Below, piece by piece: positions 1 to 64,000 of a stretch of 64,000 nucleotides of DNA. The position numbers and the translations under genes are program-made. The first letter of the stretch is position 1. Each line of letters opens with the position of its first letter. Origin of the DNA: an uncultured Bacteroidales bacterium (GTDB taxonomy: Bacteria; Bacteroidota; Bacteroidia; Bacteroidales; FEN-979); assembly GCA_903845055.1 (NCBI GenBank), contig CAIMWF010000040.1, positions 1-64,000 of the forward strand, given 5' to 3'. A model generated the notes under the pieces. It worked only from the letters and a program-made list of their open reading frames with translations, ran no database searches and was not told the origin of the DNA.

Positions 1-729
1 GCCAGGGATATCCTCCTGGACAAGCCCATGCAGGGCGGCATCCTGCTGGGGATCGTAGACCTCGCCAAGCCCTACCTGCTCATCCTGGTCATCCCCCTCG
101 TCCTGAGAAGGAAATGGAAGACCATCGGGTCGTTTGCCGCCACCGGGCTTGCGGGGCTGGGCCTGCCGTTCGTCTATCCCGGGTTCGCGAAGAGCACCGG
201 CATGTATGGCGACTGGATCAGATCTATCATGGCGCACGGAGGGGATTACCCGGGGATGACCTCGCTGGATTATTTCTTCGGCAATCTTGTTCCTTCATGG
301 CCCGCCCGGGGAATCATCGCCATTTTTATTGTTCTCACCGGGCTGGTGGTCATTTTCATCGTGAACAACCTCAAAAAGGAAAAGGATGCGGAAAACCCTG
401 CCGGTATTACCGCCAGGAATTTAACCTTCGAGTGGTTCATGATCCTCGCACTGGTTCCGAACCTGATCAAGACCGACTGGGTGGTCATGCTGCTGAGTGC
501 CCCGCTGATCGCGTACGTCATCTTCACCATCGCAGCGCAAAAACGGTACTGGCTGATCCCGTTGCTGGCCATCCTGCTCTTTTTTTACGGGGCCAATTCC
601 GACGACCTGCTCGGCCGGGCACTTTCGCATAAAATTTTATACGCCGGTCTGATGGGGCTGGGGAATTTCCTGCTGATCCTGATGGCGGTTTACCTCTTCC
701 TCAGCCGGACCGCAAACCGGGAACCGTAA
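1..729 (+). CDS. Polytopic membrane protein, GT87/DUF2029-like glycosyltransferase, C-terminal part (5' end outside window)
   Basis: Frame is open to base 1 (ARDILLDKPMQGG...); multiple hydrophobic helices resembling the mannosyltransferase GT87 family. Confidence 0.6.
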   Translation, partial: ARDILLDKPMQGGILLGIVDLAKPYLLILVIPLVLRRKWKTIGSFAATGLAGLGLPFVYPGFAKSTGMYGDWIRSIMAHGGDYPGMTSLDYFFGNLVPSWPARGIIAIFIVLTGLVVIFIVNNLKKEKDAENPAGITARNLTFEWFMILALVPNLIKTDWVVMLLSAPLIAYVIFTIAAQKRYWLIPLLAILLFFYGANSDDLLGRALSHKILYAGLMGLGNFLLILMAVYLFLSRTANREP

Positions 730-788
730 TATTTTCAGGCAATCGGCAATCGGCAACAAAAAACGGCACCACTTCATTTGTGCTTTTT

Positions 789-823
789 TCGCTATTTCGC
801 TACCTCGCTACCTCGCTATTTCC
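789..823 (-). repeat. Short tandem repeat family A (TCGCTACC)n, with family C (CGGCAAT)n just upstream at 737-757
   Basis: tcgctatttcgctacctcgctacctcgctatttc; overlaps the dinB 3' end. Confidence 0.95.
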
Positions 824-1975
824 TTTTCCCACCGCCACTCCCCTCCTCACGATCTTCTGCCCGTATTTCCGTCTTACGCGGTCGATGGCCTGGTATAGGT
901 TGACGGCAGATACGTTATCGTCGAACATATTGAGCTGCGGGTTGCCCGAAACAAGGCTGCTGAAACGCACGCCGATGAGGCGGATCAGCATGCGGCGCTG
1001 GTAGATGCGGTCGAAAAGGTCCTTCACCACCGGGATCAGCTGATGGTCGAAAGCGGTGTAGGGAATATGCTGCTGCAGGGTGTGGGTGTCGAAGTTCGAA
1101 TAGCGGATCTTCACCGTCACGCACGAGGTAAGTTTCTGCTGGTCGCGCAATTCGAAGGCGATCTTCTCCACCATCTTCACCAGGGTCTCCTTCATCCGCA
1201 CGATGTCGATGCTGTCCTGCTCAAAGGTGGTTTCGGTGCTCACCGACCTGGCTTCGTGGTATGGACGTACCGGCGTGATGTCGATGCCATTGGCCTTCTC
1301 CCAGATCACGGCACCGTTTTTGCCCAGCACCCTTTCCATCATCTCCACCGGGATGTGACTCAGGGTATCGATGGTCACAATGCCCATGGAGCGGAGCAGG
1401 CGGTAGGTCTTCTCCCCGATCATCGGGATCTTGCGGATCGACAGGGGGGCGAGGAAGGGCTGCACCGCATCGCGCCCGATGAACAACTCCCCGTTGGGTT
1501 TGGCCTCACCGGTGGCAATCTTTGAAACCGTCTTGTTCACCGACAACCCGAATGAGATCGGCAGCCCCGTGTTGGCGATGATCGCCTTCCTCAACTCCTT
1601 GGTCCACTGAACAGTGCCAAAAAACCGGTCCATCCCTGTCACATCGATATAATGCTCGTCGATGGATGCCTTTTCATATACCGGCGCCCGCTCGGCAATG
1701 ATGTTGGTGACCGTATGCGAATACTTTGAATAGAGCTCCATGTCGCCCCGCACCAGGATGGCGTCGTTGCAAAGCGCCCTGGCCATCTTCATCGGCATGG
1801 CCGAATGAATGCCGAACCTGCGCGCTTCATAGCTGCAACTCGCCACCACCCCCCGGTCGGAGGTGCCGCCAATGATCACCGGTTTCCCCACCAGTTCAGG
1901 GCGGAGCAGCCGCTCGACGGAAACGAAGAAGGTGTCGAGGTCGAAATGGACGATATTGCGGTTTTGGGTCAGCAT
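800..1975 (-). CDS. dinB: DNA polymerase IV (Y-family)
   Basis: IVHFDLDTFFVSVERLL, SYEARRFGIHSAMPM, SIDEHYIDVT motifs; ATG at 1975 preferred over the listed TTG at 1981, which lies in a repeat. Last residues NSEVAR and stop lie in a repeat tract. Confidence 0.95.
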   Translation of the reverse strand: MLTQNRNIVHFDLDTFFVSVERLLRPELVGKPVIIGGTSDRGVVASCSYEARRFGIHSAMPMKMARALCNDAILVRGDMELYSKYSHTVTNIIAERAPVYEKASIDEHYIDVTGMDRFFGTVQWTKELRKAIIANTGLPISFGLSVNKTVSKIATGEAKPNGELFIGRDAVQPFLAPLSIRKIPMIGEKTYRLLRSMGIVTIDTLSHIPVEMMERVLGKNGAVIWEKANGIDITPVRPYHEARSVSTETTFEQDSIDIVRMKETLVKMVEKIAFELRDQQKLTSCVTVKIRYSNFDTHTLQQHIPYTAFDHQLIPVVKDLFDRIYQRRMLIRLIGVRFSSLVSGNPQLNMFDDNVSAVNLYQAIDRVRRKYGQKIVRRGVAVGKGNSEVAR

Positions 1976-1979
1976 AGGC

Positions 1980-2029
1980 AAGTAGCGAGGTAGCGAGGTA
2001 GCGAGGTAGCGAAATAGCGAAATAGCGGG
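1980..2029 (+). repeat. Short tandem repeat family A (GGTAGCGA)n/(AAATAGCG)n
   Basis: aagtagcgaggtagcgaggtagcgaggtagcgaaatagcgaaatagcggg. Confidence 0.97.
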
Positions 2030-2036
2030 AGTTCGG

Positions 2037-2423
2037 TTAGATTGAGGGAGTTCTTTTGAGTTTGAGTTTTTTCTTGATGGATGAAAATATTCTCAGGAAC
2101 TCTTCAGCCTCGCCAAGCAAATCTTTAGCCTGTGCCGCGTTCACAATTCCAACCTCCATGAGAAAGTCAATCCAGAACAACGTTTCATCAATTTCTTCGA
2201 CTACGATACAGATTTTTGAATAATATTCCGCTTCAGACCTTCCCCTTGTGGCCGAATAGCAATTCGCGGCAACAGACGATGAACACCTTACCAGTTGTTT
2301 CAGCGGAATCCTGCTGAGTTCATTCATTTTTACCATGCTCACTCCTTTAAAAACCCTGATCGCAAAATTTCGTGTCCGGGCTCTCATGACCTGGTTAAAT
2401 TCATTGATATCATACTTTTTCAT
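2037..2423 (-). CDS. Four helix bundle protein (23S rRNA intervening-sequence protein / bAvd-like fold)
   Basis: 128 aa; SRIPLKQLVRCSSSVAANCYSATRGRSEAEYYSKICIVVEEIDETLFWIDFL is typical of the S23/IVP four-helix bundle family. Confidence 0.85.
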   Translation of the reverse strand: MKKYDINEFNQVMRARTRNFAIRVFKGVSMVKMNELSRIPLKQLVRCSSSVAANCYSATRGRSEAEYYSKICIVVEEIDETLFWIDFLMEVGIVNAAQAKDLLGEAEEFLRIFSSIKKKLKLKRTPSI

Positions 2424-2497
2424 GTGGCTGCGTTTTACCTGTTTAATCCGGCTTCATGCCAAAAGGTAATACACAAATTCAATTATTTTTTCATTTT

Positions 2498-2523
2498 TCG
2501 CTACTTCACTACCTCGCTACCTT
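2498..2523 (-). repeat. Short tandem repeat family A, inverted relative to 1980-2029
   Basis: tcgctacttcactacctcgctacctt. Confidence 0.9.
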
Positions 2524-2603
2524 GATATTTTTATATTATCTTTGACGGATTATTAATCATTTTTCCGACTACAATATAATCATTTATTTTAAAACTGTCA
2601 AAT

Positions 2604-3407
2604 ATGTTTTTCAGCAACAATATAAAATTTCTGCGGAAACGCCGGGGGCGCACGCAGGACGACGTGGCGACGGCCATCAGCATGAAGCGGTCAACGCTCA
2701 GCGGGTATGAAAACAATGTCGCCCACCCGGGCCTGGAAGCGCTGATCCTCTTTTCCAATTATTTCAACATCGCCATCGACACCCTCATCAGGACCGACCT
2801 CTCTTCGCTTTCCGAAAGCCAGCTGCGGCAGATCGAACGGGGGTACGATGTTTACCTCAAGGGAAGCAACCTCAGGGTGCTGGCCACCACGGTAAATGCC
2901 AGCAACGAGGACAACATCGAACTTGTCTCCGAGAAAGCGAAAGCAGGATATACCGGTGGCTTCGCCGACCCCGAATACATCAGCATCCTGCCGACCTTCA
3001 GGCTCCCCTTCCTGTCGAGGGAAAAAAAGTACCGGACCTTCCAGGTCAGCGGCGACTCGATGCTGCCGATCCCCGACGGTTCATGGGTGACCGGGGTCTT
3101 CATCCAGGACTGGACCACGCTTCGCGACAAGGATGCCTACATCATCCTCACCATGGAAGAGGGCATCGTTTTTAAAGTGGTGGAAAACCGCATCAAGCCC
3201 GACGGGAAACTCGTCCTGCATTCGCTCAACCCGCTCTATGAACCTTACGACATCAGGATCAAGGACATCCGCGAGATCTGGCAGTTCGTCCATTACATCA
3301 GCCCGAAACTCCCCGAGAACCTCAATTCCGAGAACTATCACCTGGTTGAAACCGTCAGGCAGCTGCGCAACGATATCAGGGCCATCCAGACCCGCCTGAA
3401 CATCTGA
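2604..3407 (+). CDS. XRE-HTH transcriptional regulator with LexA/S24-type peptidase domain
   Basis: N-terminal HTH (RTQDDVATAISMKRSTLSGYENN); SGDSMLP serine, VFKVV lysine and an Ala-Gly in KAGYTGG. Confidence 0.85.
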   Translation: MFFSNNIKFLRKRRGRTQDDVATAISMKRSTLSGYENNVAHPGLEALILFSNYFNIAIDTLIRTDLSSLSESQLRQIERGYDVYLKGSNLRVLATTVNASNEDNIELVSEKAKAGYTGGFADPEYISILPTFRLPFLSREKKYRTFQVSGDSMLPIPDGSWVTGVFIQDWTTLRDKDAYIILTMEEGIVFKVVENRIKPDGKLVLHSLNPLYEPYDIRIKDIREIWQFVHYISPKLPENLNSENYHLVETVRQLRNDIRAIQTRLNI

Positions 3408-3534
3408 CCAGGCCCGGTTCCCGGCTTGCCCGGCCCCGATGAAATTTTTTTACATAAGCGAATAAAAATAATTCCAATTCCCCATTTAATCAATATATTT
3501 GTTTACTGTAAGTAAAAACCAAAATCTCCACCCC

Positions 3535-4872
3535 ATGAAAGTTACCATCGTTGGTTCCGGGTACGTCGGATTAGTGACCGGGACCTGTTTCGCAGAAGTC
3601 GGGATCGAAGTCACCTGTGTTGACATTGACCAGAAAAAGATCGAAAACCTTAACAATGGAATTATCCCTATTTATGAGCCGGGACTTGAAGAGATGGTCC
3701 ACCGGAACATGAAAAAGAAGGATCGGCTTCATTTTACCACCAACATTGCCGAAGCCCTCGAAGATTGTGAGGTGGTATTCAGCGCCGTCGGCACTCCTCC
3801 CGACGAAGACGGCAGCGCCGACCTGCAGTACGTTGTCAGTGTGGCACGCGATTGCGGCAAGCACATGAAGGATTACCTGCTGATTGTCACCAAAAGCACG
3901 GTGCCGGTCGGTACAGCCGAAAAGGTAAGGAAAGCTGTACAGGATGAACTGGATAAAAGAGGCGTAAATATTCCGTTCGATGTTGCATCAAACCCCGAAT
4001 TCCTCAAGGAAGGTGCAGCCATTGACGATTTTCTCAAACCCGACAGGATCGTGGTCGGCTGCGATTCACCCCGCGCTGAAGAGTTGATGAAGGAACTTTA
4101 CAAGCCCTTCACCCTGAACGGACACCCTGTCATTTTCATGGACATCACCTCGGCCGAGATGACAAAATATGCCGCCAATTCCATGCTCGCCACGAAGATC
4201 AGTTTCATGAACGATGTGGCCAACCTGTGCGAGATCGTCGGCGCCGACATCAACATGGTCAGGAAGGGAATCGGTTCGGACACCCGCATCGGCAACAAGT
4301 TCATCTATCCAGGTGTCGGATACGGCGGATCCTGTTTCCCGAAGGATGTCAAAGCTCTGATCCACACTGCAGAGGACTACAATTACAGCCTGCGCGTGCT
4401 GAAAGCAGTCGAGGCGGTCAACGACGATCAGAAATCGGTTCTCTTCAATAAATTTGTAAAGCATTACAATGGTGATATCGCAGGGCGGACGGTCGCCATG
4501 TGGGGGCTGTCCTTCAAACCCCAGACCGACGACATGCGCGAAGCTCCCTCGCTGGTGATCATCAAAAAACTGCTCGATGCCGGGGTCAAAGTCAAGGCCT
4601 ACGACCCTGTGTCCATCCATGAAACACAGCGCATCCTGGGTGATGCCATCTACTATGCACCCGACCAGTACGACGCCCTGATCGACGCCGACTGCCTGAT
4701 GCTGGTCACCGAATGGCCGGAATTCAAATTCCCGAATTTCAACATCGTCAAGAAACTGCTGAAAGACCTGGTGGTCTTCGACGGCAGGAACATTTACGAG
4801 ATCGCCGGGATGAAACGCAAAGGATTCGCCTACTACTGCATCGGGGTTGACACAACCAGGCAGCCAGTGTAA
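3535..4872 (+). CDS. ugd: UDP-glucose 6-dehydrogenase
   Basis: [39 protein letters not shown] active-site Cys motif; ATG at 3535 preferred over listed TTG. Confidence 0.95.
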
Positions 4873-4923
4873 TATTTGCTGACCGGCCCGGATCGGGCTG
4901 AAACATTGTTAAAACTGCTCCCG

Positions 4924-4980
4924 CTGAAGAGGTTGCCATAGAAGTACGATAAAAACGGGCTTTTTTGGCGACCTCTTCAG
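4924..4980. promoter_or_regulatory. 14 bp inverted repeat with 29 nt loop, right arm within the uxs promoter spacer
   Basis: CTGAAGAGGTTGCC (4924-4937) vs GGCGACCTCTTCAG (4967-4980), one G-U; TTTG 4964-4967 and TAATTTTG 4989-4996. Confidence 0.75.
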
Positions 4981-5015
4981 GAATTATCTAATTTTGTTAT
5001 TTAAAACCAGGTACC

Positions 5016-5954
5016 ATGATCAGGAAAAAGATTTTAGTCACCGGCGGAGCAGGATTCCTTGGCTCCCATCTTTGTGAAAGGTTGCTCCGGGAAGGCAACG
5101 AAGTTGTATGCCTCGACAACTATTTTACCGGTCAGAAGCAAAATGTGGTGCACCTGCTGAGCAACCCGTTTTTTGAACTGGTCCGCCACGATGTGACCAT
5201 GCCTTTTTTCATCGAGGTCGACGAAATATACAACCTGGCATGCCCGGCCTCGCCGATCCATTACCAGTACAACGCCATCAAAACGGTGAAAACCTCCGTG
5301 ATGGGCGCCATCAATATGCTCGGCCTTGCCAAACGCATCAAGGCCCGCATCCTGCAGGCATCCACCAGCGAGGTGTACGGCGACCCGGAGGTTCATCCGC
5401 AGGTTGAATCGTACTGGGGCCATGTAAACCCCATCGGCATCCGTTCCTGCTATGACGAGGGAAAACGCATCGCCGAAACCCTTTTCGTCAACTACCACCA
5501 GCAAAACAATGTCAGGATCAAAATCATGAGGATCTTCAACACCTATGGACCCCGCATGCACCCGAACGACGGCCGCGTGGTGTCAAACTTCATCGTACAG
5601 GCGCTGAAGGGACAGGATATCACCATGTACGGCGATGGTTTGCAGTCACGGAGTTTCTGTTACGTGGACGATCTCCTGGAGGGGATGATCCGCCTGATGA
5701 ACTCAAGGGAGGACTTTACCGGCCCGGTCAACATCGGCAATCCCAATGAATTCACCATGCTCGAACTGGCTGAAAAGGTAATCCGTTTCACCGGCTCAAA
5801 ATCAAAGATCATCCACATGCCGCTGCCTGCTGATGATCCCACACAACGCCAGCCGGATATCACCCTGGCCCGAAAAGAGCTGGGATGGGAGCCGAAGATC
5901 ATGCTGGACGAAGGCCTTGTCAAAACAATCGATTATTTCAGGTCGATCGTCTGA
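5016..5954 (+). CDS. uxs: UDP-glucuronate decarboxylase (UDP-xylose synthase), NAD-dependent epimerase family
   Basis: [62 protein letters not shown]. Confidence 0.92.
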
Positions 5955-6844
5955 TGAACCAACCCGATCCGTTTATGAACATTCTTGTTACCGGTTCCAA
6001 CGGCCAGCTTGGAAGCGAACTGCGAATGCTGGCACCCTCCTTTCCCAGGATACGCTTCATTTTTACCGATGTGGCCGAACTGGACATTACCAGCGAAACG
6101 GCCATCGGCATCATGATGTCCGAAGCCAGGCCTGCCGTGGTCATCAACTGCGCGGCCTATACCGCGGTTGACAGGGCGGAATCTGACGCGAAAACCGCCT
6201 TCCTGATCAATGCTACCGCCGCCGGCAACCTTGCCGTGGCTGCTGCAAAACACAAGGCATTGCTCATCCATGTTTCCACCGACTACGTTTTTGACGGGAA
6301 AAGCTACACCCCCTACCGTGAAGATGACCCGGCAAGCCCGGTCTCGGTGTATGCCCGGAGCAAACATGCCGGTGAACTGCTGGTCCATTCCATGGCTTCG
6401 GATGCGGTTATCCTGAGAACCTCCTGGCTCTATTCGGAATTCGGTCATAATTTCATCAAGACGGTCATGAAACTGGGGAGGGAACGCGGGGAGATGAAGA
6501 TCGTATTTGATCAGACCGGCTCGCCCACCTATGCACGCGACCTTGCGAAAGTCATCCTGGAGATCGCCCTCCGCAGCAACGAGGTGAAGGGTGTTGAGGT
6601 ATTCCATTATTCGAACGAGGGGGTGGCCAGCTGGTACGATTTGGCGCAGGCCATTGCCGGTTTCGCAGGGATTGAATGTAAAATCCACCCAATCCTGACA
6701 AGCGAATATCCACTGCCCGCAGTAAGACCTTTTTACAGTGTCTTTAACAAATCAAAGATCAGGGAGCGGTTCGGGCTTACAATCCCTTACTGGCGCGACA
6801 GCCTCAGGGAATGCATGGTCAGGATCGCCTTGCCCGGACGGTGA
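5954..6844 (+). CDS. rfbD: dTDP-4-dehydrorhamnose reductase
   Basis: MNILVTGSNGQLGSEL; STDYVFDGKSYTPYREDDPASPVSVYARSKHAGE; start overlaps uxs stop (TGATG). Confidence 0.9.
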   Translation: MNQPDPFMNILVTGSNGQLGSELRMLAPSFPRIRFIFTDVAELDITSETAIGIMMSEARPAVVINCAAYTAVDRAESDAKTAFLINATAAGNLAVAAAKHKALLIHVSTDYVFDGKSYTPYREDDPASPVSVYARSKHAGELLVHSMASDAVILRTSWLYSEFGHNFIKTVMKLGRERGEMKIVFDQTGSPTYARDLAKVILEIALRSNEVKGVEVFHYSNEGVASWYDLAQAIAGFAGIECKIHPILTSEYPLPAVRPFYSVFNKSKIRERFGLTIPYWRDSLRECMVRIALPGR

Positions 6845-6848
6845 CCAG

Positions 6849-6870
6849 TCACGCAATACATGATGCGTGA
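6849..6870. terminator. Hairpin TCACGCA-N8-TGCGTGA immediately after rfbD
   Basis: 7 bp perfect stem 5 nt after the stop codon; no strong U tract. Confidence 0.4.
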
Positions 6871-6933
6871 TATGCGTTAAATGATACCCTGTCCGTATTC
6901 AGATTAATTGATAACCAAAATACAAAAATACCC

Positions 6934-8670
6934 ATGGAAACAGATGGTTCGGTATTAATCCGCGCACAGCAATGGCTCAAAGGAAATTTTGACGAAGAAA
7001 CCAGGAAGGCAGTAGGAAAACTGATCGATACAAACCCTGCAGAACTGACGGATTCATTTTACCGCGACCTCGAATTCGGGACCGGGGGTCTCCGGGGGAT
7101 CATGGGCGTGGGTACAAACCGGATGAACAAATACACCGTGGGCATGGCCACCCAGGGCCTGGCCAATTACCTGAAAATGATGTTCCCCGATCTCCATCCT
7201 GTAAAAATGGCCATCTCGCACGACAGCCGCAACAACAGCAAATTTTTTGCCCGGATCGTTGCGGAGGTGCTCTCGGCAAACGGTTTCAGGGTTTACCTGT
7301 TCGATGACCTCAGGCCGACGCCAGAGCTTTCTTTTGCCATCAGGCAACTGGGATGCCAGAGTGGCGTCATGGTTACCGCCTCGCACAACCCGAAGGAATA
7401 CAACGGCTACAAGGCATACTGGGTCGACGGGGCGCAGATGGTTGCGCCTCATGATGAAAACGTGATCAGCGAAGTACAGAAAATCACCACGATCGACGAT
7501 GTCAAATGGACCGGTATTCCCGCGAATATCGTCAGTATCGGGGAGGAGATCGACCGGTTGTACCTGGACCGGGTTGTAGCGCTGTCGCTTTCTCCCGAAG
7601 TCATCCGGCGTCAGAAAAACCTGAAGATCGTTTATACGCCGCTTCACGGGTGCGGCAGGAAACTTGTTCCCGACGTCCTTGCGAGGTTTGGGTTTGAAAA
7701 TATCCACATGGTTCCCGAACAGGCCATCGCCGACGGCAATTTCCCGACCGTTCATTCACCGAACCCCGAGGAACATGATGCGCTCGACATGGCCATCAAC
7801 CTGGCAGAGAAACTCCATGCCGACCTGGTCATGGCCACCGATCCCGACGCTGATCGCGTAGGTATCGCCATCAGGGACCGGCATCAGCGGATGATCCTTC
7901 TGAACGGAAACCAGACCGCTGCCATCCTTTTCTACTACATCCTGAACAGGTGGAAGGGATTGGGAAAAATGAAAGGCAACGAGTTTATTGTTTCAACCAT
8001 CGTAACGACCAAACTTCTCTCTGAAATTGCATCCTCTTTCGGGGTGAAATACTTTGAATGCCTTACCGGCTTCAAATATATCGCCGACGTAATCAGACAG
8101 CATGAAGGTACCCTGGAGTTCATCGTCGGGGGCGAAGAGAGCTACGGATACCTGATCGGCGATTTCGTCCGCGACAAAGACGCCGTCAGCGCCTGCGCCA
8201 TGATTGCCGAAACTGCGGCATGGATGGCCGACCAGGGAAAAACGCTGTTTGACCTGCTCCTCGAAATATACCGTGAATACGGATTCTTCAAGGAGGGACT
8301 GATCTCTGTTACGCGGAAAGGGAAATCCGGCGCCGAAGAGATACAGCAGATGATGGTGGATTACAGGAACTCCCCGCCCCTATCGATCAACAATTCACGC
8401 GTGGTTCGGATCAATGATTTCCTCCTGCAGAAAACAACCGAGGTTTCCACGGGTATACAAATACCGGTCAACCTGCCAAAATCGAATGTCCTCCAGTTTA
8501 TCCTCGATGACGGAAGCATTGTCAGTGTCCGCCCTTCGGGAACCGAGCCCAAGATCAAGTTCTATTTCGGGGTTCGGGAAAGGCTGTCGGGCAGCGACGA
8601 TTTTGAACCATGTGAAAAACGCCTTGATCAGAAAATTTCCGACATCATTGCTTCAATGAAGCTCAGATAA
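6934..8670 (+). CDS. Phosphoglucomutase / phosphomannomutase (alpha-D-phosphohexomutase)
   Basis: TASHNPKEYNGYKAYW, MATDPDADRVGIA, GGEESYGYLIGDFVRDKDAV, RPSGTEPKIKFY. Confidence 0.93.
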   Translation: METDGSVLIRAQQWLKGNFDEETRKAVGKLIDTNPAELTDSFYRDLEFGTGGLRGIMGVGTNRMNKYTVGMATQGLANYLKMMFPDLHPVKMAISHDSRNNSKFFARIVAEVLSANGFRVYLFDDLRPTPELSFAIRQLGCQSGVMVTASHNPKEYNGYKAYWVDGAQMVAPHDENVISEVQKITTIDDVKWTGIPANIVSIGEEIDRLYLDRVVALSLSPEVIRRQKNLKIVYTPLHGCGRKLVPDVLARFGFENIHMVPEQAIADGNFPTVHSPNPEEHDALDMAINLAEKLHADLVMATDPDADRVGIAIRDRHQRMILLNGNQTAAILFYYILNRWKGLGKMKGNEFIVSTIVTTKLLSEIASSFGVKYFECLTGFKYIADVIRQHEGTLEFIVGGEESYGYLIGDFVRDKDAVSACAMIAETAAWMADQGKTLFDLLLEIYREYGFFKEGLISVTRKGKSGAEEIQQMMVDYRNSPPLSINNSRVVRINDFLLQKTTEVSTGIQIPVNLPKSNVLQFILDDGSIVSVRPSGTEPKIKFYFGVRERLSGSDDFEPCEKRLDQKISDIIASMKLR

Positions 8671-10701
8671 ATGTTCGCCCACCGGCCGGTTCCCTGGTTT
8701 TTTCCGAATTCAACCCTGCTGGTTTCCAGGATTACCTGCGGCATCTTTGCCCTGGCATTGCTGTTACCGGCTCCGGGCCGCGGCGATCCTCCCCCCATGC
8801 GGAAGGAAAAAAACCCGCACCACGGGGCCGATACAGTTTTTGTTTGCAAAGGGTTGTACATCCTGACGATGAGTCTCATGGTCAAGGTTCCCCGCGACAC
8901 AAGTTATGTCATTCATCATCCTACCGGCAATATCTACGACTCTTCCGGCTACCGGAAATCGAAGGTTTTTTATGATACCGTGTATAATAAGTTCAACCGG
9001 TCGGCGATCACAAAACTGATTTACCCGCTTGCCTTTCATGAACCGAAACAATCAAACCTGCCGGATACGGTCCAGGTTATGAAAGGAACTTCACCTTTTG
9101 AGGTTGCAAAAGGCAAAATCATCCGGAATATCCGCATTGAAGTGCTATCCCCTTTCGGGACAAGCATATACGACACCTGCAGCTACGCGCAGACGACCGC
9201 AGGAAAAGCCCTGAACAGCGTTCACCGCAACACCCGGCAATTCATCGTACGACGAAACCTGCTCTTTAAAAAAGGTGACCGGGTAAATCCCGGCCTGCTC
9301 GCCGACAATGAGCGTATCCTGAAGGAGATCAACGCAGTTGACAATGCCCGCATCATTGTCACGCCCACCGGCCCTGGGAGCGATTCGGCCGACCTGGTGG
9401 TCCTTGTAAAGGATGTATGGACCATCGGGCTGGACGTACCGTTCATCTCATCAGAAAAGATTGGCCTGCGTATCTTCGATGCAAACTTCCTGGGCCTGAG
9501 CGACCGGATCACCGCCAAGATGTCGGTGAATCCCTACCGGGCACCCCTTTACCGCCTGGATGGATTGACCTACACGCATCCCAACATTGGCGGTTCCTTT
9601 ATCAATGCAACCCTCGATTATACGCGAAGCGACCCGGGTGAACAGAACCTCTCTGCAACCTTTGACCGCGCGTTCTATACCAACCAGACCCGGTGGGCCG
9701 GGGGCCTTGTGATCGCCTGGAGAGAGGAAGTCAATGAAATTAAAAATTCAAAGCCCGACATTGCATACTCCGGCAATGAATCGCTATGGCTGGGATTGGC
9801 CTCCCTCCTCAACGGACCATCGGCGACTTCGCGCGCAGTAGTTACTGCCGGCATTTCCCGGAACGAATTTTCATCACGTCCCTATGTCTCCATCGATTCG
9901 AACCGGAATTATTACAACCACCTGCAGTTTCTTTCTGCCTTGTCCCTTTCAAAAAACAACTATTACCTGACCGACTTCCTTTTTGATTTCGGGAAAACGG
10001 AAAACCTGCCTTACGGGCACCTTTTCCAGGTGACAGGGGGGTACGACAAAACCGATTATTATGCGCGCATTTATGCCGGGGCGGTCATTTCCGGGGGGAA
10101 TTTTTTCAACAGGGTCGGGTATCTCGAAGCCTATGCCAGGTTCGGCGGTTTTCTTGATGCCTCCAGGGTTGAAGACGCGGTGATCAAATTCAACCTGAGT
10201 TATTTTACACCGCTGATCAAGACAAGCGAAAGGGGCTACAAATACAGGTGTTTTTTCCTGGCCGATTATCGCCATGTTTTCAACCAGCGCTCCAACAACC
10301 GAGACTATTACAACGCAAACCTGATTTTCAACATCGATAAGATCAACAACCCCGCGGAATTCAGGGGAGCAAATTTCATTTCGGTGCGAACGGCTATGAA
10401 ATGCTTTACCCCTTGGTATTTCTATGGGTTCCGTTTTGCCCTGACCGCCGATCTCCAGTCGGGGCTGGTTTCTCAAAAAGATGAACCCCTGGTACATGCA
10501 TCCCTTTTCTCTGGCATCGGCGTTGGTATTGTCATCAAAAATGATAACCTGGTATTTCCTGCCCTCTCCATTTCAGGATACTATTATCCCTCATCAGCCT
10601 GGGATATAAGCGAGTTCCAGTTTGTGATCAATTCGAGGATGAACGTGGCATTTTACAATTTCAACGTCAGCGCCCCCTATGAAGAATCGCTGGGGAATTG
10701 A
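8671..10701 (+). CDS. POTRA plus outer-membrane beta-barrel protein (BamA/TamA-like surface antigen family)
   Basis: Start directly follows pgm stop; FIVRRNLLFKKGDRVNPGLLADNERILKEINAVDNARIIVTP resembles a POTRA unit, followed by a beta-rich region. Confidence 0.6.
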   Translation: MFAHRPVPWFFPNSTLLVSRITCGIFALALLLPAPGRGDPPPMRKEKNPHHGADTVFVCKGLYILTMSLMVKVPRDTSYVIHHPTGNIYDSSGYRKSKVFYDTVYNKFNRSAITKLIYPLAFHEPKQSNLPDTVQVMKGTSPFEVAKGKIIRNIRIEVLSPFGTSIYDTCSYAQTTAGKALNSVHRNTRQFIVRRNLLFKKGDRVNPGLLADNERILKEINAVDNARIIVTPTGPGSDSADLVVLVKDVWTIGLDVPFISSEKIGLRIFDANFLGLSDRITAKMSVNPYRAPLYRLDGLTYTHPNIGGSFINATLDYTRSDPGEQNLSATFDRAFYTNQTRWAGGLVIAWREEVNEIKNSKPDIAYSGNESLWLGLASLLNGPSATSRAVVTAGISRNEFSSRPYVSIDSNRNYYNHLQFLSALSLSKNNYYLTDFLFDFGKTENLPYGHLFQVTGGYDKTDYYARIYAGAVISGGNFFNRVGYLEAYARFGGFLDASRVEDAVIKFNLSYFTPLIKTSERGYKYRCFFLADYRHVFNQRSNNRDYYNANLIFNIDKINNPAEFRGANFISVRTAMKCFTPWYFYGFRFALTADLQSGLVSQKDEPLVHASLFSGIGVGIVIKNDNLVFPALSISGYYYPSSAWDISEFQFVINSRMNVAFYNFNVSAPYEESLGN

Positions 10702-10754
10702 AATCCGGGAAAGAAAATGTAGCTTTACACCGTGAAATGTTTAAACGAGATATC

Positions 10755-11303
10755 ATGACCGAACCCATCCATCCTGCCGGGGAAGACCCTGTCTATTCTA
10801 GGAAAGTACTTGAAATGCTTACTGTTGCCAATGAATACTGTCTTTTCCTTGAAAAGGCCGAGGCCTATTCCGCCGAGGAACTACTGAACTTCCTGCAGAA
10901 AATATCGCCCCTGATCTACCTGAAAGGGAGTCTGCTCCCGGAGACCGGCGTGGAGGACGAGGATGCAACCGAACACTACGTTAGCGAAGAACAGTGGGAG
11001 CACCTTTTCAACCTGCTTCACAACAAGTTCGGCGACCGGGACCTGTTTTTCTTTGTCGACCGGCAGGAGAAAAGCCACAACGATCCGGTCAAAGGAAGCC
11101 TTGCCGAATGTTTTACCGACATATACCAGGATCTTAAGGATTTCCTGTTGTTATACCAGAATCCACTCAAATCGTTCAAGGCGAATGCGGTCAGGGATTG
11201 CAAGCGCCTGTTTGAATCACGTTTCGGCTACAAACTCACCGTTGTGCAACCCGTAATCCATTGCCTCCTGTTTCCGGGTGAAACGAATGATTACAATTTT
11301 TAA
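10755..11303 (+). CDS. DUF5063-like protein
   Basis: YSRKVLEMLTVANEYCLFLEKAE...LLNFLQKISPLIYLKGSLLPE...YVSEEQWE. Confidence 0.7.
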   Translation: MTEPIHPAGEDPVYSRKVLEMLTVANEYCLFLEKAEAYSAEELLNFLQKISPLIYLKGSLLPETGVEDEDATEHYVSEEQWEHLFNLLHNKFGDRDLFFFVDRQEKSHNDPVKGSLAECFTDIYQDLKDFLLLYQNPLKSFKANAVRDCKRLFESRFGYKLTVVQPVIHCLLFPGETNDYNF

Positions 11304-11349
11304 ACACTTAACCCTAACTTCCCTATATTTGTAACAAATACTTCATATC

Positions 11350-11694
11350 ATGATCAACCGCCAGGACTTCAATGATTTTTACAGTGAAATGGAACCGGAG
11401 AAAGTTGTCATGACCATCAACGATTACCTTGCTGCCTATGATGAGTACATTGTTGAAATTCGCAGGAATGTTGAAAAGAAGGATTTTGAACGTCTGAAAT
11501 ACTATTCACACAAACTGGCCGGTGTTATCGGTTTCTTTTGGGATCCCGACAGCCATGGAGCTGCGCAGCGGTTTGAACAGATGGCCACGGATAAAACCGA
11601 GGCAGGTCTGAACGAAAGGTATGAAGATCTTGTAAAGAAGTCCTTGTTGCTCAACAAGGAATTACTGGAGATCAAGAAAGAATATTTATCATAA
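11350..11694 (+). CDS. Stand-alone HPt-like phosphotransfer domain protein (copy 1)
   Basis: YYSHKLAGVIGFFWDP resembles the HPt His motif (HxLKG); all-helical 114 aa. Confidence 0.6.
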   Translation: MINRQDFNDFYSEMEPEKVVMTINDYLAAYDEYIVEIRRNVEKKDFERLKYYSHKLAGVIGFFWDPDSHGAAQRFEQMATDKTEAGLNERYEDLVKKSLLLNKELLEIKKEYLS

Positions 11695-11706
11695 AACCAT
11701 GATAAC

Positions 11707-12048
11707 ATGATAGATCGTAAATTACTAAACGATCATTTCCTTGGTGATAACGATTTTATCGTTACCCTCATCGACCAGTATTTTCCCGCCTATGATGATT
11801 ACATGGGAAAAATCAGGGCTGATCTTGAATCGCGAAACTTTGAATCACTTGCATTTTTCGCACACAAACTGAAAGGCCTCATCGTTCTCTTCTGGGACCC
11901 CGTTGCAACCGAAATAGCCGAAAGATTTGTCAGGATGGCCAAGGACAAATCAGAAACAGGGCTGGAAAATACCTTTAATGAGCTGGAGACAAAATCCATC
12001 GCTCTTAATGAAGAGATCAGGCTGCTAAAGCAGGAGTTTACTTCCTGA
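11707..12048 (+). CDS. Stand-alone HPt-like phosphotransfer domain protein (copy 2, paralogue of 11350-11694)
   Basis: FFAHKLKGLIVLFWDP; similar along full length to the preceding ORF. Confidence 0.6.
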   Translation: MIDRKLLNDHFLGDNDFIVTLIDQYFPAYDDYMGKIRADLESRNFESLAFFAHKLKGLIVLFWDPVATEIAERFVRMAKDKSETGLENTFNELETKSIALNEEIRLLKQEFTS

Positions 12049-13063
12049 CGTGTTTATCAAGTCGGTTGAGCCCTTCGATCGCCTTGTCGTAGTTGACCTC
12101 GATCTTGAGCGATGCCTGGTAATCCTCATACGCTTTCCTGTAATTACCCGACAATTCATAAGCGTACCCCCGGTTGAAATAGGCCTGGTAATAGGCCGGA
12201 TCCTTTTTCAGCGACTCGGTGAAGTAATGCTGCGCCTTTGCAAAATCCTTGATATAGACAAGGTAAATATAACCGATGTTGTAGGAAGCCTCCCTGAAGG
12301 CTGTATCAAAACGCGACAATGCCTGGTACGATTCAATAGCAAGATCGTACCGGCCGGTTTCCTGGTAAAACAATCCGAGCATGTACATGGCTTCACGGCT
12401 GTGGGGCCTGATATTCAGCGCATTTTTAAGATAAAGCACGGCCATCGGATCTTTTCTCATGGAATAAAGTTCGCCTAACTGCACATATGCCTCATAGTAT
12501 TTCTGGTTCTTGTCAACCGCCTGCATCAGGTCGCCAACGGCATGAATGGTATCGCCCTGTTCGAGGAGCGCGACAGCCCTCGTAAAATAGGCCGAAGCAT
12601 TGCCGTTGTCTATCGCAAGAAGCTGTTTTACCGTTTCGTAGCAATTCCTATAGTCCTTGACGATCAGGTACAGCTTGGCCAGTTTTAACAAGGCTTCCTT
12701 GTCTTCCGCGTTGATTTCGACAGCCTTTTTCAGGGCGTCACGGCTTCCATCGGGTTTACCCATCAGGAGATAGATGTCGGAAAGGGTTGTATAATAAACC
12801 GATTTCTTTGCATCAAGTGAAATCGCCCTGTTCACATCGGTGAGCGCCCTGTCAAACTGGTGATCGGTCAGATAGCATTTGGCACGCTGGTTGTAGAGCT
12901 CAGGATTTTTTAAATCCTGCTGGATCTGCTGGGAAAGGTTTTCAATCTTTACCATCGTCGAATCAGCCCCGGCCGAAGCCTTCCGGGAGGCCCCTCCCCC
13001 GTCCCTGTGACAGGAACAGAATGAAATCAGGATCAGAAAAGTAAAAATGATTCTGTTTTTCAT
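12038..13063 (-). CDS. TPR-repeat lipoprotein
   Basis: Signal sequence ending FCSCHRDGG; repeated ALTDVNRAISLDAK / AYFNRGYAYELSGNYRKAYEDYQ TPR units. Confidence 0.85.
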   Translation of the reverse strand: MKNRIIFTFLILISFCSCHRDGGGASRKASAGADSTMVKIENLSQQIQQDLKNPELYNQRAKCYLTDHQFDRALTDVNRAISLDAKKSVYYTTLSDIYLLMGKPDGSRDALKKAVEINAEDKEALLKLAKLYLIVKDYRNCYETVKQLLAIDNGNASAYFTRAVALLEQGDTIHAVGDLMQAVDKNQKYYEAYVQLGELYSMRKDPMAVLYLKNALNIRPHSREAMYMLGLFYQETGRYDLAIESYQALSRFDTAFREASYNIGYIYLVYIKDFAKAQHYFTESLKKDPAYYQAYFNRGYAYELSGNYRKAYEDYQASLKIEVNYDKAIEGLNRLDKHVRK

Positions 13064-13067
13064 GCTG

Positions 13068-14072
13068 CTAATTATGAGGATTTAACACTGCCATGATCTT
13101 GCCTTCCAGTTCATCTGCAAGTTCAAGATTGTCCTGCAGTATCTTCTTCACGGCGTCACGTCCCTGGCCCAACTTTGTATCACCGTAGCTGAACCACGAC
13201 CCGCTCTTCTTGATGATGTTGAGTTCGGTGGCGAGATCGATAATCTCAAAGGGTTTGGAAATTCCTTCACCAAAAATGATGTCGAACTCCGCCTTGCGGA
13301 AAGGGGGGGCCACCTTGTTTTTTACCACTTTTACCTTTACATGGTTCCCAACGATCTCTTCGCCTTCTTTCAACTGGGTCTGCTTCCGAATGTCAAGCCG
13401 GACCGATGCATAGAACTTCAGCGCATTGCCGCCCGTCGTGGTCTCGGGATTGCCGAACATCACGCCGATTTTTTCACGGAGCTGATTGATAAATATGCAA
13501 CAGGTGGATGTTTTGCTGATGGTCGAAGTGAGCTTCCTCAGCGCCTGCGACATCAGCCTCGCCTGCAAACCCATTTTCGAATCGCCCATCTCGCCTTCGA
13601 TCTCACTTTTCGGTGTCAGGGCCGCCACCGAGTCGATGACAATGATATCGATCGCCCCTGAACGGATCAGGTTTTCGGTAATCTCCAGCGCCTGCTCCCC
13701 GTTGTCGGGTTGCGAAACCAGCAGGTTCTCGACATCAACGCCCAGCTTTTGTGCATAAAAACGGTCAAAGGCATGCTCGGCATCGATAAACGCCGCAATG
13801 CCGCCCAGTTTTTGAGCCTCCGCAATGGCGTGCAGCGCCAGCGTTGTTTTCCCCGACGACTCGGGTCCGTATATTTCTATGACTCGCCCTTTGGGCAGTC
13901 CACCAATTCCCAAGGCCGCATTGAGCCCGATTGACCCGGTCGAGATTACCTCAACCGCCTCTATGGCACTGTCTCCCAACCTCATGACCGTTCCCTTGCC
14001 ATAGGTCTTTTCCAGCTTATCCAGCGTAAGCTGTAAAGCCTTTACCTTTTCTTTGTTTACTTCGTTTGCCAT
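13068..14072 (-). CDS. recA: Recombinase A
   Basis: [20 protein letters not shown] Walker [36 protein letters not shown]. Confidence 0.99.
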
Positions 14073-14094
14073 TGTTGTTTCCTCCCCTTTTTAT

Positions 14095-14174
14095 GAGACG
14101 CATGCGATGCGTCTTTACGTTGAGACGCACTGTGGTGCGCCTTTACTCCTGTCGGGACGCACTGCGGTGCGTCC
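14095..14174. repeat. Three tandem degenerate GACGCA...TGCGTC palindromes between bcp and recA
   Basis: 14097-14113 GACGCATGCGATGCGTC; 14124-14141 GACGCACTGTGGTGCGCC; 14155-14174 GGACGCACTGCGGTGCGTCC. Confidence 0.85.
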
Positions 14175-14178
14175 ATGC

Positions 14179-14649
14179 TCAGAGGCTGAGGCCCGGGGCC
14201 TGCAGGATCTGCGCAGTGTGATTTTTCGTGTCCACCTTCTCAAAGATGTGCAGGATGCGACCATCTTCCCCGATGATAAAGGTCATCCGAAGGATTCCCT
14301 CATATTCTTTACCATAAAGTTTCTTTTTACCCCACACGCCATAATCATTGATGATCTTTTTTGCTTTATCGGGTATGAGGGCAAAAGGTAATACGTATTT
14401 TTCAGAAAAATTTTTATGCGATTTTTCATCGTCTGCGCTGACACCGATGATATTAAACCCTTTCTCCATGAGAACCTGGTAGTTATCCCTTAGATTGCAC
14501 GCTTCTGCCGTGCAGCCGGGGGTGTTGTCCTTTGGATAAAAATAGAGGATGACTGTGCTTCCCCTGAAGGACGCCAGGGAAATTTCATTTCCGTGCTGAT
14601 CAATTCCCCGGATTTCGGGTGCCTGATCTCCAACTTTTAACTGTGCCAT
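14179..14649 (-). CDS. bcp: Thioredoxin-dependent thiol peroxidase (peroxiredoxin Q/Bcp)
   Basis: YFYPKDNTPGCTAEACNLRDNY. Confidence 0.95.
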   Translation of the reverse strand: MAQLKVGDQAPEIRGIDQHGNEISLASFRGSTVILYFYPKDNTPGCTAEACNLRDNYQVLMEKGFNIIGVSADDEKSHKNFSEKYVLPFALIPDKAKKIINDYGVWGKKKLYGKEYEGILRMTFIIGEDGRILHIFEKVDTKNHTAQILQAPGLSL

Positions 14650-14751
14650 ATTCAGTTCCAGGATTACAGATTTTCATGCGGCTTACAACCTTCAAAATTA
14701 GAAATTAATGGCTGAAGAGCACCCTATTCCATTGTTGAGTTATCAACAACT

Positions 14752-15414
14752 TTATGTTGCCTGATCCGTCAGGAAATATTTGCAGAAGGCGCTGATCCCG
14801 CATTCATGGCACTTTGGTTTACGGGCAGTGCATACGTACCTGCCGTGCAGGATTAGCCAGTGATGAGCGATGGAGCGCAGGTTTTCGGGTATGTGAGCGA
14901 TTAGTTGCGCCTCTGTCTGTAAAGGATTTTTGGCGCCGGTTGTGAGACCGATCCTGGCAGCCACGCGGAACACATGGGTATCGACGGCAATGACTGGTTT
15001 GTCGTAGATCACGGAAGCAAGAACATTGGCCGTTTTCCGGCCGATCCCGGGGATATTCTGGAGTTCGCCGATATCCGAAGGCAGCACACCTCCGTATACC
15101 GTTACCACTGTTTTTGCCATACCGACCAGGCTCCTGGTTTTGTTGTTCGGGTATGTGCAACTTCTGATCAGGTTAAAAACATCGGCAGGATCAGCCCCTG
15201 CAAGCGATACGACATCGGGAAAACGCCTGAAAAACGGAGGGGTTATGATGTTCACCCGCTTGTCGGTGCATTGTGCCGAAAGGATGACGGCAACCGTCAG
15301 TTCGTAGGGATCGGTATAGACCAGTTCTGTTTCAGCTGTGGGACTGTGTTCCAGGAAATAGCCGAGGACCTTCCTGAACCTTTCTTCTTTTCGCATGGGA
15401 AAGAGTTTGGGCAA
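14752..15414 (-). CDS. nth: Endonuclease III
   Basis: [41 protein letters not shown]-terminal C-X6-C-X2-C-X5-C cluster. Confidence 0.97.
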   Translation of the reverse strand: MPKLFPMRKEERFRKVLGYFLEHSPTAETELVYTDPYELTVAVILSAQCTDKRVNIITPPFFRRFPDVVSLAGADPADVFNLIRSCTYPNNKTRSLVGMAKTVVTVYGGVLPSDIGELQNIPGIGRKTANVLASVIYDKPVIAVDTHVFRVAARIGLTTGAKNPLQTEAQLIAHIPENLRSIAHHWLILHGRYVCTARKPKCHECGISAFCKYFLTDQAT

Positions 15415-15499
15415 AATTGCAAAAAAACCGGGATTAATCCACTAATTTTGTCTGCCGGATGCCTCCCTGACAGCAGGAAATCCGTTAACCATTCGCTCT

Positions 15500-16732
15500 A
15501 TGGCTCAAAACCAGTATGATCTCATCATCGCCGGTGCCGGACCGGCCGGGTGCACCCTCGCCCTGAACCTTTCGGGCCGGGGATTGCGCATTGCGGTGAT
15601 CGAAAAGGATGTTTTTCCCAGGCACAAGATCTGCGGCGATGCCCTGAGCGGCAAAGTGCTCAATGTTCTCAAAAGAATGCCGGGCGGGGTTTATGCTGAT
15701 TTCCTGCGCGATGCCGGCAAAGTCGCATCTTGGGGCATCCGGTTTACAGCACCGAACGGCCACGGGCTTGATGTTCCGTTCGTTCAGGAAAGGGCTCCCG
15801 GGACACCCCCGCCGGGATATGTTTGCAGGCGGGAGGATTTTGACAATTTTTTATTTCAGAGGCTGAAATTGTGCAGTGACATCGATATTTTCGAAGGAGA
15901 AAAAGTCACCGGTCTTGCCTTCACCCCCGACGCCGCCCTTGTGGAAACCGGCATCCGCGCGCTCACCGGGAAAATTGTAGCCGGGGCCGACGGCGTCCAT
16001 TCGGTGATCCGGAAAATGACGATCGGGGACCCTCCCGACAAGCGGCATTTCTGCGTCGGGATTCGCGCCTATTATAAAAACGTGACGGGTCTCCATCCCG
16101 ACAACTTCATCGAACTCATCTTCCTCAAAGAATTGCTTCCGGGGTACTTCTGGATATTTCCCTCAACCGGGGGGCTGGTCAATGCGGGTTTCGGAATGAT
16201 GCACGAACAGGTGGTAAAACTGGGGGAAAACCTTAACCAGGTTTTGAACCGTCTGGTAAGCTCACATCCCTTGATCGCCCCAAGGTTCAGGAATGCGGAA
16301 ATTTCCGGCAGGGCCGAGGCCCATTCCCTGCCCCTGGCCTCCTTTCATCCCAAACGTTCGGGCGACCGGTTCCTGCTGCTTGGCGATGCCGCCTTCATGG
16401 TGGATCCATTCAGCGGCGAGGGGATCGGCAATGCCATGGGGACAGGTGAAATTGCAGCCTCGGTTCTTGAAAATTGCTTCAGAATCAATGATTTTTCGGC
16501 CGGGGAACTTCTCAAATTCGAAGCCGGGATCGGGCGCAGGTTTTCACAGGAGTTCAGAACCACATCGGTCATGCAACGGCTGGCAGGGTCACCCTTTCTT
16601 TTCAACCTGGTGGTTGACAAGGCACGAAAAAATAAAAACCTGCGCGATCTGCTTACGTCGATGTTTACCAATGAAGATATGAAGGAAAAACTTACCCGGC
16701 CGGGGTTCTATGCGGGTTTACTCTTCAAATAG
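15500..16732 (+). CDS. Geranylgeranyl reductase-like FAD-dependent oxidoreductase
   Basis: DLIIAGAGPAGCTLALNLSGRGLRIAVIEKDVFPRHKICGDALS; LLGDAAFMVDPFSGEGIGNAMGTG. Confidence 0.85.
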   Translation: MAQNQYDLIIAGAGPAGCTLALNLSGRGLRIAVIEKDVFPRHKICGDALSGKVLNVLKRMPGGVYADFLRDAGKVASWGIRFTAPNGHGLDVPFVQERAPGTPPPGYVCRREDFDNFLFQRLKLCSDIDIFEGEKVTGLAFTPDAALVETGIRALTGKIVAGADGVHSVIRKMTIGDPPDKRHFCVGIRAYYKNVTGLHPDNFIELIFLKELLPGYFWIFPSTGGLVNAGFGMMHEQVVKLGENLNQVLNRLVSSHPLIAPRFRNAEISGRAEAHSLPLASFHPKRSGDRFLLLGDAAFMVDPFSGEGIGNAMGTGEIAASVLENCFRINDFSAGELLKFEAGIGRRFSQEFRTTSVMQRLAGSPFLFNLVVDKARKNKNLRDLLTSMFTNEDMKEKLTRPGFYAGLLFK

Positions 16733-16747
16733 GAGGAGGGAGGCCGG

Positions 16748-17866
16748 TTATTTGTCACGCAGGATGGTGACAGAACCTTTGAAAAGGTCATCACCATACT
16801 GACCCTTGCACTGGAGAATGTAAAAATAGGTCCCGTCGGAAAGGTTTGAGCAATCCCATTCCTCGCTCTTGAAATTTGTCTTGTTGAAGACCTTTTTTCC
16901 CCACCGGTTGAAAACGATCAGTTCATTGGACAGGTATGCGTCCCGGAAATCTTTCAGGGGCAACCCCATGATCTGGACCTGGAAGGAGTCGTTTTTTTTG
17001 TCGCCGTTTGGCGTCAGGACATTGCCGATCTGCAATTCGACCACATTTACCTTCAATTGGTGCGTGATGGTCGTATCGCAGCCGTTCAGGTCGGTAAAGT
17101 TAAGACTGACAATAAACAGCCCGGTTCTTTTATAGGTATGCCCGGCCGGGTTGAGGTTCGTGACTTTGGTGGTATCCCCGAAATCCCAGGTCCAGTTTGT
17201 AAGGTGTTTCTTCATCGAATCGGGAAAAACAACCTGGATATTCGGGTTTGTAAGGTATATTACGGTATCCTTGGGCAGGATGTCGAAATCGATTTTGGGC
17301 GATTTGAGTACATCCACGAAATAGGCGGTGTCGATGGTACATTGAACCGAGTCGGTGACCAGAAGGTGCGAGCGGCCGTGACACAATCCGAAAACCAGGG
17401 TATCCTGGGAGAACCCGCCGTTCCAGTTATAGGTGTAGGGAGGGTAAATCTTACTCCTGGTACCGCCCGAAACAAGCACCTTGAATTGTCCCTTGCAATC
17501 TTTGATACACCCCAGGCTGTTATAGCGGTAAAGGGTGTCGATATTCATTTTCGGATGCATTTTCAGCAGCGCCTGGTTGCTGGTATCCGTCATCCCCCCG
17601 GCTGTAACGATGCACCGGTAAATCCCTGCGGAACTTCCTTTCACCCTGAGGATTTTATACACTGAATCCGCCGCCCCGGCGATGTCGATGAAATTCCACT
17701 GCCAGCGATAGGCAATGGCAGCACCCCCCGCTCCCGTTACAAGTGTTGTGAAAATAATGCTGTCGCCGTAACATGCGGTGGTGTCTGCCGGTTTGATGGT
17801 GACGGACACCTGTCCAAGGACGGTGATGCTTGCAAAAATGGATAAAATGATCAGGAGATGTTTCAT
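16748..17866 (-). CDS. Secreted protein with PKD-like domain and CHU_C/T9SS type B sorting domain
   Basis: NVLTPNGDKKNDSFQV...LIVFNRWGKKVFNKTNF...LSDGTYFYIL. Confidence 0.88.
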   Translation of the reverse strand: MKHLLIILSIFASITVLGQVSVTIKPADTTACYGDSIIFTTLVTGAGGAAIAYRWQWNFIDIAGAADSVYKILRVKGSSAGIYRCIVTAGGMTDTSNQALLKMHPKMNIDTLYRYNSLGCIKDCKGQFKVLVSGGTRSKIYPPYTYNWNGGFSQDTLVFGLCHGRSHLLVTDSVQCTIDTAYFVDVLKSPKIDFDILPKDTVIYLTNPNIQVVFPDSMKKHLTNWTWDFGDTTKVTNLNPAGHTYKRTGLFIVSLNFTDLNGCDTTITHQLKVNVVELQIGNVLTPNGDKKNDSFQVQIMGLPLKDFRDAYLSNELIVFNRWGKKVFNKTNFKSEEWDCSNLSDGTYFYILQCKGQYGDDLFKGSVTILRDK

Positions 17867-17954
17867 CTGGGTGTAATACTGCAGCAAAAATAAGAATTTC
17901 TTTGATTCAGGCCACGATAAAGATCAAACGCTCAAAGCCGGTCAATTAGTATGG

Positions 17955-18317
17955 TCAGAACTGATTGTTTGAAATCATGATGAGGGTGCAGGCATGTACT
18001 ACCTCGATCCCCGCCGCCTCGAGGATGCCGGCAAATTCGGGAGACTCGGTACCGGGATTGAAGATCACCCTGCTGGGTTTCAGCCCCAGGATGTAGTCGT
18101 AATAGGCGGGTAGGTTCTTCGGCCCGATGTACAGGGTGACCGTGTGTATGTCTTCGAATTTCGGAAAAGGTTTTTCAATCCTTACCCCGCTGATCTCCCC
18201 TTCACGCAACCCCACAGCTACAACAGGCACATTGCTGTATTTCAGTTTCCTGACAGCCATGTAGGCAAAACGTTCCGGGTTCGTGGTGGCACCCAGGACC
18301 AGGGTCTTTTTTTTCAC
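17955..18317 (-). CDS. CoA-binding (YccU-like) protein
   Basis: TLVLGATTNPERFAYMAVRKL...RVIFNPGTESPEFAGILEAAGIEVVHACTLIM. Confidence 0.85.
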   Translation of the reverse strand: MKKKTLVLGATTNPERFAYMAVRKLKYSNVPVVAVGLREGEISGVRIEKPFPKFEDIHTVTLYIGPKNLPAYYDYILGLKPSRVIFNPGTESPEFAGILEAAGIEVVHACTLIMISNNQF

Positions 18318-18469
18318 GTGTTAATTAATTCACAGACATCTGCAAAAATAGGTAAAAACAGTCAAAACGACTGAAATTTATCGCTGTTAATGACAAAATT
18401 TCATTAAAAAACAACAAAGTTTCCATTGGCAAAAATATTGCGGGCAACCAGCCACATGTATGATACCTA

Positions 18470-18496
18470 AAAATCGTAAATCGTAAATCGTAAATA
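18470..18496 (+). repeat. Short tandem repeat family B (AAATCGT)3
   Basis: aaaatcgtaaatcgtaaatcgtaaat ending 7 nt before the clpB ATG. Confidence 0.95.
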
Positions 18497-18502
18497 ATTC
18501 AT

Positions 18503-21094
18503 ATGAACCTCAACAATTTCACCATCAAGGCCCGGGATGCCGTAAGCAGGGCGCAGGAGATTGCGGCAGCCGGCGGCAACCAGGCAGTTGAGAACATCCA
18601 CCTGTTAGAGGGTATCCTTAAAGCCGATGACCAGGTTGTACCCTTCCTGCTAAAAAAGCTAAACGTAAACTCTGAAATATTCGCGGCGGCCGTTGATAAA
18701 ATGACAACCGCGCTTCCCAGTGTGAGCGGTGGTGAACAGTTCCTGTCGCCGGATGTTTCATTGGCGCTGCAGAAAGCCGCAGATCATTCGCGTGCGATGA
18801 AGGACGAATTCGTCACCATCGAGCACCTTCTGCTCGGCATCCTGTCGGGAAACGACCCGGCTGCACGATTGCTGCGTGACAACGGCGTCAGCGAAAAAAA
18901 CCTGAAGGAGGCCATCCGGCAGCTGCGCCAGGGTGGCGTCGTTACGAGCGCAGAGGCTGAAAACACCTACCAGTCGCTGGGGAGGTATGCCAGGAACCTC
19001 AACGACCTGGCCCGGGACGGGAAACTCGACCCGGTCATCGGCCGCGACAGCGAGATCAGGAGGATCCTGCAGATCATCTCGCGAAGGACAAAGAACAACC
19101 CCATCCTGATCGGTGAACCGGGAGTGGGTAAAACGGCGATCGCCGAAGGACTGGCGCACCTTATCATCGATGGCGACGTTCCTGAAAACCTGAAAAGCAA
19201 GCAGATCCATTCACTCGACATGGGGGCGCTGGTTGCCGGTGCCAAGTATAAGGGAGAATTCGAGGAACGACTTAAAAGTGTGGTGAAGGAGGTCATTGCG
19301 TCCGACGGGGAGGTCATTCTCTTCATTGATGAGATACATACCCTGGTGTGTGCCGGCGGGGGTGAAGGAGCCATGGACGCTGCTAATATCCTGAAACCGG
19401 CGCTGGCCCGTGGCGACCTGCACGCGGTCGGAGCCACGACCCTGAAGGAATACCAGAAATATTTCGAGAAGGACAAGGCGCTGGAACGGAGGTTTCAGCC
19501 GGTGATGGTGGATGAACCCGGCACAGCGGATGCTGTTTCAATTCTCCGGGGACTGAAAGAGCGGTATGAAACCTACCATCATGTCAGGATCAAGGATGAA
19601 GCGATCATTGCCGCGGTTGAACTGTCGCAGCGTTATATCACCGACCGTTTCCTGCCCGACAAGGCCATCGACCTCATCGACGAGGCAGCCTCCAAGCTCA
19701 GGCTGGAGATCAACTCGCGCCCTGAGGAACTCGAAAAGACCGACCGGAAAATACGACAGCTTGAGATCGAACGGGAGGCCATCAAACGCGAAAATGACGA
19801 ACACAGGTTGAAATTGCTCAATGCGGAGATCGCCAACCTGAAGGATGAACAGCAGGAGTTCACTGCCCGCTGGAGATCTGAAAAGGAACTAGCAGACCAG
19901 ATACAGCTCCGGAAAAAGCAGATTGAATCATTTAAACTCGAGGCGGAACAGGCCAACCGGGGCGGCGACCTTGGCAAGGTGGCCGAGATCAGGTATGGAA
20001 GGATCCCGCAGGCGGAAAAGGAGATCGGGCAACTGAAGGAAAAGCTGTCGGCGATTCAGAAAGATTCCCCACTTGTTAACGAAGAGGTGGGCACCGAAGA
20101 GATCGCCGGCATCGTTTCCCGGTGGACGGGAATCCCGGTGAGCAGGATGCTGGAGAGCGAACGTCAAAAACTGCTGAACCTTGAAGAAACCCTGCACAAC
20201 CGCGTTGTCGGGCAGGAAGAGGCGATCGGTGCCATCGCCGATGCCATCCGGCGCAGCAGGTCGGGATTACAGGATGCCAGGCGCCCGATCGGTTCCTTCA
20301 TATTTCTCGGAACGACAGGGGTAGGCAAAACAGAGCTGGCGAAAGCACTCGCAGAATCTTTGTTTAACAGCGAGAACAACATGGTAAGGATCGACATGTC
20401 GGAATACCAGGAAAGGCACACGGTTTCCCGGCTCATCGGCGCCCCCCCGGGCTACGTGGGCTATGACGAAAGCGGTCAGCTGACAGAGGCCATCCGCCGA
20501 AAACCCTATGCGGTGGTTCTTTTTGATGAGATCGAAAAGGCGCATCCCGATGTCTTCAACATCCTGCTCCAGGTGCTCGACGACGGCCGCCTTACCGACA
20601 ACAAGGGGCGGGTAGTTGATTTCAGGAATACCATCATCATCATGACCTCCAACATCGGGTCGCATATCATCCGCGAAAACCTTGAAAACGCAACCGATGC
20701 GAATCGTGATGAAAGAATCGGAAAAACCCGGGAGGAGGTGTTCTTCCTGCTCAGGAAAAGCATCCGGCCGGAATTTCTAAACAGGGTCGATGAAATCATC
20801 ATGTTCCGTCCGCTGACGCGGCAGGAGATCGCCCGTGTCGTGGAACTCCAGCTAGAACTGGTTAAGCAAATGGCGGGCAGAAACAACGTCCGCCTTTCGG
20901 TGACCCGGGGGGCCATGAACTTCATCGCCCGCATGGGATTCGACCCTCAGTATGGCGCACGACCCATCAAACGTGTGATCCAGAAGCAACTACTGAATGA
21001 ACTTTCAAAGATGATGCTTGCCGGAAAGGTCAGTCCCGATTCGGACGTATTGGTGGATGAGGAAAATGACGGACTTGTGTTTAAAAACCAGTGA
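18503..21094 (+). CDS. clpB: ATP-dependent chaperone ClpB
   Basis: [15 protein letters not shown] and [19 protein letters not shown] Walker A motifs; middle coiled-coil; [23 protein letters not shown]. Confidence 0.97.
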
Positions 21095-21099
21095 GCAGG

Positions 21100-21801
21100 C
21101 TATTTGGCTCCTCCAACGAGCTTCACCAGGATGCCTTTGTTATAAATCTCTTTTTTGGTAACAGCGCCCATTTCGCCATAATACATCCAGGTTCCGTCCT
21201 GTAAGCCGGAAATGTACTGGCCGGCCATCATCACCTGGCCCGACGAATAAAAGGTTTTGAACAGACCATCTTTTTCCCCGGCCTTGTAGGTTGCACGCAG
21301 TTTGATCTTCCCGTCGAGATAATACTGCTCCCAGGGACCATCCTTCACCCCCGACCTGAGGTGGTGGATCTCCGACAATTGTCCGTCAGGGTAGAACACT
21401 TTTGAAATCCCGTCGGTAAGACCGTCTTTGTAGTTTTCTTCGGATACCAGCGTCCCGTTCGATTCACTGAAAAACTGCCAGGTGCTGTCCTTCTTTTCGT
21501 CCCTGTAGATCCCCGTTGCCATTTTTTTGCCATTGGGAAACCAGGAGGTCGTGACTGCCCGTTTACCCTGGTTTGAAATCACCGAAACGGTCTTCAGTTT
21601 CCCGTCGGGATAATAATAACGGAACTCCCCCAAAGGCAGTCCGTCTTTAAAGTGCCCTTCATAAACCAGTTGTCCGGCACTGTTTTTTTTTCGCCAGACC
21701 CCCTGTTTGCGGCCTGTTTTGTCTGTAACATTCAGGGTATCCTGTGCGAAAGCCTGACAGGAAAAAAATGCAAGCAGGAAAAAGATGAAAATCCGGAACA
21801 T
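21100..21801 (-). CDS. MORN-repeat / YwqK-family protein, secreted
   Basis: Signal peptide; repeats such as YEGHFKDGLPLGEFRYYYPDGKLK. Confidence 0.8.
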   Translation of the reverse strand: MFRIFIFFLLAFFSCQAFAQDTLNVTDKTGRKQGVWRKKNSAGQLVYEGHFKDGLPLGEFRYYYPDGKLKTVSVISNQGKRAVTTSWFPNGKKMATGIYRDEKKDSTWQFFSESNGTLVSEENYKDGLTDGISKVFYPDGQLSEIHHLRSGVKDGPWEQYYLDGKIKLRATYKAGEKDGLFKTFYSSGQVMMAGQYISGLQDGTWMYYGEMGAVTKKEIYNKGILVKLVGGAK

Positions 21802-21844
21802 AATCTTTTATAAATTACTTTTACAAAGTTAAATATAATTTCGC

Positions 21845-22468
21845 GTGCAATCCTATCCATCCAAACTTCTCGAGCAGGCCGTCAACGAACTGGCCAAACT
21901 TCCCGGGATCGGGCGAAAAACGGCGCTGCGTATGGCGTTGCACCTGCTGAAACGGAACATTGCCGATGTTGAGGCAATGGGAAATTCAATCATCAGGATG
22001 CGCAGCGATATCATATACTGCCGCGAATGCCGGAACATCTCCGACCAGGAACTCTGCGCGATCTGTTCAAACCCGAAAAGGGACCATTCCCTGATCTGTG
22101 TTGTCGAGGATATCCGGGATGTCATGGCCATCGAAAACACCGGGCAGTATAACGGGGTGTATCACGTGCTGGGCGGCATCATCTCTCCGATGAACGGCAT
22201 CGGGCCGCAGGAACTGCACATCGATGCCCTGATCGGCAGGGTGAACGAGGTAAATGCCACCGAGGTGATCCTGGCGTTGCCTGCCACCATCGAGGGCGAC
22301 ACCACGAATTTTTATCTTTTCAGGAAATTGACCGGTTTTAACCTGGTATTGTCGACCATTGCCCGCGGAATTTCAATCGGCGATGAACTTGAGCATACCG
22401 ACGAGGTCACGCTGGGGCGGTCCATCCTCAACCGCACCCCCTATGAATCGGTGGTTACCCGGAAATAG
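21845..22468 (+). CDS. recR: Recombination protein RecR
   Basis: [36 protein letters not shown] zinc motif; Toprim [15 protein letters not shown] start. Confidence 0.96.
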
Positions 22469-22474
22469 CGAAGG

Positions 22475-22702
22475 TCAGAACAACTCCAGCTGGTTGACCG
22501 CCACCTGCTGGACCGCTGATTTTTTCAACCCGCCATAATTTTCCAGCATCGGGCGAATGGCTTTCTTAATGAGCTTTGTGGGTGTTGTTCGCCGGGAACG
22601 ACAAAAATTCATCAGCGAACGTTTCTGCCTGGCGGTCACCTTGAAGGTGATCGTCTTGAACTTCACCGGTTTTTTGGCCTTTTTTGTTTTTTTTGATGGC
22701 AT
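22475..22702 (-). CDS. Small basic protein, RHH-like
   Basis: MPSKKTKKAKKPVKFKTITFKVTARQKRSLMNFCRSRRTTPTKLIKKAIRPML. Confidence 0.55.
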   Translation of the reverse strand: MPSKKTKKAKKPVKFKTITFKVTARQKRSLMNFCRSRRTTPTKLIKKAIRPMLENYGGLKKSAVQQVAVNQLELF

Positions 22703-22706
22703 CGGG

Positions 22707-24101
22707 TCAGCATTCGTTAACAATTTCATTGAAGTCGCTGATGATCTTCCGGGCAAGGTTGTCGGCCTTCGCCATCATATCACTTTCAGCGTATATCCTC
22801 ACGATCGGTTCGGTATTGGAGCGTCGCAGGTGAACCCACTCGTTTTCAAAATGGATCTTGATGCCATCGATGGTGGTGACAGGATGTGCGCTGTATTTGT
22901 CAATTATTTTTGACAGGATGCGATCAATATCCATCTCAGGCGAAAACTCGATCTTGTTTTTAGAAATGTAATAATCGGGGTACTTGTCGCGCAGGGCCGA
23001 ACATTTCTTACCCGACCGAGCAAGGCAGGTCAGGAAGAGGGCAATGCCAACCAGCGCATCCCTGCCGTAATGCAAATCGGGATAGATCACCCCGCCGTTC
23101 CCTTCGCCCCCGATCACGGCGTTCTTTTCTTTCATCATGGCCACCACGTTGACCTCTCCCACCGCCGAGGCAAAATAGTTCCCGCCCGACCATTCGGTCA
23201 CGACCTGGAGCGCACGGGTGGATGAAAGGTTCGAAACAGTATTCCCGGCCTTGTGCCGGAGCACGTAATCGGCCACAGCCACCAGGGTATATTCTTCCCC
23301 GAAAGGCTCGCCGATCTCATTCACGATTGCCAGCCGGTCAACATCCGGGTCGACCACAAAGCCAAGGTCGGCCTTGTTCCTGACGACCATCGCGCAGATA
23401 TCTGCAAGGTGTTCGGGCAGTGGTTCCGGGTTATGGGGAAAAAGGCCGGTGGGATCGCAGTAAAGCTTGTCGATCGTGGTAACATTCAGTGCCTTGAGAA
23501 GGGCAGGGATCACAATGCCACCCGTACTGTTGACTGCATCGATGACCACCCTGAAATCTGCCTTCCTGATGGCCTCGGCATCGACCAGGGGAAGGGCGAG
23601 AATTTTTTCAATATGTTTCGCGATGAAGGTATCATCGGTCCGATAGGAGCCAAGATCATGGATACCGGCAAATAACAGCCCGGCCTGTTCCGAAAGGACC
23701 AGCACCCGGTCGCCGTCGGCAGCGGTGAGAAACTCTCCCCGGTCGTTCAGCAGTTTCAATGCATTCCATTGCACCGGGTTGTGGCTTGCAGTGAGAATAA
23801 TCCCACCCGAAGCACGGAGATCCGTCACGGCTATTTCAACCGTAGGGGTTGTGGTCAGCCCGACATCCACCACGTCGATCCCCATGCCCATCAGTGTACC
23901 GGTCACCAGGTTGCTGACCATCTGCCCCGAAATCCGTGCATCACGACCGACCACGACCCTCAGTTTCTTCCCCTGGCGAACCTCTTGCAGAAATGCGGCA
24001 TATGCCGATGTAAATTTCACAATGTCGACAGGGCTGAGTCCTTCGCCTGCCACCCCGCCCATGGTTCCCCTGATGCCGGAGATGGATTTTATTAATGCCA
24101 T
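22707..24101 (-). CDS. glmM: Phosphoglucosamine mutase (phosphohexomutase)
   Basis: MALIKSISGIRGTMGG; LTASHNPVQWNALK; VDPDVDRLAIV; start chosen at 24101 rather than the listed 24239. Confidence 0.88.
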   Translation of the reverse strand: MALIKSISGIRGTMGGVAGEGLSPVDIVKFTSAYAAFLQEVRQGKKLRVVVGRDARISGQMVSNLVTGTLMGMGIDVVDVGLTTTPTVEIAVTDLRASGGIILTASHNPVQWNALKLLNDRGEFLTAADGDRVLVLSEQAGLLFAGIHDLGSYRTDDTFIAKHIEKILALPLVDAEAIRKADFRVVIDAVNSTGGIVIPALLKALNVTTIDKLYCDPTGLFPHNPEPLPEHLADICAMVVRNKADLGFVVDPDVDRLAIVNEIGEPFGEEYTLVAVADYVLRHKAGNTVSNLSSTRALQVVTEWSGGNYFASAVGEVNVVAMMKEKNAVIGGEGNGGVIYPDLHYGRDALVGIALFLTCLARSGKKCSALRDKYPDYYISKNKIEFSPEMDIDRILSKIIDKYSAHPVTTIDGIKIHFENEWVHLRRSNTEPIVRIYAESDMMAKADNLARKIISDFNEIVNEC

Positions 24102-24256
24102 GCGTTTTTTAGGACAAAAGTAAAAGAATTCGCGCTGGAAACCCGTCCTGTTAATAAAAAATGATATCCGGGCTGCGGGGCAGGGGAACAGGACCTTTTT
24201 TTTCGTAATTTTGCAGAAATTGCTGCCTGACTGTAACATGCATCAAAGACTGCAGA

Positions 24257-25666
24257 ATGGAAGAATCATCAGAATCATTTTTTGACCGTGAAACCCTTTC
24301 GCTTGTCGGACGTTTCGAAATAATGGTCCGGCAGGGGCAGCATGTTTTCTTTGATGTCGATGAGTTTGAAGAGATCATAGAGTATTATTTTTTCAGGAAT
24401 GAGCAGCGCAAAGCGCTGAAGACCATCAACCTGGCCCTGGAACAACATCCCGAATGTCTCTCCATCATGATCAAAATGGCACAATACCAGGTCAATATAA
24501 AAAAAGACCGGGAGGCGCTCCGTATCCTGAAGGAGATTGACCACATCGCCATTACCGACAGCGATCTCTTCCTGGCCAAGGGTAACCTTTACAGCCAGCT
24601 GGAAAAACCGGTGAAAGCCATCGAAGAATTCAAACGGGCCGTCGATGGTTCGGAGTTTCCCGACGAAATCTATTCCAACATCGCCTTTGAGTACGAAAAC
24701 CTTGGAAAATATGACCAGGCGATCGAATTCCTGCTGAAATCGCTTGAGATCAATCCCGAAAACGACGGGGCCCTTTACGAGTTTGCATTCTGTTGCGAAG
24801 TTTCACAGCAAACCGAATACTGTATCACCTACCTGGAGTCGTTTCTCGACCAGCAACCCTATTCCGTGGCAGGTTGGTTCAACCTGGGCATTGCCTACAG
24901 CAACATCGACCTGTACGAAAAGGCCATCGACGCCTATGATTATGTGCTGGCCATCGACGAATCCTTTTCATCAGCCTATTTCAACAAGGCGAATTGCTTT
25001 GCCAACATCAGCAATTACGACAAGGCGGTTGAAACCTATTTCGAAACATTCTACTACGAAGAGCCGGAACCCGTTACCTACTATTATATTGCGGAATGTT
25101 ACGAAAAGCTTAAAAAGTTTGACACCTCGATCGAATACTACCAGAAGGCGGTCGCCCTCGATCCCGAGTTTGCCGACGCCTGGCTTGGCATCGGGATCTC
25201 ACACGACGAACTCGGCCGGCCACAGTCTGCGCTTCCTTATATTCTCAAAGCCATCAAGATATCCCCTGCCATCCCTGAATACTGGTTTATCCTCGGCGAT
25301 ATCCAGATCAAATTATCCAGGATAGAGGAAGGAATCGCCTCTTACCGCAAAGTCATCGAACTCGACCCGGAAGATACCGATGTGTGGCTGGACCTCTCAG
25401 TGGTTTATGCAGATCAGAAAAATTTTGAAAAGGGATATGAAGTATTGCAGGAGGGCGTCCTGCACCATGCAGCACACTCCGATTTCTATTTCGGCATGGG
25501 CTATTACCTTTTCATGATGGGAAAAGAGCAGCAGGGGAACGAAATGCTGTCAAAAGCGCTCGAAATGGATTATGAAGGATACCAGAGGCTTTTCACCACC
25601 TTTCCTGAAGCCAGGAATCACCCGAAGGTGGCCGAACTCATCAGTTCCTGCAAAAAAGACGAGTAA
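24257..25666 (+). CDS. TPR-repeat protein
   Basis: Repeated units such as AWLGIGISHDELGRPQSALPYILKAIKISP. Confidence 0.88.
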   Translation: MEESSESFFDRETLSLVGRFEIMVRQGQHVFFDVDEFEEIIEYYFFRNEQRKALKTINLALEQHPECLSIMIKMAQYQVNIKKDREALRILKEIDHIAITDSDLFLAKGNLYSQLEKPVKAIEEFKRAVDGSEFPDEIYSNIAFEYENLGKYDQAIEFLLKSLEINPENDGALYEFAFCCEVSQQTEYCITYLESFLDQQPYSVAGWFNLGIAYSNIDLYEKAIDAYDYVLAIDESFSSAYFNKANCFANISNYDKAVETYFETFYYEEPEPVTYYYIAECYEKLKKFDTSIEYYQKAVALDPEFADAWLGIGISHDELGRPQSALPYILKAIKISPAIPEYWFILGDIQIKLSRIEEGIASYRKVIELDPEDTDVWLDLSVVYADQKNFEKGYEVLQEGVLHHAAHSDFYFGMGYYLFMMGKEQQGNEMLSKALEMDYEGYQRLFTTFPEARNHPKVAELISSCKKDE

Positions 25667-25708
25667 CGGTTCCCAGCCGTCCGGGTTGACTTTATTTAAA
25701 AACCTCAT

Positions 25709-26497
25709 ATGACACAGACCAATCTACCATTTTTACCCGAACGCACCACCAAACCCAGGCTCAACGGGATCGCCATGGTAATGGACAAAGGGCTCAGCCT
25801 CCGTGAAGCGGAGGATTTTACCGAAACCGCAGGTCACCTCGCTGATTTCGTGAAACTCGGATTCGGGACCTCCGTCGCCGCCAACAAGGTGAAGGAAAAG
25901 GTGAAGGTTTACCAGAAAGCAGATATCAGGGTATATGTCGGCGGAACACTCTTCGAAGCCTTCGTTATCCGGAACATGTTTGATGATTACCTGAAATACA
26001 TTGACCAGCTTGGCCTCGATACCGTGGAGGTATCCGATGGTTCCATGATCATGGATCACGATGTGAAGTGCGAATACATCCATAAATTGTCAAAGAACTT
26101 CACGGTCCTTTCCGAAGTGGGTTCGAAGGAATCGGGTATCCTGATCGCCCCCGGCCGATGGATCGAGATGATGCAGAAGGAACTCCAGGCGGGCTCCTTC
26201 AAGGTGATCGGCGAAGCCCGCGAAAGCGGGAATGTCGGCATCTACCGTCCCACCGGCAAGGCCCATGTCGCCCTCATCAACAAAATCCTTGCAAAAGTAC
26301 AGGCCGACAAACTGCTGTGGGAGGCCCCGCTCAAACCGCAGCAGGTATGGTTTATCCAGCATTTCGGTGCCAACGTCAACCTGGGCAACATCGCCCCGGC
26401 CGAACTGATCCCGCTCGAAACCCTCAGGCTCGGACTGCGCGGTGACACTTTTTTCACATTCCTGCCGGAGAAGTTCAGGAAATTCAAGCCGGAATAA
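25709..26497 (+). CDS. Phosphosulfolactate synthase (ComA family)
   Basis: DFVKLGFGTSVAANKVKEKV...VYVGGTLFEAFVIRNMFDDYLKYIDQLGLDTVEVSDGSM...VLSEVGSKESG. Confidence 0.85.
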   Translation: MTQTNLPFLPERTTKPRLNGIAMVMDKGLSLREAEDFTETAGHLADFVKLGFGTSVAANKVKEKVKVYQKADIRVYVGGTLFEAFVIRNMFDDYLKYIDQLGLDTVEVSDGSMIMDHDVKCEYIHKLSKNFTVLSEVGSKESGILIAPGRWIEMMQKELQAGSFKVIGEARESGNVGIYRPTGKAHVALINKILAKVQADKLLWEAPLKPQQVWFIQHFGANVNLGNIAPAELIPLETLRLGLRGDTFFTFLPEKFRKFKPE

Positions 26498-26501
26498 AAA
26501 A

Positions 26502-26568
26502 GAAATAGCGAAATAGCGAAATGGCGAAAAGTTTCTTAATGCCTACTGCCTATTGCCTATTGCCTATA
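26502..26568 (+). repeat. Composite repeat island: family A (AAATAGCG)n then family C inverted (TGCCTAT)n
   Basis: gaaatagcgaaatagcgaaatggcgaaa...tgcctactgcctattgcctattgcctat between phosphosulfolactate synthase and aroE. Confidence 0.95.
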
Positions 26569-26574
26569 TTTTGA

Positions 26575-27333
26575 ATGGTGAAAGAAACCGATTTGACACT
26601 GTATGGATTGATCGGATTTCCGCTGGGCCACTCGTGGTCGGCGGAATGGTTTAATGAAAGATTCAGGAGAACGGGGGATTTCCATAAATCATACCATCTC
26701 TACCCGCTGGAGGATATCCGTGAATTTCCCGGTTTGCTTCATTCCCAGCCACTCCTGGGCGGGCTGAATGTCACCATCCCATACAAAGAACAGGTTATCC
26801 CACTGCTGGATGAACTCGACCCGGAAGCCCGGGCCATCGGGGCCGTGAACACCATCAGGATTTACAGGGTGAGCGGGAAGCCCGTGACGAAGGGATTCAA
26901 CACCGACGCCCCCGGGTTTCTGCAGACCCTTACGCCGGCCATGACCAGCGGCCGTGCGCTGGTGCTGGGAACCGGCGGGGCTTCCAGGGCTGTTGCCCAT
27001 GCGTTGGCCGGGGAAGCGGTGCCGGTCACCTTTGTTTCGCGGCTTAAAAAAGGGCCCGGCATCATCTCCTGCCAGGAACTTACAAAGGAAGTCATGGAAA
27101 GCCACCCGCTCATCGTCAATGCAACACCAATTGGGATGTACCCTGAAATCGATGATTATCCACCGATCCCCTATCATTTCCTCAACGAAGGACATTTCCT
27201 TTACGACCTGGTATACAACCCTGAAATTACCGGTTTTATCAAACAGGGTATGCTGCATGGTTCTATGACCATGAATGGTTTACAGATGTTGAGAAACCAG
27301 GCGGAGCTGGCATATGAAATCTTTTCCCGGTAA
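26575..27333 (+). CDS. aroE: Shikimate dehydrogenase
   Basis: LYGLIGFPLGHSWSAEWFNERF; GLNVTIPYKEQVIPLLDELDPEARAIGAVNTI. Confidence 0.95.
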   Translation: MVKETDLTLYGLIGFPLGHSWSAEWFNERFRRTGDFHKSYHLYPLEDIREFPGLLHSQPLLGGLNVTIPYKEQVIPLLDELDPEARAIGAVNTIRIYRVSGKPVTKGFNTDAPGFLQTLTPAMTSGRALVLGTGGASRAVAHALAGEAVPVTFVSRLKKGPGIISCQELTKEVMESHPLIVNATPIGMYPEIDDYPPIPYHFLNEGHFLYDLVYNPEITGFIKQGMLHGSMTMNGLQMLRNQAELAYEIFSR

Positions 27334-27465
27334 ACTTTTTCTTCCCGGGTTTATAATTTAGAAACATTATCAATTAAGGCCTGGCGCAATGTTAAAACCA
27401 TATTTGCGTAATTTTGATATCTCAAAACCTGCATATCAACCACACGCCTTAACCCGGTAAAATAA

Positions 27466-28335
27466 ATGTCACGCACTTTCCATTTCCTGTATATCCTGGT
27501 CCTGGTGTTCATCGTCCTGGCTGTTTTTATTGTCATCAACCGTACCGGCTATTCCTATTACCGGCTTGGCATTGAGGAGCGGCCGTTCCATCCTGCCGAT
27601 GCATCGCTGAAACCCAGCGGGGTGTGGGGACACGGTTATGGAATTATCGGATCTTTCCTGATGCTGATCGGTGTGGGGTTCTACATGGTCCGTAAACGTT
27701 TCAGGAGCCTCGGCCGGGTCGGGCTTCTCAAACACTGGCTCGAGTTTCACATTTTCCTTTGTTCACTGGGGCCGGTCCTTGTGCTGTATCACACCACCTT
27801 CAAATTCGGCGGGTTGGTCGCCCTCAGCTTCTGGAGCATGGTCGCCGTATTCCTGAGCGGCATCATCGGCCGGTTCATTTACATCCAGATCCCGCGGACC
27901 ATCGAAGGGCGTGAACTGAGCCTGAACGAAGTGAGGGAGCTTACAAGCAACATCAGCGATACCATCCGCAACATGGTCACCCTGGATGATGCAAGCTACC
28001 ATACCATCGTCGACTCCACCCAAGGCCGGGCGGAAATGGTCTATAAAAACATATTTGTTCGTTATTTCTCCCGGGTAAGGAACGACCGCAATACGTTGAG
28101 AAATGTCCGGAATGTCCTGCGCCGGAACAACATTCCGAAACCCCAGAGAAACAGGGTCATTGAACTCGTAAAGAGTGAAATCTCGCTCAACAAGCGCATT
28201 GAAAGGCTCGTCATCATGCAGAACATGTTTAAATACTGGCATGTTGCGCACCTGCCGTTTGCCATCGTGATGCTGATCATCATGATCATCCACGTGGGAG
28301 TTACCATTGCTTTCGGATATCGCTGGATCTTCTGA
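27466..28335 (+). CDS. Membrane protein, heme-b/cytochrome b561-like (putative quinone or heme redox module)
   Basis: Several TM helices with paired His (LKHWLEFHIFLCSLGPVLVLYHT; HVAHLPFAIVMLIIMIIHVGV). Confidence 0.6.
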   Translation: MSRTFHFLYILVLVFIVLAVFIVINRTGYSYYRLGIEERPFHPADASLKPSGVWGHGYGIIGSFLMLIGVGFYMVRKRFRSLGRVGLLKHWLEFHIFLCSLGPVLVLYHTTFKFGGLVALSFWSMVAVFLSGIIGRFIYIQIPRTIEGRELSLNEVRELTSNISDTIRNMVTLDDASYHTIVDSTQGRAEMVYKNIFVRYFSRVRNDRNTLRNVRNVLRRNNIPKPQRNRVIELVKSEISLNKRIERLVIMQNMFKYWHVAHLPFAIVMLIIMIIHVGVTIAFGYRWIF

Positions 28336-28336
28336 C

Positions 28337-29668
28337 ATGGAACTGTTTTTAGAAAAATTTGCCGTTTACTCCGTCGCCATCCTCCTGTGCATGGTGGTGG
28401 TTTTCATTTACCTTTGGAAACAGAGGCGCGATTCGAAAAAGGTCGACGAAAAGATCGCCAGGGCGAAACTTGAAGGGATGTACGAGCCCGTTTCACTCCA
28501 CCCTGTGGTTGACGAAGGCAGTTGCATCAGGACGGGAGCCTGCATCGCCGCCTGTCCCGAAAAGGATATCCTGGGCATCAGGAACGGCAAGGCGACCACC
28601 ATCAATGCTTCGCAATGCATCGGCCATGGCGCCTGTTTTCATGCCTGCCCCACCCAGGCCATCACCCTCTGCATCGGTACCGAAACCCGTGGGGTTGAAT
28701 TGCCACAGATCAACCAGAATTTTGAATCCAACATTCCCGGGATCTTCATTGCCGGCGAACTGGGCGGGATGGGTCTGATCAGGAACGCAGTGGAACAGGG
28801 CAAGCAATCGGTCGAGAACATCGTAAAATCACTTAAAAAAAACCATGCCGCCGATTATGACCTGGTCATCGTAGGTGCGGGACCTGCGGGCATCGCCGCC
28901 GCCCTGATGGCAAAAAAACACCAGCTCCGGTTCCTGCTCCTCGAACAGGACACGCTGGGAGGAACCGTATTCACCTTCCCAAGGTCGAAAATTGTCATGA
29001 CATCTGCCATGGAATTACCGCTGTACGGGAAGGTAAAACTATCAGAGACAAGCAAATCAGAATTGCTGACACTGTGGAAGGATGTCCTGAAAAAACATGA
29101 TATCCGCGTTAAGGAAAATGCAAAGGTTGAAGCGGTTGTGGCCGAAAATGAACATTTCAGGGTGGAAACCATGGGCGGTGAAAAATTTTCCGCAAAAACA
29201 GTCCTGCTGGCCATTGGCCGCCGCGGTACTCCCCGCAAACTTGGCGTCCCCGGCGAAACGCTGGAAAAAGTTGCTTACCGTCTGCTTGAACCTGAAGCCA
29301 TTACTGGTAAAGATATTATGATCATCGGGGGAGGCGATTCTGCCATTGAATCGGCCGTCATGCTTGCAGAGACCAACAACGTCACCCTTTCTTACAGGAG
29401 TGAAAGCTTCAGCCGGCTCAAACCGAAAAACCACGATGCCATCCGTACGGCAATGGCGGCCGAAAAAGTCAGGGTACTTTTCAATACAAGCCCGGCTGAG
29501 ATTACCAGGGATGCAGTTGTCCTCACGCCCGCTTCAGGAGATGAGAGGCTTACCATTAAAAACAACCTTGTCTATATTTTTGCCGGCGGGGAACTGCCAA
29601 CACAATTTTTACAAAAAATCGGCCTTGAGATCACGAAAAAGTATGGTGAGGCTATTTTAAAACACTAA
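28337..29668 (+). CDS. Membrane-anchored ferredoxin-domain / NAD(P)- and FAD-binding oxidoreductase (TrxB/YpdA-like)
   Basis: N-terminal TM helix; CIRTGACIAACP and CIGHGACFHACP; VIVGAGPAGIAAALMA and MIIGGGDSAIESAVML nucleotide folds; no CxxC redox pair. Confidence 0.85.
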   Translation: MELFLEKFAVYSVAILLCMVVVFIYLWKQRRDSKKVDEKIARAKLEGMYEPVSLHPVVDEGSCIRTGACIAACPEKDILGIRNGKATTINASQCIGHGACFHACPTQAITLCIGTETRGVELPQINQNFESNIPGIFIAGELGGMGLIRNAVEQGKQSVENIVKSLKKNHAADYDLVIVGAGPAGIAAALMAKKHQLRFLLLEQDTLGGTVFTFPRSKIVMTSAMELPLYGKVKLSETSKSELLTLWKDVLKKHDIRVKENAKVEAVVAENEHFRVETMGGEKFSAKTVLLAIGRRGTPRKLGVPGETLEKVAYRLLEPEAITGKDIMIIGGGDSAIESAVMLAETNNVTLSYRSESFSRLKPKNHDAIRTAMAAEKVRVLFNTSPAEITRDAVVLTPASGDERLTIKNNLVYIFAGGELPTQFLQKIGLEITKKYGEAILKH

Positions 29669-29726
29669 AAAACGATCAACAAATTCAAAAAAAAAGAAAA
29701 ACAGCTACCAGAGCCACCTCCCATAC

Positions 29727-29757
29727 TACTGCCTATTGCCTGCTGCCTGCTGCCTGT
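29727..29757 (-). repeat. Short tandem repeat family C (TGCCTAT/TGCCTGC)n
   Basis: actactgcctattgcctgctgcctgctgcct, 12 nt before the cytochrome ATG. Confidence 0.9.
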
Positions 29758-29769
29758 TTTCCCAAATAA

Positions 29770-31386
29770 ATGAAACAGTTCGTCACCCACCGGCCGCTCC
29801 TTATCATCCTGGCGATATTTTTCGCAGGATGTTCCTTTGCGCAAATTTCCCCGGGGGAACTTGCGAAGGTCCATGCGCAGCTTGAAGGTATGTCAAATTG
29901 TACCAGGTGCCATATCCTGGGAAAGAAGGTTTCCAACCAGAAATGCCTGGAGTGCCACACCGAACTGAAATCGCGTATCGACGCCAGGAAAGGTTATCAT
30001 TCCTCCCCCGAAATTCTCAATAAGGAATGTGTTTCCTGTCACAGTGACCATCACGGCGTAAATTTCCAGATCGTCAGGTTTGCAAAGGAAAAATTCAACC
30101 ACGCGCTCAGCGGCTTCACGCTGACCGGTGCCCATGCAAAAAAACAGTGCGCCGACTGTCACAAAACGGAGTTCATTAAGGATCAGAAAGCAAAAGGAAA
30201 AAAATTCACCTACCTCGGGTTGGTTACCACCTGCCAGGCATGCCATGCCGACTATCACCAGCAGACACTTTCGCCAAATTGCGGTGACTGTCATGGCACC
30301 GAAGCTTTCAAGCCCGCCCCTAAGTTCGATCATGCAAGGACGAAGTACCCGCTATCGGGGAAGCACCTGGAAGTGCCCTGTATCACATGTCACAGGACCT
30401 GTGTGAAAAACGGGCAGAAATTCCAGGAATTCAAGGGGATCAGGTACGAAAACTGCGTCAGTTGCCATAAAGACGTTCACAATAACAAATTCGGCCAGAA
30501 TTGCACCCAGTGCCATTCTGAGCAATCTTTCAGTGTCATCAAGGGCGCGCAGAACTTTGATCACAATAAAACGAATTTCAACCTCGAAGGAAAACACCAG
30601 AAAGTTGCCTGTACGGCCTGCCACAAATCAAAGTTTATGAATGCCCTGAAATTTGCCCGGTGCGTCGATTGTCACTCCGATTACCACAAAGGCCAGCTTT
30701 CCCGGCAGGGTGTTTCGCCCGATTGTTCCCAATGTCACACGGTTGCCGGGTTTAAAGAATTTTCCTATACCACGGAACAGCACAATCAAAGTGCTTTCAG
30801 GCTGAACGGGTCGCACCTTGCCATTCCCTGTATTGCCTGCCACATCAGGGGAACCACCCCTGGCGACACAACCTGGCGTTTCAGGAAGATCGGAAGCCGG
30901 TGCGGCGATTGCCACCAGGATATCCACAAGGGGCTGATCAATGAAAAATATTACCCGGAGGCCCGCTGCGAAAACTGCCACAACGAAGGCAGGTGGTCCA
31001 ATGTGACCTTTGATCACAACAGGACGAATTTCGCACTGGCAGGGGTCCATGCCATGAAATCATGCCGCGATTGCCATTTCAGCAAAGAAGCTGCGGGCGG
31101 GACGGTTCAAAAATTTGCAGGCGTTGACCCCGCCTGTTCCGCCTGTCATAAAGATATCCATGCAAAACAATTTGAAACCGGCGGTGTCACCGATTGCAGC
31201 CGGTGCCACGAACAGGCAGCCTTCAAACCTGCAACAAAATTCGATCATTCCAAAACAGGTTTCCCCCTGGATGGGAAACATCGTGACGTGGCCTGCAACA
31301 AATGCCACAAATCAATGGTTGACAACGGGTTGACCTTTATTCTTTACAAAATAAAAGAATTCAGATGCGAAAACTGTCATCATTAA
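29770..31386 (+). CDS. Multiheme c-type cytochrome with 20 CXXCH motifs
   Basis: Signal peptide MKQFVTHRPLLIILAIFFAGCSFAQ; 20 CXXCH counted by eye, from CTRCH to C-terminal CENCH. Confidence 0.95.
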   Translation: MKQFVTHRPLLIILAIFFAGCSFAQISPGELAKVHAQLEGMSNCTRCHILGKKVSNQKCLECHTELKSRIDARKGYHSSPEILNKECVSCHSDHHGVNFQIVRFAKEKFNHALSGFTLTGAHAKKQCADCHKTEFIKDQKAKGKKFTYLGLVTTCQACHADYHQQTLSPNCGDCHGTEAFKPAPKFDHARTKYPLSGKHLEVPCITCHRTCVKNGQKFQEFKGIRYENCVSCHKDVHNNKFGQNCTQCHSEQSFSVIKGAQNFDHNKTNFNLEGKHQKVACTACHKSKFMNALKFARCVDCHSDYHKGQLSRQGVSPDCSQCHTVAGFKEFSYTTEQHNQSAFRLNGSHLAIPCIACHIRGTTPGDTTWRFRKIGSRCGDCHQDIHKGLINEKYYPEARCENCHNEGRWSNVTFDHNRTNFALAGVHAMKSCRDCHFSKEAAGGTVQKFAGVDPACSACHKDIHAKQFETGGVTDCSRCHEQAAFKPATKFDHSKTGFPLDGKHRDVACNKCHKSMVDNGLTFILYKIKEFRCENCHH

Positions 31387-33323
31387 TCCTGGTAACGCTC
31401 TTTGCAGTGAAGCTTTTTGCCCAGCCTTCGCCCCACGGGGAAGGATATAAAGCCAATTGCATGGATTGTCATAATACCTCCGGCTGGAAAATCGACACGA
31501 AAAAGTTGTCTTTCAACCACAATTCGACAAATTTTCCGCTGATCGGCCAGCATGTTGCCGTCGATTGCCGTGGCTGCCACAAATCACTGGAGTTTTCCAT
31601 GGCAGGGAAGGAATGCATCTCCTGTCATACCGACATCCACAACCAGACGGTCGGCATGAATTGCGAAAGGTGCCACACACCGGCTTCCTGGATCGTCAAC
31701 AACATCACCGAGATCCACCAGCGAAGCCGGTTCCCGCTGGTCGGTGCGCACCGTTCGGCCGATTGCTATGCCTGCCATAAAAATGCATCGGCAAATCTCT
31801 TGCTGTTTGGTCCTCTTGGCGTTGAATGCATCGATTGTCACGAGCAGAATTATAACGCAACTACCAACCCAAACCATGTCGCGGCGAATTATTCCAAAAA
31901 CTGTCTCGAATGCCACAAGATCACCGCTGTTTCGTGGACCGGTGCCGGGATCAACCATAGTTTTTTCCCACTGACCGCCGGCCATGCGGTGAGCAACTGC
32001 CAGGACTGCCACAAGACCCCGAACTATGCCAGCACCTCTCCCGATTGTTTTTCGTGTCACCAGTCCAATTACAATACCACCTCCAATCCAAACCATGCCT
32101 CCATCGGCTTCTCCACCAGCTGCAAGGATTGCCATACCACCAATCCCGGGTGGAAACCGGCTCAGTACAAGGATCATGATGCAAAATCGTTCCCGATCTA
32201 TTCAGGCAAGCACAATGGCGCATGGAGCCAATGTTCGGAATGTCATCAGAATCCCGCCAGTTATGTTCAATTTACCTGTATCGATTGCCACGATCACAAC
32301 CAGGGCGACATGAACCGCAAGCACAACGGCGTGACCGGCTATGCATGGAACAGCCCGGCCTGCTTCGCCTGTCATCCGACCGGGTCAAAAGACGGAACCT
32401 TCAACCACGCCAACTCGGGTTTCCCGCTCACCGGCGCCCATACCACCCTGGAATGCATCAAATGCCATGCAAACGGCTATGCAGGAACTTCGCCGGTTTG
32501 CTATAGCTGTCATGCCACGAACTACAACCAGTCGACCAATCCGAACCACGTCGGAAAAAATATTCCCACCGACTGCGCTACCTGCCATACCACTGCACCG
32601 GGCTGGAAACCGGCAACCTTCGCCATTCATGGCAACTATTACCCGCTTACCGGCGCGCATGCGACCATCGCAACCAATTGTGCCAGCTGCCACCAGGGCA
32701 ACTATGCCACCACCCCGAATACCTGCGAAGGATGCCACCTGCCCAATTATAATGCCACCACCAACCCAAACCATGCAGGCATCAGCATCCCGACCACCTG
32801 CATCACCTGTCACACCACCACGCCAAACTGGAAACCGGCCACCTTCCCCATCCACAACAACTATTACATCCTGGCCGGGGCCCACATCTCCCTCGACTGC
32901 AGCACCTGCCATAACGGGACCTACAATACCTCCACGCCATCCACCTGCGTCGGCTGCCACCTGACAAACTATAACCAGACCACGAACCCGGCCCATGCCG
33001 CAGCCCAGTTCCCGACAACCTGCGCCGACTGCCATTCTCAAACAGCCTGGTCCCCGTCAACCTGGAACCACGACGGCCTCTATTTCCCGATTTATTCAGG
33101 GAAACACAAAGGGAGATGGTCAACCTGCGCCGACTGCCATACCAATCCGGCCAATTATGTAGTGTTCACATGCACCACCTCCTGCCATCCCCAGGGTTCG
33201 ATGAACAACAGCCACCAGGGTGTAAGCGGGTACAGTTACAACAGCGCGGCCTGCTACAGTTGCCACCCGACCGGCTCAACAGGGAAAATGATGGACCATT
33301 TCATCAAGAAGCAAAAAGAATAA
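31365..33323 (+). CDS. Multiheme c-type cytochrome with 24 CXXCH plus one CX3CH motif
   Basis: Signal peptide MRKLSSLILVTLFAVKLFAQ; 24 CXXCH and CTTSCH counted by eye; overlaps previous CDS by 22 bp. Confidence 0.95.
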   Translation: MRKLSSLILVTLFAVKLFAQPSPHGEGYKANCMDCHNTSGWKIDTKKLSFNHNSTNFPLIGQHVAVDCRGCHKSLEFSMAGKECISCHTDIHNQTVGMNCERCHTPASWIVNNITEIHQRSRFPLVGAHRSADCYACHKNASANLLLFGPLGVECIDCHEQNYNATTNPNHVAANYSKNCLECHKITAVSWTGAGINHSFFPLTAGHAVSNCQDCHKTPNYASTSPDCFSCHQSNYNTTSNPNHASIGFSTSCKDCHTTNPGWKPAQYKDHDAKSFPIYSGKHNGAWSQCSECHQNPASYVQFTCIDCHDHNQGDMNRKHNGVTGYAWNSPACFACHPTGSKDGTFNHANSGFPLTGAHTTLECIKCHANGYAGTSPVCYSCHATNYNQSTNPNHVGKNIPTDCATCHTTAPGWKPATFAIHGNYYPLTGAHATIATNCASCHQGNYATTPNTCEGCHLPNYNATTNPNHAGISIPTTCITCHTTTPNWKPATFPIHNNYYILAGAHISLDCSTCHNGTYNTSTPSTCVGCHLTNYNQTTNPAHAAAQFPTTCADCHSQTAWSPSTWNHDGLYFPIYSGKHKGRWSTCADCHTNPANYVVFTCTTSCHPQGSMNNSHQGVSGYSYNSAACYSCHPTGSTGKMMDHFIKKQKE

Positions 33324-33333
33324 AGTTCTTCCG

Positions 33334-34980
33334 ATGAAAAACTACCTTCCATTTTTCTTACTGGTGCTGTCGGCCTTTTCGCTTTCTGGCCAGGATCTCA
33401 GCCAACTCACCGAGGGTAAAATCTCCTATGTCACCGCACAGAACATTTATGTAAAGTTCTCCTCTACCGCCACTATCACAGCAGGCGATACGCTATATCT
33501 CACCAGAGATGGCCACCTGGTCCCCGGCGCGATCGTTAAGGACCTTTCATCCATTTCCTGTGTTTGTGTTTCCCTTGTCGCGGAAAAATTCACGGTAGGG
33601 ACCACCCTGGTCTCCACGAAAAGGATGCCCGTGGCGGCAACTGCAACTCCGGCCGTCATACCTGCGGGAGGATCGGGGAACACCGGTCTTCCTGCCAGAC
33701 AGGATTCCTCAGCGAAATCAAAGACACCAACCAAAAAGCCGAAACAGCTTCTCAGCGGGTATCTTTCGGTGGTCTCTTACCTGAATTTCTCCAATAATTC
33801 CGCCAACAACCAGCAGATGCGTTATAACTTTTCAATGGCCATCCAGAACATAGGAGGATCAAAATTTTCAGCCGAAACCTACCTTTGCTTTGCACACAGC
33901 CTGAACAACGGGAGTGATATTAAAAGTGACATTTTTAACGGGCTTAAGATATACAGCCTCGCGGTGAATTATGAGATCAACCGGCATAACAACCTCTGGC
34001 TGGGAAGGAAGATCAATCCCAGGATCTCGAACGTAGGGGCCATCGACGGCCTGCAGTATGAACTTAAAACAGGGGCGATGACTTTCGGTGCGATTGCCGG
34101 CACACGACCTGACTACCGTAATTACAGTTTCAATGCCAGCCTGCTGCAATACGGGGGATATGTCTCCCACGACCTGCCCGGGAAAAACGGGACCATGCAG
34201 ACGACGCTGGCATTTGTGGAACAGACGAACAACGGCGTCACCGACCGCAGGTTCGCCTATGTGCAGTATTCGAATGCACTTGTCCGCAATCTTTACTTTT
34301 TCGGATCGGCTGACTTTGATTTTTACAAAAAGACCATGAATCCGGTCGATACTACGGTAAGAAAAGACACCACTTATAAAATCAACAATTCCCCCAGCCT
34401 CTCCAATGTCTTCGTATCCCTCAGATACCGCCCCCTGAAGCAATTGTCGTTTTCGGTTACCTATAGTTCAAGGCAGAATGTGATCTATTACGAAACCTAT
34501 AAAACCATTGTTGACAAACTACTGGAGGCGGCGACGGTCCAGGGTTTTACCGTCCAGGTCACGGTTCAGCCAGTGAAACTGCTCTCGATCGGGATCAACG
34601 CAGGTTACCGCGACAGTAAAAAAGATCCCAGGCCGACAAAAAATTATTACGGGTATTTAACTTACAGCCGCTTGCCCGGCCTCAATGTTTCGGCGACTGT
34701 TTCGGTAACCGTTCTTGAAACAGGTTACATGTCGGGAAAGATATACAGTGGTGGATTATCGCGTGACTTCGCTGCGGGAAAACTTTCGGCAGGGCTCGAT
34801 TACAGGTACGTAATCTACAAATTCTATGACGGCGAAACCATGCCGGGTCAGCACATGGGGGAGATCAATTTTACATGGAGAATAATAAAAAAGCTCTCGT
34901 TTGGACTCTATTATGAAGGTACCTTTGACAAACAGACGACCTTCAACCGGATTTATGTCAACATAACCCAGAGATTCTGA
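33334..34980 (+). CDS. Outer-membrane beta-barrel protein with N-terminal SH3-like region
   Basis: Signal peptide; alternating beta-strand pattern; C-terminal aromatic (IYVNITQRF); directly downstream of multiheme cytochromes. Confidence 0.65.
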   Translation: MKNYLPFFLLVLSAFSLSGQDLSQLTEGKISYVTAQNIYVKFSSTATITAGDTLYLTRDGHLVPGAIVKDLSSISCVCVSLVAEKFTVGTTLVSTKRMPVAATATPAVIPAGGSGNTGLPARQDSSAKSKTPTKKPKQLLSGYLSVVSYLNFSNNSANNQQMRYNFSMAIQNIGGSKFSAETYLCFAHSLNNGSDIKSDIFNGLKIYSLAVNYEINRHNNLWLGRKINPRISNVGAIDGLQYELKTGAMTFGAIAGTRPDYRNYSFNASLLQYGGYVSHDLPGKNGTMQTTLAFVEQTNNGVTDRRFAYVQYSNALVRNLYFFGSADFDFYKKTMNPVDTTVRKDTTYKINNSPSLSNVFVSLRYRPLKQLSFSVTYSSRQNVIYYETYKTIVDKLLEAATVQGFTVQVTVQPVKLLSIGINAGYRDSKKDPRPTKNYYGYLTYSRLPGLNVSATVSVTVLETGYMSGKIYSGGLSRDFAAGKLSAGLDYRYVIYKFYDGETMPGQHMGEINFTWRIIKKLSFGLYYEGTFDKQTTFNRIYVNITQRF

Positions 34981-35102
34981 GCTTTCTTCAGCTCATGTTC
35001 CTGATTCACAGTCTTTACCGGTTTGTTTGACTATGTCCGATAAATCGATTAATTTTGCCGGAAATTTACAAACCCGGTTTTAACAGAAATAACATAGAAG
35101 GA

Positions 35103-35837
35103 ATGAACAAAAGTAAATTTGTAGCGATCGGCGTGCTGCTGGTCATGGCCATTGTTTTTGTGATGACAACCTGCTTCAGGGGAGGAAAAAAAGATAAAGC
35201 AAAGGATCTGCCTCCCGGAACCCATGCCGTAACGGTTGTGGATATAACACAGACCTCGAATTACACCTACCTGCAGGTTGAAGAAAACGATGCAAAATTC
35301 TGGATTGCGGTGGTGAAGCGTGATGCCAAAAAGGGTGACGTCATCTATTACAAGCAGGCGATGGAAATGAAGAATTTCGCCAGCAGGGAACTTGGAAAAA
35401 CCTTTCCTTCCGTCTATTTTGTCCAGGATCCGAGCGACAAGCTTATCGTCCCCGTAAAACCCGAAGCCCCACAGGCCATGACACCCAAAAAAGCCGAGAT
35501 CATCCGCAGGACCGATATTTCTGTGAAAGTGCCCCAGGGAGGGATATCCATTGCCGAGTTGTATAAAAACCGGGACAAATATGCAGGCAAGCCGATCGTT
35601 GTCAGGGGTGTGATCACCAAATACAACGACAAGATCATGCAGAAAAACTGGGTTCACATCCAGGACGGAACCGATTTTTCAGGTAAATTCGATCTCGCCG
35701 TTACCACCTCCGACAGTCTTACGGTCGGCGCCACCGTCACTTTCAGGGGCATCATTGCCCTGAACAGGGATTTCGGGGCAGGCTATGTTTACGAGATCAT
35801 CATGGAACAGGCCAAATCGGGCGACATCACCCGGTAG
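35103..35837 (+). CDS. Membrane-anchored/periplasmic OB-fold-like protein
   Basis: N-terminal TM; AELYKNRDKYAGKPIVVRGVITKYNDKIMQKNWVHIQDGTDFSGKFDLAVTT. Confidence 0.6.
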   Translation: MNKSKFVAIGVLLVMAIVFVMTTCFRGGKKDKAKDLPPGTHAVTVVDITQTSNYTYLQVEENDAKFWIAVVKRDAKKGDVIYYKQAMEMKNFASRELGKTFPSVYFVQDPSDKLIVPVKPEAPQAMTPKKAEIIRRTDISVKVPQGGISIAELYKNRDKYAGKPIVVRGVITKYNDKIMQKNWVHIQDGTDFSGKFDLAVTTSDSLTVGATVTFRGIIALNRDFGAGYVYEIIMEQAKSGDITR

Positions 35838-36102
35838 CATCCTTTCCCGGTTTGCCGGGCTCCTCATTTCTCACCACTTCGATTTTCAGGTCGGCGACCA
35901 TCGCGGCCACGGCACCTGCCGCTGCCAGCATCGGGGCGAGTATGGCCCCGATCACCCCGAAGGTTACAGGAATTTCAAGATACACCTTGCCGTCGGCATC
36001 CTTGATGATCAGCCGGCTTACGTTTCCTTCGTGCAGGAGCTGTTTGATCTTTTCAACCAGTTCCTCCCCTTTGACACGGAATTCTTCTCTGAAATCTTCC
36101 AT
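35827..36102 (-). CDS. DUF4342 family protein
   Basis: EEFRVKGEELVEKIKQLLHEGNVSRLIIKDADGKVYLEIPVTFGVIGAILAP. Confidence 0.85.
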   Translation of the reverse strand: MEDFREEFRVKGEELVEKIKQLLHEGNVSRLIIKDADGKVYLEIPVTFGVIGAILAPMLAAAGAVAAMVADLKIEVVRNEEPGKPGKDATG

Positions 36103-36107
36103 TTTGC

Positions 36108-37484
36108 TTATTTTATCAACATTTTAACGATCCGGAGTTTGTTTTTATATGGTGCGTAGCGGATAGGAACATCCATGAAATTGGCCTTTTTCATGATGGA
36201 CCGCGTATGGGAAAACACCTCGAAACTGTACTTTCCGTGGTAATGCCCGATGCCACTGTTCCCCACCCCGCCGAAAGGCAGGCGGTCGTTGGCAATGTGC
36301 ATCAGCACCTCGTTGATGCACCCCCCACCTGAGGAGGTTTTGGCAAGCAACTCTTTCTGTTTCTTCGTGTTTTCGGAAAAATAGTAGAGTGCAAGCGGTT
36401 TCGGATGCGCGTTAACATACCGGATGACCTCTTCCGGTTCGTCAAAGGTCATCACCGGGAGGATGGGCCCGAAGATTTCCTCCCCCATCACCGGGTCGCC
36501 GGGTTTTACTTCGTCGATGATCGTCGGTGAAATATACCGTGATTCCAGGTCGACCACACCCCCGGCCAGGACGTGCGCCCCTTTGAGGAATTGCGCGAGG
36601 CGTTCGGTTTTGGCGACGGTAGCGATGCGGACAAAATCGGGACTCGTTTTCGGGTCAATTCCGAAATATTCGGTGATTTTCAGTTTCATAAGCTCCATGA
36701 GTTCGGCCTTGACCGACGCATGGACAAACAGGTAATCGGGTGCGATGCAGGTTTGTCCCGCATTGATGTATTTCCCCCATATGATCCGGCTGGCGGCAAT
36801 TTTCAGGTTGGCATCCCGGTCGACGATGCAGGGACTTTTCCCCCCCAGCTCGAGCGAAACCGGTGTCAGGTTTTTTGCCGCCGCCTCCATGACCACCTTG
36901 CCGACCACCGGGCTGCCCGTGAAGAAGATGTAATCCCATTCCTGGGCGAGCAATGCCTGGTTGGCCGCACGGCCTCCCCCGAAAATGGAAATATACTCTG
37001 GCGGAAAAAATTCCGTGATCATCTGCCGCATCACATCGGCAGTATCAAGTGTAAACTCCGACGCCTTGAGCGTAACGCAGTTGCCGGCCGATATCGCCCC
37101 CACCAGCGGGTTGATCAGCAACTGGAAGGGATAGTTCCAGGGGGCGATGATGAGCACCATTCCGTAGGGCTCGCTGTATATACGGCTGTCGGACCAGAAA
37201 TGGATCATCTGGTTCGTATGCACCCGCCTGGGTTTCGCCCACCGCTTCAGATGACGGATATGCTCCCTGATCTCGGTCAGTACCAGTCCTAGTTCGGTGG
37301 CATATGCCTCGAATTTCGACTTGTGCAGGTCCTTCCACAGCGCATCATACAGCCGTTCCTCATAGGCCAGGATCGCCTTTTTTAATATTTTCAGCTGTGT
37401 TATCCTGAAATCAATCTCCTTTGTTTGATGCGTTGCGAAAAAGAACCGTTGTTTATCAACAACCAACCGGACTTCGTCTGTCAT
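36108..37484 (-). CDS. Aldehyde dehydrogenase
   Basis: IAPWNYPFQLLINPLVGAISAGNCVTLKASE; LELGGKSPCIVD; INAGQTCIAPDYLFV. Confidence 0.95.
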   Translation of the reverse strand: MTDEVRLVVDKQRFFFATHQTKEIDFRITQLKILKKAILAYEERLYDALWKDLHKSKFEAYATELGLVLTEIREHIRHLKRWAKPRRVHTNQMIHFWSDSRIYSEPYGMVLIIAPWNYPFQLLINPLVGAISAGNCVTLKASEFTLDTADVMRQMITEFFPPEYISIFGGGRAANQALLAQEWDYIFFTGSPVVGKVVMEAAAKNLTPVSLELGGKSPCIVDRDANLKIAASRIIWGKYINAGQTCIAPDYLFVHASVKAELMELMKLKITEYFGIDPKTSPDFVRIATVAKTERLAQFLKGAHVLAGGVVDLESRYISPTIIDEVKPGDPVMGEEIFGPILPVMTFDEPEEVIRYVNAHPKPLALYYFSENTKKQKELLAKTSSGGGCINEVLMHIANDRLPFGGVGNSGIGHYHGKYSFEVFSHTRSIMKKANFMDVPIRYAPYKNKLRIVKMLIK

Positions 37485-37522
37485 ATTTTTGGTATTTAGT
37501 ATTCATTGTTGGAAAAAGAAAA

Positions 37523-37625
37523 AAGGCAATAGGCAGTAGGCAGTAGGCAATAGGCAATAGGAAAATTTACCCTCTCCGTTATTTATACTTTTTCGCTACC
37601 TCACTACCTCGCTACCTCGCTACTT
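37523..37625. repeat. Composite repeat island: family C (AGGCAAT)n then family A inverted (TCGCTACC)n
   Basis: aaggcaataggcagtaggcagtaggcaataggcaatagg...tttcgctacctcactacctcgctacctcgctactt. Confidence 0.95.
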
Positions 37626-38444
37626 ATCTCCTCCATGCCCCGTAAACCCTCCCATCGACCTGTATACACCCAGCCATCTGCCGGCAACCAGGTCGAACAA
37701 ACTCACCGGGAGGATTCCTTTGGTGAAGGGCAGCAGTTTCACCATGAAGGGCGCCCTGACAAAGAGTTTGTTTGCCTTGACGGCCCTGACCACCCTGGCC
37801 GCAATATCTTCAGGTTTCAGGAGCGGCATGAGCGGATTTACGCGAACCCCGGTAAACATCCCCGTGTTGATATAGGATGGCGTGACCGTTGTGACATGGA
37901 CTCCCGTCTGCGACCGTTCAAGTTCAATCCGCAGGGAATCGGACCACCCGGCAACGGCCCATTTGCTGGCGCAGTAAACCGACATCTGAGGATTTGAAAG
38001 CATCCCGGCAGCGGAGGAGATGTTGACGATATGTCCCTGTCCTTTGCTGATCATTGCCGGCAGGAACTCCAGCGTGACGTGCATCAGCGCATTGGTGTTG
38101 ACGGCCATCGTGCGGTCGATCTCGGGGTGGGTGAACCCGGCAAAATTCCTGTTACCGGAGATGATCCCCGCATTGTTTATAAGGATGTCCACCTCGCCGG
38201 CTTCAGCCCTGACCTTAACGGCTGTTTCAATAACTGCCTGGAGATCGGACACATCCACCAGGTATGGGTGGACGATGAAATGCATGGAGCGAAATTCGCG
38301 CGTGGTTTCATCCAGTTTTTCCTTGCTGATGTCCCAGATTACCAGCTGTTTCGCCCCTTCCTGCAGGCACATGTCACCCATCAGCCGACCGATACCGGAT
38401 GCACCGCCTGTAACCAGCACTGTCTTGTCTTTCAGTTTTGTCAT
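37620..38444 (-). CDS. Short-chain dehydrogenase/reductase
   Basis: VLVTGGASGIGRLMGD; NNAGIISG; SSAAGMLSNPQMSVYCASKWAVAG. Confidence 0.93.
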   Translation of the reverse strand: MTKLKDKTVLVTGGASGIGRLMGDMCLQEGAKQLVIWDISKEKLDETTREFRSMHFIVHPYLVDVSDLQAVIETAVKVRAEAGEVDILINNAGIISGNRNFAGFTHPEIDRTMAVNTNALMHVTLEFLPAMISKGQGHIVNISSAAGMLSNPQMSVYCASKWAVAGWSDSLRIELERSQTGVHVTTVTPSYINTGMFTGVRVNPLMPLLKPEDIAARVVRAVKANKLFVRAPFMVKLLPFTKGILPVSLFDLVAGRWLGVYRSMGGFTGHGGDK

Positions 38445-38633
38445 TTGTTTGGTTTTTACCCGGAATAAATTCAAAAATAGTCATTTTTCATGTGAAAAGA
38501 TATTTTATCGCATTTGAATTTGCAGTTACACGTCATGTCGGGTCCCGTTATTCCGAAATTTTTCCGTAATTTTGCACGGTTCTTTCCGCTTATTTTTTTG
38601 AATTCCTGATAAATTCTGCGGGATAAAGAATTA

Positions 38634-38665
38634 TTTGGTGATATTAAAAGAAATTCGTAGATTTG
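38634..38665 (+). promoter_or_regulatory. Bacteroidota-type promoter for rpsO (TTTG-N20-TAGATTTG)
   Basis: TTTG 38634-38637, TAGATTTG 38658-38665; matches the -33/-7 consensus TTTG / TAnnTTTG. Confidence 0.7.
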
Positions 38666-38716
38666 CAGCCCGTTTAAAAGACCCATTTAAAATTAACAGA
38701 ATCAACACGTACAGCA

Positions 38717-38986
38717 ATGAATTTAGCTCCTGAAGTAAAAAAGAACGCATTTAAGGAATACGGAAAATCAGAGTTTGACAGTGGCTCGACAGAGGCCCAG
38801 GTGGCCCTTTTCACCATGAAAATCCAGCATCTGACCGAACATCTGAAGATTAACAAGAAAGACATGGTCACCGAGCGTTCGCTTGTGATCATGGTAGGCA
38901 AACGCAGGAAATTGCTGGATTATCTTAAAAGCAAAGAGATTCAACGTTACCGCGATATCATTAAAAAACTCGGTATCCGTAAATAA
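38717..38986 (+). CDS. rpsO: 30S ribosomal protein S15
   Basis: FDSGSTEAQVALFTMKIQHLTEHLKINKKD; VGKRRKLLDYLKS. Confidence 0.98.
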   Translation: MNLAPEVKKNAFKEYGKSEFDSGSTEAQVALFTMKIQHLTEHLKINKKDMVTERSLVIMVGKRRKLLDYLKSKEIQRYRDIIKKLGIRK

Positions 38987-39012
38987 ATTAATTTTTTTCT
39001 TTATAAATCAAG

Positions 39013-39041
39013 AAAGAGGCAATGTGATAATTGCCTCTTTT
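39013..39041 (+). terminator. Intrinsic terminator/attenuator between rpsO and pnp
   Basis: AAAGAGGCAAT-GTGATA-ATTGCCTCTTT, 11 bp perfect stem, short U tract. Confidence 0.75.
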
Positions 39042-39062
39042 AATATCTGAAAGACAACACAC

Positions 39063-41279
39063 ATGAATGGAATAACCAAAACTTTTACACTTGCCGACGG
39101 TAGGGAGGTCACCCTCGAAACCGGCAAACTCGCCAAACAGTCCGATGGGGCTGTCGTTGTTAAGATGGGCGATACCATGTTGCTTGCAACAGTAGTAGCA
39201 ATGCAGGAAGCCAAGGAAAACGTTGACTTCATGCCCTTATCCGTAGAATATCGTGAAAAATATGCCGCCGCCGGCAGGTTTCCCGGGGGCTTTTTTAAAC
39301 GCGAGGCACGTCCCTCCGATTATGAGATTCTCATTTCAAGGCTGATCGACCGGGCCCTCCGCCCCCTGTTCCCTGATGATTTCCATGCCGAAGTCCAGGT
39401 GATCGTCACCCTGATTTCCGCCGATAAGAATGTCCTGCCCGATGCACTGGCCTGCCTGGCCGCATCCGCCGCACTAACGGTGAGCGACATTCCCTTCAAC
39501 GGTCCCATTTCCGAAGTCAGGATCGCACGCATCAAGGGCGAATTCGTGGTCAATCCCAACATCGATGTCCTGGCCGAGGCCGACATCGACATCATGGTAG
39601 CCGCCTCGATGGACAATATCGTGATGGTTGAAGGCGAAATGAAAGAGGTTTCCGAAGAGGATATGGTCGAAGCCATCCGCATCGCCCATGAAGCCATCAA
39701 GGAACAGTGCAAAGCACAGCTTGAGCTTGCCTCCATGATTGAAAAATCGAAGGTCAAACGCACCTACTGCCACGAAACCAATGATCCGGAATTCAAGGAA
39801 AAGGTTAAGGCAGCCACCTACCAGAAATTATACGACATGGCTTCGGCCGGAAATGCCAACAAAAGCGAACGCAAGAAGATCATTGATGGCATCAGGGAGG
39901 AATTTGTCACCTCCCTTACCGACGAAGAAAAGGAATCCAAGAAACCTATGATTGGCCGCTATTACCATGAAGTTGAAAAGGAGGCCATCCGCAACGCCAC
40001 CATGGACCACCGTCAGCGGGTCGACGGGCGCAAGCTCAACGAGATCCGCCCGATCTGGACCGAAATCGACTACCTGCCCGCAGCCCACGGCTCCGCCATC
40101 TTCACCCGCGGTGAAACACAATCGCTCACCACGGTCACCCTTGGAACCAAGCTTGACCAGCAGGCCATCGACGGCGCCATCATCGAAGGCAAGGTCAATT
40201 TCATCCTGCATTATAATTTCCCCTCGTTTGCAACCGGAGAGGTAAAACCGATCCGCAGCACGGGCCGCCGCGAAATAGGCCATGGGAACCTGGCCCTCCG
40301 CGCACTTAAAAACATGATCCCCCAGGGAGCCGATAACCTCTATACCATCCGCATTGTTTCCGATATCCTCGAATCGAACGGCAGTTCTTCCATGGCAACG
40401 GTCTGCGCCGGAACCATGGCACTGATGGATGCCGGTGTGAAGATCCTCAAGCCCGTTTCAGGGATTGCCATGGGCCTGATCACCGACAGCAAACGTTACG
40501 TCGTGCTTTCCGACATCCTTGGCGATGAAGACCACCTCGGCGACATGGACTTCAAAGTCTGCGGCACCCGCGACGGCATCACCGCCTGCCAGATGGACAT
40601 CAAGGTGGACGGACTCTCATTTGATATTCTCCGCGAAGCACTTGCACAGGCCCGTGAAGGCCGCATGCACATCCTCGGCGAAATGGCAAAGACCATCACC
40701 GAACCCCGCCCCGATTTCAAACCGTTCGTTCCCCGTATCTTCCAGATGAAGGTTCCCAAGGAATTCATCGGCGCCATCATCGGCCCCGGCGGCAAGGTCA
40801 TCCAGGAGATGCAGCGTGAAACCGGCACAACCATCGTTATTGAAGAGGTGGGTGAATTCGGGATCGTTGATATTGTTGCCGACAACCTCGAGGCACGCGA
40901 CAAGGTTATCGAAAAGATCAAGCGGATCGCATCGGTGGCCGAAGTTGGCGAAATCTACAGGGGAAAGGTTAAAAATATCCAGTCGTTCGGCGCATTCGTG
41001 GAAATCCTTCCCAACCAGGACGGGCTGCTCCATATCTCCGAGATTGACTGGAAACGCCTGGAAAAGGTTGAAGATGCGCTGAAAGTCGGCGACGAGATCG
41101 AAGTAAAACTCATCGAAGTCGATCCCAAAACCGGGAAACTCAAACTTTCGAGGAAAGCCCTTCTGCCAAAACCTGAAGGCTATGTTGAGCGTAAATCAGA
41201 ACCACGGCCCGAACGCGACCACGATCACGACCGTGACCGCGACCGCGATCGCGACCGCAACCGGGGGCCGCGCAGGTAA
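39063..41279 (+). CDS. pnp: Polyribonucleotide nucleotidyltransferase
   Basis: [48 protein letters not shown]1 domain; RDRD-rich tail. Confidence 0.98.
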
Positions 41280-41351
41280 TTCCTGCTGTAACCTAAAGCT
41301 GATTTTAACGTAAGAATACCTTGAAAAAGGTTAACAACAAAATGCATTCGC

Positions 41352-42215
41352 ATGAGGCAGTTAAAAATTACGAAACAGGTTACCAACCGTGAAACCGCAT
41401 CGCTGGACAAATATCTCCAGGAGATCGGCAAGGTTGAATTGATCACGGCTGATGAAGAGGTGTCGCTTGCCCAACGCATCAAGCAGGGTGATATGGCGGC
41501 CCTCGAAAAGCTGACCAAAGCCAACCTCCGTTTCGTGGTTTCTGTTTCAAAACAATACCAGAACCAGGGCCTCAGCCTGCCCGACCTGATCAACGAGGGC
41601 AACCTCGGGCTGATCAAGGCCGCCCAGCGTTTTGACGAGACCCGTGGTTTCAAGTTCATCTCATACGCCGTATGGTGGATCCGACAGTCGATCCTCCAGG
41701 CGTTGGCCGAGCAATCGCGTATTGTCCGACTGCCCCTCAACAAGATCGGGTCGATCAACAAGATCAACAAGGCCTATGCCCAGCTGGAACAGCAGTACGA
41801 GCGCGAACCCAATGCAGGCGAGATCGCGCTGCTGCTTGAAGTTTCGGAAAACGAGGTAAAGGAGTCGATGCGCAATTCGGGGCGCCATGTTTCCATGGAC
41901 GCACCCCTCATCCAGGATGAGGACAACACCATGTACGATGTACTGCGGAGCGAGGAAAACACCACCCCCGACAACGGTTTGCTTTATGAATCGCTGAAAA
42001 AGGAGATCGAAAGGGCGGTATCCACCCTCACCCAGCGTGAAGCCGATGTGATCCGCCTCTATTTCGGCCTGAACGGAAGCCACCCGATGACGCTCGAAGA
42101 GATCGGCGAGAAGTTCGACCTCACCCGCGAGCGCGTCCGCCAGATCAAGGAAAAAGCCATCCGCCGCCTGAAACACACCTCCAGGAGCAAGATACTGAAG
42201 ACGTACCTGGGATAA
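41352..42215 (+). CDS. rpoD: RNA polymerase primary sigma factor RpoD/SigA
   Basis: [60 protein letters not shown]. Confidence 0.97.
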
Positions 42216-42218
42216 AAC

Positions 42219-42291
42219 AGGTAGCGAGGTAGCGAGGTAACGAAAAGCGAAATGGCGAAAATAAAAAATCGTAAATCGTAAATCGTAAATC
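42219..42291 (+). repeat. Composite repeat island: family A (GGTAGCGA)n then family B (AAATCGT)3
   Basis: aggtagcgaggtagcgaggtaacgaaaagcgaaatggcgaaaataaaaaatcgtaaatcgtaaatcgtaaatc, 6 nt before the rpe ATG. Confidence 0.95.
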
Positions 42292-42296
42292 AAAAT

Positions 42297-42947
42297 ATGC
42301 CCATCATCGCCCCTTCCCTGCTATCTGCAAATTTCCTCAACCTGGAAAGGGATGTGGCGATGCTCAACCAAAGTGAAGCCGAATGGTTTCACCTGGATGT
42401 GATGGACGGCCTTTTTGTCCCCAATATTTCTTTCGGTTTTCCCATCATCGAGAAGATCAGGGGTGCCACCTCCAAAATACTGGACGTGCACCTGATGATC
42501 GTAGACCCGGAGCGCTATATCGAACGGTTCAGGAAAGCAGGTGCCGATGTCATCAGCATTCATGCAGAGGCTTGTAAAAACCCGGTCGCAGCCCTTCAAA
42601 TGATCAGGGAAACCGGGGCCATGGCGGGGATCGTCATCAACCCCGAAACCCCTGTTGAGACCCTGGAACCGTACATCGACCATGCCGACATGGTCCTGCT
42701 GATGTCGGTACACCCCGGGTTTGGCGGCCAATCATTCATCGCCGCAACATTTGATAAAATCGCAGGTCTGAAAGCAATGATCGCCCGGCACCAGGCCAAT
42801 GTACTGGTTGAAGTTGACGGCGGCGTTGATCTGCAGAATGCGGACAGGCTTGTCACAGCCGGTATTGATATTCTTGTGGCCGGAAATACCATTTTTGCCT
42901 CCCCCGATCCGACCGCGACCATCCTCCGGCTAAAAAGAGCCGGCTGA
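42297..42947 (+). CDS. rpe: Ribulose-phosphate 3-epimerase
   Basis: IAPSLLSANFLNLERD; HLDVMDGLFVPNISFG; LMSVHPGFGGQSFI; EVDGGVD. Confidence 0.97.
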   Translation: MPIIAPSLLSANFLNLERDVAMLNQSEAEWFHLDVMDGLFVPNISFGFPIIEKIRGATSKILDVHLMIVDPERYIERFRKAGADVISIHAEACKNPVAALQMIRETGAMAGIVINPETPVETLEPYIDHADMVLLMSVHPGFGGQSFIAATFDKIAGLKAMIARHQANVLVEVDGGVDLQNADRLVTAGIDILVAGNTIFASPDPTATILRLKRAG

Positions 42948-43023
42948 GATACCGATTGTTTTTTTCCACAGGGCGGATCACCATTATTTTTTCCTATTTT
43001 TACAAAAAAATCGGTCATTCTGC

Positions 43024-43611
43024 ATGGATTTCAAGGGAGCCAGTGAATACATCATTCAGCGTTTGCGATCGGAACTGAGCCCGGCGCTGCATTATCATTG
43101 CCTTGCTCACACCCTGGATGTGGCCGAAGCGACCCGCCGGCTCATTGAAACCGAGAAAATCACCGTTGAAGCCGGGATCCTGGTTGAGACTGCCGCACTA
43201 TTTCATGATGCCGGCATGATATACCAGTATGCTGACCATGAATCGCGGTCGGCCGAAATGGCCATGCAGATTCTGCCCGGGTTCGGCTATTCAAAGGCTT
43301 CCCTGGATGAAGTTTCAGCGCTGATCATGTCTACGCGGTTGCCACAGCAGCCCCATTCCCTTCACGAACAGGTTATTTGCGACGCCGACCTGGATTACCT
43401 GGGGCGAAGCGACTTTTTCATCAATGCGTTCAAACTGCGGCTCGAATGGCAGGTAAACGGGATCAGGAGCACGACACTTGCTGAGTGGCTTGACATACAG
43501 GTTGATTTTTTGGGTGATCATCAATATTTTACAAAATCCGCCGTTAAACTCAGAGAGGCCACCAGGAAGAGCAACCTTGCGGAAATCATACATTTACTCC
43601 ATAAATCGTAA
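43024..43611 (+). CDS. HD-domain phosphohydrolase family protein
   Basis: HYHCLAHTLDVAEATRRL; ALFHDAGMIYQYADHE; last residues KS and stop lie in a repeat tract. Confidence 0.85.
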   Translation: MDFKGASEYIIQRLRSELSPALHYHCLAHTLDVAEATRRLIETEKITVEAGILVETAALFHDAGMIYQYADHESRSAEMAMQILPGFGYSKASLDEVSALIMSTRLPQQPHSLHEQVICDADLDYLGRSDFFINAFKLRLEWQVNGIRSTTLAEWLDIQVDFLGDHQYFTKSAVKLREATRKSNLAEIIHLLHKS

Positions 43612-43635
43612 ATCGTAAATCGTAAATCGTAAATA
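43602..43635 (+). repeat. Short tandem repeat family B (AAATCGT)4
   Basis: taaatcgtaaatcgtaaatcgtaaatcgtaaata spans the HD-protein stop codon and ends 8 nt before the usp ATG. Confidence 0.97.
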
Positions 43636-43643
43636 ATTTCTTT

Positions 43644-44525
43644 ATGGCACCATCAAATCAGGCTAAAAGCTACAACAACATTGTACTGATCCCGACAGAT
43701 TTTTCGGAGGTATGCAGCAACGCCATTTCCCATGGCGTGAAACTGGCGATGTTCCTGGGTTACAAGGTTTGTATCCTGCACATTATCAACAAGGAGACCA
43801 AGGCTGAACTAAAAAAGAAGAATGTCGGGGTCGACTATGTCGAATACCGTCTGAAGGAATATAAAAAATATTATACCAAAAAATACAATGTTGAAATCGA
43901 CACGATGGCGGTTGAAGGAAACATCTTTTCAACCATCAGCGAAGTTGCAAAGGAGATCAAGGCCAACCTGATGGTCATGGGAACCCACGGAAAAAAAGGT
44001 TTCCAGCATGTCTTCGGAAGTTATGCGCTGCGGGTTGTTGTCGAATCGCCGGTGCCGGTCGTGGTGGTGCAAAAAAGAAATTTCAAGCACGGGTACAACA
44101 ACATCGTATTCCCCGTCAGCAACGACCTGGAACCCCGGCAGGCAGTGCACTGGGCAAAATTGATGGCCAAACTGTTCAATGCCAAGATTCACGTTTTCCT
44201 CTCCCCTGAGAAGGAGACCGGGCGAAAAACCAGCCTGAACATCATCACCAAACAGATCACGGATATTTTTTCAGCCGAAAAGATCGTTTACGACATTACC
44301 ACGGCCGAATCGGCCAGTGATTTTGCCGACCAGGTGATCTCCCACGCAGTCATCCACCACGCCGACCTCATCATGATCATGACCCGGCCGAACATCGACG
44401 TAGCCGGTTTCAGCCTCGCCTCCTGGGACGAAAGGCTGATGTTCAACGACGCCCAGATCCCTGTCATGGGAATCAACCCCATTGAATATGGATTTCACTA
44501 TTTTGAGTGGTCGATGCTGGCGTAA
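43644..44525 (+). CDS. Universal stress protein (two UspA domains)
   Basis: NIVLIPTDFSEVCSNAISHGVKLAMFLGYKVCILHII; LMVMGTHGKKGFQHVFGSYALRVVVESPVPVVVV. Confidence 0.92.
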   Translation: MAPSNQAKSYNNIVLIPTDFSEVCSNAISHGVKLAMFLGYKVCILHIINKETKAELKKKNVGVDYVEYRLKEYKKYYTKKYNVEIDTMAVEGNIFSTISEVAKEIKANLMVMGTHGKKGFQHVFGSYALRVVVESPVPVVVVQKRNFKHGYNNIVFPVSNDLEPRQAVHWAKLMAKLFNAKIHVFLSPEKETGRKTSLNIITKQITDIFSAEKIVYDITTAESASDFADQVISHAVIHHADLIMIMTRPNIDVAGFSLASWDERLMFNDAQIPVMGINPIEYGFHYFEWSMLA

Positions 44526-44527
44526 GG

Positions 44528-46615
<2,088 letters not shown>

Positions 46616-46633
46616 CTTCGCTTGGTAAAAATC

Positions 46634-46733
46634 AACCACAGAGAAGCTGAGATAAAAAAGAGGCCACAGAAACTGTTTGTTTAATTTTTCTCTTTTTTGT
46701 GTTCTCTGTTATTTTTTTGTGCCTCTGTGGATA
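46634..46733. repeat. Intergenic CACAGAG-type repeat / inverted repeat
   Basis: ccacagagaag...ggccacagaaactg...gtgttctctgtt...gtgcctctgtgg between ligA and a convergent T9SS gene. Confidence 0.65.
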
Positions 46734-46745
46734 AAAAAAACCTCA

Positions 46746-48845
46746 TCACCTCACCACCGACAACTTCCTGGTCAGCCTCATCCCTTCAGCCTCCACCACC
46801 ACCAGGTAAAGTCCCGGCGTCAGATCTGAAACATCCAGCAGGGTCCTGGTCGTTCCCTTCGCCAGCTTCCGCGAGCGCACCAGGTTGCCCTGGCTGTCAT
46901 ACAACAGGATTGTTGCCTGGTCTTGCAGCGCTAAATTGAAAATAACCTGGACATGCCCCCCTGCCGGGTTCGGATAAACCGAACAGGAAAACGGCATCGT
47001 TTCCGCATGCTCCTGGACGCTGGTAAATGACTGGCCATCGGGCAGCCTGTTTGTTTCAAAGGAGTGGCGGACGATGTCGATCATCTTCATCAGTTTGCCG
47101 ACGGAAACCGTGGTATCGGAGGTGTCATAATCCCTCGCGAACACATAGGCCAGGTCAAGTTCCTTCATCTCGCCCGGGTGAAAGGTGAAGGGCCCGACCA
47201 TGCCCAGGCCACGGATGTCGTTGGGATTGAACCCGGCCGTGCGCCCTGTCCAGTTCTTCGGTCCGTTGGGTACCTGGCATCCGCTTCCCCAGTTGACCGT
47301 ATCCGATTCGCCGGGAAACATGAACCGGCACTGCGGACCATATCCTCCTGCCCCTGCGTGACCAACACCACCATATTCCAGGTAGGTTGAATCACGCCAC
47401 ATGAAATGCAGGTAATGATAATAGCCGGCAACATCGGTCGGATCACCGTAATACTCCGGAGTGCTCACGGCACTCGACATGATGGGGAGAAAACCGGCTA
47501 ACCCCATCCGTTCATTATCGGGGATCCCGTCGCCGAACCCGACCCCGTTTACACTCCCGTTGCAAAGCTGGTGGCCGGTTCCGTCAACCCTGGGCCGGTC
47601 GGCCCCTGTTGGGTCGAGTGCAGGGCCGGCCAGCACCGTGACCGACTGTGCAGGCGGGTGCACCCCATAGGCCATGGCCTGGCCGGTCCCGTCCACCGCG
47701 GTTCCGTTAAAGCCGTAATAACTGCCGCGGTAAACATCGCAGCCGATATAATCATCCATGGGCCACCCTATGTCAAGGTCGGTAAAAATCCCGAGACAGG
47801 TGTTGTAATAGGCCTGCTGGGACCGGTTGTAAATTTTATAGTTCACCAGCAGGGTGTTTTTGAAGGCCGAATCGCCGGGCATGTCCCAGCCATAGACCAT
47901 GGCATGAAATTCAGCCTTCAGGGTTCGCTTGCCCAGGGATTCATTGTGGGGGGCACGGTTGTCGTTGTAAATGAAGTAAAGGGACTGGTCGCCCCTGATC
48001 AGCGGGTAATCGCCGTCCATCGGGTTGTAGATCCCGTCGTGGTTGCGGTCGAAATAGGGCGCAAGCTGTGCCGCCTCCCCGAGATTCATATTCCCGTTGC
48101 CCGGCCATGTAAGGATATCATGGATCGGCTTGTAACCGGCATCCTGCCAGTGCAGCTTATGATATTCGATATCCGTTTTCCTGACGTTCCAGATGTAATT
48201 CCAGGCCGTATCCTGGTAGATGGAGTAGTTGGCCGTATCCATCACGGGGCCAGCATAGTAATCCTGCTTTTTCCCGGGGTTCATCCCGTTACCCTGCCGG
48301 TAGCGTTCACCGGCAACATACCGGTTGCTGTCCCTATCCAGCCCGCCGATCCAGATCGAATTGTCGAAAATCGTCTTTTTCCCGCTTCCTTTTGGGACCA
48401 CGAAGCCCTTTGTACCGTTCGGGTCGGCGAAGAAAAGAGCGAAGTTCAGCCCGGATGCATTGAACTGGGCGCTGATATTATTGATTTCCAGCGAATCATA
48501 ACTGTGATCATGGATCCGGAAAATGATCTTTGCAGCCGAAGTTTTCTGAATGGTCAAATCGGTTATGGTATAGGTGCCCTGGGCATTGCCGTTAAAACCC
48601 CACTGATCGGCCACATAGGTGAACCATCCCTGGTTCTTCCAGGTCCAGATGACCAGCGACCTCGTAAAGGAGGTCCCCCCGCTTATTTTAACCGAATCAC
48701 CGGTCGGGATGGTATCATTTGCCAGCAAATTCACGGTTTTGGGGATTCCTGGAACAAGATCGATGGTATCGTTTACAGCCCTGAAGCTCTGTCCGGAAAG
48801 CTGACCGGCAACTGCCATAAGCATGGTGGCGAGAAACATTTTCAT
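46746..48845 (-). CDS. Large secreted protein with T9SS type A C-terminal sorting domain
   Basis: Signal peptide MKMFLATMLMAVAGQLSG; C-term SVYPNPAGGHVQVIFNL...LLDVSDLTPGLYLVVVEAEGMRLTRKLSVVR. Confidence 0.9.
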   Translation of the reverse strand: MKMFLATMLMAVAGQLSGQSFRAVNDTIDLVPGIPKTVNLLANDTIPTGDSVKISGGTSFTRSLVIWTWKNQGWFTYVADQWGFNGNAQGTYTITDLTIQKTSAAKIIFRIHDHSYDSLEINNISAQFNASGLNFALFFADPNGTKGFVVPKGSGKKTIFDNSIWIGGLDRDSNRYVAGERYRQGNGMNPGKKQDYYAGPVMDTANYSIYQDTAWNYIWNVRKTDIEYHKLHWQDAGYKPIHDILTWPGNGNMNLGEAAQLAPYFDRNHDGIYNPMDGDYPLIRGDQSLYFIYNDNRAPHNESLGKRTLKAEFHAMVYGWDMPGDSAFKNTLLVNYKIYNRSQQAYYNTCLGIFTDLDIGWPMDDYIGCDVYRGSYYGFNGTAVDGTGQAMAYGVHPPAQSVTVLAGPALDPTGADRPRVDGTGHQLCNGSVNGVGFGDGIPDNERMGLAGFLPIMSSAVSTPEYYGDPTDVAGYYHYLHFMWRDSTYLEYGGVGHAGAGGYGPQCRFMFPGESDTVNWGSGCQVPNGPKNWTGRTAGFNPNDIRGLGMVGPFTFHPGEMKELDLAYVFARDYDTSDTTVSVGKLMKMIDIVRHSFETNRLPDGQSFTSVQEHAETMPFSCSVYPNPAGGHVQVIFNLALQDQATILLYDSQGNLVRSRKLAKGTTRTLLDVSDLTPGLYLVVVEAEGMRLTRKLSVVR

Positions 48846-48856
48846 AGGATTGGAAT

Positions 48857-51151
48857 TTAAGGTTCGTATTTCCTGGTAACAGTCCATCCGTTGCCGGTGA
48901 CCTTCAGGATCAGGATCCCCGCTGATGCCGGCGGTATCGCGATCCGGGCTGTCATGGCATTCACAGTGACATCTCCAAGGAAAACTCCTGAAAGTGAAAC
49001 CAAGGTCACATGTTCAATTTCTTTTGTAGCGGTAATTTCAAGGATGCCCATATCACGCCTGGTCGTAACGCGGATATCCGCCATTTCATCCGCATCCCCG
49101 GTCCCGGCAAATTTTCCCGACTGCTCAACCGTAAAGGGAACCGTGGCGGCAACGGATGAAAAAAGGAATAGGGAGGAATTCCTGGCCAGGTAACCCAGGT
49201 TCGCCTTTAATACATGAACCGGGATGGAGTCGTTGCCTGTGCCGCTGGTCCTTTCCATGCTGAACCAGTCGGGGATGTTTCCCTGCACCGACCAGTCGAC
49301 ATTCGACCTGATCTGCAGGTACCCGGTATAACCCAGGCTTTGTTTCAGAACAACGGTGTCGGGCAGCACCTGGTTGGAAAAAAGGTCGCTCATGGGGCGC
49401 AGCCATACGCCATGGTCCTCCACCCCTGCAAAAAGGTTCGCCCCCGTGGTGGCCAGGAAACGGATCGGGCTGGCGGGGATTCCCGTATTCACCGCTTGCC
49501 ATGTATCCCCGTTGTCGCGCGACAGCAAAACCCCCTGTTGCCTGGTTCCCGCGACGACCGCTGTGCCGATAAAGGCAATGGTGATGGCGTGGACCGGGTT
49601 CCCCGCGTCAAGCAGCTGCGTCCAGGAGATCCCGGGGAGCAGTAGCCTGAAAAGACCTGCCGGCGTGGCTGCAAACAATGTATGGCCCTGCCCGGCAATG
49701 ACGGTTATTGCCAGGTCCTGCAACCCCATGTTCAGGGAATGCCACGTACTGCCGCTATCGGAGGAGGCAAACACCCCGGAAGCCCGGGTACCGGCATAGA
49801 CGTTTTGGTTGAGGGATAGCAGCGAAGTGATTACAGGGTCGCTGATACCGGCTGGAACCGGTGACCAGGTAAGTCCGGTATCGGCCGACAGGAATAACCC
49901 CGAACCGGAGGTGCCTGCAAAGAGCCTGGAACCCGAAGCACAAACCGAGGAAATGTAAGGGTCCGTGATGCCGTTGCAGGATGTCGTCCAGCTGATCCCC
50001 TGGTTGTCGGACACATACAGCCCGGAGCCGGCCGTACCGGCAAACAGCCTGGTGTCTGATCCCGACAACGCAGTCAGAAACCGGGCAGGCAAACCGTTGT
50101 TCCGCGAAAACCAGCTGTAGCCGTTGTCGTTCGAAATAAAAAAACCCGCTCCGGCAGTGCCGGCAAGAATCTGTGTTCCCTTCGCGATCATCGCGGTTAC
50201 GGTCGAACCGGTCATACCTGTATTTGCAGGAATCCACGAATCACCGCTGTCGCCCGACCTGCAGATCCCGCCGCCTCCGGTACCTGCCAGCAGGTCTTTT
50301 CCAGATGCGGCAAAGGTGTTGACGAAGGGGTTGGCCATCCCGCCACTTACCCTGGTCCAGGATGAGCCCGGCCCCGCAGAGGAGAATATCCCACCTCCCC
50401 CGGTTGCTGCAAACAATGCTGTCCCTGTCTGTCCGACAGCATTCACCGGGAACCCGGGTGGCAGTCCCGCAGACGAATTCTGCCAGTCGTTCCCGGAGGA
50501 TGAACTGAATACCTTCCCGCCGGAAGTCCCGGCGAAGAAAAAGGAGCCAAAAGTGCCAAGTGACTGAATGAAAGGATCCGTAATCCCTGTGTTCGCAGCA
50601 TGCCATGTGCTTCCATTGTTGGTGGAGAGAAAAACACCGTCTCCGGCAGTGCCGGCGGCCATCACCGAACCGGCAGCAGTCATCGAGGTAATATTTTTGC
50701 CGGAGATATTTCCGGTCTTTGCGTTCCAATGGTCTCCTTCGTCGTTTGAGGTAAAAAGCCCCCCGGCCGTGCCGGCAAATAAGCAGGAAGGAGTCTGCAG
50801 GATTACCTGTACCGATAAATTTATGAGCCCGTTATTGACCTGGATCCAGGATATACCGCGGTCGGTTGACCTGTATATGCCCGAGCCACCGGTACCTGCC
50901 CAAATCGTCGGCCCGGCGGTGGCGATTGCTGTAACTGCGGAATCCGGGAATCCACCCGATGCCCTGGCCCACAGGAAGGTTGAGTCAGGCGATATCCACA
51001 TCCCGCGTGCGCTACCGGCATAAAGGGTGTGCCCGCTCACGGCCTGCGAAAGAATATTCCCGCCATCCGGGCCGTTTGCCGGGGTCCACTGGGGAAATAC
51101 CCTTGCGGAGATGATGAAAAACATAGCCAGAAAAACAGGGATCCGCTGCAT
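48857..51151 (-). CDS. Secreted beta-propeller (BNR/YCF48/sortilin-like) protein with ~14 repeats of ~41 aa and T9SS-like C-terminus
   Basis: Repeats such as LFAGTAGSGLYVSDNQGISWTTSCNGITDPYISSVCASGSR; C-term GILILKVTGNGWTVTRKYEP. Confidence 0.85.
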   Translation of the reverse strand: MQRIPVFLAMFFIISARVFPQWTPANGPDGGNILSQAVSGHTLYAGSARGMWISPDSTFLWARASGGFPDSAVTAIATAGPTIWAGTGGSGIYRSTDRGISWIQVNNGLINLSVQVILQTPSCLFAGTAGGLFTSNDEGDHWNAKTGNISGKNITSMTAAGSVMAAGTAGDGVFLSTNNGSTWHAANTGITDPFIQSLGTFGSFFFAGTSGGKVFSSSSGNDWQNSSAGLPPGFPVNAVGQTGTALFAATGGGGIFSSAGPGSSWTRVSGGMANPFVNTFAASGKDLLAGTGGGGICRSGDSGDSWIPANTGMTGSTVTAMIAKGTQILAGTAGAGFFISNDNGYSWFSRNNGLPARFLTALSGSDTRLFAGTAGSGLYVSDNQGISWTTSCNGITDPYISSVCASGSRLFAGTSGSGLFLSADTGLTWSPVPAGISDPVITSLLSLNQNVYAGTRASGVFASSDSGSTWHSLNMGLQDLAITVIAGQGHTLFAATPAGLFRLLLPGISWTQLLDAGNPVHAITIAFIGTAVVAGTRQQGVLLSRDNGDTWQAVNTGIPASPIRFLATTGANLFAGVEDHGVWLRPMSDLFSNQVLPDTVVLKQSLGYTGYLQIRSNVDWSVQGNIPDWFSMERTSGTGNDSIPVHVLKANLGYLARNSSLFLFSSVAATVPFTVEQSGKFAGTGDADEMADIRVTTRRDMGILEITATKEIEHVTLVSLSGVFLGDVTVNAMTARIAIPPASAGILILKVTGNGWTVTRKYEP

Positions 51152-51281
51152 GGTGCCAGGTTGCCTCTCTCAAAGTTATTAAGATTTTCCATCTGAATGT
51201 TAAATTCATGTAATTAAAAAAGCATGTAAAGGGGAAATGGGTAAATTTGTCATAAGACGGGCAATTTCGTAATAACCAGGC

Positions 51282-53615
51282 ATGAAATTCAGGCTGCTTT
51301 TATTTTTGACGCTGGTATCCCCATGCCTTGCCGTTTCGCAGCAATCGGCGAAACCGGAAGTTTCATCTGCAGTATATTTTGATGTCTCGCCCCCTCTGAA
51401 GTCCATGTGTTCCCGCCCGGTAACAAAGGCTGACCTGAGCCGGAAAGAGGGTGCCGTTAAAAATTATTTCAGGACAAGGGAACACCCGGGTCCCCATGAA
51501 AGAAAGGCAGACCAGGCATTGCAGAAAACTCCTGCACTAAAAACCGGGGATACCATCCTCCGGAATTTCGAGGGGATGCCGAACATCAGCTTTGTGGTTC
51601 CCGCCGACCCCTGCGGGGCCGTCGGCCCGGATCATTATGTGCAGGTTGTCAATTTTGTCTGTTCCGTGTACGACAAAACGGGCAACCGGCTCATGGGCCC
51701 GTTCAACACCGGGTTGCTGTGGATGGGACTGCCCCACAATTCGAGTAACGGCGATGGCATCGTGCTCTACGACGGTCATGCCGACCGCTGGCTCATCAGC
51801 CAGTTGTCGCTTCCCGATTACCCGAACGGCCCTTTTTACCAGATGATCGCCGTTTCGCAAACCCCCGATCCGACCGGTTCATGGTACCGGTACGAGTTTG
51901 CCTTTGCCGACATTCCCGATTATCCCAAGTTCGGCACCTGGCACGATGGCTATTACATGTCGTACAACCGGATCAGGTCGGGCGGGATGGTTTACGACGG
52001 CACCGGTTCTGTGGTATTTGAACGAAGCGCGATGCTTACCGGCAACCCGGATGCGCGTATGATCCTGTTCCTGGAAAATTCGGGGGAGGATGCCTTTTCC
52101 ATGCTGCCCGCCGACTGTGAAGGGAGTTTCCCGGATGCCTCCACCCCTGAATTTTTCTTTTTCGTCAAACGGAATTTTATCGGGATCCAGGAATTTCATG
52201 CCGACTGGACCAACCCGGCCGCTTCAACCTTCGGCAATTATCTGAAAATCCCGGTCAGCCCGTTTCAGAACAACACGGAAAATATTCCCCAGAAAGGTTC
52301 CGGCAGTTCCCTGAATCCCATCAACGACCGGCTGATGTTCCGGATGCAGTACCGGAAATTCAGCGACCACCAGTCCGTGGTGGTCAACCACACGGTGGAT
52401 GCCGGCGGACACACCGGGATCAGGTGGTATGAACTCAGGAGAACCAGCGACAACTGGTATGTTTTCCAGGAATCAACCTTTGCCCCCGACACAAATTACA
52501 GGTGGATGGGAAGTGCTGCCATGGATACGGATGGAAATATCGCCCTGGGCTATTCCGTTGCGGGTCCCGGTCTCTATCCTTCGGTGCGCTATACCGGGCG
52601 GATGGCGCATGATCCGCTGAACCGTTTCACAATCGCCGAGCGGGAGATCATCCCGGGCGGGGGCGCACAGACCGGGGTCTGGTCCAGCGGAGGGCGCTGG
52701 GGCGATTACAGCTGCATGAGCGCGGATCCCGCGCAGCCGCAGGTATTCTGGTACACCCAGGAATATTACGACAGCACCTCTGTGAGCTACTGGAAAACCA
52801 GGATCGCCTCGTTCAGTTTTGCCGGTGTGCTGACCATGAATGCCACCGCCACCCCCGGTATAGTCTGCAAAGGGGAAAGCTCAGCGCTCGATATCCTTGC
52901 ATCGGGTGGCACCGGGAATTATTCCTACCAGTGGCGTTCCCTGCCGGACGGCTTTACCTCGGGAATCCGGAACCCGGTTGTTTCCCCTATCGTGTCCACG
53001 AAATATATCGCTACGGTCGGAGACGGATCGCTGCTGATCAGCGACACCCTTTCGGTCGGTGTTCTTCAACCTCCCGCAGTCAGTGCAGGAAGTGACACCA
53101 GCTGCTGTCATTATATCGGCAGGATCGCTCTCCGCGGTCTGGCTTCCGATGTCATTTCCACAATCTGGACCACCACCGGCGACGGCACCTTTGGCGATGC
53201 GGCCAGCCTGAACACGACCTATTTCCCGGGGTTTAACGATAAAACCAAGGGTGCTGTCAGCCTATACCTTGCCGGGACACCGCAGCCGCCCTGCCTCCCG
53301 GTGGTCTCGGAAAGACACATCACCTTCGAACCCTGCGCGGGGACAGAGGAACTGCCCGCGGAGATTTCGGCGGATTTGTTTCCCAATCCCACAAGCGGGA
53401 GGTTCATCCTCATGGTCGGCGGCACCACCACCTCCAACATTACCTTCGGGATGACAAACCTCCTGGGCAGCCCAGTATCCATCGGATTTCCGGGGCATCC
53501 CGTTGGTTCACAACGTTATGCGTTCAACATTTCGCACCTGCCCGGCGGGATCTATTTTCTCCGCTTCAAAACAGGCGAAACCATCGTGACCCGGAAACTC
53601 ATCCTCGCCCGTTAA
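51282..53615 (+). CDS. Large secreted protein with T9SS type A C-terminal sorting domain
   Basis: Signal peptide; C-term LFPNPTSGRFILMVGG...LPGGIYFLRFKTGETIVTRKLILAR. Confidence 0.88.
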   Translation: MKFRLLLFLTLVSPCLAVSQQSAKPEVSSAVYFDVSPPLKSMCSRPVTKADLSRKEGAVKNYFRTREHPGPHERKADQALQKTPALKTGDTILRNFEGMPNISFVVPADPCGAVGPDHYVQVVNFVCSVYDKTGNRLMGPFNTGLLWMGLPHNSSNGDGIVLYDGHADRWLISQLSLPDYPNGPFYQMIAVSQTPDPTGSWYRYEFAFADIPDYPKFGTWHDGYYMSYNRIRSGGMVYDGTGSVVFERSAMLTGNPDARMILFLENSGEDAFSMLPADCEGSFPDASTPEFFFFVKRNFIGIQEFHADWTNPAASTFGNYLKIPVSPFQNNTENIPQKGSGSSLNPINDRLMFRMQYRKFSDHQSVVVNHTVDAGGHTGIRWYELRRTSDNWYVFQESTFAPDTNYRWMGSAAMDTDGNIALGYSVAGPGLYPSVRYTGRMAHDPLNRFTIAEREIIPGGGAQTGVWSSGGRWGDYSCMSADPAQPQVFWYTQEYYDSTSVSYWKTRIASFSFAGVLTMNATATPGIVCKGESSALDILASGGTGNYSYQWRSLPDGFTSGIRNPVVSPIVSTKYIATVGDGSLLISDTLSVGVLQPPAVSAGSDTSCCHYIGRIALRGLASDVISTIWTTTGDGTFGDAASLNTTYFPGFNDKTKGAVSLYLAGTPQPPCLPVVSERHITFEPCAGTEELPAEISADLFPNPTSGRFILMVGGTTTSNITFGMTNLLGSPVSIGFPGHPVGSQRYAFNISHLPGGIYFLRFKTGETIVTRKLILAR

Positions 53616-53619
53616 CTAC

Positions 53620-53650
53620 CTGCCGGATCACCCCGAAGGGGATCCGGCAG
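53620..53650 (+). terminator. Hairpin terminator after the T9SS gene
   Basis: CTGCCGGAT-ca-CCCC-GAA-GGGG-ATCCGGCAG then TTT. Confidence 0.65.
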
Positions 53651-53722
53651 TTTGACCGCTACGTTAAAGCGCTGCAGGAATACATTACGCCCCGGCAGAA
53701 GCCGTTGCGGGACTGAACCGGG

Positions 53723-54457
53723 TTACTGGACCTTTTTGATCGAACCCGCCCCTGAAACACTCTGGTCGATCTCGGTGGGGGTTCCCTTGTATTTCACACT
53801 GCCCGCCCCTGAAATCTCGGCATGCAGTTTTTTGGAAACGCTGATCTGGGCATTCCCGGCACCACTGATCTCGATGTCGTAATTTTCGGCAGCAAGGTCA
53901 TATCCAAAGATATCGGAAGCTCCCGACAACTCCATGCTGACATCAACGGCAGTCCCCGAAAATTTCAGTTTGGTCGCCCCGCTGCAATCGAGTTTCAGCT
54001 TTTGAACCGCCAGTTCCATTTTGGCATCCGAAGCGCCGGAACCATCGATGCTCAGCTCGGGAACCGTAAGCACACCATCCGTATGAATGTTCACCGCGCC
54101 ACTGATGTCAATCATCTTCAAATCTTTGACCGTGACATATACCTTCAAAACCGTTGTATGGTTTATCGGCTTGCGGGTGTCAACTTTCAGGGTGCCGCCC
54201 TCAACCGTCGTCTTTACCAGCGGCAGGATGTTGTGATCGGTCTCCACCGTCACCTCCTCGGTGGCACCCTGCTTTATTACCACGTCAAAGGCTCCTGAAA
54301 CTTCAATGGAATTAAAGGAGCCGACAATCCGGGTCTCCTTCAGCACATTGCCGTCACCACTGGTCCCGCCGATCATGCGGCAACCTGCGAACAGGCTTGA
54401 CATCCCCACGAACAGGGAAAATAACATAAACATCGGGAAAAATCTGGTTGTTTTCAT
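53723..54457 (-). CDS. Head GIN domain / DUF2807 putative auto-transporter adhesin
   Basis: GSFNSIEVSGAFDVVIKQGATEEVTVETDHNI...repeated SGASD/SGAGN beta-helix pattern. Confidence 0.88.
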   Translation of the reverse strand: MKTTRFFPMFMLFSLFVGMSSLFAGCRMIGGTSGDGNVLKETRIVGSFNSIEVSGAFDVVIKQGATEEVTVETDHNILPLVKTTVEGGTLKVDTRKPINHTTVLKVYVTVKDLKMIDISGAVNIHTDGVLTVPELSIDGSGASDAKMELAVQKLKLDCSGATKLKFSGTAVDVSMELSGASDIFGYDLAAENYDIEISGAGNAQISVSKKLHAEISGAGSVKYKGTPTEIDQSVSGAGSIKKVQ

Positions 54458-54507
54458 GATTTTGATTTTAATTGATTGGACGAAAAAAAAATATTTGGTT
54501 ACACATT

Positions 54508-54567
54508 ACAGGCAATGGGAAACAGGCAATAGGAAACAGGCAATAGGAAACAGGCAATAGGCAATAA
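54508..54567 (+). repeat. Short tandem repeat family C (AGGCAAT / AGGAAAC)n
   Basis: caggcaatgggaaacaggcaataggaaacaggcaataggaaacaggcaataggcaat. Confidence 0.95.
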
Positions 54568-54607
54568 AAAACACCAGCATTCAGGGTATTCAACTTTCCT
54601 CATCAAA

Positions 54608-54720
54608 CTCCCACATCCCCAATTTTCACATCCCCCAAATTTTCACATCCCCAAATCCCCAAATCCCCAAATCCTCAAATCTTCACATCCCCAAATCCTC
54701 AAATCCCCACATCCTCAAAT
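54608..54720. repeat. Short tandem repeat family D (CCCCAAAT / CCTCAAAT / CCCACAT)n
   Basis: ~110 bp of degenerate 8-mers ending at the stop codon of the 54721-55776 gene. Confidence 0.95.
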
Positions 54721-55776
54721 TTACTTCAGCCTCACATTCCCGAATTCGCTGTGAACGGTGACCTTCTGCGACGGATTGTCGCCACCGCCGATGTTCCCGC
54801 GGTAGATATTTTCGGTTGAGGAGGTCGACCGAAACGAGAACCGGGCCTTTTCGGATGGAAATTCGAGGTTGCAGAATTTCAGTTCCGCATCCAGGGTATA
54901 CCTGGCCTGGTCGCTGAGTCCGACGGTGACATTTCCGTATTTGTTACGGATGTTGACCGAGGTAAAATCGGCCGGCATTTCGCGCACTTCGCAGCTGCCA
55001 TACTGGATGTCCAGGTTCAGGCTCTGGTCGATCCTCCGGATGCGGATGTCGGAAAACTTCGACCGTGAATCGACCGCCGAAGAACGCTCCATGTCCAGTT
55101 TCCCTCCTTCAAAGGCGACGTTGAGGGCGACGATCTTTTCGGCGTCAAGGTCCGAAAACTTTGAATCAAGCCTGAGGCTCCCCGCATAATCGAGATGCAT
55201 CTCCGAATATTTCAGCGAAACCACGGCGCCCTTCATCCAGTTGACACGGGCTTTGCCGAACTTAATGTCGAGGGTGTTGTCGGAATTTGCCAGCTTTTTA
55301 GCCTCCAGGTTCCCGTAGCCAAGGGTGATCTTCGTTTTCCCCTGCGTTTCGTTTACGAAAATATCGCCGAACTTGTTGGTCAGATCAAGGCTGGCGCCTA
55401 CCGGCATGCTGATGACATAATCGATTGAAAATTTTCCCTTCCCCTGCCCCCTCGAATCCTGGAGGTTTGTGGTGGCTTTAACAGCGGTTGGTGAATCGGT
55501 GAAATCGACCGTGATCTGCCTGAGTATCCGGTCGGCCTCCTCCTGGTCAGACGCCGTGACCGTGATTGTCACTTCAATGGAAATGCTGTTTTTTTCCCAG
55601 TTGGTGCATTGCACCCTGCCAAAACGGTTGCTCACGGTAAGCAGCGGATCGGCAGTGACGGCAAACTCCTTTTTTATCTTCTTCGTGAATTCATCGTTTG
55701 CCTTAACACCCCTGATCCCGAGCAGGAAGATGAACATCAGGGTAAAGAATACTATTTTCAGCGTGGTTTTCATCAT
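54721..55776 (-). CDS. DUF4097-like putative adhesin/beta-helix protein
   Basis: Signal peptide; FAVTADPLLTVSNRFGRVQCTNWEKNSISIEVTITVTA; beta-helix repeats. Confidence 0.75.
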   Translation of the reverse strand: MMKTTLKIVFFTLMFIFLLGIRGVKANDEFTKKIKKEFAVTADPLLTVSNRFGRVQCTNWEKNSISIEVTITVTASDQEEADRILRQITVDFTDSPTAVKATTNLQDSRGQGKGKFSIDYVISMPVGASLDLTNKFGDIFVNETQGKTKITLGYGNLEAKKLANSDNTLDIKFGKARVNWMKGAVVSLKYSEMHLDYAGSLRLDSKFSDLDAEKIVALNVAFEGGKLDMERSSAVDSRSKFSDIRIRRIDQSLNLDIQYGSCEVREMPADFTSVNIRNKYGNVTVGLSDQARYTLDAELKFCNLEFPSEKARFSFRSTSSTENIYRGNIGGGDNPSQKVTVHSEFGNVRLK

Positions 55777-55792
55777 TTCAGGTATTAACAGG

Positions 55793-56329
55793 TTAATTCT
55801 TTTGTGACAATTGTCCGACCATCGCTTTCACAACGCTCTCCTTCATCTGCTGGTTCTGGACGATTGCATCGAGGATCCGTTCGTTGCCGGGATCGGCAGC
55901 CAGCATGGATCGGAGTTCGTCCGTGGAAGCGTCAAGATTCTTTATTTCAGCCAGTACCGATGCGCTGATGATCCCCGACCCGGGATGGGCGGTTGCCAGT
56001 TCTTTCAGGGTTCCAAGTTGTTTATTTGTTTGATTGTCATAATATTGTATGGCTTCCTTTATTTCGGCCGGAAGCTCTGCCGTTGCCTGGCCGGCCACAA
56101 CCAGCCGGCGAATGGCCTGGCCTGCAAAGTCGAATACGAAAACGGTTACGGTGATCAGCAGCAGGATGAGGGCCGCAATCCTGAGCATCGTAAAACGGCT
56201 GATGCCCGCAGTCGCGCGCGCCGTCCCTGCGGCAAGGCGCTGTTCAAAACGGTCAAAATGGCCGGGATCGGGGTCTGCTGAATCGAATTCATCCCGGTGG
56301 TCCAACATGTATTTTTCAAGGTCTTTCAT
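55793..56329 (-). CDS. Single-TM protein, probable anti-sigma-type membrane protein
   Basis: Cytoplasmic N-term then MLRIAALILLLITVTVFVFDFAG; start 3 nt from ECF sigma stop. Confidence 0.6.
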   Translation of the reverse strand: MKDLEKYMLDHRDEFDSADPDPGHFDRFEQRLAAGTARATAGISRFTMLRIAALILLLITVTVFVFDFAGQAIRRLVVAGQATAELPAEIKEAIQYYDNQTNKQLGTLKELATAHPGSGIISASVLAEIKNLDASTDELRSMLAADPGNERILDAIVQNQQMKESVVKAMVGQLSQKN

Positions 56330-56331
56330 GC

Positions 56332-56901
56332 TCAGTTCGTGCTAAATGCGTGCCTGTTGTTTCCCTTCAGCATCCCGGCCAGTTTCTGGCGGGCACGGGA
56401 ATACCGCGTCCGTGACAGCTGGTTCGAAATGTTCAGAATCTGCGATATCTCCTCATGGTCGTATCCCTCGAGTAAAAAGAGGGAAAGGATCACCCGGCAG
56501 TCGCCGGGAAGCTGCGAAATCGCCCGCTTCACCTCCGCCACCTGGTATAGGGTTTCATCTTCATGGTCATCTTCCTGCTCCTCCGGAAGGTCAATCCCAT
56601 TCTCCTCGATGGAAAGGGTCTCTTTGGTCTTCCGCAGGGAATCGAGCGAACGGTTGATCACGATCCTCTTCAGCCATGACCCGAAACTTCCTTCGCCGGT
56701 GTAACTGTCCAGCCGCTGAAACGCATCAAGGAAAGATTCCTGCATGATATCCTCGGCTTCCGCCGAATTGTTCACGATCCTCAGGCTGGTGTTGTACATG
56801 GCTTTGTAATATCTTTTATAAATCTCGTACTGGGCATTCCGGTGGCCGGCCCTGCAGGCATCGATCAGTTCCTGGTGAATATGGATGTACCGGTTTTCCA
56901 A
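56332..56901 (-). CDS. ECF-type RNA polymerase sigma factor
   Basis: AQYEIYKRYYKAMYNTSLRIVNNSAEAEDIMQESFLDAF...GSWLKRIVINRSLDSLRK...GYDHEEISQIL. Confidence 0.93.
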   Translation of the reverse strand: MENRYIHIHQELIDACRAGHRNAQYEIYKRYYKAMYNTSLRIVNNSAEAEDIMQESFLDAFQRLDSYTGEGSFGSWLKRIVINRSLDSLRKTKETLSIEENGIDLPEEQEDDHEDETLYQVAEVKRAISQLPGDCRVILSLFLLEGYDHEEISQILNISNQLSRTRYSRARQKLAGMLKGNNRHAFSTN

Positions 56902-56980
56902 ATCCGCAAATTTTAGCCAATTGACTCGGCAGTTTTTGAAATGTTACAGGGAAAACTTAAAATTATTACAAATTTCCGGC

Positions 56981-57050
56981 AATTTACGATATACGATCTA
57001 CGATTTACGATTTTTAAAGTGACGAGTGACGAATGACGTGTGACGAATGA
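56981..57050. repeat. Composite repeat island: family B inverted (TTTACGA)4 then family E (GTGACGA)n
   Basis: aatttacgatatacgatctacgatttacgatttttaaagtgacgagtgacgaatgacgtgtgacgaatgacc. Confidence 0.95.
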
Positions 57051-57072
57051 CCGGTGAACTGTCATGTTTCGC

Positions 57073-57103
57073 TTTGGAGAGTGCCGGCAATTCGCTATTT
57101 TTG
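57073..57103 (+). promoter_or_regulatory. Bacteroidota-type promoter TTTG-N19-TATTTTTG just before the EamA ATG
   Basis: TTTG 57073-57076; TATTTTTG 57096-57103; ATG at 57110. Confidence 0.5.
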
Positions 57104-57109
57104 CCGTTG

Positions 57110-57997
57110 ATGAAAAGGATCCGGCTACCGGTATATTTTTATGCGCTCACCGCCATGCTCTTCTGGGGCATGTCGTTTATATGGAGTTCGGTTTTACTGA
57201 AATATTACGAACCGGTGACCATCATTTTCATCCGGCTGATCATTTCCTCTGTCCTGCTGTTCGCATTCATACGCGTTGCTGGCGCCCGTGAAAGGATCGA
57301 CCGGGGCGACTACCTGCTGATCTTTCTTTCGGCACTGTTCAATCCTTTCCTCTATTTCCTGGGTGAAAATTACGGGCTGAAATTCTCGACGCCCACCATT
57401 GCCGCTGTCATCATTGCCACCATCCCCGTATTTTCTCCGCTGGTGGCATACCTCAGTTTCAGGGAAAAGCTGACCCCGATCAACTTCGTCGGGATCGCCG
57501 TTTCATTTGCGGGGGTCGTCATGATCCTGGTCAACCGGTCGTTCGAACTGGCAGCAGATCCCCGCGGGGTCCTTTTCCTGTTCGCGGCGGTTTTTGCAGC
57601 CCTGCTCTATTCCGTCACCCTGCGCAAACTTACCGGGAAGTATTCGGCCGTTCTTATCGTTGCCGTTCAGAACCTCATCGGTGTTTTTCTTTTCCTGCCG
57701 CTGTTCCTGGTCTTCGAATACAAATCCACCATGGCTGTCCCCCTCAACGGGGAGATCATCTCGTCGATGCTCCTGCTCGCCGTTTTCGCCTCCTCCCTTT
57801 CGTTCGTCTTTTTCGCCCATTCAGTCAAATTACTGGGAATCAGCAAGACCAATATTTTTTCCAACCTCATCCCGGTCTTCACCGCGCTGTTTTCCTATTT
57901 CCTTCTTTCAGAGTCTTTTTCACTGCATAAGATTATCGGGGTTTTGATCGTCATCGGCGGTGTTTACCTCTCGGAAAGAACGAAAAAGCGGGCTTAG
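57110..57997 (+). CDS. EamA/DMT-family transporter
   Basis: YFYALTAMLFWGMSFIWSSVLLKYYEPVTIIFIRLIISSVLL; 10-TM pattern. Confidence 0.9.
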   Translation: MKRIRLPVYFYALTAMLFWGMSFIWSSVLLKYYEPVTIIFIRLIISSVLLFAFIRVAGARERIDRGDYLLIFLSALFNPFLYFLGENYGLKFSTPTIAAVIIATIPVFSPLVAYLSFREKLTPINFVGIAVSFAGVVMILVNRSFELAADPRGVLFLFAAVFAALLYSVTLRKLTGKYSAVLIVAVQNLIGVFLFLPLFLVFEYKSTMAVPLNGEIISSMLLLAVFASSLSFVFFAHSVKLLGISKTNIFSNLIPVFTALFSYFLLSESFSLHKIIGVLIVIGGVYLSERTKKRA

Positions 57998-58087
57998 GCC
58001 GGGCTAATTTTCGTACCTTTGCGACGATATTAAAGTCAACATTTCATGATTTTCAGACCCGAGAAATTAAAGATAAAAGATCAGCGA

Positions 58088-59482
58088 ATGAAACCCTTCA
58101 TCGATGCTGACGAAATATGGGGATATATCAATGCCACCCCCGCCACCAAAGAAAAGGTGCGGGAGGTGATTGCCAAATCGCTTGACAAAAACCGGTTGAC
58201 CCTGGAGGAGACTGCTGTTCTCATCAATGCATCGGATCCTGAACTGATAGAAGAGATCAAACAGGGAGCGCGAACCCTCAAGGAACGGGTTTACGGCCAG
58301 CGCATCGTGCTGTTTGCCCCGCTTTATGTGGGCAATCTTTGCACGAACAACTGCGTCTATTGCGGCTTTAAGGCTTCCAACAAACAACTCAAACGGGTCA
58401 CTCTCAACGAGGAGGACCTTATTGCCCAGGTGAAGGCGCTGGAGGATACCGGCCAGAAACGGCTGATCCTGGTTTACGGGGAACACCCGAAATATGATGC
58501 GAAATTCATCGCCGATTCGGTGAGAACCGTTTATTCGGTCAGGAGCGGACCCGGCGAGATCAGGCGGGTCAACATCAATGCCGCCCCCATGGATATCGAT
58601 GGCTTCCGCATGGTCAAGGATGCGAAGATCGGCACCTACCAGATCTTCCAGGAGACTTACCACGAAGAGACCTATGCAAAGGTTCACATGGGCGGCATGA
58701 AACGGAATTACGAATGGCGTCTCACCGCCCTCGACCGCGCCCAGGAGGCCGGCATCGACGACGTGGGAATCGGAGCGCTGTTCGGACTCTACGACTGGCG
58801 GTTCGAAGTTCTGTCGCTGGTTCGTCACACCAACCACTTTGAAGCGGTTTACAATGTCGGTCCCCACACCATCTCCTTCCCGAGGATACAGTATGCCTCG
58901 CAGCTGAACATCGACGGCACCCACCTGGTGACCGACGAACAGTTCACCCGCCTGGTGGCCATCCTGCGGCTTGCCGTGCCCTATACCGGGCTGATCCTGA
59001 CGGCGCGCGAGCCGGCGGCGATTCGCGATGAGATCATGCAGTTCGGCGTTTCACAGATCGACGGCGGCACGAACATTGAAATGGGCGGTTATGCTAAGAA
59101 AAAAGAAAAGGAAAACGAGGAACAGGACATTGATCTCGAGCAATTCCAGATCAACGACAACCGCACCCTGAACGAGATCATGGACGAGCTGATTGCGAAC
59201 AAGTACATCCCGTCCTTCTGCACGGCCTGTTACCGGCTGGGCCGCACCGGGGAACATTTCATGGAGTTTTCGGTCCCCGGCTTCATCAAGCGGTTTTGCC
59301 AGCCGAATGCCATCATGACCCTCGTGGAATACCTCGAGGATTATGCCCCGCCCGAAACAAAGGCAAGGGGATACGAACTGGTCAGCGAAAAGCTCGATGA
59401 AATCGAGGATCCGGCCTTCAAAGCAAACCTGCTCGACAAAATCGGGCAGCTCAAGGCGGGTAAACGTGATTTATATTTCTGA
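58088..59482 (+). CDS. hydG: [FeFe]-hydrogenase H-cluster maturase HydG (radical SAM)
   Basis: CTNNCVYCGF radical SAM motif; C-terminal CTACYR...FC in CX2CX22C spacing. Confidence 0.95.
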   Translation: MKPFIDADEIWGYINATPATKEKVREVIAKSLDKNRLTLEETAVLINASDPELIEEIKQGARTLKERVYGQRIVLFAPLYVGNLCTNNCVYCGFKASNKQLKRVTLNEEDLIAQVKALEDTGQKRLILVYGEHPKYDAKFIADSVRTVYSVRSGPGEIRRVNINAAPMDIDGFRMVKDAKIGTYQIFQETYHEETYAKVHMGGMKRNYEWRLTALDRAQEAGIDDVGIGALFGLYDWRFEVLSLVRHTNHFEAVYNVGPHTISFPRIQYASQLNIDGTHLVTDEQFTRLVAILRLAVPYTGLILTAREPAAIRDEIMQFGVSQIDGGTNIEMGGYAKKKEKENEEQDIDLEQFQINDNRTLNEIMDELIANKYIPSFCTACYRLGRTGEHFMEFSVPGFIKRFCQPNAIMTLVEYLEDYAPPETKARGYELVSEKLDEIEDPAFKANLLDKIGQLKAGKRDLYF

Positions 59483-59494
59483 AAACAACACCAT

Positions 59495-59752
59495 ATGAAA
59501 GAGGTCAGAATCATCGGTTTACTGATCACCGATCGCATCAAGGAAGCCGGACTTACGCAGAAAGCCCTCACGAAATACGCCCATGTGATCAAATCGCGGC
59601 TCGGGTTTCACGAGGTAACCGAGGATGTATGCAGCCGCGTCGGCGTCATCATCCTGCAACTTGCCGGCAACCCGGAGGATTGCGGCAAACTTGAATCGGA
59701 ACTTGCCCAGATCCGCGGGCTCGAGGTTCAGCGGATGATTTTCGGACTTTAG
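59495..59752 (+). CDS. TM1266-like iron-only hydrogenase system regulator (copy 1)
   Basis: IIGLLITDRIKEAGLTQKALTKYAHVIKSRLGFHEVTEDVCSRVGVIILQLAG. Confidence 0.88.
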   Translation: MKEVRIIGLLITDRIKEAGLTQKALTKYAHVIKSRLGFHEVTEDVCSRVGVIILQLAGNPEDCGKLESELAQIRGLEVQRMIFGL

Positions 59753-59812
59753 GATATTTCCGGATTAAAAAACCCTCCCGGTCTTGCCGCCGGGATTTAA
59801 AGCTTTGATAAT

Positions 59813-60073
59813 ATGACAAAAGAAATCTGGATTCTCGGTATCCATGTTACCGACAGGGTGAACAAAGTCGATGAACTTCAGCCGATCCTGACCAAGTTTG
59901 GCTGCACCATCAAAACCCGTCTCGGACTGCACGAAGTGACAGATGACTTTTGTTCACGAACCGGGCTGATCCTGCTCGAACTCACCGGCAGCCGTGAAGA
60001 ATTCCTGAAGCTGGAAAACGAACTGCTTAAAATCGACGGCCTTGAAGTAAAAAAGATGGTCTTTGCCGAGTAG
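59813..60073 (+). CDS. TM1266-like iron-only hydrogenase system regulator (copy 2)
   Basis: ILGIHVTDRVNKVDELQPILTKFGCTIKTRLGLHEVTDDFCSRTGLILLELTG. Confidence 0.88.
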   Translation: MTKEIWILGIHVTDRVNKVDELQPILTKFGCTIKTRLGLHEVTDDFCSRTGLILLELTGSREEFLKLENELLKIDGLEVKKMVFAE

Positions 60074-60127
60074 TCATTCGTCACTCGTCACTTCAAAATC
60101 GTAAATCGTAAATCGTAAATCGTAATT
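60073..60127. repeat. Composite repeat island: family E inverted then family B (AAATCGT)4
   Basis: gtcattcgtcactcgtcacttcaaaatcgtaaatcgtaaatcgtaaatcgtaatt; reverse complement nearly identical to 56981-57037. Confidence 0.97.
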
Positions 60128-61070
60128 ATACAAGCGTGACCCTCGTCCCCCCATTGTCAATCCCCAGCATGGTGGTCTTGGTGATGATGGTATCCTTTCC
60201 TGAATGTTCCACAAAATGAATGGCGGCCCGCACCTTTGGGCCCATGCTGCCTTCGGGGAATTGTCCCTCTTCGAGGTAGCGCTTGGCTTCGGCGATGGTC
60301 ATGCGGTCGAGCGACTGTTCCTGCGGCGTGTTGAAATTGATGCACACCTTGGGAACATCGGTGAGGATGAAGAACTTGTCGGCGTTGATCTGTGATGCAA
60401 GCAAAGCCGAGGCCAGGTCCTTGTCGATGACGGCATCGATCCCCTGCAATTTGTTGGGGGCCACGTAAAATACCGGGATGCCGCCGCCGCCCACGGCAAT
60501 GGCGATCTGCCCGCCGCGTGCAATTTTTTCAATGGTCTTTTTGTTGATGATCACCAGTGGCGTGGGCGATGCAACCACCTTGCGCCAGCCGCGCCCGCGC
60601 GGGTCTTCCTTGAAAAATGCGCCGGTTTCCTTCGCCATGGCATCGGCCTCCGCCTTTGAATAATAGGGTCCGACGGGCTTGGTCGGTTTTGTAAACGCGG
60701 GATCATCCTTGTTCACCAGCACCTGCGTGGTGATGGTGATGATGTCGCGCTCCATGTCGTGGATCTCCAGGACATTTTTAAGCTGCTGTTCAATAATGTA
60801 ACCGATGAAGCCCTGGGAATATGCGACGCAGATGTCGAGCGGCATCTCCGGGATCCCGAACATCTTGAAACCAGCCGAATTGGCAAGCATGATGTTCCCG
60901 ACCTGCGGACCGTTGCCATGGGTGATCACGATGTTGTATTCGCGTTTGAGCAGCTTCACCAGGCTCTCGGCCGTGGCGTTTGCATTTTCCTCCTGTTCGT
61001 CAATGGTTCCTTTCTGATCGCCGCGCAAAAGGGCGTTGCCTCCAAGGGCTACTACAGCAAGCTTTTTCAT
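60126..61070 (-). CDS. arcC: Carbamate kinase
   Basis: VVALGGNALLRGDQKGT; THGNGPQVGNIML; EDPRGRGWRKVVASP. Confidence 0.95.
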   Translation of the reverse strand: MKKLAVVALGGNALLRGDQKGTIDEQEENANATAESLVKLLKREYNIVITHGNGPQVGNIMLANSAGFKMFGIPEMPLDICVAYSQGFIGYIIEQQLKNVLEIHDMERDIITITTQVLVNKDDPAFTKPTKPVGPYYSKAEADAMAKETGAFFKEDPRGRGWRKVVASPTPLVIINKKTIEKIARGGQIAIAVGGGGIPVFYVAPNKLQGIDAVIDKDLASALLASQINADKFFILTDVPKVCINFNTPQEQSLDRMTIAEAKRYLEEGQFPEGSMGPKVRAAIHFVEHSGKDTIITKTTMLGIDNGGTRVTLV

Positions 61071-61136
61071 AGGTCGTAATTAATAAGGTGGCAAAAATAG
61101 AAAAAAATTCCGATCTTTAAGTACCTTCGCCCCCGG

Positions 61137-62039
61137 ATGAAAGCCCAGAAAAAAGCCTATTTCTATGCCTTCGCAGCCATCGGCTGCTGGTCGACCATCG
61201 GCTCGGCCTTCAAACTCACGCTGCGGGTCATGAGCCCGCTGGAACTCCTGTTTTACTCATCGTTCACAGCCTGTGTCGTTTTGTTGTCAATCCTGGTGGT
61301 GCAGGGCAAACTGCCTTTGCTGAAACAGGTCACGGCCCGTCAACTGGCGCATTCAGCCCTGCTGGGGCTGCTCAATCCGTTTCTTTACTACATCGTCCTG
61401 CTCAGGGGATACGACATCCTTCCCGCCCAGGAGGCCGGCACGCTGAATTATATCTGGCCGCTCATCCTGGTGTTGCTCTCCATCCCCATGCTGAAGCAGA
61501 AGATCAGCCTTATGAGCATTTTCGCCATCCTCACCAGTTTTGCCGGCATCCTGATCATCGCCAGCCACCGGGAGGCCGCGGTGCGTCCCGGCGGACCTGC
61601 ACAAACGGGCGCCCTGCTGCATGCCACCGGTGTGGCCCTTGCCGTGGGAAGCGCCTTTTTCTGGGCGCTCTACTGGATTCTCAACATCCGCGACCGCAGG
61701 GAAGCGGTGAGCAAACTTTTCCTGAACTTTTTCTTTGGATTCTTCTATACCGCTGTTGTCATGGCCCTTGCCGGGCATTACCGCCTTCCCCCCTGGCAGG
61801 GCATCGGGGGTGCCGTTTATATCGGCCTGTTCGAGATGGGCATCACTTTCGTGCTCTGGCTCAACGCGCTGAAACACTCTGTAACCACTGCAAAGGTCTC
61901 CAACCTCATCTACCTCTCCCCCTTCATCTCCCTGGTCATCATTCACTTCACCGTGGGCGAGACGATCTATCTCTCCACCATCGCAGGACTGGTTTTCCTG
62001 GTGACCGGGATCATATGGCAACAATACCTGAAGCATTAA
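61137..62039 (+). CDS. EamA/DMT-family transporter
   Basis: AYFYAFAAIGCWSTIGSAFKLTLRVMSPLELLFYSS; 10-TM pattern. Confidence 0.9.
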   Translation: MKAQKKAYFYAFAAIGCWSTIGSAFKLTLRVMSPLELLFYSSFTACVVLLSILVVQGKLPLLKQVTARQLAHSALLGLLNPFLYYIVLLRGYDILPAQEAGTLNYIWPLILVLLSIPMLKQKISLMSIFAILTSFAGILIIASHREAAVRPGGPAQTGALLHATGVALAVGSAFFWALYWILNIRDRREAVSKLFLNFFFGFFYTAVVMALAGHYRLPPWQGIGGAVYIGLFEMGITFVLWLNALKHSVTTAKVSNLIYLSPFISLVIIHFTVGETIYLSTIAGLVFLVTGIIWQQYLKH

Positions 62040-62190
62040 CAACGACCATCATGCCTTCCACCGGTCCAGGCTGCCCCCGGACCAGCTTTCCTGAACCTTC
62101 CATAATTACACATACGGTTACCCTGTATTTTTCCTTTGAATTGAAAAATGAAAGATGATTTTACATAAATTTGACTGATTCGGAGGTGAT

Positions 62191-62261
62191 TTTCTTGTCT
62201 TTCTATTATGTTCTCTTGTATTTCTCATGTGCCCTTATATTTCTCTTATAAAGTCTTGTAA
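62191..62261. repeat. Degenerate ~20 bp tandem repeat (cttgTATTTCTcaTGTgc-like)
   Basis: cttgtctttctattatgtt / ctcttgtatttctcatgtgc / ccttatatttctcttataaag. Confidence 0.55.
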
Positions 62262-62276
62262 TAGCGGATAAAAAGA

Positions 62277-62978
62277 ATGAATACCGCACTTCGTACTACA
62301 TGTTTGCATCAGGGTCATACGGTGATGATGTTGGCTGTGCTGTCATGCCTGGCCTGGGGATGCACGAAACACCGGGAAACCAACAGCCCGTTCATCGCAT
62401 CTTTCACGGCTACCATTAACAAGGCTGCATTTTCGTGTGTACAATCGGCCGGGTACCGCCTGACCGGGGGAGTAAGTTTCATGGATCATCTCAACGGCAC
62501 TGATTCAGCCGGGTTATCCCTGGAATCCTCTCTTCTGAAAACCAGGTTCGTACCCGACACCTCCAGGCAAAATACCGTGGCTGTCTTTGTTATCAGTCAC
62601 ATCCCCGACGACAGTCTCAGCCCCGGGGCAGTGGTTCCTGTCCCGGAACACACCTTCCGGAGAATTCTCTCTGTTGGGAAATACGGGTATACTTACATGC
62701 CCTCCGTCAAAGGTGGAATAATCGTGGCCTGGTATGACGCAAACGGAAAAAAATGGGCTACCGGGATTGACGACCAGGCGGATACCATCCCCGGCAGGCT
62801 GCCCGATTACACCCGGAATTATTTTACGGTAACATTCAGCCAGTCTGTGACCGTGGTTCCCGGAACTTACATTTACCGGCAGGAGGTTCACATGACCTTT
62901 AACTGCTGGGTTTATGATGGAGGGGGCGACAGCCTGCACATTGAAAATGCGAAATTCAATACCATCTTTTCCTATTGA
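62277..62978 (+). CDS. Hypothetical secreted lipoprotein
   Basis: Hydrophobic stretch ending LSCLAWGCTKHRE (lipobox-like); no family recognised. Confidence 0.6.
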   Translation: MNTALRTTCLHQGHTVMMLAVLSCLAWGCTKHRETNSPFIASFTATINKAAFSCVQSAGYRLTGGVSFMDHLNGTDSAGLSLESSLLKTRFVPDTSRQNTVAVFVISHIPDDSLSPGAVVPVPEHTFRRILSVGKYGYTYMPSVKGGIIVAWYDANGKKWATGIDDQADTIPGRLPDYTRNYFTVTFSQSVTVVPGTYIYRQEVHMTFNCWVYDGGGDSLHIENAKFNTIFSY

Positions 62979-63015
62979 CGGGTGACCGGGAAGCATTCAG
63001 CACAGGTTTCTGTGT

Positions 63016-63998
63016 CTACGCTTCCCGCTTCCGCAGGAAAGAGATGCCAAACCAGAGGATCCCCAGGATGACCAGGGTGGCGAGCGCATAAACCACGGCC
63101 GTAAACCATGACAGGTGCGGGATCATCGCACCATGGCCATTCATGGAGGTTCCGGATGGCATCATCAGCAGGGGGCCGGCAATGATCACGGCAAGGGCTG
63201 CCGCCGGGGCGATGATCTTCGGTACCAGTTCACCGGCCTGTCGCAGCATGCTTTTGGGTAATCCGAACGTTTTTACGTCGAACCTGCGCAGCCGCAGGCT
63301 GTTGGTCACCACGAAAATGGAGCTGAAGGCCATGGCTCCTGCCGCGAACATCGGACTGAAGAGACCGGAGGCGGCGATGGGTATCAGGGCGACATTATAG
63401 AAAAGGGCCCAGATGAGGTTCTGCACAATCGTCTGAAAAGTTCCGCGCGACAGGGAGATCGCGTACCCGACGCCGCGCAGGTCGCCGCTGATGAGGGTAA
63501 TCCCGGCTGCGGCCATGGCCACGTCGGTTCCTGTGCCGATGGCAATGCCCACATCCGCCTGTGCGAGGGCGGGCGCATCGTTGATGCCGTCGCCGACCAT
63601 GGCCACGATGCTTCCGGGTGCTCCGCCCGTGAGTCCCGCCTGCATGTTCCTGATGGCATCGGCCTTTCCCCCCGGCAATACTTCTGCAATGACCCGGGTG
63701 ATGCCGACCTGTTGCGCAATGGCCCCGGCGGCATTGCTGTTGTCTCCCGTGATCATCACCACCTCCAGCCCGAGTTTCTGCATTGCTGCGATGGCCTCCC
63801 CCGAACCGGGTTTGACGGTGTCGGCAACGGCGATCACGCCGATGACCAGTGGTTTGCCGGCAGCCATCGTTTTCTCATCCGTTCCGGGGAGGGTCTCTTT
63901 TCCAACCGCAACGATCATCACGGTCTTTCCACCTTCCTGAAGTTTTGTTATTGTTCCGGCAACCCCTGTCGTGTCGATCCCTTCAAGGCTCATCATCC
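63016..63998 (-). CDS. Heavy-metal (copper-type) P1B-ATPase, C-terminal part (truncated by window edge)
   Basis: [51 protein letters not shown]. Confidence 0.93.
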
Positions 63999-64000
63999 TC

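What the first reader, a model, noticed from the sequence alone, without database searches (positions are those of the whole stretch)
1980..2523. Four-helix-bundle gene flanked by inverted family A repeats, separating dinB from a LexA-like regulator
The 128 aa S23/IVP-like gene (2037-2423) has GTAGCGAGGTAGCGAGG repeats on its left and their reverse complement on its right. It lies between dinB (-) and a divergent XRE-S24 regulator (+), a plausible SOS pair. The family is known from 23S rRNA intervening sequences and includes the bAvd accessory protein of diversity-generating retroelements. An IVP-type gene with its own inverted repeats suggests a small mobile unit, and its product may act on the repeats.
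Basis: partly seen in the sequence, partly recalled or inferred. Interest (0 to 1): 0.7.

Follow-up and report, generated by a model that had tools for sequence, protein, structure and literature searches.

The report
Competence-linked foldback cassette carrying four-helix-bundle gene
The small four-helix-bundle gene beside dinB sits between two mirror-image arrays of short repeats and has the same promoter motif as this bacterium's DNA-uptake genes; the mirrored arrays recur around related genes in many bacteria, which suggests a recurring kind of small DNA cassette tied to uptake of foreign DNA.

Summary
The PF05635/TIGR02436 four-helix-bundle (4HB) gene lies between inverted octamer arrays, inside a conserved divergent dinB/XRE-S24 pair. 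GTAGCGAG ("family A") itself has no general link to 4HB genes: 175 places in the genome, one 4HB of about ten. The real pattern is mirrored tandem arrays of 7-9-mers, with a different unit at each locus, on both sides of 4HB genes. This holds in 6/9 own-genome copies, 24/28 family homologs and 35/80 loci from across Bacteria and Archaea (control ORFs 25/347). The upstream arm is G-rich on the sense strand in 55 of 58 cases (controls 16 of 33). Relatives lack the cassette, keep one array, or carry a different gene at the same site. Inside the arms the window gene has a promoter-like motif (TTACCTTTT-N-GATTAA) found at only 22 places in the genome. The others include comEC, comF, comM, ssb, radC and GxxExxY genes, plus dprA in relatives: a late-competence gene set. 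A second family repeats this with an unrelated promoter motif. I conclude this is a foldback cassette tied to natural transformation. How it moves, and what the protein does, are inferred.

The parts
2498..2530 (-). Upstream arm of the cassette (sense GGTAGCGAGGTAGTGAAGTAGCGAAA), between the 4HB gene and the XRE gene
   Evidence: tandem octamers 2498-2522; pairs with 1980-2014 at 86% over 35 nt
2443..2469 (-). Competence-type promoter motif TTACCTTTTGGCATGAAGCCGGATTAA, inside the arms, 19 nt before the 4HB start codon
   Evidence: one of 22 places in the whole genome, 0 in the reversed control
2037..2423 (-). Four-helix-bundle gene (128 aa, PF05635/TIGR02436, pI 9.5)
   Evidence: nearest solved structure 2rld
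1982..2027 (+). Downstream arm of the cassette (GTAGCGAG x4, then AAATAGCG x2); abuts the dinB start codon
   Evidence: period 8, 93% matches
787..822 (-). Third array of the same family at the 3' end of dinB (overlaps its stop codon)
   Evidence: 32/32 complementary to 1991-2022
800..1975 (-). dinB (DNA polymerase IV), host gene on the left of the cassette
2604..3407 (+). XRE-S24 (LexA/CI-like) regulator, host gene on the right of the cassette; conserved with dinB with or without the 4HB gene

Best explanation
The 4HB gene at 2037-2423 is the cargo of a small foldback cassette of about 550 bp: G-rich repeat arm, competence-type promoter, 4HB gene, complementary C-rich arm. SHOWN by sequence: the two arms mirror each other and carry a locus-specific 7-8-mer; the whole unit is present or absent between relatives; the arms are oriented relative to the gene; the promoter motif is shared with late-competence genes; the protein is under purifying selection. 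INFERRED: the gene is expressed when the cell imports single-stranded DNA. The single-stranded cassette (or its transcript) folds back on its arms with the gene in the loop. The basic, probably oligomeric 4HB protein binds that structure and favours keeping or copying the cassette during transformation, at the many repeat arrays scattered through the genome. Cutting and joining would come from co-regulated enzymes (Y1 transposases, a tyrosine recombinase, GxxExxY/GIY-YIG nucleases) or from host recombination.
For: Arms: left flank against reverse-complemented right flank scores at least 21 in 6/9 own 4HB genes and 11/28 phylum loci; at least 20 in 24/28 family homologs, median 32; at least 22 in 35/80 named loci against 25/347 neighbouring ORFs, Fisher p 5e-14. 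Units differ by locus. At the one dinB locus, the arms of 10 genomes match their own partner better than swapped partners (sum 324 against 227 expected, p 1.5e-4). Polarity: the upstream arm is G-rich on the sense strand in 55/58 (controls 16/33), p 1.6e-15. Occupancy: the dinB-XRE pair is kept in many genomes without the 4HB gene; nuoJ-nuoK carries 4HB, a GxxExxY gene inside the same outer stem, decayed 4HB, a lone array, or 16 bp. Regulon: 22 motif places, 0 in the reversed control, before comEC, comF, comM, ssb, radC, UPF0102, a recombinase, 4HB x3 and GxxExxY; in relatives also dprA, 4HB x7, Y1_Tnp. All 7 of those 4HB have inverted arrays outside the motif. A second family has TGTAAGGAN14-15GTCT before comM, radC, ssb, a recombinase, 4HB, Y1_Tnp, GIY-YIG and DUF559. 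Selection: dN 0.12-0.36 with saturated dS.
Against: No transposition event was caught. At dinB and nuoJ-nuoK the cassette looks old and repeatedly lost rather than recently inserted, and no identical copies at different sites were found. About half of the 4HB genes in distant phyla show no clear arms. Several own-genome 4HB genes lack the competence motif. Most arrays in the genome (34 of 41 intergenic arrays sampled) have no inverted partner and no 4HB gene. The competence assignment rests on gene content, not on expression data, and competence has not been shown in this organism. Whether the protein binds the arms is unknown.
Confidence: 0.55

Rival explanations
1. The 4HB protein is an ordinary host accessory of transformation (handling imported single-stranded DNA). 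The arms are RNA elements that fold the transcript into a closed stem, perhaps cut by RNase III as in 23S rRNA intervening sequences, to limit or stabilise its expression; there is no selfish mobility.
For: Shared promoter with late-competence genes; purifying selection; arms tied to gene polarity (55/58); the transcript folds far better than shuffles (z -4.4); long persistence at the dinB site across genera.
Against: Patchy presence, cargo replacement by GxxExxY or ORF6N at the same sites and the multi-copy scatter look like mobile cassettes rather than a core host gene.
Confidence: 0.2
2. The arms are only scars: 4HB and similar genes enter pre-existing short-repeat arrays or palindromes, which are common in these genomes, and the arrays play no part afterwards.
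For: Solo arrays are common (41 intergenic arrays in 464 kb; 175 GTAGCGAG places); empty sites often keep one array, and G019 has a bare inverted array pair at the dinB site.
Against: Insertion into one array would leave both sides in the same orientation, and insertion into random palindromes would not give the 55/58 sense-strand G bias or keep the two arms matched over the divergence of genera.
Confidence: 0.2
3. The arms are bidirectional terminators or insulators that shield neighbours (dinB, nuoK, XRE) from the competence promoter carried by the cassette.
For: Arms sit between the cassette and the next gene on both sides; the paired arms form a stable stem.
Against: Each arm alone is a tandem repeat, not a self-complementary hairpin, so termination would need pairing across the gene; no T-run follows consistently.
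Confidence: 0.1

Closest known systems
23S rRNA intervening sequences (IVS) with S23/IVP ORF (e.g. Coxiella burnetii, PMC4990558)
   Same: 4HB ORF enclosed by terminal inverted repeats that form a stem (28 bp in Coxiella); suspected but unproven mobile element
   Different: Here outside rRNA genes, with arms made of locus-specific tandem 7-8-mers and a competence-type promoter between arm and gene
REPtrons (RAYT/TnpA-REP gene flanked by inverted REP sequences)
   Same: Small nucleic-acid-binding gene between inverted repeats whose family is also dispersed in intergenic space; Y1 transposases occur in the same regulon here
   Different: 4HB protein has no known catalytic site; the repeat is a tandem short-unit array, not a REP palindrome, and its sequence changes from locus to locus (comparison from general knowledge)
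Foldback (FB/TU) elements of eukaryotes
   Same: Terminal inverted repeats built from short tandem repeats around a loop that may carry genes
   Different: Bacterial, 500-700 bp, unit 7-9 nt, single 4HB gene; resemblance of form only (from general knowledge)
DGR accessory protein bAvd
   Same: 4HB fold family, basic nucleic-acid-associated protein
   Different: No reverse transcriptase or template/variable repeat among the genes next to the window 4HB or in the 4HB neighbourhoods read
Intergenic heptamer direct repeats (TAACTGA; PMC4679880)
   Same: Short tandem 7-mers in intergenic DNA of Bacteroidetes, cyanobacteria and Beggiatoaceae, origin unknown
   Different: Described as direct repeats upstream of start codons; no inverted pairing round a 4HB gene was reported there
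Streptococcal late-competence (SigX) regulon (PMC5069739)
   Same: Core comEC, comFC, dprA, radC, ssbB under one promoter motif
   Different: Different promoter sequences; here the regulon also holds 4HB, GxxExxY, Y1_Tnp and GIY-YIG cassette genes

Membership tests
PF05635 / TIGR02436 four-helix-bundle (S23/IVP) family | Profile score above curated cut-off | tested here: met
   38.9 bits (cut-off 33.8) and 56.1 bits (cut-off 24); match to 2rld E 5.6e-10
23S rRNA intervening sequence (IVS) | 4HB ORF within terminal inverted repeats | tested here: met
23S rRNA intervening sequence (IVS) | Located inside a 23S rRNA gene | tested here: not met
   Between dinB and XRE; no Rfam match in window 1-20000
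23S rRNA intervening sequence (IVS) | Excised from RNA by RNase III | not testable with these tools
   Stem predicted, processing needs RNA data
REPtron (RAYT with inverted REPs) | Gene encodes a Y1 (HUH) transposase | tested here: not met
   PF05635 only
REPtron (RAYT with inverted REPs) | Flanking inverted repeats belong to a family dispersed in the genome | tested here: met
   175 GTAGCGAG places; window arms
Diversity-generating retroelement (bAvd) | Adjacent reverse transcriptase with template/variable repeats | tested here: not met
   Immediate neighbours are dinB and XRE; no dedicated search for reverse transcriptases elsewhere in the genome was run
Late-competence regulon | Promoter motif shared with comEC, dprA, comF, ssb, radC | tested here: met
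   core set in PMC5069739
Late-competence regulon | Induced during competence | not testable with these tools
   No expression data
SOS regulon member with dinB and a LexA-like regulator | Obligate dinB-4HB-XRE linkage or a shared operator | tested here: inconclusive
   4HB absent from many dinB-XRE loci; no operator for the XRE protein was established
Known anti-phage defence system | Match to PADLOC or PHROGs model | tested here: not met
   4HB protein has no match

The most novel reading that the evidence does not exclude
A previously undescribed class of mobile gene cassettes in Bacteroidota, and probably beyond, spreads by natural transformation. Each is a foldback unit whose mirrored short-repeat arms form a hairpin in imported single-stranded DNA, with a competence promoter driving a small 4HB, GxxExxY, GIY-YIG or Y1 protein that acts on it. 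The 23S rRNA intervening sequences would then be members that landed in rRNA hairpins.
Probability: 0.3. Interest if true: 0.92.

Novelty: new variant of a known kind. Interest (0 to 1): 0.78.

Why it matters
S23/IVP four-helix-bundle genes have been an orphan family since their discovery in 23S rRNA intervening sequences, and whether those sequences are mobile is still open. This work gives the family two testable handles: mirrored repeat arms round the gene, and a promoter shared with DNA-uptake genes in two bacterial families that use unrelated promoter sequences. If right, natural transformation comes with its own small mobile cassettes, and the scattered heptamer arrays of many genomes gain an explanation. 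The two promoter motifs are also candidate markers of competence regulons in Bacteroidota; the paper searches made here found no description of one.

Tried and rejected
(1) Family A as the specific partner of 4HB genes: rejected (one of about ten 4HB loci). (2) A dinB-4HB-XRE operon as an obligate SOS unit: not supported, because the 4HB gene is absent from many dinB-XRE loci. (3) All repeat arrays as parts of 4HB cassettes: rejected; 34 of 41 intergenic arrays in 464 kb have no inverted partner, and one long inverted pair (L057:793-2276) just frames a FkbM-type methyltransferase and an EF-P-like gene. (4) Defence or phage gene: no PADLOC or PHROGs match for the 4HB protein. (5) Structured-RNA family: no Rfam match. 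(6) A remote profile search from the window-type 4HB alignment in viral contigs could not run: no stretch conserved enough. (7) A first, stricter motif regex missed the CC form of the motif and was replaced. (8) In G077 and G074 the upstream region of comEC itself showed no recognisable shared motif; in G077/G093 the link rests on comM, radC, ssb and the recombinase. (10) No structure prediction was run; the sequence match to 2rld was taken as enough for the fold.

Full report
WHAT IS THERE. The window lies in a 3.95-Mb, 175-contig draft genome. Named relatives of its 4HB family are mostly Bacteroidota, and I take the genome to be one. A 128-aa four-helix-bundle gene (2037-2423, minus; PF05635 and TIGR02436) sits between dinB (800-1975, minus) and a divergent XRE-S24 regulator (2604-3407, plus). 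The left array is GTAGCGAG x4 plus AAATAGCG x2 (1982-2027). The right array (2498-2522) is its reverse complement, 86% complementary over 35 nt. The repeat is far beyond chance in the window (15 matches against 0.06 expected). A third array at 787-822, at the end of dinB, pairs even better with the left one (32/32).

FAMILY A IS NOT THE POINT. The octamer occurs at 175 places in the genome (at most one mismatch) and 0 in the reversed control, almost all away from the ten PF05635 hits. Reading the flanks of the other 4HB genes of the same genome gave the key result. Nearly all lie between inverted tandem arrays, but each with its own unit: ACAAGGTG (L001), CTAATTA (L002), GATTTGAG (L003), GATTTAC (L004), GAATGCAG (L006), GAATATC (L008).

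HOW GENERAL. I aligned the left flank of each gene to the reverse complement of its right flank. Own genome: 6 of 9 4HB genes score 21 or more, against 3 of 377 other ORFs in 464 kb. Phylum sample: 11 of 28. Family-wide homologs of the window protein: 24 of 28 score 20 or more, median 32. Eighty named GTDB loci from Bacteroidota, Ignavibacteria, Clostridia, Desulfosarcina, Paceibacterota, Gemmataceae, Alphaproteobacteria and Methanophagales: 35 of 80 score 22 or more, against 25 of 347 neighbouring ORFs and 1.9% of mismatched flanks (Fisher p 5e-14). In direct orientation the same 4HB flanks reach 22 in only 12.5%. Arms are mostly 7-mers, some 8-9-mers.

POLARITY. In arms scoring 20 or more, the arm upstream of the gene is G-rich on the sense strand in 55 of 58 cases, C-rich in one. 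Control arms are 16 of 33. Arms and gene therefore belong together in a fixed orientation. Insertion into palindromes in random orientation would not do this.

ONE SITE, MANY STATES. dinB and XRE are neighbours through the family and in several families of the order. Between them lie 4HB cassettes in G000, G007, G009, G016, G020, G022, G101, G105, G123, G124 and, at a contig edge, G014. The arm units are GTAGCGAG, GTAGCGAA, AAATGGTG or AAAAGCG, always mirrored where both arms are held. Own partners match better than swapped ones (sum 324 against 227, permutation p 1.5e-4; relatedness is not fully controlled). Other genomes have a lone array, nothing, a bare inverted pair (G019), or an ORF6N gene with a variant of the motif (G004, G008). 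Between nuoJ and nuoK the same play repeats: 4HB with GAATATC arms, decayed 4HB, a GxxExxY gene inside the same outer stem (G012), a lone array, or 16 bp. The 4HB protein is under purifying selection (dN 0.12-0.36, dS saturated).

COMPETENCE PROMOTER. Upstream of the window 4HB, inside the arms, is TTACCTTTT-N-GATTAA (2443-2469). The pattern TTACYTTTN{10,14}GATTAA occurs 22 times in the whole genome and 0 times reversed, usually 10-40 nt before a start codon. The genes are ssb, UPF0102, comEC, radC, comF, comM, a tyrosine recombinase, secreted proteins, three 4HB genes, and GxxExxY genes and relics. In genus and family the pattern is found 1-43 times per genome, mostly well above the 0-3 of the reversed control. 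Sixty of these places in three genomes add dprA (x2), more comEC, ssb and comM, seven 4HB genes, GxxExxY, Y1 transposases and ORF6N. All seven 4HB genes again have inverted arrays outside the motif. comEC, comFC, dprA, radC and ssbB are in the core late-competence set of streptococci (PMC5069739). In another family (G077, G093) a wholly different motif, TGTAAGGAN14-15GTCT, precedes 4HB genes and comM, radC, ssb, an integrase-like recombinase, Y1_Tnp, GIY-YIG, DUF559 and GxxExxY-like genes. Two unrelated promoter sequences controlling the same mix of uptake and cassette genes is strong support, though without expression data.

MECHANISM. Shown: mirrored arms, orientation, gain/loss and swapping, shared promoter motif, selection. 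Inferred: expression during competence; folding of imported single-stranded cassette DNA, or of its transcript (predicted stem, z -4.4); binding by the basic 4HB protein (pI 9.5; nearest solved relative 2rld, five chains); persistence or spread through transformation using scattered arrays as landing homology. In the window the cassette also places dinB downstream of a competence-type promoter, which may itself matter.

KNOWN RELATIVES. The nearest described element is the 23S rRNA intervening sequence, with a 4HB ORF inside terminal inverted repeats and mobility long suspected (PMC4990558). This is not in rRNA, so it is IVS-like, not an IVS. Heptamer direct repeats are known in Bacteroidetes and cyanobacteria (PMC4679880), without this arrangement. 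My paper searches found no report linking 4HB genes to inverted arrays or competence; the library is partial.

LIMITS. No fresh insertion was observed, arms are unclear in about half of distant loci, several 4HB genes lack the motif, most arrays are solo, and competence is inferred from gene content.

Noticed in passing
G000, 22 places (loci L205-L226); motif TTACYTTTN{10,14}GATTAA: A candidate late-competence promoter motif shared by comEC, comF, comM, ssb, radC, UPF0102 and a tyrosine recombinase; extended consensus has GTTNATAA upstream and GCA after GATTAA.
   Followed up: yes
G077 and G093 (loci L348-L397); motif TGTAAGGAN14-15GTCT: An ECF-like promoter motif in another family precedes 4HB, Y1_Tnp, GIY-YIG, DUF559, comM, radC and ssb genes.
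   Followed up: partly
L041, L042, L045, L205, L209, L210: A multi-copy element of about 0.8 kb with terminal inverted repeats GCTACTCTTTATACACATC / GATGTGTATAAAGAGTAGC carrying a GxxExxY gene (or a relic) behind the competence motif.
   Followed up: partly
window 738-822, 26502-26567, 37524-37623: AGGCAAT 7-mer arrays lie within about 10-35 bp of GTAGCGAG-type arrays three times, in both orientations: a recurring two-family composite.
   Followed up: no
window 56982-57057 and 60073-60125: Two composite arrays (ATTTACG + AGTGACG, and GTCACTC + AAATCGT) are inverted copies of each other about 3 kb apart.
   Followed up: no
L057:793-2276: A 38-nt perfect inverted pair of AAATCGT arrays frames a FkbM-type methyltransferase and an EF-P-like gene.
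   Followed up: partly
L019 and L022 (dinB-XRE intergenic of G008 and G004): An ORF6N-domain gene with a variant of the competence motif occupies the site that holds the 4HB gene elsewhere, without arms.
   Followed up: partly
window 2550-2585 and the same place in most dinB-XRE loci: Conserved direct repeat TAATCAT...TATAATCAT upstream of the XRE gene, possibly its operator, independent of the 4HB cassette.
   Followed up: no
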